Assembly (NCBI GenBank): GCA_009829735.1
Contig: CM020619.1
Location: forward strand, 23,089,554 to 23,153,553
Direction: 5' to 3'
Source of the DNA: Pyropia yezoensis
Lineage: Eukaryota; Rhodophyta; Bangiophyceae; Bangiales; Bangiaceae
DNA: 64,000 nt
Shown: one piece after another, positions 1 to 64,000 of the stretch
How positions within the stretch are numbered: position 1 is the first letter of the stretch
Layout: every line of letters begins with the position of its first letter
The notes under the pieces: generated by a model
Told to the model about the DNA's origin: nothing
Seen by the model: only the letters and a program-made list of their open reading frames with translations
Database searches by the model: none
Translations under genes and position numbers: made by a program

Positions 1-2025
1 GCCGTCGCCGCGCGGCAGGGCGGCAAGCCGGTCGATGCGTGGACGCTCGTGACGCCCCCACCGCCGCTGCCGCCGCCGTACGTGGAGGGCGCCGAGCGAC
101 AGCCGTGGGTGATGGAGGTGCTGGAGGAGCAGCGCCACCGGCACGAGGCGTCCCGGGCTCACGAGCCGACAGAGCGGGTGTTCTTTGTGACCACCTCGGG
201 TATGGAGCCGACTGCGCCTGGGCCAGGCTCGTTGAGGGGATCCCGCGGCCTGGCCGCGGCGGCCGCTGGGGCGACTGACGCGCACCTCGGTGCTCTGCCC
301 TCCGCCGCCGCCGTTGGTCTCGACTCTGCCACCGCCGCGGCTGCCGCGTCGGCGGCCACCAATGTGGCGTCGATTGACCGGGTCCGGTCGTTGGTTCTGG
401 AGCGCGCGCGGGCGGCCATGGACGCGCACCGCCGCTTCCAAGCAGGCGAGCCAGCCGATTCCGATGGGTCTGCTGCCGATGCCGCCACGCCGTCGCAGTC
501 GCCTGCGCGGGCGGGGGCGGCTGGCAGTGGCGGCGGCGGCGGCGGCCGTGATAGTGTGGCCTCCGCCTCTCCCGCCACGGGCCTGTCCCCGACGCCAGAC
601 GCGGAGGACCTGCCGCCGTCGCCGGCGCGCAGCGCCGACCGCACTGCCGCTGCCGACCGCAGCGCCGACCGGCCGCGCCACTCGCGCGGCAGCGGTGCCG
701 GCCACCGGTCGTCGATGGCAGCGCCCGCGACGGACAAGGCGGCGACTGGTGGGCGTGGCGGCGCCGAGACGGGCGGCGCGCCGTCGGCGGCGGGTGCCGC
801 CGCCGCCGCGGCTGACGGCGACGCTGACCGGGCGGGTGCCCACCCCCCCCCCGGGACGACGAGCGAGATGGACGATGCGGCGGTCGACACGGTGCTGGCT
901 TCCGTGACGGCCACGCCCGCGACCATCCGCCGCTGGTTTGAGGGCGTCTCCCTCAATGAGGAGGACGTGGCCGCCTCGTCGCTGTCGGGCGCCGGCACCC
1001 CCGCCGCCGCCAGCCCCCGCACGGTGGCCTTGTCGGCGGCAGCGGTGCAGGCGCCGCCCATGGACGACCGGGCCATCAAGGAGCTGGGCCGCTGCCTCTC
1101 CCTCCTCCTCACCGCCATTGCCGCGTCGGCGACGCGCGGCGGGTCGGCCGCGGCGGTGGTGGCTCGCCTGGCGCGGGACGTGGAGGAGGTGGCCTCCCCA
1201 GCGCTCCGCTCCCTCCACGCCGCGGCGTTGAGCCACGCGGCGTCCACCACCTCCCACGCGGCGCTGGTGCGCGCCGGCGCGGGCGCCGCCGCCGCCGCTG
1301 CCGCCGCGTCGGGCGCGACGGGCGGCGTGGCGTCGCCGACGGCGGCGGCGCTGTCGCCATCTTCACCGGCGCCACTGGCAGCCACGGCGGGCGCGTCGTC
1401 GGCGACGGGACTGCCGTGGGCCACCCCGGCGGCCGCGGACGGTAGCACCCTTGGCGGCACCACCGCCACCCCCGTCGAGGACCCCGTCCTGACTGCGCAG
1501 CTGGTGGTGGCCCGGCGGGCGACCGAGAAGGCCACTGCCCGCGCGACCGCCCTCGAGGCGCAGGTGGCGGGCCTCCGCACCGCCCTGTCGGCGGCGACGC
1601 TGGAGCGCTCGTCGACGGGCTCCTCGGTGGCGGGTGAGGGCGCGCAGCCGCCGCCGCTGCTGGCGGCCGCCGCGGCCGCCCGGGGGGTGGGCGCCGCGGC
1701 GGCGTCGCCCGCCGCCGCCCCGCGGTCGACCGCGTCGGCGCGGTCTGTGGGGGCGGCGGGTGCCGCGGCCGCCACGGCCGCGGCGGCGGCGGCGGTGGCG
1801 GGCGCGCCGGCCTCGCGGTCGGCGCGGGGCGCCGCCGCGCCCTCGCGCAAGACCCCGCTGTCGGCGGTTGCGCCCTCCCAGGCGGGCCGCAGCGGGCCGG
1901 CGGGCAGCAGCCGCGGCCTGGGCGGCGGCCTCGGCCGCCGCCTCCGCCAGCTGCGGGCGGGCAAGGAGGCGCGCCGGGCCGGGGGGGGTGACGCGGCAGA
2001 GGCCGTGCATCCGTCGCGGGTGTGA
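1..2025 (+). CDS. Ala-rich protein of unknown function, 5'-partial
   Basis: The frame is open from the first base of the window to a TGA at 2023-2025, so the true start (or an upstream exon) lies outside. About 674 residues are visible. I do not recognise the family. The first ~70 residues (around PYVEGAERQPWVMEVLEEQ and VFFVTTSG) look like folded sequence. The rest is mostly Ala/Ser/Gly/Pro-rich and probably disordered. Two stretches look ordered: one around DTVLASVTATPATIRRWFEG, and a short predicted coiled coil near residues 500-540 (ATEKATARATALEAQVAGLR). The tail is basic and Arg-rich. Third codon positions are almost all G or C, as in the neighbouring host genes. A long open frame on the opposite strand over the same bases is a by-product of this composition. 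Possible roles include a scaffold or cytoskeletal protein, but nothing in the sequence fixes one. Confidence 0.6.
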   Translation, partial: AVAARQGGKPVDAWTLVTPPPPLPPPYVEGAERQPWVMEVLEEQRHRHEASRAHEPTERVFFVTTSGMEPTAPGPGSLRGSRGLAAAAAGATDAHLGALPSAAAVGLDSATAAAAASAATNVASIDRVRSLVLERARAAMDAHRRFQAGEPADSDGSAADAATPSQSPARAGAAGSGGGGGGRDSVASASPATGLSPTPDAEDLPPSPARSADRTAAADRSADRPRHSRGSGAGHRSSMAAPATDKAATGGRGGAETGGAPSAAGAAAAAADGDADRAGAHPPPGTTSEMDDAAVDTVLASVTATPATIRRWFEGVSLNEEDVAASSLSGAGTPAAASPRTVALSAAAVQAPPMDDRAIKELGRCLSLLLTAIAASATRGGSAAAVVARLARDVEEVASPALRSLHAAALSHAASTTSHAALVRAGAGAAAAAAAASGATGGVASPTAAALSPSSPAPLAATAGASSATGLPWATPAAADGSTLGGTTATPVEDPVLTAQLVVARRATEKATARATALEAQVAGLRTALSAATLERSSTGSSVAGEGAQPPPLLAAAAAARGVGAAAASPAAAPRSTASARSVGAAGAAAATAAAAAAVAGAPASRSARGAAAPSRKTPLSAVAPSQAGRSGPAGSSRGLGGGLGRRLRQLRAGKEARRAGGGDAAEAVHPSRV

Positions 2026-2710
2026 GAGGGGGGAGGGGGAGGGCGGGTGTGAATGTGTTGGTTGGAGTGGGGGGGGTGGGAGTTGGGGGAGTGGTGGCTC
2101 CCAGCTGCCCTGGTCTGTGGGTTGTGGCGGCCGGCGGGTGGGTGGGTGTGGTGGGGTGGGGGTGGTGGTGCTGGTGGTCCTAGTTTCTTTTTCTTCTGCT
2201 GTGCAGTTGGGCTCTGGCCTTTATCTCTTCTTTCCTCTTGCGTTCCCGCGTGCCCGACCCCCCCAAGCCATACATACCCACATGGCAGAGGACCTCATCC
2301 CTTGCGTGACGCGCGGTGTCCTGTACCTGCAGAGCTCTACTTTGTGCTCACCCCGTGTCACCCAATCTGCGGGTCCATGACGGGCGATGGTGAGGCGGTG
2401 GAGGGCTGTCCATCTGTGGTGCGGTGCGCGCGCGTGCCGCGTCGAGAAGCACGGCGACGTGTCGCGCTGTACCGCTCAGAGAAGGGGAAGGACCGAGCTT
2501 GTCAAATGGAAGGACCCGAGCTGACCGATGTCCCGTATTCGGCTGGTGCATTAGAGCTGTCAAGAGCTGTCTGGTATGGCACCTGGGCGGCGTGTACGCA
2601 CGAATACACACGCGTATGTGAACAGAGCCGTAGTCATCACGAGGCTTTGGAAGAGGAGAAGACGCGTGGGCGTCGGTGGACTGAAAAACTCGCCTGTGGG
2701 ACCCAGTGGG
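2026..2710. other. Intergenic region between two convergent genes
   Basis: This is the spacer between the 3' ends of the Ala-rich gene (+) and the flavoprotein gene (-). The first 150 bases are G-rich, followed by a pyrimidine-rich stretch near 2180-2240. I see no conserved ORF and no RNA gene. It presumably holds both 3' UTRs. Confidence 0.6.
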
Positions 2711-4675
2711 TCACCACTGGAGGCGGTCAAGTAGCGCCAGGTGCTCGGCCGCCTCGACCACCGTATTGGCGCCCATCCACCCGCTTGCCGCCACCGCCGG
2801 CACGCCAATGCCCGGGAAGACCGAGTCGCCGACGCACACGAGCCGGTCGACACCCCCCCCCCCAGGCAGAGGAAGCGGCAACGCGCCGCCGCCGCCACCC
2901 CACAGGCCCTTGGCCACCACCGCGGGCCCGTAGCTGCCCGTCGGCCGCCGCAGGTACCGCGCGTGCGTGGCGGGGCTGCCGACGAGCGTGACGGCCGCGC
3001 GCGCGGCGGCGCCCGGCCACACCCGCTCGACAGCGTCAAACAAAAAGGCCGACCGCTCCGCCTTGAGCGCCGCGTACGCGGGGTCCCGGCGGTCGGCGGC
3101 GGCCCAGGGCGCCCACGGCTCGGTGGCGGGCGCGTAGGCGTGGACGGCGTGGCAGCCGGGGGGGGCGACCGCCGGGTCCACCACCGACGGGATGCTGAGG
3201 AGGGCCACGTTTTGGGGCGCCGCTACCCCCGCGTCCCAGCTGCGGACGACCGCCGCATTGAGCGGCGGCGGTGGCTCCCCGTCAATGACGGGCACGCCCA
3301 GGTGGAGGTGCAGGAAGCTGGGCAGCGGCTCCAGGCGGTCCACCCGGGACGCACGGAAGGCTGCCGCCGCGGGCGTGTCCACCGACAGCAGCCCCGCCGT
3401 GACGTCGGCGGCGGCGTTGGACACGACCGCCCCCGTCGCGCGGACCGCCCGCCCGTCGGCGAGGACCACCCCCGTTGCGACGCCGCCCTCGACGACGATC
3501 GACGCGACGGGGGCGCCCAGGACGAGGCGCCCCCGGCCGCTGCGCCGAAGGGCACCCACGAGGGCGCCCACAATCGCGGCGGCGCCGCCGACGGGAAAGT
3601 CGAGCGCGCCCGCCACGGCGCCCGCGTCGGCTGCCGCGGCGGCACGGCCCCACTCGGAAAACAAAAAGGCAACCTCGGCGGTCAGGATGCCGTCGGCAGG
3701 GACGCCCGCCAGCAGGAAGCACACCAGGTCGAGGAAGCGCCGCGCAAACGGGTCGGCAACGTGCGCGTCGAGGAGCGGCCCAAACGGGCCGGTCAGGGCG
3801 GCGGCGTTCCACGGCGCCGCCAGCCCCGCGGCGGTGGCGGGGGAGAGGAACCGCGCCGCGCCACGGGCGCTCGACACCGCATCGCCCGGCCGAATCGCCG
3901 CGGGCGGGATGGCCGTAGCGAGGTGGCCCAGCGGCGCGAGCGCGGCGGTCAGGGCGGCCACCTGCGCGGCAGCGCCGGGGCCGCCCGCGGCGGTCATCAG
4001 CTCTGTAAAGAGGCCGTCGCCGCCGCTGCCGACCCGCGCGTTGAAGCGGCCCTCGGGCACGTGGAGGTCCCAGGCATCGTAGGACGTTACGGGCACCACT
4101 GCGCCGACGGCGTCGAGGACGGCGCGGAGGGGGTTGGCCCAGGCGGTGGTCCCCGCCGCCGCCACCCTCCCCGCCCCTCCCGGCGGCGTCGGTGGCGCGT
4201 ATAGCCCGTCGGCGAGGCCCGAAAAGAGGTGCGGCCCCGAGTCAAACGAGTACCCCCGGTAGGGCCACGCGTGCGCCGCGCCGCCCGGGTGGGTGTGAGC
4301 CTCAAGGACAACGACGGTCCGGTTGTGGCAGACGGCCAGGAGGGCGGCGGTGCACAGGCCGCCCAGGCCCGACCCAATGACCACCACGTCAGCCGAGTCG
4401 GGGAGGACGTCGCTGGTGTCCCGGCCGGGCGTCTGGGGGGTGGGGGGGCGGGGGGACGCCGCCGCCGCACGCAGAGGGGCGGGACGGGGGGCGGGGGCGG
4501 GCGGGGGGGGGGGCGCCCGCCGCCGGGGGGGAGGGGAGGGTGTCCCCCCCGCCGGCCGCCACGGGGCCAACCGCACCCGCTGTCGGGAGGCGGTAGAGGG
4601 GTGCCGGCGGGCATAGAGAGAAGCCGGGGGGGGGAGGAAGGCCGCCGGGGGGGGAGGCGGGTGGGGGCGGGGCAT
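2711..4675 (-). CDS. Carotenoid-isomerase-like FAD-dependent oxidoreductase
   Basis: About 654 residues, of the phytoene-desaturase / carotenoid-isomerase (CRTISO, CrtH) flavoprotein family. These enzymes isomerise or desaturate carotenoids in plastids using FAD. The dinucleotide-binding fold is clear: VVVIGSGLGGL, then an acidic strand end in VVVLEAHTHPGGAAHA. The C-terminal FAD-contact motif GDSVFPGIGVPAVAASG is close to the form typical of CRTISO-like proteins. I placed the start at the ATG at 4675-4673. It gives a Pro/Ser/Arg-rich N-terminus of about 90 residues with few acidic residues, as in a plastid transit peptide. The frame stays open upstream to 4942, but only through a GGTGGC microsatellite encoding Ala-Thr repeats. 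Substrate is inferred from family only: all-trans-retinol saturases and CrtD-type desaturases share this fold and cannot be excluded. No intron is needed. It is convergent with the gene on its left and points away from SDHA's 3' end only by a 1.2-kb spacer. Confidence 0.75.
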   Translation of the reverse strand: MPRPHPPPPPAAFLPPPASLYARRHPSTASRQRVRLAPWRPAGGTPSPPPRRRAPPPPPAPAPRPAPLRAAAASPRPPTPQTPGRDTSDVLPDSADVVVIGSGLGGLCTAALLAVCHNRTVVVLEAHTHPGGAAHAWPYRGYSFDSGPHLFSGLADGLYAPPTPPGGAGRVAAAGTTAWANPLRAVLDAVGAVVPVTSYDAWDLHVPEGRFNARVGSGGDGLFTELMTAAGGPGAAAQVAALTAALAPLGHLATAIPPAAIRPGDAVSSARGAARFLSPATAAGLAAPWNAAALTGPFGPLLDAHVADPFARRFLDLVCFLLAGVPADGILTAEVAFLFSEWGRAAAAADAGAVAGALDFPVGGAAAIVGALVGALRRSGRGRLVLGAPVASIVVEGGVATGVVLADGRAVRATGAVVSNAAADVTAGLLSVDTPAAAAFRASRVDRLEPLPSFLHLHLGVPVIDGEPPPPLNAAVVRSWDAGVAAPQNVALLSIPSVVDPAVAPPGCHAVHAYAPATEPWAPWAAADRRDPAYAALKAERSAFLFDAVERVWPGAAARAAVTLVGSPATHARYLRRPTGSYGPAVVAKGLWGGGGGALPLPLPGGGGVDRLVCVGDSVFPGIGVPAVAASGWMGANTVVEAAEHLALLDRLQW

Positions 4676-4750
4676 GGCGGGCAGGCAAGAGGAAGAAAGG
4701 GCGGGGCGGTCCGGGGGGGGCAGGCGAGACTGCGGCGGGAAGCCGTTAGC

Positions 4751-4850
4751 GGTGGTGGTGGTGGCGGAGGTGGTGGTGATGGTGGCGGTGGCGGTGGCAG
4801 TGGCGGTGGCGGTGGCAGTGGCGGTGGCAGTGGCGGTGGGCAGCGGCGGT
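4751..4850. repeat. GGTGGC/GGTGGT microsatellite
   Basis: About 100 bases of imperfect GGTGGY and GGTGGCAGT units lie just upstream of the chosen start of the flavoprotein gene. On the minus strand they could be read as Ala-Thr repeats or be part of the 5' UTR. Length is probably variable between strains. Confidence 0.8.
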
Positions 4851-5909
4851 GCGCGGGTCAGGGAGAGGTAGATAGGTCGCAGCGCATCGCCACGGGGCGA
4901 GATGTTGCCGAGGGCGATCCGAACGCAGTGCACAGCTTCCACGCGCGCCTTGAGGGCGCACTGCAGCGGGGTGATTGGTCAACAAGCATAGATCTCTCCC
5001 CTGAGCGCTCCAAACACATTCCATGGCCACGAATGGTTTTGCGGTATAGAAAAGTGCGCCTCTTACTCGTCTGCATTGAATTGTCGTGTTTTCTTTTGCG
5101 TCGGGAAGCTGGTGCTGCATCCCTCTTCACCAGCCCTCCAGTCCAGAAGAACCTCGTATGTCCGAGAAAAACCCTTTCTGACAGCGTGTGCCACTGAGAG
5201 GGCGTGCCCTGACCGTGCCAGGACCGACACGGTCTTCGTCGCGAGCCCTGGTTCTGTTGCCACGCGCCTCGCCTCGCCGAGTGCCGGGGGGGGGGGTCAT
5301 CTCACCGCCCTCTCGCGGACCACAACTTACCACAGGGTGTCCAAGGCCGACGTTCTGCGCGTCGTCTCCCGGGGCGTCGCGTCTGCGTCTCATGGGGGCG
5401 CCCGCCGCGCCGCCCACCTTCATCTTGCAAGAGAACATTCACCGCCCGGGGTAGCTCACGGAAGCGGCGTAGCCAGCAAGGCCCCATCAACAAGTGTTCC
5501 ACAGTTCGCTGCGCAACAGCCAACAGGTTTAGCAACGACGGGAAGCCGGCATGGGCTGGCCCACCAAGCCCGTTTGACCGTGATGGTAGTGCTGCCGGCC
5601 GTACCACACGACACGCCAGAGTGTCGGCGTCGCCAACCGGCCGTGACGCTCACACAGTGGAAGATGGCGCGGAAACATACAAGTCATTGGAGCTGGGCAA
5701 TGAGGCCTATACAAAAACTAAAAGCTGCAAAGCGGAGAGTACATGCGTGACACAGAGGATGCACCAGAGGCTGTGAGCCCCACCTCAACGAGGCAGGAGC
5801 AACGGAAACAGTCCAAAAAAACGGCGGCAAGCCCGACCCAGTCGACACTAAAGCACGACCGAGCGCCATGACAGGGGCAAGAGGGCACCGAACCTTCCTA
5901 CGATTCGTC
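4851..5909. other. Intergenic region between flavoprotein and SDHA genes
   Basis: Spacer holding the 5' flank of the flavoprotein gene and the 3' UTR of SDHA, both on the minus strand. Base composition is more balanced than in the genes. The open frames seen on both strands have no recognisable domains and no consistent codon bias, so I call none of them. Confidence 0.5.
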
Positions 5910-8265
5910 CTAATACACACGTGCCTTGGGTGGGAATGGCGTCTGCTCCTCGGGGTAAAGGGTCTCGTTGATGACCGGGCGGTAGTCAATCTTGACAAAA
6001 CCCCGAGGGTGTGCTTTCGGCTCATCGTGGGGCGCCACCCAGCCGAGGGTGTGCTTGCGCCAGTTCACATCGTCCCGGTCCGTAAAATCCTCCCGCGCAT
6101 GGGCGCCGCGCGACTCCTTGCGCGCCTCGGCAGAGTGCATGGTCACAATGGCGTTCTGCAGCAGGTTCTGCAGCTCGAGGGCTTCAATCAGGTCGGTGTT
6201 CCAAACCATCTCCCGGTCGGAAATCTTGAGGTCCCCGTACTTGGCGTACACGGCGTCCAGCTTGTCACACCCCTGGGCGAGCGTCTCTTGAGTGCGGAAG
6301 ACCGCTGCGTGGGCCTGCATCGCCTTTTGCATCTCGAGACGCAGCTCGGACGTGCGCGTCTCACCGTCGGCCCACCGCACGTCGTCGAGCGACTCGACGG
6401 ACGCCTCGCCCGTTGATTGGGGGGAGCTCCCCAGCGGCTCGTGAGGGGTATTCGGCTTCACCCGCTCCGCCGCCCGCAATGCACACGCCCGCCCAAACAC
6501 GACAATGTCCAGCAAGCTGTTCGCGCCCAGCCGATTCGCGCCGTGGACGCTGGCACAGGCCGCCTCACCAGCTGCCAAGAGACCCGGCACAACGGCGCCG
6601 GGGTTCTCTTTCGTCGGTGCCAGCACCTCCCCCCGCCAGTTGGTAGGGATGCCCCCCATGTTGTAGTGCACCGTTGGTAGAACAGGAATGGGCTCCTTAG
6701 TCACGTCTACGCCCGCAAAGATCTTCGCCGTCTCACTAATTCCAGGAAGCCGCTTGTGCAGCTTCTCGGGCGGCAAATGGTCCAGGTGAAGAAGAATGTG
6801 GTCCTTCTCGGGGCCGACTCCGCGCCCCTCCTGAATCTCCAGCGTCATGGCACGAGACACCACGTCGCGAGAGGCAAGGTCCTTGGCCACCGGCGCGTAG
6901 CGCTCCATGAAGCGCTCGCCAACAGAATTCTTCAAGAAGCCGCCCTCCCCGCGAGAGCCCTCCGTAATGAGGCATCCCGCGCCATAAATGCCCGTCGGGT
7001 GGAACTGCACAAACTCAAGGTCCTGCAGCGGCAGCCCCGCGCGGGCTACCATCGCGTTGCCATCGCCGGTACACGTGTGGGCGCTGGTCGCTGAGAAGTA
7101 GCTGCGCCCATAGCCGCCGGTCGCGATAATGGTCTCGTGCGAGCGAAATCGGTGAAGCGTACCATCTTCCATGCACAGCGCCAGCACCCCCCGGCAACGC
7201 CCGTCGTCATCCATGAGCAGGTCCAATGCAAAGTACTCAACAAAGAACGTGGCGTCGTGTTTCAGGGCCTGCCCGTAGAGGGTGTGGAGCATGGCGTGGC
7301 CGGTACGGTCCGCGGCAGCGGCGCAGCGGTACGCCTGACCTTCGTTCCCAAAGTTGCGAGACTGGCCGCCAAATGCGCGTTGGTAGATATGGCCCGTCTC
7401 GGTGCGAGAGAACGGGAGACCATAGTGCTCCAGCTCAATGACCGCCTTGGGCGCCATTTTGGTCATGTACTGGATGGCGTCCTGGTCCCCCAGGAAGTCA
7501 GAGCCCTTGACAGTGTCGTACATGTGCCACCGGTAGTCGTCCTCGTGCATGTTGCCAAGCGCTGCATTAATACCGCCCTGGGCAGCCACTACGTGAGAGA
7601 AGCCGAGTGAGAACACGCACAGCAAAGTCCCATCCAGCGAGAAACAGAAGAGGTGGCCAAGAAACGACCACAACAAATAAGGAGAACGTCAGCGCCAGCA
7701 CCACAGAAGAAGGTGAACAGAGGGACACCCCATGGCTCACCGTGTCGAGCACCACGTACATACCCGCAGACAACAATCCCCCCTCCTTCAAGACCAATGC
7801 GACCGCCGGCCAACGAACCACCCGCTTGTCTCACTCCCCTTCAAGACCAGCCACCTTACCTGTGTGACTCCTCGTCGGGAAGAGCTTCGTGATGCACGCC
7901 GCTTTCAGCCCAGCCTCACACAGCCCGATCATGGCACGGAGGCCTGCTCCCCCCGCACCCACCACAATCGCATCATATTCGTGGTCAATGATGGGGTACG
8001 CATGCGGTGACGGCTGGGACGCCCCGACGGTCGCGTCTTCCCGCGCCACCTGAGCAGCCGCGCCCACCACCGCCCGCGCAGCGGGCGTTGCGTGCAAGCC
8101 GCGGCGAAGAGCACCGACGCTGCTGCCGACGCTGACGCTGCCCGCACCCCCGCGCAACGTGGACGCCGCCGACGTACGGACCACAGCCGCCAGCGTGGCC
8201 GCGACACCACTGCGAGTAGCGCCGAGGAGGCTCATGGCGGGCAGGAGAAGCGACAGCACCGCCAA
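5910..8265 (-). CDS. SDHA: Succinate dehydrogenase flavoprotein subunit, mitochondrial (two exons)
   Basis: Oxidises succinate to fumarate in complex II and the TCA cycle, on the matrix face of the inner mitochondrial membrane. Two exons, 8265-7860 and 7588-5910, are separated by a 271-nt intron (7859-7589) starting GTAAGG and ending CACGTAG. Splicing joins RSHT to [14 protein letters not shown], which restores the FAD-attachment motif including the His that carries the covalent flavin. The product is about 694 residues. An Ala/Arg/Ser-rich N-terminus of about 75 residues with few acids fits a mitochondrial presequence. The second Met (residue 11) is an alternative start. Next come the Rossmann motif [11 protein letters not shown], the substrate loop [15 protein letters not shown], the catalytic-Arg region [19 protein letters not shown], and the normal C-terminal region near [26 protein letters not shown]. 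Length and motif order are normal and nothing is missing. A decayed copy of part of exon 2 lies at 12136-12350. Confidence 0.95.
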
Positions 8266-9899
8266 AGGTAGCTGGCAGAGATGGAGGCAGCGTCACGAAT
8301 GGTAGGGCAGGACACCGGAAGGCGTCCAGCACCGCGGCAAAGACAGCGGGCAGGCGACGGCGCCCGACACAACGCCGCGAAGAGTGCTTGTCAATGAGCC
8401 CGTGTTGGAACCTGGTCCATAGAGAGAGGGTGAATTTAGGATAGGTAGGTCCTCTCACACTTACAACCATAGTCTTGCAATGAGGTGGCTCTTTTCATGT
8501 GTGGCGCGCGGCGTAATTGACATTCCACAGTCTGATCCGAATGTCCTCGAGGAAGTCACGCAACACTTCGACCAGAATTCTCAAAAAGGCAGTTGAACGA
8601 AACCCCAGGACGCTGGGACCCACCATCGCCTCTACATACCACCACCATCGCCACTGCCACCGCCATCACATGGTCATGGCCGCCGCCTCCGGAGTTGCCG
8701 CCGCCGCCTCCCGAGTTGCCGCCGCCGCAGCCGCCGCGGCCGCCACGTCTACCGCAGCGGCCACACTGTCCCCCTCCGCCGTGAACGTTCTGGGCACACC
8801 CTGAGAGGAGCGTCGGGGCTGGTGCCGCCTGAGGGCGGGCGGCATGGGGGGGAGGCGAGGGCGTGGGCGGTGAACCTCCGACCCGCCGCGGACGTCGCGT
8901 CCCCGTGGAGGTACCGCACCGACTGGTCTACCGTTTTGCGCACCCCGCTGTCGCCACGTTCGCTGCTGCCGCCGCCCCGCGGGGTCAACGGCGCTCCCGC
9001 CTCGCCTCCTTGCCGTTCGCATGGCCCCCCGACGACCGTGGCCGTAGCGCGGGCTCGAAAGAGGTGGGAGGAGGGGAGGGGCCAGTAGAGCACATCCCTC
9101 CTGCAACCCCCGCCCCCCCACTTTCTTTGCAGTTGGTTCTCGTGTGGTGTGAGGGGGGACTCCCGAGGTGGCCACGGGCGCGCTGCGGGACGTGGTCGCC
9201 CCCCTGCAAGCGAAGCGCAGTTCAACGCAGGTGTGTCACTTTATTCTTTCGTCTCTGCATAGGGTGGCAGCTGTCGGGCCCGCTGGGGTGGACGTTACGT
9301 ACTCTGTGGAAAGCAGAAGAAGCATGGCGGGAATGCCCGCTGGGTTGATTTTTCTTGAACTCGTCCCAACCTCATCATGGACATGACGACCACGTCATGT
9401 CTGAATTGCCAGCACGCAAGGGACGGTCCCGCCCAGTGGGATGAGGGCAACGAAAGCGCCGTGACGGAGGACCACCCGTCCAGCGGAACGGGCGGCGCTG
9501 CAGAGGGCGTGCGAGAGAGGGCGTGGCCAGACCCATCACCGATCACGCTGTGATCGCAGGTGGCAGAGGGCCAGCTGTTCACGGTCCCTCTCGACGCTGA
9601 CTCGCCGACACTTGCGGGGAAGACTCGGGGGCGGGCGCGCGTGCACCCGGCGGGGTAGGCGCACCGCCAGAAAGTCCTAAATCCGCAGCTTGCACGGCTT
9701 TTTTTTCAGCACGTCGGCGGCAGCGCCGAGGGCGGGCCCCGCTCGACAGACAGGATAGGGCTGTGGGGAAGGCCAGGGGTCTCGGAGCTCCTTGCGGGCA
9801 CGTGCCGGCCGCAGGGCGACGCCCGCCCCATACGCCCCCGCCCCCGTACGGGGAAATCGGCGAGCGCCATGCGCCACGCCCACGCCGTTCAAACTAGAC
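8266..9899. other. Intergenic region upstream of SDHA
   Basis: About 1.6 kb between the SDHA start and the 3' end of the membrane-protein gene. It includes a CCRCCN-type low-complexity block near 8635-8770 and otherwise mixed sequence. Frames on both strands are Ala/Pro/Arg-rich composition artefacts. I find no domain, RNA gene or mobile element. Confidence 0.5.
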
Positions 9900-11225
9900 C
9901 TAGGTGCCCCCCGAGGACATGTCCGACCCGCTGGGCGTCATCTCCTCCCATGTGTAGAGCAGCCCAGACGGCAGGGACGGTGCGAGGCCGAGGGAGCCTG
10001 CGTTGGGTGCTTGACCCCCAAGAACGACCGCCGCTGGGGCGGCTGCAGGGCGCGCTCCACCCCGAGGCGCCGTGGCCGCTGGCCTCCACACAGGGGGGTG
10101 GGGGGGGGTGGGGGAGGGTGAGGTGGGCGCCCCGCCAAACGCGAGAGGCACCCCCATTGCCCCGGCCGTCGGGGATTGTGGGGAGGGCGCCCAAGCCACC
10201 CCACGGGGCATCCCAGCCGGAACGGCAAAGGGGGGCGCTTCGCTGCTGCCGCCGCCGCCGCCGCCGCCGCCGTCGCCGCCGCCGCCACCCTCGCCGCCAC
10301 CACCCCCTCCCTCACCCCTGCCCTTGCCCGTGCCGCGCCTGGTGGCCCATCGGCGGTAGCCAAAGGCCACCGCCCCGGCGGCCGCCACCGCCACCACCGC
10401 GGCCCCTACGGCAACGCCCGCCACCGGGCCAGCCGAAAGGCCGCTGCCTCGGCCAGACCCCTGCGACCCCGTCCTGGGCGCCGACGCATCAGCCGCGGGC
10501 GTGGGCGACGCAGTCGGCGGCACGGGCCTCTTGAGCAGGCACTGGACGTGGTGCTTGTTGAAGATGAGCATGTGCGGATGGCCGTCCTCCAGAACCTGCT
10601 TCTCCGGCTTGCCGTTGACCCACAATGACGGCCGCAGGGCCGTGTCCCCAAACAGCATGACATTGTCCGGCTGGTGAAGGTTCCCGCACGTCCAGCTGTT
10701 GATGCTGACGCCCACCGAGTCGGACCACTGTAGGTAGGCGCGCATGGTCTTCGTACCATTCAAGCGGCTGATGGCGTCGGGCAGCCCGTGTCTCGCCATG
10801 TACTTTGGGTCGTACAGCGCAAACGTCCGGATGACGGCCAGGCCATCACCCTCACAGCGCGTGCCGTCAACGGTGATGCCATCCCCTGGATAGCGGAGCA
10901 GGTCGTGGGGCTTGGCGGAGCCCATCAGCTGGGTGCGATCCAGCGTCAGGCCAGCGGGGCAGGCGCCCGACAGCTCGTTCGAACGCTTAATCAGGGTGTA
11001 CGTGCCCGCCACGTCGTCGGCAAGCAGCCGACGGGAAGCCGCGGGGGGGAGGGCGCCGCCCACAGCGTCGCTGCCCCGTGGACGTCCCCCGCGACCCGGA
11101 GCCGGCCGCCCGAGCGCGCCCGCACGGACGGGGAGGGGGCCCTTCGCCGCTGCCGTCGGCCCGGCGGCCAGGAGCGCCAGCGCAGCGCCGACGGCGGTCA
11201 GCCAGCGGCGCCAAGGGGCCCTCAT
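9900..11225 (-). CDS. Signal-peptide, single-TM (type I) membrane protein of unknown function
   Basis: 441 residues, no family recognised. The N-terminus (MRAPWRRWLTAVGAALALLA) has a basic n-region and hydrophobic core typical of a secretory signal peptide. The ectodomain, about residues 30-260, has four well-spaced Cys (in GACPAG, GTRCEG, SWTCGN and HVQCLL) that could form two disulfides. A hydrophobic segment near residues 275-300 (AGPVAGVAVGAAVVAVAAAG) followed by YRRWATRR fits a single membrane span with positive inside. The cytosolic tail is Gly-rich, then Pro/Ala-rich, encoded by GCC/CCG repeats near 10241-10310 that may vary in length. It would sit at the plasma membrane or endomembranes. 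A receptor or cell-wall sensor role is possible, but the sequence does not show it. Confidence 0.6.
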   Translation of the reverse strand: MRAPWRRWLTAVGAALALLAAGPTAAAKGPLPVRAGALGRPAPGRGGRPRGSDAVGGALPPAASRRLLADDVAGTYTLIKRSNELSGACPAGLTLDRTQLMGSAKPHDLLRYPGDGITVDGTRCEGDGLAVIRTFALYDPKYMARHGLPDAISRLNGTKTMRAYLQWSDSVGVSINSWTCGNLHQPDNVMLFGDTALRPSLWVNGKPEKQVLEDGHPHMLIFNKHHVQCLLKRPVPPTASPTPAADASAPRTGSQGSGRGSGLSAGPVAGVAVGAAVVAVAAAGAVAFGYRRWATRRGTGKGRGEGGGGGGEGGGGGDGGGGGGGGSSEAPPFAVPAGMPRGVAWAPSPQSPTAGAMGVPLAFGGAPTSPSPTPPHPPVWRPAATAPRGGARPAAAPAAVVLGGQAPNAGSLGLAPSLPSGLLYTWEEMTPSGSDMSSGGT

Positions 11226-12863
11226 GGCTTGGGGGGGTGGCGCTGCCCCAGATGCTGCGTCGCGGGGGCCTCTGCCTCTTCAAGCGGTGGATGCAGGGGG
11301 GCGAGGATGGGCGGGTGGCGGAAAGTGGAGTGGCGCATAGCCTGTTTAGCGGGGGGGGGGGGGGGGGGGGGGGGGGTCGGTGGGGTGGCCAGGGCCCGCC
11401 AGAAGAGCTGGTGCGGAGGTCGGACAACCCGGGGGTGCGCGTCAACGGGCGGGCGGTGGCTTCCTCCTCGCCCCGTTGGAGGGGGTCTGCTGGGAACACA
11501 AGGAGGGGGGACAGCCGGGCGCCGCCCACCGGGCTCTATGGTGAGCAACGCGCCCGCGACTTGCAGGGCGGGGGACGGCGGGCCGCCCGCCGCGCGTGGA
11601 TCGCGTCCCACGGCCGGCGCGCGCGGGCGGGCACTCTCGCTGGGCACTGGCGGTGAGGGACCCCCCGCCGGCGCCGCACCTTGTGTCAGGCGCACGGCCC
11701 GTGTCGATACGTGCTGCCCGCCCGGGACGTCGGGGGCGACCGTGGGGCCGTGCGCTCCCGCGCCCCCCTCCTCCATGGTGCCCCGACCGTGCCGTGCGCC
11801 CCATCCGCACGGGCACGGCCGTGTGCTGGACTGGCAGCGAGAGTGGTCGGGGGATCCAGCGCACCCCCGACCGGGGGTCCGTCCCGTCCAATCCATCCAT
11901 CTCCCGCCCGGGGATGGGGGCGGGGGTTCATGACGAGGTGTTACACAGCTTGCGACGACTTCCAATGGGGAGGCCCCGGCGTTTGCGCGTCCCCCTCCCC
12001 AATGTCAATGCAGACGCAGCTCAAGTCAAGATTTGTAGGTACCTGCCACGGTGGCGGCTTCGCCACGGCTGCGGCTTCATGGCAGCGGCGGCAGCGGCGG
12101 TGGCGTCGGCGTCGGCTACGGCGACAGCTGCAGCGTTGGCGTAATCTGCGTCCAGCTTGTCGCACCCTATCGGCACCCGTCCCTTGCGTGCAAAAAGGGC
12201 TCTGCGCGAAGCGGTGCATATCGCCTTCTGCGCGAGGAGCGGCCCGGGTCGTGAGGGTGGCCACTGTTGGCGCACCGTACAATGTCGAGGGACTCGACTG
12301 GCGCTTCCCCCGGCGATTGGGGGATCTTCCCAGCGGTTCGTAGGGAGAATACTCCACTGCACATACATACTGTATTCGTGGCCAACGCTCAGGATCATGG
12401 CACCCCCCCCGCCTGTTCATGCTCAAGGCTGATGGCTGATTGCCTGGGCAGGCTCGCTTGAGCGTCCCGGTGCCTTGTGTGGAAAACGTGCAGCAACGAA
12501 TGGCCGTGGGATGTACATACGTACAGTACTCAACCAGCTGATACTGCAGTGTCAGTTCAGTGTCAGTGGGCTGGCTGAAGTGATTGGCTTATTTTTACTT
12601 CGCATGCTCCCTATGGCTATGTATGGGGTCTATGTCTATTCTATGTCACTGCGTATCTGTGCGGCTGAAGCTTTGCCTCTGCCCCATCCACTCTCTCGTA
12701 CTACCCTTGCACCCCCTGACCAAGTACCCCCATCGGGTAACGTCTCTTCGCCACTCTCACGGCTACGCGGCCTTGCATTGTCCCATCCCTGCCCCCAGAT
12801 GCTTCCTCGCACGCTCTGTCTCTCCACGAGTTCTCCTCCCCCCCACACTCGCGCCCTCGCCCT
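11226..12863. other. Intergenic region with poly-G tract
   Basis: Spacer between the type I membrane protein gene and the channel gene. It has an uninterrupted G run near 11350-11376, a GC-rich left half and a more balanced right half (12400-12860). The only recognisable content is the SDHA-derived fragment, listed separately. One copy of the 9-mer GTACAGTAC lies at 12531. Confidence 0.5.
12136..12350 (-). pseudogene. Decayed fragment of SDHA exon 2
   Basis: About 215 bases align almost end to end with 6239-6452 of the intact SDHA gene, in the same orientation. Shared stretches include GCGTCCAGCTTGTC and the ends GATTGGGGG and CCCAGCGG. In translation, GCDKLDADYAN corresponds to [11 protein letters not shown] of SDHA, and GEAPVESLDIVRCA to [14 protein letters not shown]. 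These two matches are in different frames, so at least one indel separates them, and no open frame spans the fragment. It covers only an internal piece of the exon, with no intron or flanking exon sequence. It is probably an old partial duplication about 6 kb from its source. Confidence 0.8.
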
Positions 12864-13967
12864 TTAAAGCCCATCGTACTCCTGAAATATCGTTCGCCCG
12901 CACATTTTGCAGTACACCGCGTCAGGGTCGTGAAAACGCAGTCCGCACCGCCCACACATGGTCTCTCGCTTCTTCTGTGCCACCACCACCGACTTGAGCA
13001 GCGAAGCGACCTGCCACGGGATGGCCACGACCCCAGTGACAATCATGGTGGCAGTCACGAGCTTTCCCAGGGCCGTCACGGGGGCGGCGTCCGCGTAGCC
13101 TACGGCCATGACACCGACACAAAAGTAAAGGGCGTGGGCGAATGTAGAAAACTCAGGCTGTGCCACCCGCTCGGCGTTGTAGATGAGCCCGGCAAAGAGC
13201 CACACGATGGAAAAAAGGCTGAACAGGATGCGCAGCAGGCGAAGCTGCGAGTCGGGCAGTTCAGCCAGGAGGCCCGTCTTTCGGCCCGACAGTACGCGTG
13301 AAATACGGAGCACGCGCGTCAGCCGGAGGATGCGCAGAAAGGAGAGGGAGCCGGCCGGGGTGGCTGCGGCCGCAGCTGCCGCGGTGCCCACCGCACCTGC
13401 CGCTACCCCTGCAGTTGATGCCGCGCCCGTTGCCGCCGCGGCGGCCACCGCAGAGGAAGCCGCAACGGTCGCCGTCCCGCCCCCCGCCCCCGCCGCCGCG
13501 GCACCAACGCCCGCCCCCGTTACAAGCCCCGCCGCCCATGCGCCCGCGGTGATGGCGCCCCCCGCCACCCACCGGACCACCCAGTTGACCAGTGGCACCA
13601 CCGACAGGACATCCACCAGGGTGTAGGGACTACGGAGGTACCCCAGGTGCCATCTCCGTGCCCACCAGCGCGCCAGGAGTTCACCCAGCATACCCACGTT
13701 CATGACCAGCTCAGCCGTCCGCAGGCGTCCCCGCAACGTCGCGCTGACGGGGAGGGTGCCGACAAAGGGGAGGGTGCCGACAAAGAAGAGGGCAGAAAGC
13801 ACCCCGACCTCTAGTAGAATGACACAATCCCAAAAGCGGGAGCTCAGAAGCCCCTGCACCTTGGAGCGAGACACGCGATAGGGTGGGAGGTTCTCCAGCA
13901 GACCGCATCGGCCTAGCAGGGCACGTCGGAAGCGGGTCAGGGGACGGGACCGCCTCTTCTTCGACAT
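12864..13967 (-). CDS. Six-TM voltage-gated-type cation channel with C-terminal zinc ribbon
   Basis: About 367 residues from the ATG at 13967; the frame is open to another Met at 14291. S1 is near FWDCVILLEVGVLSALFF. The S2-S3 region includes the span at YTLVDVLSVVPLVNWVV. There is then a long Ala/Gly-rich insertion. S4 is LSFLRILRLTRVLRISRVL, with Arg at three-residue spacing as in a voltage sensor. S5 is LRLLRILFSLFSIVWLFAGL. The pore helix and filter are FCVGVMAVGYAD, and S6 is VTATMIVTGVVAIPWQVASLL. The filter position reads AVGYAD where K+ channels have TVGYGD, so K+ selectivity is uncertain. The last 30 residues hold two Cys pairs, CGRCG and CKMCG, spaced as a zinc ribbon. This would be an unusual cytosolic end for the family. 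It is probably a membrane channel passing K+ or mixed cations. Confidence 0.75.
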   Translation of the reverse strand: MSKKRRSRPLTRFRRALLGRCGLLENLPPYRVSRSKVQGLLSSRFWDCVILLEVGVLSALFFVGTLPFVGTLPVSATLRGRLRTAELVMNVGMLGELLARWWARRWHLGYLRSPYTLVDVLSVVPLVNWVVRWVAGGAITAGAWAAGLVTGAGVGAAAAGAGGGTATVAASSAVAAAAATGAASTAGVAAGAVGTAAAAAAATPAGSLSFLRILRLTRVLRISRVLSGRKTGLLAELPDSQLRLLRILFSLFSIVWLFAGLIYNAERVAQPEFSTFAHALYFCVGVMAVGYADAAPVTALGKLVTATMIVTGVVAIPWQVASLLKSVVVAQKKRETMCGRCGLRFHDPDAVYCKMCGRTIFQEYDGL

Positions 13968-14908
13968 GGAAGGCGGCACCACATTGCGAAGAAGGGGAGG
14001 CTGGCAGCCCCCTCTGGTGAAAGGCGGGAGGGGTTGGCTCGGCAGGGGCCCGTTGCGGCCTCGCCGCCGGAAGCGGGATGAGACAGCCGGCCGAACGGGG
14101 GTGGCCGCAGTCCACCCTAGTCGTATCCGGCATGGAAGGTGCGGCCGTGGAAGCCCCGGCGGGGGGGGCGTAGCCCAGCTGCAGCCGCCCCTCGCGTCGC
14201 CACCGCGGAGGGAGGGCGACACCGCCCGTCTTTGCATGGTAGGGGAAGAGCGCGGCGCGGCTGCGGCGTCCAGAAAGGGGGGAAACAGCACGGCTCGACT
14301 ATGGCGTCCACAAAGGGGGGGAGGGGGGGGGCGCTACCCAATACATAGTTCGTGGAGGTCGGCGGTGGGAGCGTGAGGGGCGGCTGCGAGCCCGCTCGGG
14401 CGGCTGCGGTGATGACACGCTGGGACAGATCAAGAGGCACACGAGACCCGCTTTGTCCACTTGGTTGCGTCTTGCATTCCACTTTTCTGCATGGAGTTTG
14501 GGAAAAGAAAATGGAAAGTAGGGCCTGTAGGGTGTAAGTCAGACGCTGAGTCGTCGCCCGTGGTGCTTGCCACGGCGGCGCCCGGGCCGAGGCGTGGATG
14601 TGTGGCCTCCTGCGCGGTGAGCTTGTCTCGACCACAACCTCTGCACGGGCCACACCCCAGACACCACCTGCTCCACGCGCTCTCCACCGGGTGTCCTCTG
14701 GCAACCACCTGGCCGTCCGCCCTCGCTACGGTTTCAAGCTCACCTGGCGCTGCTCCCGTATTCCACCCCTCGTCGTCGGCGTCCACCTCGCCGCCTTTGC
14801 CATCCGCCACTTCCCCTACATTTGACGGGTCACTACCCGACGCCCGACGCCCCCAGCCGTACTACCAAGCGGGCTGTTTTTCGAGGCCCTTCGCTGCCCA
14901 CCGCAGCC
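13968..14908. other. Divergent promoter region, channel (-) and adenosyltransferase (+)
   Basis: The spacer between two divergently transcribed genes, so both promoters should be here. The left third (13968-14291) could instead be coding if the channel starts at 14291, but that part is Pro/Arg-rich without domain character. I see no clear TATA box and no further gene. Confidence 0.45.
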
Positions 14909-16197
14909 ATGAAGATTTACACCAAGACCGGCGACAGCGGGGAGACCAGCCTCTTCTCTGGCAAGCGGGTCGCCAAAAACCATGACCGAGTGAGCGCCTA
15001 GTACGTTTTGTTTCTACGCCCGCGGTGTGTTACGCACTGCCGTTTTTCCTGGTGCGGGTGTATGGGTATTTTTTTCTTATCGCCCTGGTTGTCTGGTTGC
15101 CTTTGAGGGTGGGGCTGCAGTTGCGCCGCTTTGCAATTCAAGCGGACGGGGCCTGACGCGGTGGCTGGTCGCGGTGAAGCCCTACCTTTGCCGCTGCGCG
15201 TCCTTCTTCTTTTGTGCATGCGGTGTGCTTGTCCTTTGTGCGTCGCTGTGTCAATGGTCTTTTTTTTCATGTGCCTGACGCTGTGCAGCGGCTCGCTGGA
15301 TGAGTGCAACTCGGTCATTGGCATGGCCACGGCGGCCATTGCAACGGCCCTGCCCAGCCTTGAAGCGGCCCCTGCAAAGAGGTATGTTGCCGCCTGTGGG
15401 GGCGCACCCTGTTCCAGGAGCCACCTCAGTCCTGGTCATTTGGACGCTCTCTTTGGCGTGGGCGAACGCTCTTGTTCTCCCTGCTTTCCTCTTGCGTGTA
15501 GAACGTTGCGGTGCTGACCATCCTGGGCGGCGTTCCCATTTACCCTGTTGCTTTTGTTCTCGAAGCCACACTCCGCCTTTTCACTCCTTTGCTTCCCGTT
15601 CCTCCCCTTCCCAGGCTGTCCACCCTCTCGCGTGAGCTGTCGTACATCCAGCACGCGCTCTTTGAGCTGGGCGCCCACTTTGCCACGCCCCCCACGTCGG
15701 ACGCGGCGTCCAAGGCAACGACCCAGTTCCCGTCGGCGCCCGCCGCGACGTCCGCCCTCGAGTCGTGGATGGACGCTCATACCGCGGCGCTTCCGCCCCT
15801 GACCTCGTTTATCCTCCCCGGCGGCTCCCCGACCGCCGCCGCCTTGCACATGGCCCGCACCGTCGCGCGGCGCGCGGAGCGGGAGGCGACCAACCTGGTG
15901 CGCGCGGGCGGTGTCCGCACCGACGCGTACGTCTTTCTCAACCGCCTCAGTGACTACCTGTTTGTGGCGGCGCGGGCCGCCAACGCGGCAGTCGGCATGG
16001 GGGACTGCACGTGGGACAAGGCCGCATCACCCGACGCGATGGCGGCGGCACGGGACGCCAAGGAGGGCGCCGCCGCCGCCGCACCGCCGGCCGACGTTGC
16101 GGCGGACGACGCCGCCGATGCAGACGCGGCGGCCACCGGCGGGGGCGCGGGCGCCACGGCCACGAAGGGTGGGGCGGCTCCGCAGGTGACGACGTAG
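14909..16197 (+). CDS. MMAB: Cob(I)alamin adenosyltransferase, PduO/MMAB type (three exons)
   Basis: Transfers the adenosyl group of ATP to cob(I)alamin to make adenosylcobalamin, the cofactor of methylmalonyl-CoA mutase, normally in mitochondria. Exons are 14909-15000, 15289-15381 and 15615-16197. The introns are 288 nt (GTACGT...GTGCAG) and 233 nt (GTATGT...TTCCCAG). Joining them gives the family pattern in order: KIYTKTGDSGETSLFSG (ATP-binding N-terminus), then VSAYGSLDECNSVIG across intron 1, then LSRELSYIQHALFELGA, then the RTVARRAER active-site helix and VFLNRLSDYLFVAARAAN. The product is about 255 residues, slightly long because of an Ala/Asp-rich C-terminal extension from about residue 200. 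The start leaves almost no presequence, so either targeting is atypical or an upstream exon is missing. A green or red alga that makes AdoCbl must take up cobalamin from bacteria; that link is family knowledge, not visible here. Confidence 0.93.
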
Positions 16198-17339
16198 AGC
16201 AGCGAGTGGGCGCTGCTGGCCGGGCGAATGGACCTCGAAGTGATGCATGAATTCAATCCAGCACGACGTTCTCCACATTGCTTCCGTCCTTGATGGCATG
16301 ATACAGGTCGGGCTCGCGCGCATGTATATTGTTGTTTGTTCCATCGCACTGACCAGGACGTACGGGATGGCCCGTATGGTGGGGGGGCACCTGCCTGCCC
16401 TCACTGCCTCCCTGGTCGAACGGACGTTTGTGGCAGCAGCACCAATCTCGCTCTGGGACATCCCCCCTCCCCCCGCGTGGCTCTGGGTTCCCGCTCGCGA
16501 CACAAAACTTCTGCCTCCCCCCACCCACAACCCTGATGGGACGCCCACCTTCCCTTTCCCAGCCCCAATAGACCGGCAAGATGGGAGCAGGGCGGGCCAC
16601 AGCGGCGGTCGCCCGTCACCCCACCCTGCAGGGTGGCTGGTGATACGCTGCGCACGTCGGGGCGCACACTGCACGTGGTTCCCCCTCCCGTCCTCGCCCG
16701 CGTGCCACAGCCAGCCCTGCCCAGCCCAGCCCCTTCCCAACGAGCCACCCAGTTACCCAGCCGCCCGGCCACCCAGCCACGACCGTTGCCGCCCGCGCCA
16801 CACAAACGTACGCATGTGCGGGCGGACCTCCCTTCCACAATGCCGAGCACCGGCACGTGGCGGGGGAGCCGCTCCGACGAGCCGGTTGGCCGTCGCAGGC
16901 AGCTGGGTGGGGCTGACCACTGCCAGCCGCCGTGAGCGGGTAGAGTGAGGAGGGGGGAGAAGCCCCAGCTGCCGCCGCTACAAGCTCCGCCAGACGCGCG
17001 CGCGCGCCTCGCAGGGCCACCGCACGTGGTGTGGACGGGGGTGGTGATGGGTCGAGCGGGGATTGGTGTGGCGAGCGGTGGAGTGGCGGCGAACGGAGTG
17101 AGGTACAAAGGTTGAGAGTAAACATCCGCAGTCGTTGCGGGTGCGACAAGCCCGGCATGACGGTCGCCTCTCTCAGCCCTCTCATCATTATAGTACAGTA
17201 CAAACATACACACTCGTCCAGCCGGGCGGCAGGACCGGCGCCGTCAGGCAAAATAAAATAGAATCACACCCACCCACACCACGCAGCGCAGATGTACAAC
17301 GGTCTGCGTGGTGCCCAGCCCCGCCCACTGGCCCCCCTC
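16198..17339. other. Intergenic region, adenosyltransferase to cyclin
   Basis: Convergent 3' flanks of the two neighbouring genes. It is mixed composition with a pyrimidine-rich middle (16670-16800). GTACAGTAC occurs at 17193-17201, about 140 bases beyond the cyclin stop. No recognisable gene. Confidence 0.5.
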
Positions 17340-18410
17340 TCACACCCCCACCGTCGCCTCACCCCGCTGTGCAACGTACCGCTGGGGCAGCCCCCCCCAC
17401 GCGTCTCTGCTCTGCGCGCCCAGCGCGTGGAGCCGCCGCTCCTCGGCGGCCAGCTCGTCCGCGCTCACGGTCACCCGCCAGCCAAGCACGCGGAGGAGGA
17501 CCGCCTCGCTCGCCGCCAGCGCCGACGCCGCCACACAACCGACGCGCGCAACGCCGCCGAGGACGCCCAGCGGCGGTCGGGAGGGGGCGCCATAGGCGGC
17601 GCCGGCGGCGGCGACGACGGCAGGCCGTCTTGGCCGCCCCCCGCCGCCGCCGGCGGTGCCACAAGCTACTTCCCAGCCGGGACCGCCCGCGTCGTCCACC
17701 ACCTTGAACGCAATGACCAGGGCGGTCAGCAGCAGATGCACCACCGACCAGCCGCTGACGACGAGCGACGAGTGGGCCTCGCCTGCACGGCGCATGAGCA
17801 CCGAGGCGGTGAGCACCACGCCCCGCCCCAGGGGCAGGTACGTAGCCAGCCGGCGGATATAGTACGGGAGGTCCACCTCGTAGTGGACCGACGTGTAAAA
17901 ATGGACGGCCATCTCCCGCCAGGCGTCATCGTCCGCTTCGGTCTCTGACCCTTCCAGGTCATCGTCGTCGTCGTCCTCCTCCTCCTCCTCGTCCGCCTCC
18001 ATGTCCGACGCGCCACTCCAGCTGACCGTCGACGTGCTCATCCACTCGTCGCTGTCCACCCCCATGACGCTCCCGCTGCTGTGGCCGCACCACGTGTCCA
18101 TCGCGTCTGCGTCGGCGGCCACAGACGCGGCCGCGAGCTTGAGGGCCTCCCACCCGCTCGCCCGCCGTTGGCGGCGGTAGTAGCGTGGGGGGTGTGCGGC
18201 GGGGGGCGCCGCCAGCGCCGCGGCCGTCTCGGTGCCGGCCGCGTCATTGGCGTCCACGAGGCCCTCGAGGGCGGGGGCGACGAGGGCCACCAGCGCCTCC
18301 ACGTCCAGGTCGTCTTGGTCGTCCACCGCCGCCGCGGCGGCAGCGGTGGAGGTGGCCGTGGCGGTGGCGGAGACCTTGGCAGCGGCGACAGCAGCGGCGG
18401 CGGGCGCCAT
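17340..18410 (-). CDS. PHO80-like (P/U-type) cyclin
   Basis: About 356 residues from the ATG at 18410-18408; the frame is open further up to 18581 through Pro-rich sequence. PHO80-like cyclins activate cyclin-dependent kinases in phosphate signalling and the cell cycle. The cyclin box is recognisable in pieces. The first helix is DVEALVALVAPALEGLVDAND. Then VHFYTSVHYEVDLPYYIRRL and ATYLPLGRGVVLTASVLMRR match the SIxxYLxRI and CFVLALVYIDR regions. LVVSGWSVVHLLLTALVIAFKVVDD is the LLxxLxxAxKFxDD helix, and SEAVLLRVLGWRVTVS is the ELNxLELxFLxxLxWxL helix. Between these last two is a low-complexity insertion of about 50 residues where the family normally has NxYYAKVGGI; only GGVARVG remains recognisable. 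An acidic run (DEEEEEDDDDDDLEG) precedes the box. Which CDK it binds cannot be read from the sequence. Confidence 0.8.
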   Translation of the reverse strand: MAPAAAAVAAAKVSATATATSTAAAAAAVDDQDDLDVEALVALVAPALEGLVDANDAAGTETAAALAAPPAAHPPRYYRRQRRASGWEALKLAAASVAADADAMDTWCGHSSGSVMGVDSDEWMSTSTVSWSGASDMEADEEEEEDDDDDDLEGSETEADDDAWREMAVHFYTSVHYEVDLPYYIRRLATYLPLGRGVVLTASVLMRRAGEAHSSLVVSGWSVVHLLLTALVIAFKVVDDAGGPGWEVACGTAGGGGGRPRRPAVVAAAGAAYGAPSRPPLGVLGGVARVGCVAASALAASEAVLLRVLGWRVTVSADELAAEERRLHALGAQSRDAWGGLPQRYVAQRGEATVGV

Positions 18411-20080
18411 GGGAGACCCGGCGCACCGGTGGGGCGGGGGCGGCGCGGGGGGGGGGGTCCCCGCCCTCGGCGGCCGCGCCACCGTCAGGGAGGTGAACCG
18501 CCCATGGTCACCGGGTGGGGACAGCGTCTCCGCCGTCGTGGCGGGTGGGGGGGGCGACCAAGGTGGTGGGGGGCCCAGCATGGGTGGGGGGGGGGGGCGC
18601 CGGGGGGGGGGGGGGGGGGGGGCGGGGAACGGAAGATGGGGGGAGGGGAGTGAAGTGGGGCGGGAGGGGGGGGAATAGAGGGGGGAGGAAGGGGGCGGGG
18701 TGAAGGCAAAGAGGGCGGCCAGGTGGGGGGGAAGAGGGGGGGGACAAGCCGGGAGAGCAGGGGCGGTGGGGGCGGTGACGGGGCGCGAGACCGTCGGCGC
18801 GACACACGGTGTGCGTGATGCGGCAGGGAGTGAGGGGGGGGGGGGGGGTGGTGGAGGCGGGGGGAGTGGAAGGGGGAGGGTCCGCGGGGCGAGCGGCCGG
18901 TGGGGGGAGAGACTGGTGGCCGTCCGTGCGACAAAGTCGGGACGTGTCGCCAGCGGGCGGGTCGGGGGGGCGGCTCACTAGCCGGGGTTAGGGAGGGACG
19001 GTGGGGAGGGGCGGAGGGGGAGAGGGGGGGGTAATGAGGAGAAGGGGCGGCGGCGAGAGGACAGACGCCAGACTCTCAGTGGCGCCCCGTCGACGGGACT
19101 GGCCACCTGGCATGGGAGGGATGGGGGGGGGGGGGGGGCGAGCGGCCGCGGCCGTACCTCCCTACCCACCGCCCCCCCCCCGCCGCACGTCCCTGTGCCA
19201 CTGCAGCCGCCGGCCACGACAGCCACCGGCAGGGTGTGCCACGCTGTGGGGGGGGGGGGGGGGGGGGGAAGCAGCAGACGGGGCACAGCGAAAAGGCTGG
19301 TGGCTGGGCTGCCCGGGGGGGGGGAGGGGGGGCGGGGGGGGGCAGGCACCAGGCTCTACCAGCGCCGGCACAGTGGCAGCAGCGCTGGCGAGACCCCCCC
19401 CCCCCGCTGCCGGCCAGGCTGTGCCCGCCGGTCGCGCGCACGCGCAGAGGCCTCCCCCCCCCGGCAGAGGCCCCCCCCCGCAGAGGCTCGCCCGAGGAGG
19501 CCCCGCGGGCAGGCGGCCAGGCAGACGGGGGGCGGGCGGGCGGGCGGGCGGGCGGGCCGACGGGCAGGCAGGGGGGGGCGGGCGGGCGGGCACACTGGCG
19601 GGCGGGTGAGAGGCCAGCGTGGGGGCGGTGGCGGCGGTGAGGGTGGGGGGGGGGGGGGTTGGGGGGGCGGGTGCGGGAGGGCGTTGCAGACCGATCACAC
19701 CCTCCCACCCACCCCCCCCCCCCCCCAAGCGGCGTGTTGACGCCGCCGCGCGTAGCGTGCGGACCAGCGACGACAACGACCACCACGTGGGGTGGGGTGG
19801 GGTGGGTGGGGGGGGGAGTGGCAGCCAGTCACGGCGGGTGGGGGAGCGCCAGCCCCCGCCCCACACGCGCCGGTCCGCGGCGCAGCGGTCACGGGGGGGG
19901 GGGAGGCGGGGAAGGAACGCGGGGGGTGGGGTGGGCGGAGGGGTGGGCGGCCCCAACGCGGCCATGCACGACGCGTGCCCACCGTGGGTTTAGTAGAAAT
20001 GGCAGGGGGACGGAGGGAGGCGGCGTGACCGTGCCTGGGCCCCCCCCCCCCCCCCCCCCCCGCCCCCATCTGTCGCAGGA
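18411..20080. repeat. G-rich low-complexity region with long G runs
   Basis: About 1.6 kb in which the plus strand is dominated by G, with runs of 8 to more than 15 G at many places (for example near 18601-18621, 19119-19138 and 19248-19268). A GGGC tandem lies at about 19528-19556 and a C run at 20041-20061. The plus strand has strong potential for G-quadruplexes. Frames across it are Gly/Arg-rich on one strand and Pro-rich on the other; I take none as a gene. The first 170 bases could be the N-terminal part of the cyclin gene or its 5' UTR. Confidence 0.7.
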
Positions 20081-22502
20081 TTGGTCGGCTGTGGCACCGG
20101 CGGGCCCCCCCGGCCAGACCACGCCACGCCAGCGTGGCGTGAGCCACGCCAAACCGGTGCTCGTCCACGCCACAAGAACCAGCAAACGACGTTGGGTGGT
20201 TGCTGTGGGACCGGGACAGTCGGCCTCGTCGCAGGCGGGGAGGGAGACTGCTGTGGGGGGGGGATACATATCTGATGGGTAGCTGGCTGGCTACCCCCCA
20301 TCCGGGTGGGGGTGGCCAGGAAAGGGAACCAGCGGAGCGCACTCGGTCAGTGTGGCTGGCGGACCGCCCGCCCGGCCGCCCGATTGCCCCCTCCCCCCCG
20401 CCCTCCCGCTAGGTCCCCGGCCGCCTGCCAGGCCGCCCTCCCACCTCTGAAATCCCACGCCGCCCCACCCCCACCACCACCATCACCTCCACCACCACCA
20501 CCACCACCACCACCACTAAATACCACTGAGGACGCGGGTGGGCGCCCACTACGATACGCACCTGGGGCGGGGGGAAGGAGCCTCGCGGGGAGAGGGGGGT
20601 GGGCGACACGCAGCGACTGCCAGCCAGCCGTGACCCCCGCCGACCGCGCCCCCCTTCTACGCCCCCCTCTCTACCAGAGAGTCTCTGGCGCTGCCTGTGG
20701 CCCGCCGTGTCGCATGGGGGTGTAAACGGGTGGACCTGGCGCGCCGCTGACGCCGGGCGGGCCCGACAGATAGCGCCGGCCGCACCCCCAAAGCGCACTT
20801 GCTCAGTGCTGCACTGGCTGTCATTTGCCATGACAGCGTGTGGACCGTACTGTATGTATCTTACTGTACTTCGCACCGGCCAGGCCCGCGGCCCCCGGGG
20901 CCGGGCCCCTGGCCCAGACACTCTCCCCCCCCCGGAACCCAAAGAACGCAGACCTTGGACGCCGGTTGACGGTGCCAGCGGGGAGTCTGACCTGTCAGCA
21001 GAGGGCCACAGGGTGGCTTGCAAGAGGGACGGAGGCGCCACCCGCCGTCCTTGCGAGGAGGAGTGCTGCGCAGCGCCCCCCCCCTCCCCCCTCAACAGCT
21101 TGCTTCATGCGCGAGCCGCCGCTGCCGCAGGCCGGCGCCCCTCCCCCACGGTAGATTTGGAGGGGGGTTGGAAGGGGTCAGGTAGGGGCGGGTGGGGGCT
21201 GCGGCGGCCAGGATTCCCGCCACGGAAGCTATTTCCGTGGGAGGAGGGCGGTCCTCTGTGGTCACGAGGGCCCATCGCTAGCCATCACCGCCCGCCGCTC
21301 TGCTCGGTGAGCAGAGCGGAAGAGAAACAAGCCATGAAACATCAGACACGAGCAGTGGTGGTGGTGGGCCCGACGTCGCAGTGTCCTGTGGTGAACTTTA
21401 CTGTGTACTGTACGGCCTCATCACACGTGGGGCGGGGCTGTGCTCCCGGTTGTGGTGCGTGGTGGCCCTGAACTCCCCGGACCTGTCTGGTGAGTCCATT
21501 GGCGGTGGCACATCGTGGAGGGGTCGTCGGCAAAGTCGTGGGGGGGGGCGCGCACCGCAGCAGAGTCGGCTGGTGCAGAAGAGGAGGAGCAGGATGCGTG
21601 GGTGGCACGTGCAGAGACCCGGCAGCCCGTTGCCGTGAGTGGCAACTGCGATGTGTCCCGTGTTGGGATGACGGGAAGTACAGTACTATATATGTCACAA
21701 TTATTTAAAGTAGTTTAGTAGTATTTCATAGTGAGCCGTTCGACCGTCTGTTGATCGTCATAGATATCGATCAGGTTGGTTCGATCGGAGGTCAAGTGAT
21801 CCAGATTGCACGACCTCCTGTGCCTTGCAACGACGCCATGCCATTGGTCGAGCCCCCAACCTCCACGGTGAGTGGCGTCTCTCCTAAGATCCCCGCCACG
21901 TGTATTCTGTAGCCCGATGGATATCTGGATCCGTATCGCACCGTCCTTGTCATGCGCGGCCGCCCTCGTTGGCCAACCAGGGGCGGACCAGGTGGCCATC
22001 TGTCTCCGCCGCCGCCCCTATTCCGCCATCGCCGGGAGTCCCCGCCCGTCTGGTGGAGTCGCGCCCTGGGCCGCAGCACCGGCGCCAACACCCGTGTCTG
22101 GGCTGCGCCCCGCTGGCAAGGGTGCGCTTCAAGGGCAGGCCCCCCAGCCCTCAGGCGCGCCCCGGGCGCGGTGAAACACCTGTGCGGCACCCCCGGGAGC
22201 GCCCCCGTCAGCAGAGGGTGGCCTGCGGAGGGGCCGCTGTTTGCCGCACCGCCAGCGTCTTAAGCCGCTTCCCGGCGCCCTCCCACTTCCCGTCCGCTGG
22301 TCCCCTCCCCCTCCCCCCCACGCCCCCCCCCTCCCCCCGCGCGTCCCCCCTTTCGGTTGCTTCTGGGGGTAACCCATTCTGCCACCGCTGTGCCTCCTCC
22401 CCCCCTCCCCCCCCCCTTGTCCCCTACCCCCCTCCCCCCCCCCCTGGCCCCCTACCCCCCTCCCCCCCCCCCCCCCCCCGCCCCTGCTGAGGCCTTTGTG
22501 CT
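20081..22502. other. Intergenic region upstream of the RBR-Sec24 gene
   Basis: About 2.4 kb without a recognisable gene. It includes a CCA-type microsatellite at about 20464-20516. GTACTGTAC lies at 21405 and GTACAGTAC at 21678. A relatively AT-rich block spans 21670-21800. A C-rich tract (22310-22480) lies immediately before the next ATG. The tract and AT-rich block are candidates for the promoter region. Confidence 0.5.
20464..20516. repeat. CCA/CCACCT microsatellite
   Basis: Short tandem of CCA-type triplets ending in a perfect ACC run. No open frame of interest uses it. Confidence 0.8.
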
Positions 22503-23020
22503 ATGGACGTGCCTGTAGCACTCACGTGGGGCGGGGGAGGCCCCCCCCCGGGCGTCGACGCCGCCTCTGCGGCGGGCGGTTGGGTTCCCACCGCCCCGCC
22601 GCGACGCACTGTGACGGCAGGTGCGTCTGCGGCGGCGGGCGCCACCGCCGAGTGCGGCATCTGCATGGACGACCTGCCGGCGCCGGCGCTCGTTGCCGCC
22701 GGCCGTTGTGGCCACGCCTACTGTGCGCCCTGCCTCGCCCGCACGTGGGCGGGTAACCTGGCCAGCGGCGGCGGCGGCGGCGGCGGCGGTGGTGGTGGCG
22801 GTGGTGGCGGTGGTGGCGGCGGCGGCCGCCCGCCGGCCGAGTGGTGCGTCGCGTGCCCGTCACCGGGCTGTGGGGTGCCCGCCGTCGACGCGACGATCAG
22901 CGCGGTGGGGGGCGACCGCTTTGCCGCCCGCGTCCGCGCCATGCGGTGGCAGTCGGTGGCCCGGGCGGGGGCCACGGGGGCTGTGCTCCTCTGCGCGGCG
23001 GCCGACTGCTACGAGCCGCT

Positions 23021-23055
<35 letters not shown>

Positions 23056-23503
23056 GGGGGCGGGTGGGGGGTGGTGGTGCTGGGGGGGGGGGGGCGCCGC
23101 CGGCCGCCGCCCAGCAGCGGGTGTCCATCTGCTGCCACCGCTGTGGCGCCCGCACCTGCTCCTGGTGTGGCGCCGCCGCCGCGGCCGTCGGCGGCGGCGG
23201 CGGCGGCGGCGTCGACACGCACGAGTGCCTCCGCCCCCCCGTCGCCGCTGCCGCCGGGGGTGCCGCCGCGGCCGCTGCCGCGGACGCGGCCACCCTCCGC
23301 TGGGCGATTGGCCGCGTCGGCCGCTGCACCCACTGCGGGGTGCCCGTCCAGCGCGTGTCGGGCTGCCCGACCGTCCGGTGTACCGCCTGCAACCGGTCCT
23401 TCCACTGGACGGCGGTGCGGTCCACCCGGGCGGCGGCGGCGGCCCTCGCCGGCGGCCGCGACGCAGACGCCCGCGCGCTCGCCGCGCACGCCGCCGCCCG
23501 GCA

Positions 23504-23541
<38 letters not shown>

Positions 23542-24657
23542 GGCCACGGCGGCCGGCCTTTTGCGCCGCCGCCATGCGGCGGCTGCGGCCGCCGCTCTAC
23601 GCGCCCGTGGCGGGCACGCCGCGGCCGCGGGTGGTGCACCCGGCGGCGGCGCTGGGGCCCCTCGGGGCCACCCTGCCTCCGCCCCCGCCCCACGCCAACG
23701 CCGACGTGGTCGCCGTCGACGGCGGCTCCGCGACGGTCCGCTACCAGCGGCTGACGACCGCGGCGCTCCCGGCAGACCCGGCGGTGGCGGCCGTCGCGGC
23801 GTTGCCCCTGGGGCTGATTGTCACCCCGTTTGCGGCGCCCGCGCCGGGGGAAGCGCCGCCGGTAGAGGTGGCCTGCGGTGGGCAAGACGGTGGCGGGCCG
23901 CTGCGGTGCGGGGGGTGTGGGGGGTATGCCAACCCCGGGTGGCGCTTCCTCGGCGGCCCCCCGCCCGCCGCGCAGTACGTGTGCAACCTGTGCTTGTGGG
24001 TGGGCGCCACCCCCGCCGCGTATTGCGACCGCCGCCGCCGGGGGGCGGCACCGGAGCTCCGCCGCGGGTCGGTGGACTATGTGGTGCCCGCCGGCTATGG
24101 CGCCACGGGCACGGCGCCCCCGCGGCGGCAAGGACCGGCATCGGCGCCCCCCCGCTTCCTGTTTGCGGTGGAGCTGTCGCCACACGCGCTGCGGGTGGGG
24201 CTGGCCGCCGCGGCGCTACGGGCGGTGCGGGACTTGCTGGCGGCGGGGGTCCTGCCGGCCGGCGGCGGCAGCGGCCAGACCCGGCTGGGGGAGGGGGCGG
24301 GGTCGTCTGCTGCCGCCGCCGCCGCCGCCACGCGGGTGGCCATCATGACCTATGGCGGCGGCGGGGGCCCGCTCTTTTGGGGCCCCGACGGGGCGGTCGC
24401 GCCCCCCGGCGGCGGCGGCGGCGGTGGGGGGCGCCCCTTGGGGGGACGGCGCCGGCCCGCCGCCGCCGCCGGGGCGGCTGCCCCGTTCCACTCCCCCCCC
24501 GACGCGGCGGCTGCGGCGGCCGCGGCGCTGCAGTGGGCGACGGACGCCCCCCGTGGGGGCCGCCGTCTCCCCAGCCGCGGAGCGCGTGCTGGCAGCTGTA
24601 TCGTCGGCGCCGCCGTCGCCGCGGTCGCCGCCGCGCTGGGAGCAGAGGGCGACGACA

Positions 24658-24691
<34 letters not shown>

Positions 24692-27032
24692 TGGCGGCAG
24701 CGGCGGCGGGAGGGGCGGCGGGGGCAAGGCCTTCCTCATTGCCGCGACGGGCGCCGCCGACTGGGGGGCCCCCCGTGGGGCGCCGTGGCCGTGGGTGGCG
24801 GCGGCCGTGGCCGCAGCCGGCGCGGCGCGGCCGCCGCGCGCGGCCGCCGCGGCGGCCCCCCCCGGGCGCCCACACCCGACGCCGCACGCCCCGTTTCACG
24901 ACGCCGGCCCGCACCCGCCCACCCCCGTCGAGCGGGGCCACCCCGCCGCCGCGGCGGTCGGCCGGGCGCTCGCCGCGGCGGGCGTGTCGGTGGACGTGGT
25001 GCTGGCGCCCGGCGGGGGTGCGCCGGCGGGGGCCCCCGCCGGGGCGGCGGGGGTGGCCACCGCCCTGCGGCTGGCGCGGGCGTGCGGCGGCCGCTCCTAC
25101 CACTTCCCCGACTGGGACGCGCCGCGGGACGGCGGGGGCATGGCGCGCATCCTCACGTCCGCCGCCGCGTCGGTGTGTGCGTTCCGCGCGTCGATGGAGG
25201 TGCGGGCCAGCCCGGGGCTTGCCGTGCTGGGGGAACCCGCCTCTGGCTGGGCGGGGGGGCTTCCCCCCGAGGCGGGCGACGTCGTTGACAAGGATGACGA
25301 CCCCGACGGCTGCCGCCCGCGGGGCGTGCCGGTGGGGGGCTCCCCGGTGATGGACGCCCACACCGCCAGCGCGGTGGTCCTCGCCGTGCGCTCCCCGCTG
25401 CTTGCCGCCGACGGCACCCCCGCGGCGCGCGCGTCGTCCGCCGCCGCGGCCGTCAACGCGCCCGATGCGGGCACGGGGGACTCTGTCGGCGGCGGCAGCG
25501 GCAGCGGCAGCGGCGACGGCGGCGGCGACGGCGGCGGCGGTCGCGGCGGCGACGGGCGCGCACACGGTGGGTACGATGACGGCGGGCGGGGCATCCCCTT
25601 TGCACACCGCCCGTGCGTGCAGGCGGCCGTGGCCTACATGGACCTGGCGGGCCGCTGGCGGGTGCGGGTGCACACGACTTTTGGGGAGGCGGTCGGGCGG
25701 CCACGGCTGGTCTTTTTCCACGCCGACGTGGACGCACTGCTGGCGCTGCTGGCCAAGCGCGCCGCCGCGCGGGTACTGGCCGGCGCCTCCCTCGCCGACA
25801 CCCGCCAGACGCTGGCCGAGGTGCTCCTCCGCCTTCTCGTCGGCTGCAAGTCGCGGCCCCCCGGCGAGGCACCGCCGCCGCGGCCGCCGCCGCGCGCCGC
25901 GGCCGCCGCCGCCGCCCCCACCGTCGCGGAGCGGCGGCAGGGGCGGATGAGCGTGCCCGTGCTGCTGGCCATGCTCCCGGCCTATGCGTTGGGTCTCTTC
26001 AAGGCTTTCGCGTCGGTCCCAGGGCCGGCGGCGGGGGGCCCGCCGCCCCGGGCGGCGGCGGAGGAGCAGGCAGCCGCCCTCACGTCGTTGCTGTGGCACC
26101 CGCCGGCGACCATTGCCGCCCGCTGCTACCCGCGGGTGTACGAGGTCGGCTCCCCGCCACCCGCGGCGGGGCGCCCGGCGCCGCTCCCCCCCGCCGCTGC
26201 GGCACCTGCACCCCCCCCCGCGGCGGCCGCACCGGTAGACGGGGCGGCGGCCGCGGCGGCGACAGAGGCGGCCGCCGCCGCGACGGCGGCGGCGGCGGCG
26301 GCAGCTGCAGCGGCAGCTGCAGCCGAGCCGGTGGGCCTGCCCCCCACCGGCCTGGCGTGCGCGGCGCGGTGTGGCGGCCACGGGCAGACGCTGGTGGAGG
26401 ATGGGGAGTGGCTGGTCCTGTGGGTGACCACCCCCGACGCGCCCACCGCGCGGGGCCTGGTCGGCCGCCCGCCGGCGGGGGGGGGCGGGGGCCCGCCGGC
26501 CGCGGCCGCGGCGGCGGCGGCGGCGGCGGCGGCGGGCGGCGGCCGCCGGGCGGTCACCCCCCTCCTTGGCCGCGTGGGCGGGTGGCGGTCCGCCGCAAGG
26601 GCCGCGGCGCCGCCCCCCCGCGGGGGGCGGCTGCCCACGGGCACAACACCCGCCGCGGCCGGCGCGGCGGCGGCGGCCGCCGCCGCCGCCGACGCGCCGT
26701 TGCTCCTCCGCGCCGACGCGGGCCTCCCCGCCCCGCCCACCGACCTCGGCCGCGCGCAGGCGGCGGTGGTGGGCCGCCTCCTCGCCTCCCGCCCCGCCCT
26801 CACCACCGTGCGGGTGGTGGTCGGCCGGCCCGTCGGGGCGCCCACCCCGTGGCGCCACGCCAATGGCCTGTGGGTGGAGGATGCCGGCGACGGCGGCGGC
26901 GACGACGGGGGCGGGGGGGAGGGGCGGGGGGAGGGGGCGCCCGCCACTGCCGGCGACTACCGCCGGTGGGACTTTGACGGCTACTCTGAGTGGCTGGTCG
27001 ACTCGGTGAATGAGCGGCTCGGGCACCTGTAG
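22503..27032 (+). CDS. RBR-type E3 ubiquitin ligase fused to a Sec24-like COPII coat protein
   Basis: A single uninterrupted frame of 1,509 residues with two modules. Residues about 51-310 are a RING-IBR-RING unit. RING1 is C51GIC, C69GH71xxC74xxC77, then C115VAC and PGC. The IBR has LLCAAADC near 164 and CCHRCGARTCSWC near 210. RING2 is CTHC at 275, then SGCPTVRCTAC with the expected catalytic Cys at 288. RBR ligases form a thioester with ubiquitin on that Cys. Residues about 466-1509 follow Sec24. The zinc finger is CGGCGGYANPGW...CNLC (469-497). The trunk starts VDYVVPAGY and RFLFAVELSPHALRVG (~550). The beta-sandwich/helical part includes VQAAVAYMDLAGRWRVRVHT (~1037). Further on are LPAYALGLFKAF (~1160) and YPRVYEV (~1209). 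The gelsolin-like part has DGEWLVLWV (~1300), and the terminal helix is FDGYSEWLVDSVNERL. Sec24 selects cargo at ER exit sites. Linkers are Ala/Gly/Pro homopolymers. RING2 ends FHW instead of the usual FCW. Confidence 0.88.
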
Positions 27033-27116
27033 GTAGAGGTGGAGGGCGCACGCGCCGCGGCAGGGGCCGCCCCTGCCCCGACGGCGTCGCCCCCGGTCAG
27101 GGCAGTGCCGAGCCGA

Positions 27117-27148
<32 letters not shown>

Positions 27149-27508
27149 GAATGACGTGGCGTCGCCGGTGGGGGAGGGCGCCTCGGATAAGTGGGGGGGG
27201 GAGCCGGGGGGCGGGGGGGTGGGGGGGGGGGGGGGGGGAGTTTCAGCGGCGCCGGCTTCACGGCACGGCAAGGGCCTTGCCCTCGGCCTTGCCGCAAGGC
27301 CCGTGCCGACCGGGCAAGACGCGGACGGCGGGTGGAGGGGAGGGGGCGGCGGCGTGCGCGGCGGCCGTGGCGGCGGCGGCGGCGGCAGCTGCGGCGGCGG
27401 CCATGACCTTGGAATGGTGGTGGGGGTGGTGGTGGTGGGGATGGCGGCCATGGGGACAGCGCGCCTCGCGCTCCGCCTCCGCTGCCCACAGCGGGACAGC
27501 TGCATGTA
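27033..27508. other. 3' flank with long G runs
   Basis: Sequence after the RBR-Sec24 stop, with G runs near 27118-27147 and 27209-27238, then Gly/Ala-codon-like GGC repeats near 27350-27400 in no convincing frame. No gene recognised. Confidence 0.5.
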
Positions 27509-28282
27509 TAGTCAGTGGCCAATATCGTTTGTCCACTTTACAGCTGACAATCCAAGAATTAATTTGTCACGATCTGCACCCTGCCCAGGCGCGCTGGGTT
27601 TGCGGCCAGCGGCTGCGACTTCGTAGAATCCGATGGCACCCCTCGCCCCCCCCCCCACCCATCCTCAACACCACCAACAATTAATGAGACAACCACCTTC
27701 GCACGCACTAGCCAACAAGACAGCGAGGCCTACCCCGTCTCAGTACTTGATCCCGTTGCCCTTGGAGGCGATGACGGCCGCTACTCGACGGGGAATGGAG
27801 TCAATGAGGGTCTTGAAGAACGCGTCCGGTATGGCCGTCCACTCCTCACAAAGTGCCAGAAAGAGGTCGTCCTTGTTCTGGGGGGCGGTCTCAGTTCTCA
27901 CGTGCCAAGGCACCGGCGCCGCTGCGCACCTTCCCGGCCACATGGGCAACGGTGCTCTTCTTGACGTCGAGGTCGGTCGCAATGGCCCCGTTGCTGTTGC
28001 CCTTGGACGCCATGTCCTTGATGGCAGCGGTCTGCTGGCTCGTCAGGGACACCCGGTTGTGACCTGCCATGGTTGCGTTTTTTTTTTTTTTTTCTCAGCC
28101 GTGATGCATGTGGAGGACGTTTTTATACCGGTCGGCAGTCGCCTTGTGTTGCGGCGCTTCCCCAGAAAAATGTGGTCCTGAGTGCGCCTGGAGCGACATA
28201 TACCACGAGATTGCAGCATAGTCCAGGCATGGGACCCGGGATTTTCGACGGTGGACAAACGCGATTTTGGCAGGCGATTGTA
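27509..28282 (-). mobile_element. Internally deleted Tc1/mariner-type DNA transposon
   Basis: About 774 bases. The ends carry imperfect inverted repeats: CAATATCG-TTTGTCCAC near 27520-27536 on the left, and the complement of CAAAATCGCGTTTGTCCAC near 28251-28269 on the right. Both lie next to TA dinucleotides, as expected for this superfamily's TA target duplication. Inside, on the minus strand, the N-terminal helix-turn-helix part of a transposase runs almost directly into its C-terminal end. The DDE catalytic core is missing, so the copy cannot mobilise itself. A T run (28078-28093) precedes the transposase ATG. The exact ends are my best reading. Confidence 0.7.
27740..28070 (-). pseudogene. 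Transposase remnant, N- and C-terminal parts only
   Basis: The first part starts at the ATG at 28070 (MAGHNRVSLTSQQTAAIKDM) and runs about 59 codons through a helix-turn-helix-like stretch (NGAIATDLDVKKSTV) to a TGA at 27891-27893. The second part, in another frame, ends at 27740 with QNKDDLFLALCEEWTAIP, then DSIPRRVAAVIASKGNGIKY. This is the characteristic Tc1/mariner C-terminus (EW..IP...L..S.PRR...VI...G). Roughly 200 residues containing the DDE/D catalytic triad would be expected between them and are absent. Confidence 0.75.
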
Positions 28283-30006
28283 CAGTACCAGTACCACCAG
28301 AGCCACGACCGGCGGCGGGCGCGAGCAGGCATGGTCATGGTCATCACACACAGTTCCGTCCGCTTTTCGGTCTCAGCGTGGACACCTCGGTGCTCGCCCT
28401 CGCGTGTGCGTTTCACGCCCGGTACACCCGAGGTGGCTGTGCCGCCAAGCGCCCCGCTGGGGCGTGTGGCGCCGTACGTCCGCACCGCCGCTGCCCGCAC
28501 GGGACCGCCGCCGCTCCCACGCATGCGCACCGCCCCCCCCCCCCCGCGGGCCCCACGCACGCGCCCCCCCCCCCCCCCCCGCAGGGGCACGCGCCCTCCT
28601 CATGACGTACGCGTGTTCTAAAAAACGGCGCGGGGCACCCGCCGGCCGCCCGGCCGGTCGTGGTCGGCGGCGGCGGCCGCGGCGGCGGTGGTGGCGGCGC
28701 AGCCGGTGGACCCCCCCCCCCCCCCCCCGCGCACCCCCCCGCCCCCACATCCCCCTCCGTCACCGTGACGTGGCGCTCCGCCCTGTGCTGGGCGCGCCGC
28801 CGCCGGTGGAGGAGGGAAAGTGGGAAAGGGGCGCGGGGGGCACGGCGGTGGGGGGGAAGGAAAGAGGGGGGGGGGGGGGGGGAGCAAAGTGGGCAAGGGG
28901 GGTCGCCCGCGCGCCCCCCTCCCCCACCCGGGCCCACCCCCCCACCGCCCCCCCCCTTTCTCTCCCCTTGCCCCCAAGGGGAATACGCGGCGCCTGCCGT
29001 GGCCTGCCCACCTGCCCGTCGCGCACCACCCGCGCGTGACGCCGCCGGGGGTGGCGGGGGGGTGGCCGCCCGGCGGGCACGGGGCGGGACGGGTGCGTTT
29101 TCTCGTCTTGCGGGCGGGGAGGGGTAGGGTGGCAGGGACAGGTGGAAGGGCGGGGGGGGGATGCGGGGGGGGGGGGGAAGGGGCAGCCGGGGGGGGTTGG
29201 CGTGGGGGCAAATAAGAATTCCAGGCCCTCCCTCCCCCCCCCCCACCGTGGACGCCACCCCCCCCGCCCGCCCCGTCCCCGCTGACCGCCCCGCGCCGTG
29301 CCCGTCCCCGCAGACGCGACCGGCCAGCGGGCGGGCGGGCGGGCGGGCGGGCGGGCGGGCGGGCGGGCGGGCGGGCGGGGCGGGGCGGGCGGGGAATGCC
29401 CAACGTAACGGGGTCGTGACGGGGGTGACGGCGTGCCGCCCGCGACGGGCTCGGTCGCGTCCTGGGGGAGGGGGGAGCGGGTGGGGGGCGTGGGGTGGGG
29501 GGGGCGTGGGCGGTGGTGACTGGGGAGGTGGCTCCGCCAGGCGGGCGGGGGGACGGCCGTGGGGGGCTTGGGGAGGGCGGCAAGGGCCGGGGGGGGGATG
29601 GAAGGGCGCAAGTGGAGGCGGGACGGCCGGCGGGGCAGGAAACAACGGGGAGGGGGACGCCCCCCCCCCCCCCCCCCCCCCCTGCCGCCACCCGCCTGCC
29701 CCCCTCCCCCCCCCCCCCTTTTTCTCTTTTTTGGTCCCCGCCGCCGTCGACACCGCGCCACCCGCCGCTTCCCCGTCTCCGCCTTTGACCGTGGTCGCCC
29801 GCCCCCCTCTCCCCCCCGCGTCGACTACCCCCGCATCGTCGTCCCGCCGTCGTCCCCTCCCCGCCCCCGCCAGGCCGCCCGCCCTCCCCGCCCGCCCGCC
29901 CGCCCGCCCGGCCGCCCACCTCTGTCACCCCCCCCTTCACTACCCCCCCCTTCACAACCCCCCCCACCACCCCCCCTCTTGGGAGCGTTTGCCCCCCCCC
30001 CCCGCC
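28283..30006. repeat. GC-skewed low-complexity intergenic DNA with GGGC tandem
   Basis: Alternating C-rich and G-rich blocks with many homopolymer runs. A GGGC tandem of about 16 units lies at 29322-29394, and C runs occur near 28710-28730 and 29660-29682. Frames on both strands encode Pro/Arg/Gly low complexity and I call no gene. Sequence accuracy in such runs is doubtful. Confidence 0.6.
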
Positions 30007-30358
30007 ATGGCAGACGACCAACCCCCCCCCCCCCCCACTTCCCCCACCCCCACCCTCCCCCCCCCCCCCCCTCCCCCCCGGCAACGCCGCCCAGCCGACG
30101 CCCCCCCCCCCTCTCCCGCCTCTCCTCCGCGGGCCGCCTCCCCCCCGCCCTCCGCCGCATCTCCCGCGCGTCGGTGGCGGCGGTCGCCGCCGCGGGGGCG
30201 GCGGTGGTGGTGCGGCTGGGGAGTGGCGACTCGGCCGGCTCCTCCCCGGGCGCCGCCGCCGCCGCCGCCGCGCGCCGGGGGGGGGGGGGGGGGGCGCCGT
30301 CGTCGCCCACGTCGGTCGCCGCGGCGGCCACCCCCTGGGCAGACGGGCCGCGTCGCAA

Positions 30359-30410
<52 letters not shown>

Positions 30411-30608
30411 CCGCCCGACGGGCCGCCCAAGCAAGCGACTGCGGCAGCGGCAGCGGCGGTAGTGGCGGCGGCCGAGGCGGGCGGAGCCACGGGCAGAGAC
30501 GCGGCCGCCGGCGGGGCGGCGGCCGCCGGGGCCGCCACCAGCCCCGCGGCGGCCGCCGTCCGGCGGCTCCACAGCGCGGCGGCAGCAGCAGCGGCGGTAG
30601 TGGCCGAC

Positions 30609-30642
<34 letters not shown>

Positions 30643-31028
30643 CCCCCCCCCTCACCGCCGCCCCCTTCCTCGCCGCCGCGGCGGCGGCGGTGGTCGGGGA
30701 CTGGAACCGGGGCCTGGCCATCCTCCGCCTCCTCGCCGCCTACCGCACCACCCTCCCGCGGGAGGTGGTGGCCGCGTGGCACGCCTGGGCCGCCCGCTGG
30801 GCGGCCGCCACTGGCGCGCTGCTCGACTGGGAGGAGGAGCGGCTGGCGCCCGCCCTCGCGCCGGGCGCCCGCGCGCGGGCCGCCGCCTGGGCCGCCGCCA
30901 CCGCCGCCACCGCCGCCGGGGGGGGGGGGACGCGGCGGCGGCGGCGGGCCGCCGCCCGGTGAGCCCCCGGCGGGAGGAAAGGGGCGGCGGCGGCGGCGGC
31001 GGCGCCGCCGTCGCCTCCCCTGGCTCCC

Positions 31029-31066
<38 letters not shown>

Positions 31067-31111
31067 TCCGCGGCAGGCGCTGACGCCCCGCCGCCGCCCG
31101 CGGTGGCCGAC

Positions 31112-31145
<34 letters not shown>

Positions 31146-31765
31146 GGAGCGCCGCCGGCGGCGGCCGGCGGGCGCCCCACCCGCTGGGCGCCGCCACCCT
31201 CCGCCGCACCCGCGGGGCGCTGCGGTTTGCGGCCGCCGCGCTGCCGCCGCTGGGCGCCGCCGCCGCCGCCGCGCGGGGCCCCCCGGGGGCGACGCTCCCC
31301 GCCGCCCTGGCGGCCACCGCCGCCACCGCCGCCGCCCTGGCCGCCCACCTCCCCGCCTGGGTGGCGGCCGCCGCCGCGGCGGCCGCCGAGCTGCCCCGCC
31401 CCGAGGCGGTGACGCTGGCCGCCGCGGGCGTTGCCGCCGTCGCCGCCGCCCTAGGGGCGGCGGGGGGAGGGGAGGAGGGGCGCGAGGGGAGCACCGCCGC
31501 CGCCGCCGTCGCTGACTGGCTTGTGGCGGGCATGGACGACGGTGACGGTGGGGGCGGCGGCGGCACCGCCAGCGCGTGGCGGACGGCCGTGGTTGGCCGC
31601 CGACGGCGGCTGCGGTGGGCGCGGCGGCCGCTCCGCCGCGGGGGGCGCCCGACCGGCGGCCACTCCCCGCCCGCCGCGGCCGACGGGTCGCCCACCGCCG
31701 CCGACGGGGACGACTCGGACGACAGCGCGGGTGACGGCGGCGGTGGAGGTGGTGGTGGTGGTGGT

Positions 31766-31798
<33 letters not shown>

Positions 31799-31972
31799 TC
31801 CCAGCGCACGCCTAAAGGCGGAACGGGCGGCACCCCCATCCTTACCATTGACGAAGTGTGGCTGGCAGTTTCGGCGGCGGCCGCCGACGTGTGCGGCGCG
31901 GGCGTGCCGGTGGACCCCGCGCACCGGGGCAAGCGCGAGTCCCTTTCCTACACGGCCACGTGGGGAGGGTGA
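30007..31972 (+). CDS. Ala-rich protein of unknown function, frame broken at homopolymers
   Basis: Tentative gene. An ATG in a GCCATGG context at 30007 starts a Pro-rich frame. A second frame carries credible sequence from about 30110 (RLSSAGRLPPALRRISRASV) to 30959 (GDWNRGLAILRLLAAYRTTL, then an acidic DWEEERLAP). A third runs to the TGA at 31970-31972, ending ILTIDEVWLAVSAAAADVCG. The frame changes fall at long C or G runs (30025-30080; 30919-30929), so sequencing indels in one gene are the simplest reading. Alternatively GTGAGC at 30959 is a splice donor, though I did not find an in-phase acceptor. Middle parts are Ala-rich helices without clear TM spans, and the tail has an Asp/Gly repeat. 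No family recognised. Confidence 0.35.
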
Positions 31973-33120
31973 TGTCCACCCACCCCGGTCACCGCGGCTA
32001 CCCCATCTTATTGGCACCGGCACGCAGGCGGGCCCGCGTGACGCGGCCCGCTACCTGGCTGCTACCTCAGACCACGCCACCATCACGAAACAGTGGCGGG
32101 GTGCGCCTCGCCTGGCAGACCACCCCCAGGGTGCCGCTCTGGACAGAGTGAACGGCCACCGTACGGGGGGCTCACCCTGCGCAACGGTCCCCAAATGGGC
32201 TGTGCGGAGGCGGCCACCTGCTCGGTGCCTCCCGAGGAGCTCGACACCCTCGGGGCGCTGGGAACGTCGACCCCGCCGACGGGCGTCGCTCCCGCCGGCG
32301 GCCGCCGCTCCCAACCCAAACGACCCCTGCGCCATCACCTCCTGCGGTACCGCGGCGGTACCGCGTACAGGGTACGGGTGGCGCGCGTGGACGACGGCTT
32401 TGTGGAGCTCCACAGCACGTATGTACGGTGGGTGTGCACGCGGATGGGCGGCAGCGGGGGGGAGCGGCCACCGGTACTGAGGTCTCCCTCCTTACTGATA
32501 TTTGATGGCGCCGGCCGCTGCCATTCCCGTGCTGGGGACCCCCTCCTCTCTTCCACCGTCGCCAGCAACGGCCTCCCCGCCATCTCTCGGGGGGATGTTC
32601 ATGCTGAGGATGGGCAAACGTACCAGCTGTTTTCACACAGGTGGAGCTGGCGGCGCGATCACGTCCGTCTGGTCTGTTGGAGGCGTCGCAGCATGGAAAG
32701 AGGGCGAGACTGTAGCCGCCGAAGGCACCGCTTCCTGCGCTGCTGCGTTGTCAGGTTGAGCATTACAGCATTGACCCAGCTGCGGGGGAAAAAATCCAAA
32801 CGATGCACCATGTTGCTAGTGTCTTCACAAAATATATATGATCTAACATAATATTGAGACTCTCACCGGGATGGTCGATCTGCGATTAAACCCGGGTCTA
32901 CCGCGTGACAGGCGGACATATGGTACGTTGCACAAAAAAGATACATCGAGCATTATTTTCTTTCTTCTCCGGCGTTGTTCGGGCCACACCCCTCGGCCAA
33001 TCAGGTGCCTCGGGAATTTGCCCCGGTGTAATGGACTGGTCCTGCTTGATGGTGGGCTCCTTTCGGGTGTGGTGTGCACGCTCATTAGTCAGGCTTTTGG
33101 GAAAGTGTGCAAGGTTTTGA
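31973..33120. other. Intergenic region before the minisatellite
   Basis: About 1.1 kb of mixed composition that becomes AT-richer after 32750. A short stretch near 32340-32450 could encode YRVRVARVDDGFVELHSTYV on the plus strand, which looks protein-like. Its frame has no credible start or context, so it may be an exon or remnant I cannot place. Confidence 0.4.
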
Positions 33121-33649
33121 CGGCCGCCGCGGTGGCCACGCCAGGGGTGTCGCCGGTGCTGCGGTCGACGTCGGCGACGGCGGCGACGGTGGCGACGGTG
33201 GCGACGGGGGTGGCAGTGACGGCGGCGGCGTCGGTGGCGACGGCCGTGGCGGTGGCGACGGTAGCGCCTGGGGCGGCGGTGGCGACGCGGTGGCGGGGGC
33301 GACGGCCATGGCGGTGGCGACGGCAGTAACGACTGGGGTGGCGGTGGCGTCGGTGGCGACGGTGGCGACGGCGGCGACGGCGGCGGCGGCGGCGTCGGTG
33401 ACGACGGCCGTGGGGGTGGCGATTGTAGCGACTAGGGTGGCGCAGGCGACGCGGTGGCGGGGGCGACGGCCGTGCCGGTGGCGACGGCCGTGGCGACACG
33501 GTGGCGGGGGCGACGGCCGTGCCGGTGGCGACGGCGGTGGCGACGCGGTGGCGGGTGCGACGGCCGTGGCGGAGGCGACGGCGGTGGCGACTGGGGTGGC
33601 GGTGGCGACGGGGTGGCGGGGGCGACGGCGGCGGCGGCGGCGTCGGTGG
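33121..33649. repeat. GGTGGCGAC-type minisatellite
   Basis: About 530 bases of variants of GGTGGCGAC and GGCGACGGC, organised into longer units of roughly 40-50 bases in the right part (the phrase GGTGGCGGGGGCGACGGCC recurs at least five times). It ends exactly where the family A LTR begins (33650). So A1 either inserted into the array or interrupts it, with the continuation hidden by the gap. Confidence 0.85.
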
Positions 33650-34117
33650 TGTGGCAAAAACCACTTGCACACACAGTACCCAAGTTGGGGCGGTGTGCGA
33701 GGGCTGCCTCCCGTGTCGGGGGAACCGGAAGAAGTGCAAGTCGCACACACTCTATCCCTGTTGTGGGGCAATCCCCCCACGGACAAACAAGAAGATGGTG
33801 TGTGGTCCAACAGTTTCTTGGTCGGGACGGGGACGCAGGGCCAAGCCCCGCTGTCCCTCCCCTTATCCCCCCAGGGTCCACTCAGAATCTCGCCACTCAG
33901 AATCTCCCACCCCAGCACCTGCCCACCGGGCCACACGAAAATTCAAGACGATAAATGCAGAAAACCCTCAAATCCAAGTTGGATTTACTACTAAGCTAAC
34001 TATCCCGAACTTAGGGAATATGGACCCAAATGCAGGGGGAGGAACGGATCAGGCTAGTGGCCTGCCGCCCCTTGCATGGCACGTGTTGCCCCCTACCTGG
34101 GGGTCAATACTGCCACA
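33650..34117 (-). repeat. 3' LTR of A1 (468 bp)
   Basis: Bounded by the perfect 7-bp inverted ends TGTGGCA and TGCCACA. The same sequence recurs at 48290-48757 (inverted, also 468 bp) and at 60400-60889, which proves the LTR limits. It is rich in short inverted repeats, for example AAATCCAA and TTGGATTT around one base at 33969-33985. Confidence 0.95.
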
Positions 34118-34131
34118 CTCCCCTCTCCTCA
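34118..34131 (-). other. Polypurine tract of A1
   Basis: On the minus strand TGAGGAGAGGGGAG abuts the 3' LTR, the expected site for plus-strand DNA priming during reverse transcription. An identical tract abuts the A2 LTR. Confidence 0.9.
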
Positions 34132-34435
34132 GTTCCGACCGACCCGGTCGGCCCTGTGAGGGGGTGCGTAAACGCGCGTCTCGGCGTTGGGGGGGACGCG
34201 ACTTGCTGTCCCCCCTTGAGTACGTAACGCGGATGTGGAGGCGGTCACGTTGGCCGCCCCTCTCCTCAAGCTTGCCCACTTGGCAGCTTGCTCTCCTCGG
34301 TTCACACCTCACCACCACCACCACTTCTCCTTCACCTTACACGGGGCCACCCCACGCTGGGGAGGCCACCCGTTTACCCACGATCCGAGTCCCCCTCAAC
34401 TCGAGGCGGGTCTCGTGCCGCGATAGCCAGGACGT

Positions 34436-34456
34436 CTCTCCCCAACTTGGGGAGAG
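34436..34456 (+). promoter_or_regulatory. Perfect hairpin two bases before the antisense ORF start
   Basis: Arms CTCTCCCCAA and TTGGGGAGAG flank a single C, and the ATG follows after CC. The same hairpin, with T in place of the centre C, stands before the ATG in the fragment at 48903, and in A2. In an mRNA it would close the leader directly at the start codon, so it could affect initiation. Confidence 0.7.
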
Positions 34457-34458
34457 CC

Positions 34459-36402
34459 ATGGCGACTCCGGGAGTGGAGACGGACTCTCTCGATGAGCGT
34501 ATGGAGGACACCTCCTACGGTGCAGCGCCTGCCGGGACTTCCGGCGGGGGCTCCGCGATCGCTCCGGGGGGTGGGACTCCCGCGTCACCCGGCTTTGGGT
34601 TGACGGCAGGATCTCCCCCGGAGGCGGGACAAGTTGTCCCGCGTGAGGCCTTGGGGCGGTGGTTTTACCCCGCTTGGCCTCTGTATGAGGAGGGGTTGAC
34701 TGTTCTTCGCTGTGGCCGACTCGGCGCAGCGATGGGTCGGGTATGGGACCGCCTACGGGAGAAGTATCCCCGTAGGGTCGGGTTCCCTGCCGGCTTCAGG
34801 ACGGACCAGTTTGCCTTCCTGGACGACGAGGAGGTCGAGGACGTGCAGCGGGCCAAGGCCATGGTGGACCGCGGGGGAACTATCCCGGGTCCCGGCGACT
34901 TGCCGACCTTCACTTGGGACGCGGTGGCAACTCGCCCCCCGTACCTTCACGAGGCCGATCCGCACACTCATCACTTTGATGTGCGGATGGAAAAGGACTT
35001 CCGGCGAGGTCCCTACTTGGTGACCTCGGCTCAACTTGAGTTTCCTCAGCAGTCTGCTGCCAGTAAGGAGCAATACTACCCGAAGAAGCCCGAGTGGTGG
35101 CCTCAAGTTGAGGTCCCCTACGGGTTCCCGGCATTGTTGCCACGGTTGCTTGACCACTTCGGCTCCGTCATGTTGACGGCTGGCCCTGATCATCTGGTGT
35201 GGGCCATGTTGGCCACCCAGTGGCTCCTCGAGGTCATGTCGACCTGGGTGTCATGTGTTCAGCGGCGGGGGATGCTCTGGCATCTCCCCCTCCGGCTCAT
35301 CCAGGGTTTGGAACAGCTCACCCCTCAGCTAGTTGCTGAGGGGTGCTCGTCAGGACAACTCACTCTACTTGAGGAGATGCTCCGCCTCCACAAGTTTATC
35401 GAGTGGGAGAGCATTGAGCACAAGTTGCGCCGCCCCACTCGGGGGCCCAAGGACGATGGCGCACTTCGCCAGTTCGTATGGGTCGCTCGTGAACTTCACG
35501 ACGGCCGTGTGGTCCTACGAGAGGGGTTGGGCATCGGGGACTACCCGTATGCCCCGGGGGTGGATCGTCACACTGCGCCACCCCCGGACAAGCCCATAGT
35601 TATGGCTGTGCCCTCATATGATGACCATATGACTCAACCTACTGCGGGGGCCCCAAGTCGGGGTCGCAGTTACACCCGGGTACCGCCACCTCGGCGTGCC
35701 CCTCCGCTTCCTCCTGTTCCTTTCCAGCCTCACGGGAACATCCCGATCAGCGTGGCCGTGGAGTCATCCACACCGGTGTCTCCCAACTTGGGGGCCACCC
35801 TCCTGACGGTATACCCCAAGTTGGTGTTACCGCCCACGCCTCTAACCTCAGAGATGATGATCACCACGTTGGTGCGCACCATTTCCTGGTTGGCCGCGTC
35901 GACCGCAACCCTCCAAAGTTCCGAGACTCCTCAACTTGAGGAGCGCGTTCGTACTGCAGTGGCGACCGCGAGTTGCGAGTCGGTGGCGGAGTTTATGACG
36001 GCCGAGTTGGCTCGCATTGGGGCTATTATGCCCCAGCCAACCCCACTTGGGCGTGGCAAGCGTCGTGCGAGCCGGGCATACTCGCCTCCTCGCCGTCGTC
36101 GCCGTCACTCGCGGCGCTCTCCCTCCGTGTCGGAAGACGAGTTGTCTTACTCCGTCTCGGAGTCCTCTACCCCATCGGAGACGGAGTCTGTCCAGCGTCT
36201 GCGTCGCAAACTAGCGCGCAAGACCAGGCAGAAGAGTAGCCACGGTCGGCGCCACTTGCGCGACCGTGAGGGGCGCGACGGTTCCGACTTGGAGCCGCCG
36301 CCCCTTCCAACGAGTGGAGACCGTTATCGGCGTGGGTCTCGCCGCTCGCCTCCACGTGAGGGCGAGGGCCGTGGAGTGGGAGAGTCTAGCATGCGTGCCT
36401 AG
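34459..36402 (+). CDS. Antisense ORF protein of family A, copy A1 (intact)
   Basis: 647 residues, on the strand opposite gag-pol and convergent with pol (112 bases apart). The ATG at 34459 has a GCCATGG context and is conserved in A2 and in the fragment at 48903; upstream in-frame Met codons lie in non-conserved context. No known domain. A disordered Gly/Ser/Thr-rich start is followed by a folded core, about residues 60-380. This includes YPAWPLYEEGLTVLRCGRLG, WWPQVEVPYGFPALLPRLLD, then FGSVMLTAGPDHLVW and RRGMLWHLPLRLIQGLEQL. Then comes a Pro-rich linker, a helical part with TPQLEERVRTAVATASCESV, and a Ser/Arg-rich basic tail (SPPRRRRRHSRRSPS) likely to bind nucleic acid or enter the nucleus. 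The core resembles that of the family B antisense protein. Function unknown. It is not gag, since a zinc-knuckle gag is present separately. Confidence 0.8.
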   Translation: MATPGVETDSLDERMEDTSYGAAPAGTSGGGSAIAPGGGTPASPGFGLTAGSPPEAGQVVPREALGRWFYPAWPLYEEGLTVLRCGRLGAAMGRVWDRLREKYPRRVGFPAGFRTDQFAFLDDEEVEDVQRAKAMVDRGGTIPGPGDLPTFTWDAVATRPPYLHEADPHTHHFDVRMEKDFRRGPYLVTSAQLEFPQQSAASKEQYYPKKPEWWPQVEVPYGFPALLPRLLDHFGSVMLTAGPDHLVWAMLATQWLLEVMSTWVSCVQRRGMLWHLPLRLIQGLEQLTPQLVAEGCSSGQLTLLEEMLRLHKFIEWESIEHKLRRPTRGPKDDGALRQFVWVARELHDGRVVLREGLGIGDYPYAPGVDRHTAPPPDKPIVMAVPSYDDHMTQPTAGAPSRGRSYTRVPPPRRAPPLPPVPFQPHGNIPISVAVESSTPVSPNLGATLLTVYPKLVLPPTPLTSEMMITTLVRTISWLAASTATLQSSETPQLEERVRTAVATASCESVAEFMTAELARIGAIMPQPTPLGRGKRRASRAYSPPRRRRRHSRRSPSVSEDELSYSVSESSTPSETESVQRLRRKLARKTRQKSSHGRRHLRDREGRDGSDLEPPPLPTSGDRYRRGSRRSPPREGEGRGVGESSMRA

Positions 36403-36513
36403 TTGGCAGCTGCCTTTGTTGTGAGAGTGTGAGGGTTAGGGCTGTAGTTTAAAGCCACTCTGCGTACCACTTCGACTTGAAGCACTCTCTTGGCACTGTT
36501 GCTCGGCCTTCCC

Positions 36514-39500
36514 TCACGTTGAGGGAGGGCTGTTAGGGTCTATCTCGTTCCGGGCACAGTACGCCCGGACCTTCTCAGCAGGAAGGTCCTCCACATACTC
36601 CCACGTATCATCCTTGGCTTTGTAGCCAAACCAACGCACCCTCAACATGAGGCGGTCAGTATCCTCATCCCAGCCGTGGTCGATGAACTTGTCGAACACG
36701 TACTCCTGCGGGCCCTGTTTGGTTGCAGGCAGCGAGGGCAGGCGCCACGTTTTCAAAGCACGCGCCCAAGCTGGGTCGCCTGCAGGCGGTGGTGCAACTT
36801 TGACCACGTCCTGTCCGTTCACTGTGCGGACCCCATCGTCACTTTCGATGGTGAAGCGCCGCCCATCAGTACGAAGGACCTGGTACGGCCCCTTCGTCTG
36901 GAACACCAACTTACCCCCAGTTGGGGTGTGTGAGTGGACCAATACCCAGTCACCCTGCTCGGGGACATGCTTGGCGTTGCGCACCTTTTTGTCAAAGGTA
37001 CGCTTGTAGCGCTTTTGTGCTTTGTCCATCTCAGCCCTGACTTTAGGGATGAGGTTTTCAAGCCTAGCAGCGAACTCCGCCTTACTCTCAGTAGGAGTGG
37101 GCGTACTGCCACCATCCTCCCTAGTTGGGAGCGGCCGCCGCACGGCAATAGACCGCACGCGACGGGGGGTCACAAAAGCGAGGGGTACTTCCCCGGTAGA
37201 TGAGTGAACCTGCGAATTGTAGGCAGTGGTCAGAATAGAAATGTATTGGTCCCACGTCTTCACGTGCTCACTCACATAATGGCGCAGCTGCCTAACAATA
37301 GTTTTGTTGAAGCGCTCCACCTGCCCATTAGTTTGTGGGTGGTAGGGGGTGGCATAGTTTGCCTTAACCCCCAACATATCCAGCACTCCTTGAAACAGTA
37401 CAGACGCAAATTGCGGTCCATTGTCCGATAGTGTACTATCCGGAATGCCATACGCGGCAACCCAGTGATCTAGGAAGGCTGACACGACCGACATGGCCGT
37501 GATCTCTGCCAGTGGGATCGCTCGCGTAAGTTTCGTGAAGCGGTCACAGATGACCAGGAGGTACTGGTTGCCCTCCTCGGTCACTGGCAGTGGCCCAAGG
37601 ATGTCCATCGCCAACGCGGCGAAGGGCTCCTTGGCCGGGAACAATAGCATAGCCGTAGTAGGCCGCCGTTCCATCAGACGGTTCTGTGCACAACTTGTGC
37701 AGGCAGCCACCCAACTGTAGATGTCCACCACCATGGACGGCCAGTAGTACCTGGTCCTCAGGGTCTGGTACAGTTTACTAGACCCCAGGTGTCCACCCGT
37801 GGGAGCGTTATGCTCCCTCTCAAGGATACTGTCCTTGAGGGATGCGGGGACGACAAGTTGTTCGGTCCCCTGGAATACCCCCCTCCTCATGAGGAGGCCA
37901 TCGTCTCCCAGGAAGAACCGCGTCTCCGCCACTGTATCCAGGGTATCCCTCTGCGACTTGCAGAAGGGATCCTCGGCCTGGGCCTTCACTACTTCGTCCA
38001 GGGACAGGGGCAAGTACTTCTTGTTCCCTGGCGCCTCGGGATTCAACGCCTGACCCGAGCGCGTGACTACCCCCACGATGGGGATGTCCTCATCGACTGG
38101 GGTGGTGTCCAGTCCCTCGGTAGGTACCCGAGAGAGGCCGTCGGCAAGGGCATGTTGCCTGCCAGGTCGGTACTCAATATCAAAGTTGAAGGGTGCAAGT
38201 CGCACCCTCCACCGGTTGAGACGAGTGTTCGTACAGTCCGTCTTGAAGATGAACTGCAACGCGCGGTGGTCACAGCGGATGAGGAACTTCTCACCCTCTA
38301 GGTAGTGACGAAGTGACGTCACCGCCCATACCACTGCGAGTCCTTCCAACTCGGTGACTCCGTAGTTCTTCTCGGCCGAGTTTAGCCCCTTGCTGAAGTA
38401 TCCCACCGGCAAGTACTCCTTGTCCGGCTGTTGCTGAAGCAACACACAACCAAGTTGGTCGTAGCTAGCGTCCACATCCAGGATGTAGTGGCCTCCCAAC
38501 CTGGGAATAGCCAGGATAGGGGGCTTCAGCAGAAGGTCCCGAAGAGTCTCAAAGGATTCCTGCTCCACCCGACTTGGGGGAGGCAGGTTCTTCGGTAGCG
38601 TTGAGCTCACTAACTCATTCAACGGCTTCGCCACTTTGGCGAAGCCCTTAGTGAAACGTCGGTACACGTTACACATCCCGAGGAAGCTCCTCATCTGGGT
38701 CTGGGTCCGGGGGTACTGAGCCTTGCGGATGGCCCTCAAGTTTTTCTCGTTGACACTGAGACGCCCCGGACGGACAACATGTCCCAAGTACTCCACCTCT
38801 TGAGTGAAGAGGTGGCACTTACTCGCCTTCAGTGACACTCCGGCGTCAGCAAGTAGCTTGAACACCTGGCCAAGATGGCCAATGTGTTCCTCCGGACTTC
38901 GGGAGAACACAATGATATCGTCTAGGTACACGAGACAGATCTGCCACCGTACTCCGGCCAGAATCATGTCCATAGCGCGCTGGAAAGTTGCCGGCGCGTT
39001 ACACAGGCCAAACGGTAGACGCTTGCACTGGTAGGTACCACAGTGACAGGTAAAGGTAGTTTTATGCCTGTCCTCCGGGGCAATGGGAATTTGCCAGTAC
39101 CCCGCGTTACAGTCCAGGGTAGAGAACACGTTTGCCTCCCCCAGAGAGTCCAGACAGTCATCCATCCGAGGTAGGGGATAACTATCCTTCACCGTGCTCT
39201 CGTTGAGCTTACGGTAGTCGATACAGAACCGGGGGGTCCCATCAACTTTGGGGACGATCACCACCGGACTCGCCCACTCGGCGTTGCTGGCCTCGATCAC
39301 ATCGAGGGCCTCCATGCGAGCAACTTGCTCCTTAACGAGGGCCCTTGAACGGGGTCCCCCCCTATACGGTTGTTGGCGTATAGGGGGCGCACCGGGTTTC
39401 AACTCGATCCGGTGTTGGGTAGCTCTCATGAGTCCCAATTGACCATCCCACAACTTGTGATATTGGTCCAAGAGGCGTTCAACTTGAACCCTCAACCTGG

Positions 39501-40497
39501 GTGGAACACCCTCCATGTTTACCTGGGGCCGAGGAGAGGCGGCCGACTTGGCTTGATGCTTCTCCTTTCCGGACTTCGGGTCGCTACTTGCGCCCGCGCT
39601 GAGGGTGACCGCTACTACCGGTCCCTCGTGTTGGTCGATATAGCCGAACTTGGCCCCCGACTTGAAGAACTTGGGCGACGAGCTCAGGTTCATCACCTGG
39701 ATCCTCCACGGGACTCCGGCTTTGGAGTCCATCGTGCCAAGGGCAACATGCACTTGGTGCTTGCGAGCAAGACGGGGGTTAGGGTGCACCAACCCGTTCC
39801 CCGCATAATCAGTTACAACATCCACGTGCGCCACCGAGTTGGGGGGCAACATGACTTTACGGGCTAAACGCAGAGTAGCAGTAAACCCTTCCCTCACAGA
39901 ACAAACAGGCTTCGACTGTGAAACTGTCACAGGAGCCACAGACTTTCCCTTACCAAGGATGGGGATAGTCTCCCCATTCATCAACTTGACCCAGTACTCA
40001 GGGCCACAAATCAAAGGCACTTGTGTTACGACATAAGGGGTACCCAGAAGCAGGGGTACCGATATATTCTCAACTACACCATAGGTCACGTCGACCTCAT
40101 GGGTCCCCAACCGAGTTGGTAGGGTCACGGCACCAACGATGGGAAGTACCCCACCATTGATATCGATCAGATGGTCAGCTTTAGACTTCCAGCGTTGGAG
40201 CCTCATCCCCCTTGGTAATAGCGACTTGCGTATCAAGGAGGCTCCTGACCCGGTATCAAGTACGATACGGGCACAACAGGCGCGGCCGGGGGCAAGTTGC
40301 ACCCGTCCAGCCACCTGGAAGTTCTCACCCGTCAGCACCGCGATGACCCGACGTGGGCTTACGTTCTTGGGAAGTCCCACCCGAGGTGGGCGGACTCCCT
40401 TAGGTCGCCGCAGTATCCGACACGGTTGGTTCGTCCTCTTGGCCCACTTGGCCGAGGCTGCCGTTGTGAGCTTCGGACGACCAGCTCCAACGGTCAT
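36514..40497 (-). CDS. Pol polyprotein of family A, copy A1 (intact)
   Basis: 1,327 residues. Domains in order: aspartic protease (IVLDTGSGASLI, ~80); reverse transcriptase ([20 protein letters not shown], then LVYLDDIIVFS with the YxDD metal site); RNase H (YILDVDASYDQLGCVL and TELEGLAVVWAV); integrase with an HHCC zinc site (H..APTGGHLG...CTSCAQNR) and the DDE core (AMDILGPL, SDNGPQFAS, NGQVERFN); a GPY-type region (GPYQVL); and a C-terminal chromodomain (MLRVRWFGYKAKDDTWEYVE). The chromodomain suggests targeting to modified chromatin. The pol ATG overlaps the gag TGA as ATGA, in a different frame, so pol may be made by stop-restart translation or frameshift. No stop or missing catalytic residue was seen, so this copy could encode working enzymes. 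Confidence 0.95.
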   Translation of the reverse strand: MTVGAGRPKLTTAASAKWAKRTNQPCRILRRPKGVRPPRVGLPKNVSPRRVIAVLTGENFQVAGRVQLAPGRACCARIVLDTGSGASLIRKSLLPRGMRLQRWKSKADHLIDINGGVLPIVGAVTLPTRLGTHEVDVTYGVVENISVPLLLGTPYVVTQVPLICGPEYWVKLMNGETIPILGKGKSVAPVTVSQSKPVCSVREGFTATLRLARKVMLPPNSVAHVDVVTDYAGNGLVHPNPRLARKHQVHVALGTMDSKAGVPWRIQVMNLSSSPKFFKSGAKFGYIDQHEGPVVAVTLSAGASSDPKSGKEKHQAKSAASPRPQVNMEGVPPRLRVQVERLLDQYHKLWDGQLGLMRATQHRIELKPGAPPIRQQPYRGGPRSRALVKEQVARMEALDVIEASNAEWASPVVIVPKVDGTPRFCIDYRKLNESTVKDSYPLPRMDDCLDSLGEANVFSTLDCNAGYWQIPIAPEDRHKTTFTCHCGTYQCKRLPFGLCNAPATFQRAMDMILAGVRWQICLVYLDDIIVFSRSPEEHIGHLGQVFKLLADAGVSLKASKCHLFTQEVEYLGHVVRPGRLSVNEKNLRAIRKAQYPRTQTQMRSFLGMCNVYRRFTKGFAKVAKPLNELVSSTLPKNLPPPSRVEQESFETLRDLLLKPPILAIPRLGGHYILDVDASYDQLGCVLLQQQPDKEYLPVGYFSKGLNSAEKNYGVTELEGLAVVWAVTSLRHYLEGEKFLIRCDHRALQFIFKTDCTNTRLNRWRVRLAPFNFDIEYRPGRQHALADGLSRVPTEGLDTTPVDEDIPIVGVVTRSGQALNPEAPGNKKYLPLSLDEVVKAQAEDPFCKSQRDTLDTVAETRFFLGDDGLLMRRGVFQGTEQLVVPASLKDSILEREHNAPTGGHLGSSKLYQTLRTRYYWPSMVVDIYSWVAACTSCAQNRLMERRPTTAMLLFPAKEPFAALAMDILGPLPVTEEGNQYLLVICDRFTKLTRAIPLAEITAMSVVSAFLDHWVAAYGIPDSTLSDNGPQFASVLFQGVLDMLGVKANYATPYHPQTNGQVERFNKTIVRQLRHYVSEHVKTWDQYISILTTAYNSQVHSSTGEVPLAFVTPRRVRSIAVRRPLPTREDGGSTPTPTESKAEFAARLENLIPKVRAEMDKAQKRYKRTFDKKVRNAKHVPEQGDWVLVHSHTPTGGKLVFQTKGPYQVLRTDGRRFTIESDDGVRTVNGQDVVKVAPPPAGDPAWARALKTWRLPSLPATKQGPQEYVFDKFIDHGWDEDTDRLMLRVRWFGYKAKDDTWEYVEDLPAEKVRAYCARNEIDPNSPPST

Positions 40498-42440
40498 TCG
40501 TTTCCCGCCGACTTGGCGTCCGAATCTGAGGGCGAAGGGGACGACGACGAGTCCGAGGACGACGTGTCCGCCCCCTCCGTCGAGGGTGTGGCGACCGCCA
40601 CCACTGGTCGAGACCCACCCTCGCGGCGTGAACGCACTTCGTTCGTAGCCGACTTCTTACTCGCATTCCTAACAAGCTGTTGGATGCGTTTACTCAACTT
40701 GGGGCAATCATATGCCCAGTGACCATCGGAGTTGCAGTTCCAACACCGATGATCAGTTCCCGGAGGGGTCTTCCCAACTGGGGAAGACGACGAGGTACCT
40801 TGGGAAGTTCCCACGGCAGCTACCACCCTCTCCTTGCGGATTCGGCGTGCCTCTCGCAACTCTCTGGCCTGGCGCGCCTCTTCCCGTTCCTTGGCCAACT
40901 CGGCCTGACGCTCCTGGCGTTGTTCCTCCCGCAACTTGCGGTAGGCCTCGCCTCTGCGGTAGGCGAACCTAGCCAACTCGGCCAGGGTCGCCCGGGCAGT
41001 GTTATGCTCCGGGTCTCCATCCGGACTGACCAGTGGAGTCCTTCCACAAACCGACTCTTCACCACAGCTTGTGGATGAAGAAACCCACAAAGATTGTTGA
41101 GCTTACGGACCCGCTCCGCAAAGGACAACTCGTCCTCCGCCTCTTCCTGATGGGCTTGCGTAAACTCCTCGACTTGAGAAGCCAACGCCGCTTCATCAAC
41201 CATGGCCCTCAACAACCAGTTGACGAGCTCCAAATAGGACGTCACCTCCCCAGCGCCTCCACTTGAGGAGCTGGGCATGACGGACATAAGTTCTGTCCGC
41301 AGGTCTCCCTTCGTAAACTCCTGTAGCATGTAAAAAGCCATGCCTTCACTTATGGCATTGTCGTCACAGGCTTTTGTGAAACGACGTAGGAACTCAAAGA
41401 CACGGAGGGGGGGAGTTCCATCCCACTCCGCTCTGTGCCCAAAAGAATGAAGTGCATTCTTCTTGGCACGGCCCATGGCTCGGGCCTGGTCAGGACCATA
41501 CGCCACCGACTTGTTGTGGAGGGCGTAGGTCTCACAGTCAAAGATCCGCTGGTAGACCGGGTTGGCTACCTGAATCTTGGGCGGCACCTCACGTTGAGGG
41601 AACAGCCGCTGTGGCACTGGGGTAAGTCCACCCTCAGTGCCTGTAGTCTGGTACGGCGAGCTTGGTGTAGCCGCCGGCGTTTCCGAGGGGAACTCCCCCG
41701 TGAAGGGCGTACGCCCCACCGCGTATGGTGTGACTCCCTCGTTGGGAGTCACAGGTGTCGCCCCCAGTTCGGGGCGACCCGAGATAGGCGTGGGGAGGGA
41801 TTCCCCCTGCGCCTGTGGGCTCGAAAGCCCCAATCCGGTCTGGACATTCAGGCCATCTGGCAAACTCGCTACAATCTGATTCAGAATAGTATTCGTCATC
41901 GTGACCACCAGGTCCGGCAAAGTCTGCCGCAACACATTGGTCGCCTCCCGACGGACAGTTTTCCGCGAGGAGTGGATTGACGACTCCAGTTGAGTCTCGG
42001 TCCGCCTCCGGGAGTCCACCTGAGGGGTAACCACGTTCCTCAGGGGTCTCAACCGGGGGCATGGGCGCGAGCCCATCGCCGACCAACGGAGGTCCGCCGT
42101 CCTCCGAAAGCCTAGTTGGCGATGGCTCCATGCCAAAGTTGGCTCCAACCCGAGTGGAACTCGCGGGGACAGTCCTCACCCCTTGGGACGTTCCCGTTGA
42201 GTATACCACGCGGTGGCAGACTTCGGCCCACCCACGTCAGAAGTGTCACCCGAGTGAACTCCCGACTGAGTCGGGGTGGCCTGTTGCCCGCCCGCACTTC
42301 CAGTCCTGCTGGCTTGAGGGACCTCTAGTCCCTCTGCGACCCCAGGTAAACCCACCTGTGTCTCACCAGTATTCAAAGGCACTGAAGTACGTGCGTCACC
42401 CGTGTACTCCCCGGACGACGGGGGGGTCCGAGCTAGCCAT
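40494..42440 (-). pseudogene. Gag of A1, interrupted by three homopolymer indels
   Basis: Gag would start at the ATG at 42440 (MASSDPP), as in A3. Compared with A3, A1 has seven G instead of six near 42420, TTTT instead of TTT near 41958-41961, and CC instead of CCC near 41010. Each shifts the frame. The capsid-like part (SVAYGPDQARAMGRAKKNAL, FLRRFTKACDDNAISEGMAF) and the zinc knuckle CWNCNSDGHWAYDC (CCHC pattern complete) are otherwise well kept. After the knuckle an acidic Ser-rich tail runs to the stop overlapping pol. Since all three differences are homopolymer lengths, sequencing error is as likely as real decay. Confidence 0.8.
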
Positions 42441-42500
42441 GTTGGCTAACGATCCGTATGACACGGTCCAAGTCCACCGTTCCTCTGAGACAGAGGGCCC

Positions 42501-43000
42501 NNNNNNNNNNNNNNNNNNNNNNNNNNNNNNNNNNNNNNNNNNNNNNNNNNNNNNNNNNNNNNNNNNNNNNNNNNNNNNNNNNNNNNNNNNNNNNNNNNNN
42601 NNNNNNNNNNNNNNNNNNNNNNNNNNNNNNNNNNNNNNNNNNNNNNNNNNNNNNNNNNNNNNNNNNNNNNNNNNNNNNNNNNNNNNNNNNNNNNNNNNNN
42701 NNNNNNNNNNNNNNNNNNNNNNNNNNNNNNNNNNNNNNNNNNNNNNNNNNNNNNNNNNNNNNNNNNNNNNNNNNNNNNNNNNNNNNNNNNNNNNNNNNNN
42801 NNNNNNNNNNNNNNNNNNNNNNNNNNNNNNNNNNNNNNNNNNNNNNNNNNNNNNNNNNNNNNNNNNNNNNNNNNNNNNNNNNNNNNNNNNNNNNNNNNNN
42901 NNNNNNNNNNNNNNNNNNNNNNNNNNNNNNNNNNNNNNNNNNNNNNNNNNNNNNNNNNNNNNNNNNNNNNNNNNNNNNNNNNNNNNNNNNNNNNNNNNNN
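42501..43000. other. Assembly gap, exactly 500 N
   Basis: A run of exactly 500 N, so a placeholder rather than a measured length. Its left side ends about 80 bases inside the expected 5' LTR junction of A1. Its right side starts in the RT region of A2 on the other strand. The hidden sequence should include at least the 5' LTR of A1 and the 5' LTR, gag and protease of A2. Confidence 0.95.
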
Positions 43001-45893
43001 TCGAGTTGAAACCCGGTGCGCCCCCTATACGCCAACAACCGTATAGGGGGGGACCCCGTTCAAGGGCCCTCGTTAAGGAGCAAGTTGCTCGCATGGAGGC
43101 CCTCGATGTGATCGAGGCCAGCAACGCCGAGTGGGCGAGTCCGGTGGTGATCGTCCCCAAAGTTGATGGGACCCCCCGGTTCTGTATCGACTACCGTAAG
43201 CTCAACGAGAGCACGGTGAAGGATAGTTATCCCCTACCTCGGATGGATGACTGTCTGGACTCTCTGGGGAGGCAAACGTGTTCTCTACCCTGGACTGTAA
43301 CGCGGGTACTGGCAAATTCCCATTGCCCCGGAGGACAGGCATAAAAACTACCTTTACCTGTCACTGTGGTACCTACCAGTGCAAGCGTCTACCGTTTGGC
43401 CTGTGTAACGCGCCGGCAACTTTCCAGCGCGCTATGGACATGATTCTGGCCGGAGTACGGTGGCAGATCTGTCTCGTGTACCTAGACGATATCATTGTGT
43501 TCTCCCGAAGTCCGGAGGAACACATTGGCCATCTTGGCCAGGTGTTCAAGCTACTTGCTGACGCCGGAGTGTCACTGAAGGCGAGTAAGTGCCACCTCTT
43601 CACTCAAGAGGTGGAGTACTTGGGACATGTTGTCCGTCCGGGGCGTCTCAGTGTCAACGAGAAAAACTTGAGGGCCATCCGTAAGGCTCAGTACCCCCGG
43701 ACCCAGACCCAGATGAGGAGCTTCCTCGGGATGTGTAACGTGTACCGACGTTTCACTAAGGGCTTCGCCAAGGTGGCGAAACCGTTGAATGAGTTAGTGA
43801 GCTCAACGCTACCGAAGAACCTGCCTCCCCCAAGTCGGGTGGAGCAGGAATCCTTTGAGACTCTTCGGGACCTTCTGCTGAAGCCCCCTATCCTGGCTAT
43901 TCCCAGGTTGGGAGGCCACTACATCCTGGATGTGGACGCTAGCTACGACCAACTTGGTTGTGTGTTGCTTCAGCAACAGCCGGACAAGGAGTACTTGCCG
44001 GTGGGATACTTCAGCAAGGGGCTAAACTCGGCCGAGAAGAACTACGGAGTCACCGAGTTGGAAGGACTCGCAGTGGTATGGGCGGTGACGTCACTTCGTC
44101 ACTACCTAGAGGGTGAGAAGTTCCTCATCCGCTGTGACCACCGCGCGTTGCAGTTCATCTTCAAGACGGACTGTACGAACACTCGTCTCAACCGGTGGAG
44201 GGTGCGACTTGCACCCTTCAACTTTGATATTGAGTACCGACCTGGCAGGCAACATGCCCTTGCCGACGGCCTCTCTCGGGTACCTACCGAGGGACTGGAC
44301 ACCACCCCAGTCGATGAGGACATCCCCATCGTGGGGGTAGTCACGCGCTCGGGTCAGGCGTTGAATCCCGAGGCGCCAGGGAACAAGAAGTACTTGCCCC
44401 TGTCCCTGGACGAAGTAGTGAAGGCCCAGGCCGAGGATCCCTTCTGCAAGTCGCAGAGGGATACCCTGGATACAGTGGCGGAGACGCGGTTCTTCCTGGG
44501 AGACGATGGCCTCCTCATGAGGAGGGGGGTATTCCAGGGGACCGAACAACTTGTCGTCCCCGCATCCCTCAAGGACAGTATCCTTGAGAGGGAGCATAAC
44601 GCTCCCACGGGTGGACACCTGGGGTCTAGTAAACTGTACCAGACCCTGAGGACCAGGTACTACTGGCCGTCCATGGTGGTGGACATCTACAGTTGGGTGG
44701 CTGCCTGCACAAGTTGTGCACAGAACCGTCTGATGGAACGGCGGCCTACTACGGCTATGCTATTGTTCCCGGCCAAGGAGCCCTTCGCCGCGTTGGCGAT
44801 GGACATCCTTGGGCCACTGCCAGTGACCGAGGAGGGCAACCAGTACCTCCTGGTCATCTGTGACCGCTTCACGAAACTTACGCGAGCGATCCCACTGGCA
44901 GAGATCACGGCCATGTCGGTCGTGTCAGCCTTCCTAGATCACTGGGTTGCCGCGTATGGCATTCCGGATAGTACACTATCGGACAATGGACCGCAATTTG
45001 CGTCTGTACTGCTTCAAGGAGTGCTGGATATGTTGGGGGTTAAGGCAAACTATGCCACCCCCTACCACCCACAAACTAATGGGCAGGTGGAGCGCTTCAA
45101 CAAAACTATTGTTAGGCAGCTGCGCCATTATGTGAGTGAGCACGTGAAGACGTGGGACCAATACATTTCTATTCTGACCACTGCCTACAATTCGCAGGTT
45201 CACTCATCTACCGGGGAAGTACCCCTCGCTTTTGTGACCCCCCGTCGCGTGCGGTCTATTGCCGTGCGGCGGCCGCTCCCAACTAGGGAGGATGGTGGCA
45301 GTACGCCCACTCCTACTGAGAGTAAGGCGGAGTTCGCTGCTAGGCTTGAAAACCTCATCCCTAAAGTCAGGGCTGAGATGGACAAAGCACAAAAGCGCTA
45401 CAAGCGTACCTTTGACAAAAAGGTGCGCAACGCCAAGCATGTCCCCGAGCAGGGTGACTGGGTATTGGTCCACTCACACACCCCAACTGGGGGTAAGTTG
45501 GTGTTCCAGACGAAGGGGCCGTACCAGGTCCTTCGTACTGATGGGCGGCGCTTCACCATCGAAAGTGACGATGGGGTCCGCACAGTGAACGGACAGGACG
45601 TGGTCAATGTTGCACCACCGCCTGCAGGCGACCCAGCTTGGGCGCGTGCTTTGAAAACGTGGCGCCTGCCCTCGCTGCCTGCAGCCAAACAGGGCCCGCA
45701 GGAGTACGTGTTCGACAAGTTCATCGACCACGGCTGGGATGAGGATACTGACCGCCTCATGTTGAGGGTGCGTTGGTTTGGCTACAAAGCCAAGGATGAT
45801 ACGTGGGAGTATGTGGAGGACCTTCCTGCTGAGAAGGTCCGGGCGTACTGTGCCCGGAACGAGATAGACCCTAACAGCCCTCCCTCAACGTGA
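43001..45893 (+). pseudogene. Pol of A2, 5'-truncated by the gap, three frameshifts near its start
   Basis: From the beginning of RT through RNase H, integrase and chromodomain. Compared with A1, the first 350 bases have GGGG for GGGGG at 43266, GGG for GGGG at 43304, and AAAAA for AAAA at 43343. These break the frame between DSLG and TTFTCHCG. From 43344 to the stop the frame is clean and matches A1. The clustering next to the gap suggests low-quality contig-end sequence rather than mutation. Confidence 0.85.
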
Positions 45894-46004
45894 GGGAAGG
45901 CCGAGCAACAGTGCCAAGAGAGTGCTTCAAGTCGAAGTGGTACGCAGAGTGGCTTTAAACTACAGCCCTAACCCTCACACTCTCACAACAAAGGCAGCCG
46001 CCAA

Positions 46005-47948
46005 CTAGGCACGCATGCTAGACTCTCCCACTCCACGGCCCTCGCCCTCACGTGGAGGCGAGCGGCGAGACCCACGCCGATAACGGTCTCCACTCGTTGG
46101 AAGGGGCGGCGGCTCCAAGTCGGAACCGTCGCGCCCCTCACGGTCGCGCAAGTGGCGCCGACCGTGGCTACTCTTCTGCCTGGTCTTGCGCGCAAGTTTG
46201 CGACGCAGACGCTGGACAGACTCCGTCTCCGATGGGGTAGAGGACTCCGAGACGGAGTAAGACAACTCGTCTTCCGACACGGAGGGAGAGCGCCGCGAGT
46301 GACGGCGACGACGGCGAGGAGGCGAGTATGCCCGGCTCGCACGACGCTTGCCACGCCCAGGTGGGGTTGGCTGGGGCATAATAGCCCCAATGCGAGCCAA
46401 CTCGGCCGTCATAAACTCCGCCACCGACTCGCAACTCGCGGTCGCCACTGCAGTACGAACGCGCTCCTCAAGTTGAGGAGTCTCGGAACTTTGGAGGGTT
46501 GCGGTCGACGCGGCCAACCAGGAAATGGTGCGCACCAACGTGGTGATCATCATCTCTGAGGTTAGAGGCGTGGGCGGTAACACCAACTTGGGGTATACCG
46601 TCAGGAGGGTGGCCCCCAAGTTGGGAGACACCGGTGTGGATGACTCCACGGCCACGCTGATCGGGATGTTCCCGTGAGGCTGGAAAGGAACAGGAGGAAG
46701 CGGAGGGGCACGCCGAGGTGGCGGCACCCGGGTGTAACTGCGACCCCGACTTGGGGCCCCCGCAGTGGGTTGAGTCATATGGTCATCATATGAGGGCACG
46801 GCCATAACTACGGGCTTGTCCGGGGGTGGCCCAGTGTGGCGATCCACCCCCGGTGCATATGGGTAGTCCCCGATGCCCAACCCCTCTCGTAGGACCACAC
46901 GGCCGTCGTGAAGTTCACGAGCGACCCATACGAACTGGCGAAGTGCGCCGTCGTCCTTGGGCCCACGAGTGGGGCGGCGCAACTTGTGCTCAATGCTCTC
47001 CCACTCGATAAACTTGTGGAGGCGGAGCATCTCCTCAAGTAGAGTGAGTTGTCCTGACGAGCACCCCTCAGCAACTAGCTGAGGGGTGAGCTGTTCCAAA
47101 CCCTGGATGAGCCGGAGGGGGAGATGCCAGAGCATCCCCCGCCGCTGAACACATGACACCCAGGTCGACATGACCTCGAGGAGCCACTGGGTGGCCAACA
47201 TGGCCCACACCAGATGATCAGGGCCAGCCGTCAACATGACGGAGCCGAAGTGGTCAAGCAACCGTGGCAACAATGCCGGGAACCCGTAGGGGACCTCAAC
47301 TTGAGGCCACCACTCGGGCTTCTTCGGGTAGTATTGCTCCTTACTGGCAGCAGACTGCTGAGGAAACTCAAGTGGAGCCGAGGTCACCAAGTAGGGACCT
47401 CGCCGGAAGTCCTTCTCCATCCGCACATCAAAGTGATGAGTGTGCGGATCGGCCTCGTGAAGGTACGGGGGGCGAGTTGCCACCGCGTCCCAAGTGAAGG
47501 TCGGCAAGTCGCCGGGACCCGGGATAGTTCCCCCGCGGTCCACCATGGCCTTGGCCCGCTGCACGTCCTCGACCTCCTCGTCGTCCAGGAAGGCAAACTG
47601 GTCCGTCCTGAAGCCGGCAGGGAACCCGACCCTACGGGGATACTTCTCCCGTAGGCGGTCCCATACCCGACCCATCGCTGCGCCGAGTCGGCCACAGCGA
47701 AGAACAGTCAACCCCTCCTCATACAGAGGCCAAGCGGGGTAAAACCACCGCCCCAAGGCCTCACGCGGGACAACTTGTCCCGCCTCCGGGGGAGATCCTG
47801 CCGTCAACCCAAAGCCGGGTGACGCGGGAGTCCCACCCCCCGGAGCGATCGCGGAGCCCCCGCCGGAAGTCCCGGCAGGCGCTGCACCGTAGGAGGTGTC
47901 CTCCATACGCTCATCGAGAGAGTCCGTCTCCACTCCCGGAGTCGCCAT
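46005..47948 (-). CDS. Antisense ORF protein of family A, copy A2 (intact)
   Basis: Same length (647 residues) as the A1 protein, with a few substitutions. The ATG at 47948 follows the same hairpin (arms CTCTCCCCAA / TTGGGGAGAG). An intact frame in two diverging copies, in an element whose gag or pol is damaged elsewhere, argues that the protein has been under selection. Domain description as for A1. Confidence 0.8.
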   Translation of the reverse strand: MATPGVETDSLDERMEDTSYGAAPAGTSGGGSAIAPGGGTPASPGFGLTAGSPPEAGQVVPREALGRWFYPAWPLYEEGLTVLRCGRLGAAMGRVWDRLREKYPRRVGFPAGFRTDQFAFLDDEEVEDVQRAKAMVDRGGTIPGPGDLPTFTWDAVATRPPYLHEADPHTHHFDVRMEKDFRRGPYLVTSAPLEFPQQSAASKEQYYPKKPEWWPQVEVPYGFPALLPRLLDHFGSVMLTAGPDHLVWAMLATQWLLEVMSTWVSCVQRRGMLWHLPLRLIQGLEQLTPQLVAEGCSSGQLTLLEEMLRLHKFIEWESIEHKLRRPTRGPKDDGALRQFVWVARELHDGRVVLREGLGIGDYPYAPGVDRHTGPPPDKPVVMAVPSYDDHMTQPTAGAPSRGRSYTRVPPPRRAPPLPPVPFQPHGNIPISVAVESSTPVSPNLGATLLTVYPKLVLPPTPLTSEMMITTLVRTISWLAASTATLQSSETPQLEERVRTAVATASCESVAEFMTAELARIGAIMPQPTPPGRGKRRASRAYSPPRRRRRHSRRSPSVSEDELSYSVSESSTPSETESVQRLRRKLARKTRQKSSHGRRHLRDREGRDGSDLEPPPLPTSGDRYRRGSRRSPPREGEGRGVGESSMRA

Positions 47949-48275
47949 GGCTCTCCCCAAGTTGGGGAGAGACGTCCTGGCTATCGCGGCACGAGACCCG
48001 CCTCGAGTTGAGGGGGACTCGGATCGTGGGTAAACGGGTGGCCTCCCCAGCGTGGGGTGGCCCCGTGTAAGGTGAAGGAGAAGTGGTGGTGGTGGTGAGG
48101 TGTGAACCGAGGAGAGCAAGCTGCCAAGTGGGCAAGCTTGAGGAGAGGGGCGGCCAACGTGACCGCCTCCACATCCGCGTTACGTACTCAAGGGGGGACA
48201 GCAAGTCGCGTCCCCCCCAACGCCGAGACGTGCGTTTACGCACCCCCTCACAGGGCCGACCGGGTCGGTCGGAAC

Positions 48276-48289
48276 TGAGGAGAGGGGAG
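48276..48289 (+). other. Polypurine tract of A2
   Basis: TGAGGAGAGGGGAG directly before the 3' LTR, identical to that of A1. Confidence 0.9.
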
Positions 48290-48757
48290 TGTGGCAGTAT
48301 TGACCCCCAGGTAGGGGGCAACACGTGCCATGCAAGGGGCGGCAGGCCACTAGCCTGATCCGTTCCTCCCCCTGCATTTGGGTCCATATTCCCTAAGTTC
48401 GGGATAGTTAGCTTAGTAGTAAATCCAACTTGGATTTGAGGGTTTTCTGCATTTATCGTCTTGAATTTTCGTGTGGCCCGGTGGGCAGGTGCTGGGGTGG
48501 GAGATTCTGAGTGGCGAGATTCTGAGTGGACCCTGGGGGGATAAGGGGAGGGACAGCGGGGCTTGGCCCTGCGTCCCCGTCCCGACCAAGAAACTGTTGG
48601 ACCACACACCATCTTCTTGTTTGTCCGTGGGGGGATTGCCCCACAACAGGGATAGAGTGTGTGCGACTTGCACTTCTTCCGGTTCCCCCGACACGGGAGG
48701 CAGCCCTCGCACACCGCCCCAACTTGGGTACTGTGTGTGCGAGTGGTTTTTGCCACA
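48290..48757 (+). repeat. 3' LTR of A2 (468 bp)
   Basis: Starts TGTGGCA and ends TGCCACA; the same length as the A1 LTR and nearly identical to it in reverse complement. Confidence 0.95.
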
Positions 48758-49379
48758 ATCACCACCACCTCCCCTTCACCTTCCACTGGGCCGCCCCACG
48801 CTGGGGAGGCCACCCGTCTATCCACGATCCGAGTCCCCCTCAACTCGAGGCGGGTCTCGTGCCGCTGTAGCCAGGGCGTCTCTCCCCAATTTGGGGAGAG
48901 CCATGGCGACCCTGGGGGTGGAGACGGACTCTCTTGACGAACGTATGGAGGACACCTCCTACGGTGCAGCGCCCGCCGGGACTTCCGGCGGGGGCTCCGC
49001 GATCGCTCCGGGGGATGGGACTCCCGCGTCACCCGGCTTTGGGTTGACGGCGGGATCTCCCCCGGAGGCGGGACAAGTTGTCCCGCGTGAGGCCTTGGGG
49101 CGGTGATTTTACCCCGCTTGGCCTCTATATGAGGAGGGGTTGACTGTTCTTCGCTGTGGCCGACTTGGCGCAGCGATGGGTCGGGTATGGGACCGCCTAC
49201 GGGAGAAGTATCTCCGTAGGGTCGGGTTCCCTGCCGGCTTCAGGACGGACCAGTTTGCCTTCCTGGACGACGAGGAGGTCGAAGACGTACAGCAGGTCAA
49301 GGCCATGGTGGACCGCGGGGGAACTATCCCGGGTCCCGGCGACTTGCCGACCTTTACTTCGGACGCGGTGGCAACTCGC
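48758..49379 (+). pseudogene. 5' fragment of a family A antisense ORF, part of the split third copy
   Basis: Matches A1 34306-34935. The ATG at 48903 follows the conserved hairpin. A TGG codon has become TGA at 49104-49106 (codon 68). The fragment is cut on the left by the A2 LTR and on the right by the family B LTR inside the codons after DAVATR. It is in the same orientation as the pol-gag remnant at 54314-60889 and is best read as the other half of that element. Confidence 0.85.
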
Positions 49380-49742
49380 TGTAGCACAATAGGAATCCGT
49401 CGCACGTCCACTCTCAGGGAACACTCACCAAGGGGGATCGGCACCAACGTCACCGGGAGGCCAAGGTTGCTGTCCTTGGAGCACAAGCCACGGGACCAAG
49501 ATGGGAGCCCAAATGGGAGGGGTTTGTTGTTCTGCCTTGGCCGGCGGTGGATTCGCCGCCGGCCCCCTCGTTATAAACCCTCGGAGACACTACTAACTAC
49601 CCTCCACCCCAAGATGCAAGTCCCTCTGGTCATACGTAACTTGTAGATACCGTGACCTGTACGGACTCTCAAATTGAAAGCCAAGGATTAGAAGTAGCCC
49701 CCCTAACATTAGGGTCACAATACGGCCAACCATATTGCTACA
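49380..49742 (-). repeat. 3' LTR of family B (363 bp)
   Basis: Perfect 7-bp inverted ends TGTAGCA and TGCTACA. A polypurine tract abuts the inner side. Only one copy is in the window, so the limits rest on the inverted ends, the abrupt end of family A sequence at 49379 and the tract. Confidence 0.85.
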
Positions 49743-49755
49743 TATCCCCCCCTTA
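49743..49755 (-). other. Polypurine tract of family B
   Basis: Minus strand TAAGGGGGGGATA immediately before the LTR. Confidence 0.8.
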
Positions 49756-50213
49756 GATTCGGCCCGTCCTCGGGTCGAGTTGCATTCGGGTTACCGAATG
49801 TAAGTGTGTCGCGTGACCGTTTACCAGTCGGGTGGGGCTTTGCGCCCTGTCGCGACAGACACCCCCTTTCGAGGTTGCCTGAGGGGGGTGCCCCCCTTTG
49901 TGTGGTACACACACGATCCGTTTTCCGGACCGTTAATTTCCCGATGCGGGTTTCTGTTCACGACCCCCCTTTCCGAGGGGTGGGCAAGCGGATCCGCCAC
50001 CAGGTGTCTGGTGGTAGGGGAGCCCCTCTCGTGAGACGATTGAGTGGGTGGCGGGGTTGCCCGCGTTGCGTGGGGGCGGTTGGGGGTGACTCCCCTGGTT
50101 ACCCCGTGTGGAGGGGGCGTGGCTCCGGTCCAGGTGCCCGGGTGGAGCGCCCTCGTAGCCCGGATGGCGCGGGTCGTCCCGCGCTGCCGTATCGCTCGTG
50201 CTGAACTGTGTGG

Positions 50214-50220
50214 TTATAAG
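50214..50220 (+). promoter_or_regulatory. Possible TATA box of the family B antisense gene
   Basis: TTATAAG lies 108 bases before the ATG of the antisense ORF in otherwise GC-rich sequence, outside the LTR. The position would suit a short 5' UTR. This is inferred from position and sequence only. Confidence 0.4.
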
Positions 50221-50327
50221 CGCGGGTGCCCGCGCTTCCCTGGCTCGTCTGTGCGAGCGTTCTCTGTACCGGGTCGAGCCGGCCTCGGCTTTTCTGCACG
50301 GGGCGCCCCTGCTACCCCGGTTGCACC

Positions 50328-52697
50328 ATGTCGGACCCCCAGGTACCCGGGGGTGAGGACGACCTCCTGCTTGAGGAGGAGGAGGAGGTGATGGTGGACG
50401 ACGTTCCCGTCTCTGCCACTGCCGCCGAGTGTTTCTTGGCGAGCTCGTCCGAAGACGAGGGCGACCGGGTGACCGTTCGCGTGGCTCCGGACGGTGCTCC
50501 GGGCGGTTTGTCGTCCGTGTGCAGCGGCACGACGGCTCCGTCGGGTGGCGGGCAACCGCGGGTAGCTGCTGCGTCTACCCCTACTCCTCCGGCGGCCCGG
50601 ATGGCTCCTGTCGCTACTGCCGGCGCGGCTCAACCTCGAGACGGCGTCGCCGGCGTGTCGGGCGGTTATGGTGGCACCCCGACCGGGACGGCGGGTCAAG
50701 ACGGCGCGGGTGCCCGCCCGGGTGGTTCATCCTCGGCTGCGTGTGACGGGCCTACCCCTGCTGCCCCCGAGGTGCCCCCGTCGGGCTCGGGTGGCGGCGT
50801 TGCTCTGCCCGCGGTGCCGCGGGCGTCTGGAGGTCAAGGTGGGTCTACACCGATGGCAGTGGACTCCGGTAGTTACTCCGGGCGGGCGCCCGCCCTTCTT
50901 CTTCCTCCTCGGCCCCGTGCACCTCCGGCACCGGTCCATCTGCCGGTGGGGCTTCCCCCGGCGCCCCCGATTCTTCCTGGTCCTGCCCGGGTTGCCCCGT
51001 TGGGTGGCGGCGTCGCCGTGGCGGCGGGTCAACCCGCCATGTCGATGTCCGACTTGGTGGCTCGGGTTCGCGGCCTGACTGTGCAAGAGTCAATGGAGTC
51101 CGATGGGCGGATGCGGGTGGACTTCCACCTGCCGCATCCCCGTGGAGAGTCCTCCCGGCGCGTCAAGGTGGACCTGAGTTGGGAGCGGGAGTTGTTGCGG
51201 CTGGTCAACCAGCCGAACGCGGTGCGGGTGGAACACCATTGAATCCTGAGTCAGCCGGACGACCGGCATGCGCAGCTCTGGCGCACCCGGGTGGGACGGG
51301 GTGAGGTCTACCTCGACCCCGCCTTCGGGGTATGCGACCTGATTGCTCCCGCGTTACCGCGGGAGGTTGACTACCCGGCTAGTGCACGGGGGATTGCGGC
51401 GGCGGCGGAGCCGGTTGCGTTTGGGGAGACGGTGGGCGACACCGGTCGGTATCCCGACTTCGATTATTACCCGGGGGTATCCCCGTATCTGTCGTTGACG
51501 GCTCCCTACCCGCCTATGGCGGGTTTGAAGTCAGCGTCGAGCTGGCGACGTAACCATGGTGTCATGGCGGATGCGTTCCGCACCGATATATCGTGAGCGT
51601 TGCAGACCAGCAACGGTCGTGCGCCGGTATACACTCCCGTGCGCCCGCCTCTGTGGCAGGAGGGGTGGGAACCCGCCCCTGCTTTCCGGTTTGACACCGG
51701 CTACTGTCTCCGATACTTCGGGAGTGTGTTGGCCTCCCGGCCGGTCCACCCGTTGCAGGGTACCTTCACCCTTGAGGTTACCCTCGGGCAGGCTTCTTCC
51801 TTCTTGCTGTCCGTCCGCCGGCAGGGGCGCCTGTTTCATCTTCCGACGGGTGTCCGTCGGCACATCGCGCAGTTGGGCGTGGACCTGATAGCCGCCAAGA
51901 CCGGGTTGGCCCGGGAGTTCGAGGCCCTGCTGGCTGTTCACGATGCCGTGAACTGGGCTGGGGTGTTGGCCCTTCCCCCGTACCGGGACCCGCAGGCTGG
52001 GGCTACCCCCTTGCCTCGTCACTCGTTGCGTATCCGGCGTACTCAGCCGGGTGAGCCCAGTTGCCATGGGTGGGCGTCCACCGAGGCTGTTGCTGACCTG
52101 GGTATTCCCATGGTAATCCATGACCCTCTTCAGGTCCTTGCCCCGTGGTTCGGTAACCCGATACCGGCGGCGGTTGGCCGTCGTCCCCGAGAGTGGGGCT
52201 CTGCGGGTGGGGAGCGTGAGGTGTCCCGTCGTCGGGCGGAGCCCCGCCGGGGTTACGGTGGAGCCCCTTCGGTGGGGTCCTACCGGGCCTCATATCAGGC
52301 GCCACCGGCTCCGGTGGTGGCCGTGTCGGCTCCTCTGGCTCCTCTGGCTGCGCCAGTGTCCCCTCCCGCCCCTGTCATACAAGACGGGAGTCCCCGTCTC
52401 TGGTATGAGGGCGTTGACGCCCTTGTTGCCCGCGCAATGCGGGAGGGTCTCTCTGTTAGCTGGGGGGATATCCCCCCAGGTGCTGCGCTGGTTGGGTCAG
52501 CGCGTTGCTTCGGTGGCGTGCTTGACCGCCTCCAGAGAGCTCTGGAGGACGTGGAGGCTGGCCGCAGCACCCTCGTTCAGCTATGCACCGAGGTAACTCG
52601 GGTGATTGACCGTCGTGAGATTGCCGACCGGTGGAGCACGGAGGTATACGCGCTTACGCGTGAGTGGCCTCCCTCGGGCAGTGGGTCTACCCACTGA
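50328..52697 (+). pseudogene. Antisense ORF protein of family B, two in-frame TGA codons
   Basis: One frame of 790 codons from the ATG at 50328 to TGA at 52695, broken only by TGA at 51240 and 51594. The N-terminal third is acidic, then Pro/Ala/Gly-rich. The middle is folded-looking (VYLDPAFGVCDLIAPALPRE; YPDFDYYPGVSPYLSLTAPY). The part after the second TGA contains YCLRYFGSVLASRPVHPLQG and RRQGRLFHLPTGVRRHIAQL. This aligns with FGSV...RRGMLWHLP...LEQL of the family A antisense protein with a single-residue length difference over 44 residues. Like its family A counterpart it is convergent with pol. Unlike family A it has no Ser/Arg-rich tail. Function unknown. Confidence 0.75.
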
Positions 52698-53177
52698 GGA
52701 GGGCTATTGTTTGTGAGGGAGAGGGCCCCGGTAACCCTTATGGTGGCCGGGTAGTAGTGAGTATAAACTCATCCCCCTTTGGGGGCATTGCTTGCCTCTG
52801 CTTGCTGCCCTGGGGAGTACCCCTTCTGGCTCAGTGGTGCCTTGCCTCCCGTCCAACTTCTTCCGGTTGGTTCATGCTTGGGGAGGTCATCCTCCCTCAC
52901 TTTGTGTCTTGGCTTGGGCAGGTCATCCTACCGTGTAAGCCCCCTAGTTACTTCGATACTATCGAAGTTAGCCTCTACCTTTAAGTTAACTTATTAAGGT
53001 TCAGGTTTTACTTACTTATCTAAGCTTGACTCTACTTAGTTGCCTAAGCTTGGTTCGACTTAGAAACCCATAGTCTGATTTGACTTAGAAACCTAAGTCT
53101 GCCGTAACCATGTCACACCCTACTTAGTGGGTATAAGCCTCACCCCCCAACAGCCGAAGTCGGTGTCGGTTGGGTTG
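52698..53177. other. Convergent 3' region of family B
   Basis: Between the ends of the antisense ORF and pol. It is AT-richer than its surroundings, with phrases such as CTAAGCTTG and CTTAGAAACC repeated two or three times near 53020-53100. A perfect hairpin lies at 52950-52968 (ACTTCGAT / ATCGAAGT). It probably holds the two opposing transcript ends. Confidence 0.5.
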
Positions 53178-54313
53178 TTACAGTAGGCGTCGTCGCCTCA
53201 TGTAAGGCATGAGGAGTTGGCGGGGTATATGTGCCGCCTGTTCCCAGGTGGGTGAGTCGTATCCGACCCACATAACCTTGACGTACCAGGGTCCTGGTAG
53301 GTCCGGGTCGGTGTGTCCGACCACGCTCTCTACTTGGTATGGAATCCCATCCGGTCCCACCGGGTCATCTGACCGGTGGGCTGTAAGAGCTTCATTTAGC
53401 AACCCAGCCGGTACCGGCTGAGGCTGTTCCGGCTTCGGAGCAGGTGTGACATCATTCACACTGATGCATTGGATCTCCGTATCGGAGTGTAAGATAACAG
53501 AGTGGTCATCTCTGTGGAGAATCTGGTACGGTCCCTTGACCGGTTGCATGAGCTTGTTCCGCCGGAACTTCTGGTGTCTGATGTAGACCCAGTCACCTGT
53601 CATCAGGGTAGCGTTGCGCACCCGTAGTCGGGCGTCGAAGTTCTTCTTGTATCGAAGTTGTGTTCTGTCAAGGGCACCCTTGAGCTTCGGTATCATCCAC
53701 GATAGCTTGGCCAACCAAGCTAGGTGTATACGTTCGGCTGGTCGGCCCTTCGGTGTATCATACCGAGTGCACCTGCCGGGTGGCAGCGTCAGGTTACCGA
53801 CGCCCATCGGCATGACCCACTCCAGTGGGGCGATGTTGGTACTCCGATGTGGCCTGGCATTGTATGCCAGGGTGAGGACGGACAGAAGCCTGTCCCAAGT
53901 GTTCGTGTGCTCGGCCACGTAGCACTGTAGCATCTTGACGATGGCGCGGTTAAACCGCTCCACCTGCCCGTTGGTTTGCGGGTGGTAGTCGGATGCCCGA
54001 CGTGGTTCGATACCGAACATGCCTAGGACCTTAGTGCAGAATGCTGACGTAAGGTTTGCTCCGTTGTCGGAGAGGAGTTGCTTCATGACTCCGTATGCAC
54101 TGATCCAGTGGTCAACCACTGCGTTCATGATGGTATATGCCGTATCATTCGGGATGGCTGCCGCTCGTGACAGCTTAGTGAATCGGTCTGACATGACTAG
54201 GATGTACCTGTTCCCTTCTTCCGTTACCGGAAGTGGCCCGAGTATGTCGATAGCGACTTGCTCGTTGGGCCCATCGGGTGGGAACAGCTTCATGGCAGAC
54301 GCCTGCCTATGTA
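53178..54313 (-). pseudogene. Integrase and chromodomain end of family B pol
   Basis: The frame is open from the junction at 54313 to the stop at 53178, with no start of its own. The DDE core is present: AIDILGPLPVTEEGN, LLSDNGANLTSAF and NGQVERFNRAIV. Next are a GPY region (GPYQILHRDD) and a chromodomain (WYVKVMWVGYDSPTWEQAAH). Everything upstream of the integrase core is deleted. Integrase motifs are conserved against family A but overall similarity is modest. Confidence 0.9.
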
Positions 54314-54353
54314 GACTTGAAGCACTCTCTTGGCACCGTTGCTCGGCTTTCCC

Positions 54354-57300
54354 TCATGTTGAGGGAGGGCTGTTAGGGTCTATCTCATTCCGGGCACAGT
54401 ACGCCCGGACCTTCTCAGCGGGAAGGTCCTCCACATACTCCCACGTATCATCCTTGGCTTTGTAGCCAAACCAACGCACCCTCAACATGAGGCGGTCAGT
54501 GTCTTCATCCCATTCGTGGTGGATGAACTTATCGAACACGTACTCCTGCGGGCCCTGTTTGGCCGCAGGCAGTGAGGGGAGGCGCCACGCTTCCAACGCA
54601 CGCGCCCAAGCTGGGTCGCCTGCAGTCGGTGGTGCAACATTGACCACGTCCTGTCCGTTCACTGTGCGGACCCCATCGTCACTTTCGATGGTGAAGCGCC
54701 GCCCATCAGTACGAAGGACCTGGTACGGCCCCTTCGTCTGGAATACCAACTTACCCCCAGTTGGGGTGTGTGAGTGTACCAGCACCCAGTCACCCTGCTC
54801 GGGGACATGCTTGGCGTTGCGCACCTTTTTGTCAAAGGTACGCTTGTAGCGCTTTTGTGCTTTGTCCATCTCAGCCCTGACTTTAGGGATGAGGTTTTCA
54901 AGCCTAGCAGCGAACTCCGCCTTACTCTCAGTAGGAGTAGGCGTACTGCCACCATCCTCCCTAGTTGGGAGCTACCGCCGCACGGCAATAGACCGCACGC
55001 GACGGGGGGTCACAAAAGTGAGGGGAAATTCCCCGGTAGATGAGTGAACCTGCGAATTGTAGGCAGTGGTAAGAATAGAAATGTATTGGTCCCACGTTTT
55101 CACGTGCTCACTCACATAGTGGCGCAGCTGCCTAACAATAGTTTTGTTGAAGCGCTCCACCTGCCCATTAGTTTGTGGGTGGTAGGGGGTGGCATAGTTT
55201 GCCCGCACCCCCAACATATCCGGCACTCCCTGAAGCAGTACAGACGCAAATTGCGGTCCATTGTCCGATAGTGTACTATCCGGAATGCCATACGCGGCAA
55301 CCCAGTGATCTAGGAAGGCTGACAAGACCGACATGGCCGTGATCTCTGCCAGTGGGATCGCTCGCGTAAGTTTCGTGAAGCGGTCACAGATAAGCAGGAG
55401 GTACTGGTTGCCCTCCTCGGTCACTGGCAGTGGCCCAAGGATGTCCATCGCCAACGCGGCAAGGGGCTCCTAGGCCGGGAACAATTGTATAGCCGTAGTA
55501 GGCCGCCGTTCCATCAGACGGTTCTGTGCACAACTTGTGCAGGCAGCCACCCAACTGTAGATGTCCACCACCATGGACGGCCAGTAGAACCTGGTCCTCA
55601 GGGTCTGGAACAGTTTACTAGACCCCAGGTGTCCACCTGTGGGAGCGTTATGCTCCCTCTCAAGGATACTGTCCTTGAGGGATGCGGGGACGACAAGTTG
55701 TTCGGTCCCCTGGAATACCCCCCTCCTCATGAGGAGGCCATCGTCTCCCAGAAAGAACCGCGTCTCCGCCACTGTATCCAGTGTATCCCTCTGCGACTTG
55801 CAGAAGGGATCCTCGGCCTGGGCCTTCACCACCTCGTCCAGGGACAGGGGCAAGTACTTCTTGTTCCCTGGCGCCTCGGGGTTCAACGCCTGACCCGAGC
55901 GCGTGACTACCGCCCCGATGGGGATGTCCTCATCGACTGGGTTAGTGTCCAGCCCCTCGGTAGGTACCCGAGAGAGGCCGTCGGCTAGGGCATGTTGCCT
56001 GCCAGGTCGGTACTCAATATCAAAGTTGAAGGGTGCCAGTCGCACCCTCCACCGGTTGAGACGAGTGTTCGTACAGTCCGTCTTGAAGATGAACTGCAAC
56101 GCGCGGTGGTCACAGCGGATGAGGAACTTCTCACCCTCTAGGTAGTGACGAAGTGACGTCACCGCCCACACCACTGCGAGTCCTTCCAACTCGGTGACTC
56201 CGTAGTTCTTCTCGGCCGAGTTCAGCCCCTTGCTGAAGTATCCCACCGGCAAGTACTCCTTGTCCGGCTGCTGCTGAAGCAACACACAACCAAGTTCGTC
56301 GTAGCTAGCGTCCACATCCAGGATGTAGTGGCCTCCCAACCTGGGAATAGCCAGGATAGGGGGCTTCAGCAGAAGGTCCCGAAGAGTCTCAAAGGATTCC
56401 TGCTCCACCCGACTTGGGGGAGGCAGGTTCTTCGGTAGCGTTGAGCTCACTAACTCATTCAACGGTTTCGCCACCTTGGCGAAGCCCTTGGTGAAACGTC
56501 GGTACACGTTACACATCCCGAGGAAGCTCCTCATCTGGGTCTGGGTCCGGGGGTACTGAGCCTTACGGATGGCCCTCAAGTTTTTCTCGTTGACACTGAG
56601 ACGCCCCGGACGGAAAACATGTCCCAAGTATTCCACCTCTTGAGTGAAGAGGTGGCACTTACTCGCCTTCAGTGACACACCGGCGTCAGCAAGTAGCTTG
56701 AACACCTGGCCAAGATGGCTAATGTGTTCCTCCGGACTTCGGGAGAACACAATGATATCGTCTAGGTACACGAGACAGATCTGCCACCGTACCCCGGCCA
56801 GAATCATGTCCATAGCGCGCTGGAAAGTTGCCGGCGCGTTACACAGGCCAAACGGTAGACGCTTGCACTGGTAGGTACCACAGTGACAGGTAAAGGTAGT
56901 TTTATGCCTGTCCTCCGGGGCAATGGGAATTTTCCAGTACCCCGCGTTACAGTCCAGGGTAGAGAACACGTTCGCCTCCCCCAGGGAGTCCAGACAGTCG
57001 TCCATCCTAGGTAGGGGATAACTGTCCTTCACCGTGCTCTCGTTGAGCTTACGGTAGTCGATACAGAACCGGGGGGTCCCATCAACTTTGGGGACGATAA
57101 CCACCGGACTCGCCCACTCGGCGTTACTGGCCTCGATCACATCGATGGCCTCCATGCGAGCAACTTGCTCCTTAACGAGGGCCCTTGAACGGGGTCCTCC
57201 CCTATACGGTTGTTGGCGTATAGGGGGTGCACCGGGCTTCAACTCGATCCGGTGTTGGGTGGCTCTCATGAGTCCCAATTGGCCATCCCACAACTTGTGA

Positions 57301-58337
57301 TATTGGTCCAAGAGGCGTTCAACTTGAACCCTCAACCTGGGTGGGACACCCTCCATGTTCACATGGGGCCGAGGAGAGGCGGCCGACTTGGCTTGATGCT
57401 TCTCCTTTCCGGACTTCGGGTCGCTACTTGCGCCCGCGTTGAGGGTGACCGCTACTACCGGTCCCTCGTGCTGGTCGATATAGCCGAACTTGGCTCCCGA
57501 CTTGAAGAACTTGGGCGACGAGCTCAGGTTCATCACCTGGATCCTCCACGGGACGCCGGCTTTGGAGTCCATCGTGCCAAGGGCAACATGCACTTGGTGC
57601 TTGCGAGCAAGACGGGGGTCAGGGTGCACCAACCCGTTCCCCGTATAATCAGTTACAACGTCAACGTGCGCCACCGAGTTGGGGGGCAACGTGACTTTAC
57701 GGGCTAAACGCAGGGTAGCAGTAAACCCTTCCCTCACAGAACAAACAGGCTTCGACTGTGAGACTGTCACAGGAGCCACAGACTTTCCCTTACCAAGGAT
57801 GAGGATAGTCTCCCCATTCATCAACTTGACCCAGTTCTCAGGGCCACAAATCAAAGGCACTTGTGTAACAACATAAGGGGTACCCAGAAGCAGGGGTACC
57901 GATATATTCTCAACTACTCCATAGGTCACGTCGACCTCATGGGTCCCCAACCTAGTTGGTAGGGTCACGGCACCAACGATGGGAAGTACCCCACCATTGA
58001 TATCGATCAGATGGTCAGCTTTGGACTTCCAGCGTTGGAGCTTCATCTCCTTTGGTAATAGCGACTTGCGTATCAAGGAGGCTCCTGACCCGGTATCAAG
58101 TACGATACGGGCACAACAGGCACGGCCGGGGGCAAGTTGCACCCGTCCAGCCTCCTGGAAGTTCTCACCCGTCAGCACCGCGATGACCCGACGTGGGTTT
58201 ACGTTCTTGGGGAGTCCTACCCGAGGTGGGCGGACTCCCTTAGGTCGCCGCAGTATCCGGCACGGTTGGTTCGTCCTCTTGACCCACTTGGCCGAGGCTG
58301 CCGTTGTGAGCTTCGGACGGCCAGCTCCAACGGTCAT
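54354..58337 (-). pseudogene. Pol of A3, two nonsense codons
   Basis: Same domains and length as pol of A1. TAG at 55470-55472 replaces the Lys codon in the LFPAKEP stretch before the integrase core, and TAG at 54972-54974 replaces the Pro after RSIAVRR. The reading frame is otherwise continuous, including DTGS, YLDD, the HHCC site and the chromodomain. Confidence 0.9.
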
Positions 58338-60280
58338 TCGTTTCCCGCCGACTTGGCGTCCGAATCTGAGGACGAAGGGGAAGACGACGAGTCCAAGGAC
58401 GACGTGTCCGCCCCCTCCGCCGAGGGTGTGGCGACCGCCACCACCGGTCGAGACCCACCCTCGCGGCGTGAACGTACTTCGTTCGTAGCCGACTTCTTAC
58501 TCGCATTCCTAACATGTTGTTTGATGCATTTACTCAACTTGGGGCAATCATATGCCCAGTATCCATCGGAGTTGCAGTTCCAACACCGATTATCAGTTCC
58601 CGGAGGGGTCTTCCCAACTGGGGAAGACGAAGAGATACCCTGGGAAGCTCCCACGGCAGCTACCACCCTCTCCTTGCGGATTCGGCGTGCCTCTCTCAAC
58701 TCTCTGGCCTGGCGCGCCTCCTCCCGTTCCTTGGCCAACTCGGCTTGACGCTCCTGGCGTTGTTCCTCCCGCAACTTGCGGTAGGCCTCGCCTCTGCGGT
58801 AGGCGAACCTAGCCAACTCGGCCAGGGTCGCCCGGGCAGTGTTATGCTCCCGGGTCTCCATCCGGACTGACCAATGGAGTCCCTCCGCAAACCGACTCTT
58901 CACCACAGCTTGTGGATAAAGAAACCCACAAAGATTGTTGAGCGTACGGACTTGCTCCGCAAAGGACAACTCGTCCTCCGCCTCTTCCTGATGGGCTTGC
59001 GTAAACTCCTCGACTTGAGAAGCCAACGCCGCTTCATCAACCATGGCCCTCAACAACCAGTTGACGAGCTCCAAATAGGACGTCACCTCCCCAGCGCCTC
59101 CACTTGAGGAGCTGGGCATGACGGACATAAGTTCTGTCCGCAGGTCTCCCTTCGTAAACTCCTGTAGCATGTAAAAAGCCATGCCTTCACTTATGGCATT
59201 GTCGTCACAGGCTTTTGTGAAACGACGTAGGAACTCAAAGACACGGAGGGGGGGAGGTCCATCCCACTCCGCTTTGTGCCCAAAAGAGTGAAGTGCATTC
59301 TTCTTGGCACGGCCCATGGCTCGGGCCTGGTCAGGACCATACGCCACCGACTTGTTGTGGAGGGCGTAGGTCTCACAATCAAAGATCCTCTGGTAGACCG
59401 GGTTGGCTACCTGGATCTTGGGCGGCACCTCACGTTGAGGGAGCAGCCGCTGTGGCACTGGGGCAAGTTCACCCTCAGTGCCCATAGTCTGGCGCGGCGC
59501 GCTTGGTGTAGCCGCCGGCGTTTCCGGGGGGAACTCCCCCATGAAGGGCGTACGCCCGACCGAGTATGGTGTGGCTCCCTCGTTGGGAGTCACAGGTGTC
59601 GCCCCCTGTTCGGCGCGACCCGAGATAGGCGTGAGGAGGGATTCCCCCTGCGCCTGCGGGCTCGAAAGCCCCGATCCGGTCTGGACATTAAGGCCATCTG
59701 GCAAACTCGCCACAATCTGATTCAGAATAGTATTCGTCATCGTGACCACCAGGTCCGGCAAAGTCTGCCGCAACACATTGGTCGTTTCCCGACGGACAGT
59801 TTCCGCGAGGAGTGGATTGACGACTCCAGTTGAGTCTCGGTCCGTCTCCGGGAGTCCACCTGAGGGCTAACCACGTTCCTCAGGGGTCTCAACCGGGCGC
59901 ATGGGCGCGAGCCCATCGCCGACCAACGGAGGTCCGCCGTCCTCCGAAAGCCTAGTTGGCGACGGCTCCAAGCCAAAGTTGGCTCCAACCCGAGTGGAAC
60001 CCGCGGGGACAGTCCTCACCCCTTGGGACGTTCCCGTTGAGTGTACCACACGGTGGCCAGACTTCGGCCCACCCACATCAGAAGTGTCACCCGAGTGAGC
60101 TCCCGACTGAGTCGGGGTGGCCTGTTGCCCGCCCGCACTTCCAGTCCTGCTGGCTTGTGGGACCTCTAGTCCCTCTGCGACCCCACGTAAACCCACCTGT
60201 GTCTCACCAGTATTCAAAGGCACTGAAGTACGTGCGTCACCCGTGTACTCCCCGGACGACGGGGGGTCCGAACTAGCCAT
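58334..60280 (-). pseudogene. Gag of A3, one nonsense codon and altered zinc knuckle
   Basis: 649 codons from the ATG at 60280 to the TGA overlapping pol (ATGA). A single TAG at 59867-59869 stands where A1 has a Tyr codon (ERGYPSGG). The zinc knuckle reads CWNCNSDGYWAYDC, so the zinc-binding His is Tyr. This copy shows the gag frame that A1 lost through homopolymer changes. Confidence 0.85.
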
Positions 60281-60380
60281 GTTGGCTGACGATCCGTATG
60301 ACACGGTACAAGTCCACCGTTCCTCTGAGACAGAGGGCCCCCTACACCCGGGTGCACCCGGAGGTAAAGTTTACCTCTGT

Positions 60381-60397
60381 CCCCTGCTGCTCCACCA
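60381..60397 (-). other. Primer binding site of A3
   Basis: Two bases after the 5' LTR the minus strand reads TGGTGGAGCAGCAGGGG. It begins with TGG, complementary to a tRNA CCA end. I cannot name the tRNA with confidence. Confidence 0.65.
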
Positions 60398-60399
60398 AA

Positions 60400-60889
60400 T
60401 GTGGCAAAAACCACTTACACACACGGCACCCAAGTTGGGGCGGTGTACAAGGGCTGCCTCCCGTGTCGGGGGAACCGGAAGAAGTGCAAGTCGCACACAC
60501 TCTGTCCCTGTTGTGGGGCAAACCCCCCACTGACAAACAAGAGGATGGTGTGTGGTCCAACAGTTTCTTGGTCGGGACGGGGACGCAGGGCCAAGCCCCG
60601 CTGTCCCTCCCCTTATCCCCCCAGGGTCCCCTCAGAATCTCGCCACTCAGAATCTCCCACCCCAGCACCTGCCCACCGGGCCACACGAAAATTCAAGACG
60701 ATAAATACAGAAAACCCTCAAATCCAAGTTGGATTTACTACTAAGCTAACTATCCCAAACTTAGGGAATACGGACCCAAATGCAGGGGGAGGAACGGATC
60801 AGGCTAGTGGCCTGCCGCCCCTTGCATGGCACGTGTTGCTCCTTGCATGGCACGTGTTGCCCCCGTACCTGGGGGTCAATACTGCCACA
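60400..60889 (-). repeat. 5' LTR of A3 (490 bp)
   Basis: Bounded by TGTGGCA/TGCCACA like the other family A LTRs. It is 22 bases longer, mainly because of a tandem duplication of the CTTGCATGGCACGTGTTGC segment near 60820-60860. It is followed on the right by host sequence (CCATG...). Confidence 0.95.
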
Positions 60890-62082
60890 CCATGTGCTGG
60901 GCGCAGGGAGGTTCAATCAGAACCCCGCACGACGCGGCTCCCCTCTAGCCCGCGGCCGAGTCGCCAGCGCGTCGGCGCGGCGCCCATTCGGACTCCCCGA
61001 TCCCAAGGACGATACCGTCCGGGCCTTTCCCTCCCCGCTCTTCACCACCCGTCCAGCGCCAATGGTCGCGCGGAGTGGCCATTCAGAAACCGCCACACGG
61101 ATTGCAATCCCTGCTGGGCTTGCCCCCCTCCCCCCACTCCACCGTCCAGCCACACCTGCGCGAGCGGGTCGCCCGGTCGAGGTGCCCACAATGCGCACCG
61201 GGCGCCTCCCGCCCCCGCCCACACGGCTGTCAACGCGACACAGCGCGCGCGCTGCGGCCGGTCGGACAGGCTGATCACAGTTGTGATTTCAGTCCGGCGC
61301 CCCACACCGCGCCCCCACCAGCGCCTTCCGGAAGCCCCTACCCGCGCGGGGCTCCCGGTCTCGCCCAACTCCAACAGGAGTAGGTTCGGGGCTCCCCGTC
61401 CCCGCCACACGCCGCATTCCATCCGCAACCGGGGGGCGGGTCGCCTTGTCGGCGCCCCTTCACAAAATCGCCAACGCTGCGGGGCTGCCTCACACCCGTC
61501 GGGAATGGTCTTGTTCACCCCCCATTCTCAAAAAGAATGCGGGGTGAATGGCCCAAGCCCCATTCTTGACTTCCAATGTGGATGGAGTTACATTGATTGA
61601 GATAACTCGGCTGAATCCGGCAGAAACCTGCTTAGAAATCCAGCGTTGCTGTCTGAGGCCGCGAACCACCGCATGGACCATATACACCAGATTTGACGCA
61701 TGTTTGGACCGTTTCGGCTGCAATTTTCTAAAGTTCTTGCATATTGCGTTGGGATTCGCTGTTGCAGGTTGTGCTCTTACGGCCGGATCAATGAATGCCC
61801 ATGCGCGTCCCTAAGGGAACAAAACCGCGACAAAACCGCGATCCGTGATCCGCACCCACAGTCAGCCAGTCCGGGGCCAGAACCGAGACAAAACCGCGAT
61901 CGATTGCAGTTTGATTGGCTCACAGCCGCCCTCGGAGGTGTGAGCAACGGGAGCAACGGGACCTCGGACGTTGCACACTGAGGCGAGATGACGGCCGCAC
62001 GACAGTCCGTGTGTGTTTTCGCGTCGTGCGCATTCTTGTTTTTTCTCGTCGATACAACAGAGACTGTTTATTTTCTCACCTC
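60890..62082. other. Host intergenic region to the right of the retrotransposon nest
   Basis: GC-rich to about 61,500, then mixed. CATTCT and AGAATG form a hairpin near 61526-61542. The phrase ACAAAACCGCGATC recurs twice between 61820 and 61905. No gene recognised. Confidence 0.5.
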
Positions 62083-62766
62083 CTACAGCTCGAGCTCGCT
62101 AAAAAATGCCAGCTGCTGTTGTGCCAGCTGCTGCTCTCGCGTCCCCACGATGGCAGCGCCGCCGCCGTTGCCCTCCGCAGCAGCAGCAGGCGCAACCGAC
62201 GCAGCTGCGGCTGCAGCCACGGCAGGATTGCCGTCCTGGGGGGCAGCAGCGGCAAGGCCAACCGGAGCAGCGGCAGGGCCATCCGCGGCAGCCACGGCCG
62301 CCGCCGATGCGCGGCGAGATGACCTGCGCCGCTGCTGCAGCTGGCGGTGGCGCAGGCCACGAGACAGCACCGCGCACGCCCCCCAGCTCGACTCACACAA
62401 AGCGAACCGCGGCAGACAGCCCTTTAGATACTCTACCGCCGCACGTAGCCGGTCCTCTGGGTGAGAGCAGACGGGGACGGTGGACCGCAGAATCTGGTGG
62501 ATGGCAAATGCCACCCGGATCCGCACCATCCGTCCGTCGGCACGGGTGAGCTGCAGCTCCTGCCGCTTGAAAACATTGATCTTCTGCAGGGGTCGGCCGG
62601 GGTGGTCCAGTGGCCGATCCCCTCCGAGGAAGATCCCCCCCCGCCCACTCGTGCGACGCCGGGCTTTCGGCCCGGCGTCCCGCCCAGCAGCAGGCGGTGA
62701 ACGAGGGGCACCGGGGGCGGCCAAAGGAGGGGTGGGTCCCTCCGGCGGAATGGGGGGGAGGGCATC

Positions 62767-62799
<33 letters not shown>

Positions 62800-63320
62800 C
62801 AGCGGGTACCCCGGCGACCAGGGGTAAACCGACAGCACGCGGATCCACAAGGGCTGCAGCAGTCTGCGCTGCCGCCTTCAAGCCATCCAAGTCTGAAAGC
62901 AGCGATCCACAAAGAAAACATAATCACCAATAAAAGAGTACAAACGCATCAGCAACAGCACACCGAAAAGACATACACGCTACACCAGCCACGCACTAAA
63001 GGGAAAAAAGGGGGGGGGGGGGGGGAAGGAGGGGGGAGATCCGCAGCCCAGGGTCAACATGAGACGCAGGCACTGTGCTTACCATTGCCAGACGGTTGAC
63101 GGGGGGAGGTCCTCGTCGGTGCGCGTGCTCGTGACGGCATGGTACACGGCGGTGGTGGGGAGGATCGCGAACACAGCGCGTCCGGCAACGGCGCCAAAGA
63201 CAAGCTGCGGCAGCAACGAGATGAAGATAACGTCGTGGGGTGACGCGTGCACGGTTGGGACGGACGTGAGTGGGCAAGCCACGAAAGCGCGCGGGCGGCA
63301 GAGCGAAGGGAGGCCAGCAA
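62083..63320 (-). CDS. Two-exon gene of unknown function with targeting-like N-terminus
   Basis: Proposed exon 1 is 63320-63083, starting MLASLRSAARALSWLAHSRP, an Arg/Ser/Ala-rich, acid-free start typical of a mitochondrial or plastid presequence. Exon 2 is 62892-62083. The intron is 190 nt (GTAAGC...CTTTCAG). Splicing gives an in-frame join into LDGLKAAAQTAAALVDP. A G run at about 62768-62797 (a Pro tract) then separates that frame from the one holding the rest, KINVFKRQELQLTRADGRMV and RVAFAIHQILRSTV, down to FFSELEL and the stop. The run length is probably wrong in the assembly. The second half is Ala-rich. I recognise no family. The exon structure is my own inference and needs transcript support. 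Confidence 0.45.
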
Positions 63321-63771
63321 GAAAACGTGGAGGCTTGAAGATTTAATTTACCTAATTTGGAAATTGTAACAATTGTACACTTGTGCTTACAAAGTACAAA
63401 GTCCTGCAAACGCAGAGCACGACGCGCGTTTCTGTCGAGCCTTCTCACATCCGTCGCGCCCGCCGCCCGCGCCGCGTCGCGGGGCGCGCCCAACCGATGA
63501 ACAAAGACAGAGGCCCGGCCTGACGGGTGCACGGCGGGACAGCGCGCGGCGCGGTCTCCGCAGCATTCTACGGGCGGCTTTTGGGAGCGGCCACGTCCCG
63601 CCCCCGCCGCGGCTGCGGGGAAGCACATCCCGCAAGGTCTGCTCCCACCGCCGCCCAACCACCCTCAGAAAAGAGACGTCAACTGTGTTCTCTTTGCGTC
63701 ACGGCAATGCTAAGTCCTACTGAAGACGGTCCATGGAAAGAGGCGACTGACAAGAACCAAAGCATAGTTTT
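63321..63771. other. Intergenic region
   Basis: Spacer between two minus-strand genes. An AT-rich block at 63330-63400 may be the promoter side of the two-exon gene. No further gene seen. Confidence 0.4.
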
Positions 63772-63999
63772 CTACTCTGTACTAAATACCTGTCGGGTGT
63801 ACAAGCCTACGTGCCTCCCTCGCACAAAAAGAGTCCCCACAGCCGAGTCAATGGACGACACATTGACGTACCGCATTGAGCCCCCCAGACTCGTGAAGCA
63901 CTCCGTATCAAGCCGCTTCTCCGCCAGACCAAAAGAGCCTTGCCGGTCCGCCGCCGACTTGACACACTCTATGAACGAATACGCCCGTGGCGTTCCGTC
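63772..63999 (-). CDS. Terminal exon of a gene entering from the right edge, unknown function
   Basis: The frame is open from the window edge to a TAG at 63772-63774, about 75 codons without Met. It has normal amino-acid composition quite unlike the low-complexity frames around it (DGTPRAYSFIECVKSAADRQ, then FTSLGGSMRYVNVSSIDSAV and GTLFVRGRHVGLYTRQ). A GT follows the CAG at 63790 (CAGGTATTT), so the exon could end there instead and continue further left. Family not recognised. Confidence 0.5.
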   Translation of the reverse strand, partial: DGTPRAYSFIECVKSAADRQGSFGLAEKRLDTECFTSLGGSMRYVNVSSIDSAVGTLFVRGRHVGLYTRQVFSTE

Positions 64000-64000
64000 G

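Follow-up and report, generated by a model that had tools for sequence, protein, structure and literature searches.

A single open reading frame in the genome of Pyropia yezoensis is probably a genuine gene whose product is a fused protein, a non-canonical RBR head being joined to a diverged Sec24C/D-type adaptor with a proposed role in ubiquitination of the coat. The window, i.e. the whole stretch of DNA analysed, comprises 64,000 nucleotides of contig CM020619.1 (assembly GCA_009829735.1); the frame occupies positions 22503..27032 of its + strand and consists of 1,509 codons plus stop, which encode the RBR-type head, a linker and the Sec24-type body in this order. Most likely, the fused protein is real and arose when a COPII adaptor took the place of the anchor of a membrane-type RBR.

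The RBR-type head and its relatives

RING1 (22653..22871, + strand; residues 51-123) possesses all eight C3HC4 ligands (C51, C54, C69, H71, C74, C77, C118, C123), which are invariant in seven sequences, and carries a Gly-run insert of ~22 residues. When scanned alone, this segment scored 28.4 bits with zf-RING_UBOX (cut-off 25.2) and 27.2 bits with zf-C3HC4_2 (cut-off 27). The IBR (22992..23228, + strand; residues 164-242) retains seven Cys (C164, C169, C211, C214, C219, C222, C242); the His present in 5/6 relatives is displaced or lost, with a His241-like residue near C242. Pfam IBR has no match in the fusion sequence, and PF01485 matches 6/7 family members. The RING2-like stretch (23325..23408, + strand; residues 275-302) contains zinc site I (C275, C278, C293, C296) and the catalytic-position Cys288 in the motif SGCPTVRC, and is matched by the IBR_1 model under its cut-off (E 0.013). 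The pattern of the second zinc site is absent, as FHWTA is found where FCWxC is expected, and the usual His at Cys+2 is absent (SGCPT). Since the zinc site II pattern of RING2 is missing, we filed the head as RBR-like rather than as a canonical RBR. An earlier, sequence-only reading of this DNA had proposed RING1-IBR-RING2; RING1, the Cys of the IBR, and RING2 site I with Cys288 bear this out, whereas RING2 site II and the His at Cys+2 do not. It had correctly noted FHW in place of FCW at the end of RING2, but this ending is common to all seven family members and is not a defect of this gene, and the alteration at the position of the catalytic-triad His had been missed.

The RBR half is homologous to six other P. 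yezoensis genes (L010, L011, L024, L026, L027 and L028; 35-43% identity), to which it was aligned; L007 was examined beside them but excluded from the alignment, as it showed no RING2 pattern. The fusion keeps 30 of the 35 columns invariant in the six relatives and all Cys/His columns (20/20). With the profile of this family, the best solved relative was ARIH1, which carries an Ariadne domain (6e-14; RING1, IBR and RING2 in order, with zinc site I of RING2 and the catalytic-position Cys present in the fusion); the IBR-RING2 piece alone reached only an E value of 0.021 against ARIH1. Furthermore, two to four hydrophobic segments, probably membrane-spanning, come after RING2 in 6/6 aligned relatives, and Sec24 stands there in the fusion; the hydrophobicity scan behind this is crude, and it flagged four stretches in the Sec24 half too.

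It is quite possible, if short of probable, that the fused protein is made and its head is a pseudo-ligase, serving as an E2- or ubiquitin-binding scaffold or as a brake on the coat and forming no thioester; this variant overlaps with the preferred explanation. Both the FCxxC pattern and the His at catalytic Cys+2 are absent in 7/7 family members examined, the fusion included, and a second RING2 unit in L024 retains one Cys of the FCxxC pair. In HHARI the second site is made up of C372, C375, H382 and C389, and the fold needs zinc (PMC3772753, in excerpt). However, the catalytic-position Cys and RING2 site I are invariant in 7/7 family members, which is unexpected for a dead site. The excerpted text of PMC9834252 points the same way, as it describes the Cys as essential and the other triad residues as variable, and HOIL-1 as carrying a Trp where the His would stand, along with a changed C-terminal half of RING2. 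Of the earlier proposal of a ligase built into the cargo adaptor itself, the single frame shared by the RBR-type head and the Sec24-type body is retained, and a ligase built into the coat stays putative, as the head keeps the catalytic-position Cys but, like its six relatives, is devoid of the RING2 zinc site II pattern and of the His at Cys+2. For this reason the ubiquitin-transfer chemistry of the putative ligase head appears to be the most doubtful part of the preferred reading, and the family-wide non-canonical RING2 raises the question of whether a one-site RING2 can carry ubiquitin.

The open frame and the join

The fusion ORF is preceded by an upstream in-frame stop at 22488. Its stop-free run of 1,513 codons compares with a mean of 704 and a maximum of 1,486 for the longest such run in first-order Markov copies of the segment 22003-27532 (n = 300); as long stop-free runs are common in these copies, ORF length was rejected as weak evidence for a fusion gene. 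According to codon statistics, for which the RBR half and the linker were excluded from the training set, the ORF frame tops all six frames in 47/48 windows within the ORF, among them 12/12 of the windows confined to the RBR half and the linker. Upstream of the ORF, 2/7 windows also prefer its frame, with negative scores. The earlier claim of one uninterrupted 1,509-codon frame thus held, this frame being open throughout and the best-scoring one in either half as well as across the linker.

The linker (23409..23612, + strand; residues 303-370) is Ala- and Pro-rich, and the GC content by codon position is 0.89/0.78/0.94 in codons 301-400. All three forward frames are free of stops in 23401-23700 (the second frame stays open until a stop that ends at 23754, within the Sec24 homology), so that two clean genes are unobtainable from a single indel there. 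Directly before the ATG lies a pyrimidine-rich leader (22260..22502, + strand; C+T 0.73-0.90 per 60 bases). It is a weak mark, as such leaders are not uniform among the genes here: for two other Sec24 genes, the final 60 bases before the start have a C+T share of 0.80 and 0.65, the former value having been taken at a start that is slightly misplaced.

The single frame could alternatively cover a pair of overlapping transcription units, one for the RBR and the other a Sec24-like gene beginning at Met358 (23574), which read as one because GC-rich DNA is stop-poor. Long open runs are indeed common in such DNA, as seen in the Markov copies, Met358 is situated just ahead of the start of Sec24 homology at residue 371, and the long N-terminal tails of the other two Sec24 genes, L001 and L003, are missing from the fusion. 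The two linker windows have codon scores below zero (-0.16, -0.10), yet the ORF frame is still the best of six there. Furthermore, the RBR frame is without a stop until 27030 and the alternative frames stop inside Sec24; an RBR message would therefore still run into Sec24. Before Met358, C+T is only 0.53-0.63 and the pyrimidine tract is absent. Two units are thus unlikely, and a single fused gene remains the preferred reading.

The Sec24-type body and its second copy

The Sec24C/D-type body (23613..27029, + strand; residues 371-1509) was delimited by BLASTP and by alignment A2. BLASTP to the Sec24 protein P0002 gave three collinear pieces (31-42%), A2 gave 43-44% to L003 and P0002, and Sec24C aligned with the Sec24 half at 1.3e-15. 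The zf-Sec23_Sec24 domain (23898..24023, + strand; residues 466-507) contains C469, C472, C494 and C497, all four invariant in A2, and its Pfam score of 19 bits (1.5e-3) is under the cut-off of 25. The Sec23_helical region (25725..26006, + strand; residues 1075-1168) is aligned in A2 and scores 19.4 bits (9e-4; cut-off 27.8), and the beta-sandwich match in the body (0.05) is under the cut-off as well. The gelsolin-like part (26346..26837, + strand; about residues 1282-1445) was recognized by alignment only, with no match of the Pfam gelsolin model in the fusion protein. Pfam Sec23_trunk does not match the fusion either, although BLASTP to P0002 spans parts of the trunk; a genome search with this model recovered three other genes, the fusion gene not being among them. 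Hence the full Sec24 order claimed earlier is upheld by collinear alignment but not by Pfam, for which the trunk and gelsolin parts are without a match and the zinc finger, helical and beta-sandwich parts stay sub-threshold.

The Sec24 half is a diverged, 82%-GC paralogue of Sec24C/D-like L003. The same genome possesses two further, apparently unfused Sec24 genes and a Sec23; no RBR is present at the separate Sec24 genes within the stretch read. With these two genes at hand, the fusion gene would be free to specialise. Protein searches for fused homologues were weak. Residues 380-1509 returned only P0002 among the best 8,000 candidates by shared words, which were probably mostly low-complexity; residues 396-578 (E up to 1e-10) returned only P0003 among the best 8,000 word-sharing candidates and missed P0002; and RING2 (262-312) had no match among 4 candidates. 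Both P0002 and P0003 are Sec24s without RBR, and no fused homologue was found in these searches. The viral contigs scanned contained no relatives of the fusion, and an RBR-Sec24 fusion was not found in the titles and abstract starts of the open-licence literature among the matches listed.

The stretch 23775..27032 (+ strand) is duplicated in L025 (C1:18.36 Mb), which is 95% identical to the Sec24 half and lacks the RBR head, with the break at residue 425. In L025 the RBR region is replaced by 2.9 kb of repeat sequence, largely with copies elsewhere in the genome, and its reading frame nonetheless stays open for 1,171 codons. L025 was rejected as an unfused ancestor, as the break (23775) falls inside conserved Sec24, against the repeat, which makes L025 the truncated one. 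Two separate adjacent genes were not seen within the P. yezoensis genome, L025 being the sole near copy. At the DNA level, no second copy of the RBR head occurred among the 40 of 375 candidates scored in the genome; the matches listed comprised the head itself, a 58-base edge of L025 and others that were short or of 66-80% identity, scattered over repeat-like parts.

Between the two copies dN/dS is 0.40 (bootstrap 0.30-0.54), as compared with 1.09 for the median of 300 neutral simulations, the lowest of which gave 0.64, and so the Sec24 half has been selected as a protein in the past. The third-position share of changes is 0.50 between the copies versus 0.31 under neutrality. Before the stop, 8/8 indels between copy and fusion are multiples of three, although GC-rich triplet repeats would in part yield such indels even if selection were absent. 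Regarding the sites conserved in L003 and P0002, 5 are changed in L025 and 8 in the fusion, and 26 match neither; these similar counts, together with the open frame of L025 without RBR, suggest that the Sec24 part may be able to do without an RBR.

A once-functional fusion decaying under GC-biased mutation would explain why the body is identical at only 74/107 columns strictly conserved in L003, P0002, P0003 and L001 (33/107 changed), as well as its GC content by codon position (83/73/90% versus 71/59/71% in L003). Four more decayed Sec24-like fragments of the same type (L057-L060) are found elsewhere in the genome; they share the absence of one internal stretch and begin inside Sec24, and are therefore uninformative on the RBR-Sec24 join. 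Such a relic is rather unlikely in view of the dN/dS value, the third-position share, the absence of frame-breaking changes and the complete retention of the RBR Cys/His columns. GC-rich runs are error-prone in sequencing assemblies. Nevertheless, an assembly misjoin or uncorrected indel in the published assembly (PacBio RSII long reads, Quiver polishing, BioNano and Hi-C; PMC7423979) is a very improbable source of the fusion, as there is no N in 21900-24300, the ORF frame outscores the other five across the linker, and Sec24 homology extends upstream beyond the 23775 break of L025 to residue 371.

Proposed working and known systems

For the fusion we infer a single transcript, recruitment to the coat and E2 binding. 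The Sec24 body would pair with Sec23 and be drawn to ER exit sites, thereby taking over the targeting that the membrane anchor would provide in the RBR relatives; RING1 would bring E2-ubiquitin to the forming coat, where coat subunits, Sec24-bound cargo or the fusion protein itself could be ubiquitinated, and cargo choice or coat size might be tuned. Only tentatively do we propose a coat-borne ligase, in which a red-algal membrane-type RBR swapped its anchor for a COPII cargo adaptor and the assembling coat at ER exit sites would itself trigger ubiquitination, acting on cargo or coat in cis. If true, a membrane ligase family would have been re-targeted by an anchor swap, and such a natural ligase-adaptor fusion would make the role of ubiquitin on the coat itself directly testable. 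Given a single transcript and an active head, the gene could place a ligase directly on the ER vesicle coat; full-length cDNA has been sequenced for P. yezoensis (nori seaweed; PMC7423979).

COPII ubiquitination in trans, as cited in the sequence-only reading, is on record, since CUL3-KLHL12 acts on Sec31 (PMC7835409), but RBR ligases provide closer precedents: ARIH1 knockdown is reported to lower Sec31 ubiquitination, in trans (PMC7835409), and HOIP-made chains on STING are bound by Sec24b in a HOIP/LUBAC-Sec24b relay (PMC12302577). In all three cases, as far as the excerpts of these sources go, ubiquitin is placed on COPII cargo or coat by a ligase that is a protein separate from the coat. 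ARIH1/HHARI (Ariadne RBR E3; PDB 5udh, 4kbl) shares with the fusion the RING1-IBR-RING2 order, the ligands and the aligned catalytic-position Cys, but has two RING2 zinc sites, a His after the Cys and no Sec24. In CUL9 an RBR module is likewise found inside a larger protein of another class (PMC11257990; PDB match 8q7e), the partner being a cullin rather than a vesicle coat. The P. yezoensis membrane-type RBR family has the same kind of RING2 ending without FCxxC as the fusion and differs from it by hydrophobic segments in place of Sec24. Human Sec24C (3eh2) and L003 possess the zinc finger and the later parts in the same order as the fusion (~43% identity to L003), in which, however, the N-terminal tail of the Sec24C/D type is replaced by the RBR head.

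The reading frame across the join

The window corresponds to C2:23089554-23153553 of a 107.5 Mb genome. According to the sequence-only reading, an RBR-type module and Sec24 lie in one frame at 22503-27032 (+), and this was borne out: 1,509 uninterrupted codons extend from an ATG at 22503 to a stop codon at 27030 (upstream in-frame stop at 22488). The excerpted text of PMC7423979 gives the GC content of P. yezoensis as 65% for the whole genome and 71% for coding regions. The local DNA has a GC content of 78-84%, at which long ORFs are cheap (over 300 Markov copies, the longest open run averaged 704 codons and reached 1,486 at most), and tests other than ORF length were therefore applied. GC content by codon position was 83/73/90% for the whole ORF and 89/78/94% for codons 301-400 (the linker). 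When the codon table was built from the Sec24 half, five of the RBR relatives and the two other Sec24 genes, the ORF frame came out top of the six in 47 of 48 test windows. It also led in 12/12 of the windows that fall entirely within the RBR half and linker, which were not part of the training set. Counting against this, both linker windows scored negative (-0.16 and -0.10), and two of the seven windows preceding the ORF also preferred its frame, with negative scores. No stop codon is present in any forward frame over 23401-23700. The second forward frame runs into a stop at 23754 and the third does so at 25288, so even a sequencing indel in the linker (23409-23612) could not yield two clean genes.

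Elsewhere in the window, a succinate dehydrogenase/fumarate reductase flavoprotein-type frame (5913-7688, minus strand) and an ion-channel frame (12867-14333, minus strand) are found. Two inverted, 100% complementary arms of 5,414 bases (33650-39063 and 43344-48757) carry frames encoding reverse transcriptase, RNase H and integrase (one with a chromodomain match below cut-off); from the domain order, we take these elements to be of the Ty3/gypsy type. Related frames occur at 53.2-58.5 kb. Between the inverted elements, GC drops to 32% over 1 kb (42001-43000), against 55-87% in the rest of the window.

The Sec24 half and its copy on C1

The best solved relative of the Sec24 half is Sec24C (E 1.3e-15). 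In BLASTP against P0002, a Sec24 protein of 1,020 residues with four Sec23/24 Pfam domains, residues 371-618, 809-970 and 1038-1440 matched collinearly at 31-42% identity; in alignments, the identity was 43-44% to P0002 and to L003, and 29% to L001 (L001 and L003 are other genes of this genome that align as Sec24s). The zinc-finger Cys are retained, and 74 of the 107 columns identical in L003, P0002, L001 and a further Sec24 protein (P0003) are kept. The Pfam trunk model did not match the window Sec24 half, and a whole-genome search with this model returned three genes only, L001, L003 and L002 (read by inspection as Sec23), the window gene not being among them. The portions of L001 and L003 that were read showed no RBR. 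Judged by these comparisons, the Sec24 half is a predicted diverged, additional Sec24 in a genome that has others. Four Sec24-like fragments (L057-L060) match window 24236-25092 and 25938-26233 with 69-79% identity at the DNA level; all lack the stretch between 25092 and 25938, and they look like an old decayed Sec24-like piece dispersed by repeats.

Most of window 19441-32920 recurs on C1, near 18.35-18.38 Mb. This segmental duplication between two chromosomes covers at least 13 kb, and the C1 copy contains large insertions. There, the Sec24 part is 95% identical from window position 23775 onward. In place of 21657-23775, which comprises the RBR head and the first 54 residues with Sec24 homology, the C1 copy has 2.9 kb, a large part of which also occurs elsewhere in the genome. 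No further copy of the RBR head was found among the best 40 of 375 candidates scored. In the shared coding part, all eight pre-stop indels are multiples of three, the 4-base alignment gap at the stop being a tandem GTAG that leaves the stop intact. Substitutions between the copies by codon position are 38/37/76, with dS 0.092, dN 0.037 and dN/dS 0.40 (bootstrap 0.30-0.54; 1,047 codon pairs); neutral simulations with the flank spectrum (n=300) gave a median dN/dS of 1.09 and a minimum of 0.64. This codon pattern (0.40 versus 1.09 for neutral change) shows that the Sec24 half was selected as a protein in the past. The flanks after realignment are 93.5% and 88.4% identical, with 12 of 31 gaps being multiples of three; as 93.5% is close to the coding part, it is the codon pattern and not identity that separates flank from coding sequence. 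Since a neutral and a constrained copy together are expected to give ~0.5 or more, the value of 0.40 hints that the RBR-less copy itself was also constrained for some time. Together with the tally of changes at positions conserved between L003 and P0002 (5 in the C1 copy, 8 in the window, 26 matching neither), this counts against a strict requirement of the Sec24 part for the RBR head.

The RBR-like head and its family

With the whole protein, Pfam RING matches were sub-threshold only and IBR gave no match; with the head segment alone, two RING models barely exceeded their cut-offs, and IBR_1 met RING2 at E 0.013. The persuasive support for the RBR identity comes from a gene family. Searching the same genome with the RING2 stretch gave related frames, six of which (L010, L011, L024, L026, L027, L028) align across the entire RBR with 35-43% identity. 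The window protein keeps 30 of the 35 columns invariant in them, and all 20 invariant Cys/His columns, of which eight are RING1 ligands, seven are IBR Cys, four are site-I Cys of RING2 and one is the catalytic-position Cys. The IBR His of five of the six relatives is not at the same column, a His being near C242. The seven-member profile matches ARIH1 at 6.2e-14 with RING1, IBR and RING2 collinear; its IBR-RING2 piece by itself gave an E value of 0.021.

All seven members lack FCxxC at the second RING2 zinc site, and none has a His at catalytic Cys+2. L024 has two RING2-like units, the second of which retains one Cys of the pair. These units are in tandem, and L024 has copies with the same units at C1:1.31 Mb and C1:19.64 Mb. 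FCxxC is present in four further RBR-type genes of this genome (L004, L005, L008, L061), two of which have the His. The literature describes the Cys as essential and the other triad residues as variable, with HOIL-1 carrying Trp where the His would stand and having a RING2 whose C-terminal half is unusual (PMC9834252); work on HHARI names the site-II ligands and shows that the fold needs zinc (PMC3772753). The head is thus RBR-like and non-canonical, with putative ligase activity.

The RBR-like family is spread over C1, C2 and C3, with hydrophobic C-terminal segments. All six relatives carry two to four such segments after RING2 (mean hydropathy 1.8-2.7), consistent with probable membrane anchoring; the canonical RBR L061 also has one. 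In the window protein, a crude hydrophobicity scan flagged four stretches, all within the Sec24 half (one in a segment shared with the ordinary Sec24 L003) and none between RING2 and Sec24. This family member thus probably swapped its membrane anchor for Sec24.

A possible pairing of ligase and cargo adaptor in cis

Sec24 partners Sec23 and picks cargo at ER exit sites. In RBR enzymes, E2-ubiquitin is bound by RING1 and ubiquitin is handed on through the RING2 Cys. No RBR-Sec24 fusion was found in the literature searched (titles and abstract beginnings of the entries listed, and portions of a paper on COPII evolution, PMC4419792, and of an apicomplexan COP survey, PMC6357402). Each half comes from a known family.

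Sec31 is monoubiquitinated by CUL3-KLHL12, and ARIH1 knockdown decreases Sec31 ubiquitination, both in trans (PMC7835409). For STING, linear chains made by HOIP favour Sec24b binding, the zinc-finger region of Sec24b being implicated (PMC12302577). The fusion would place a ligase-like head and a Sec24 adaptor together in cis. ARIH1, CUL3-KLHL12 and HOIP act in trans, whereas the window fusion would unite ligase and adaptor in a single protein.
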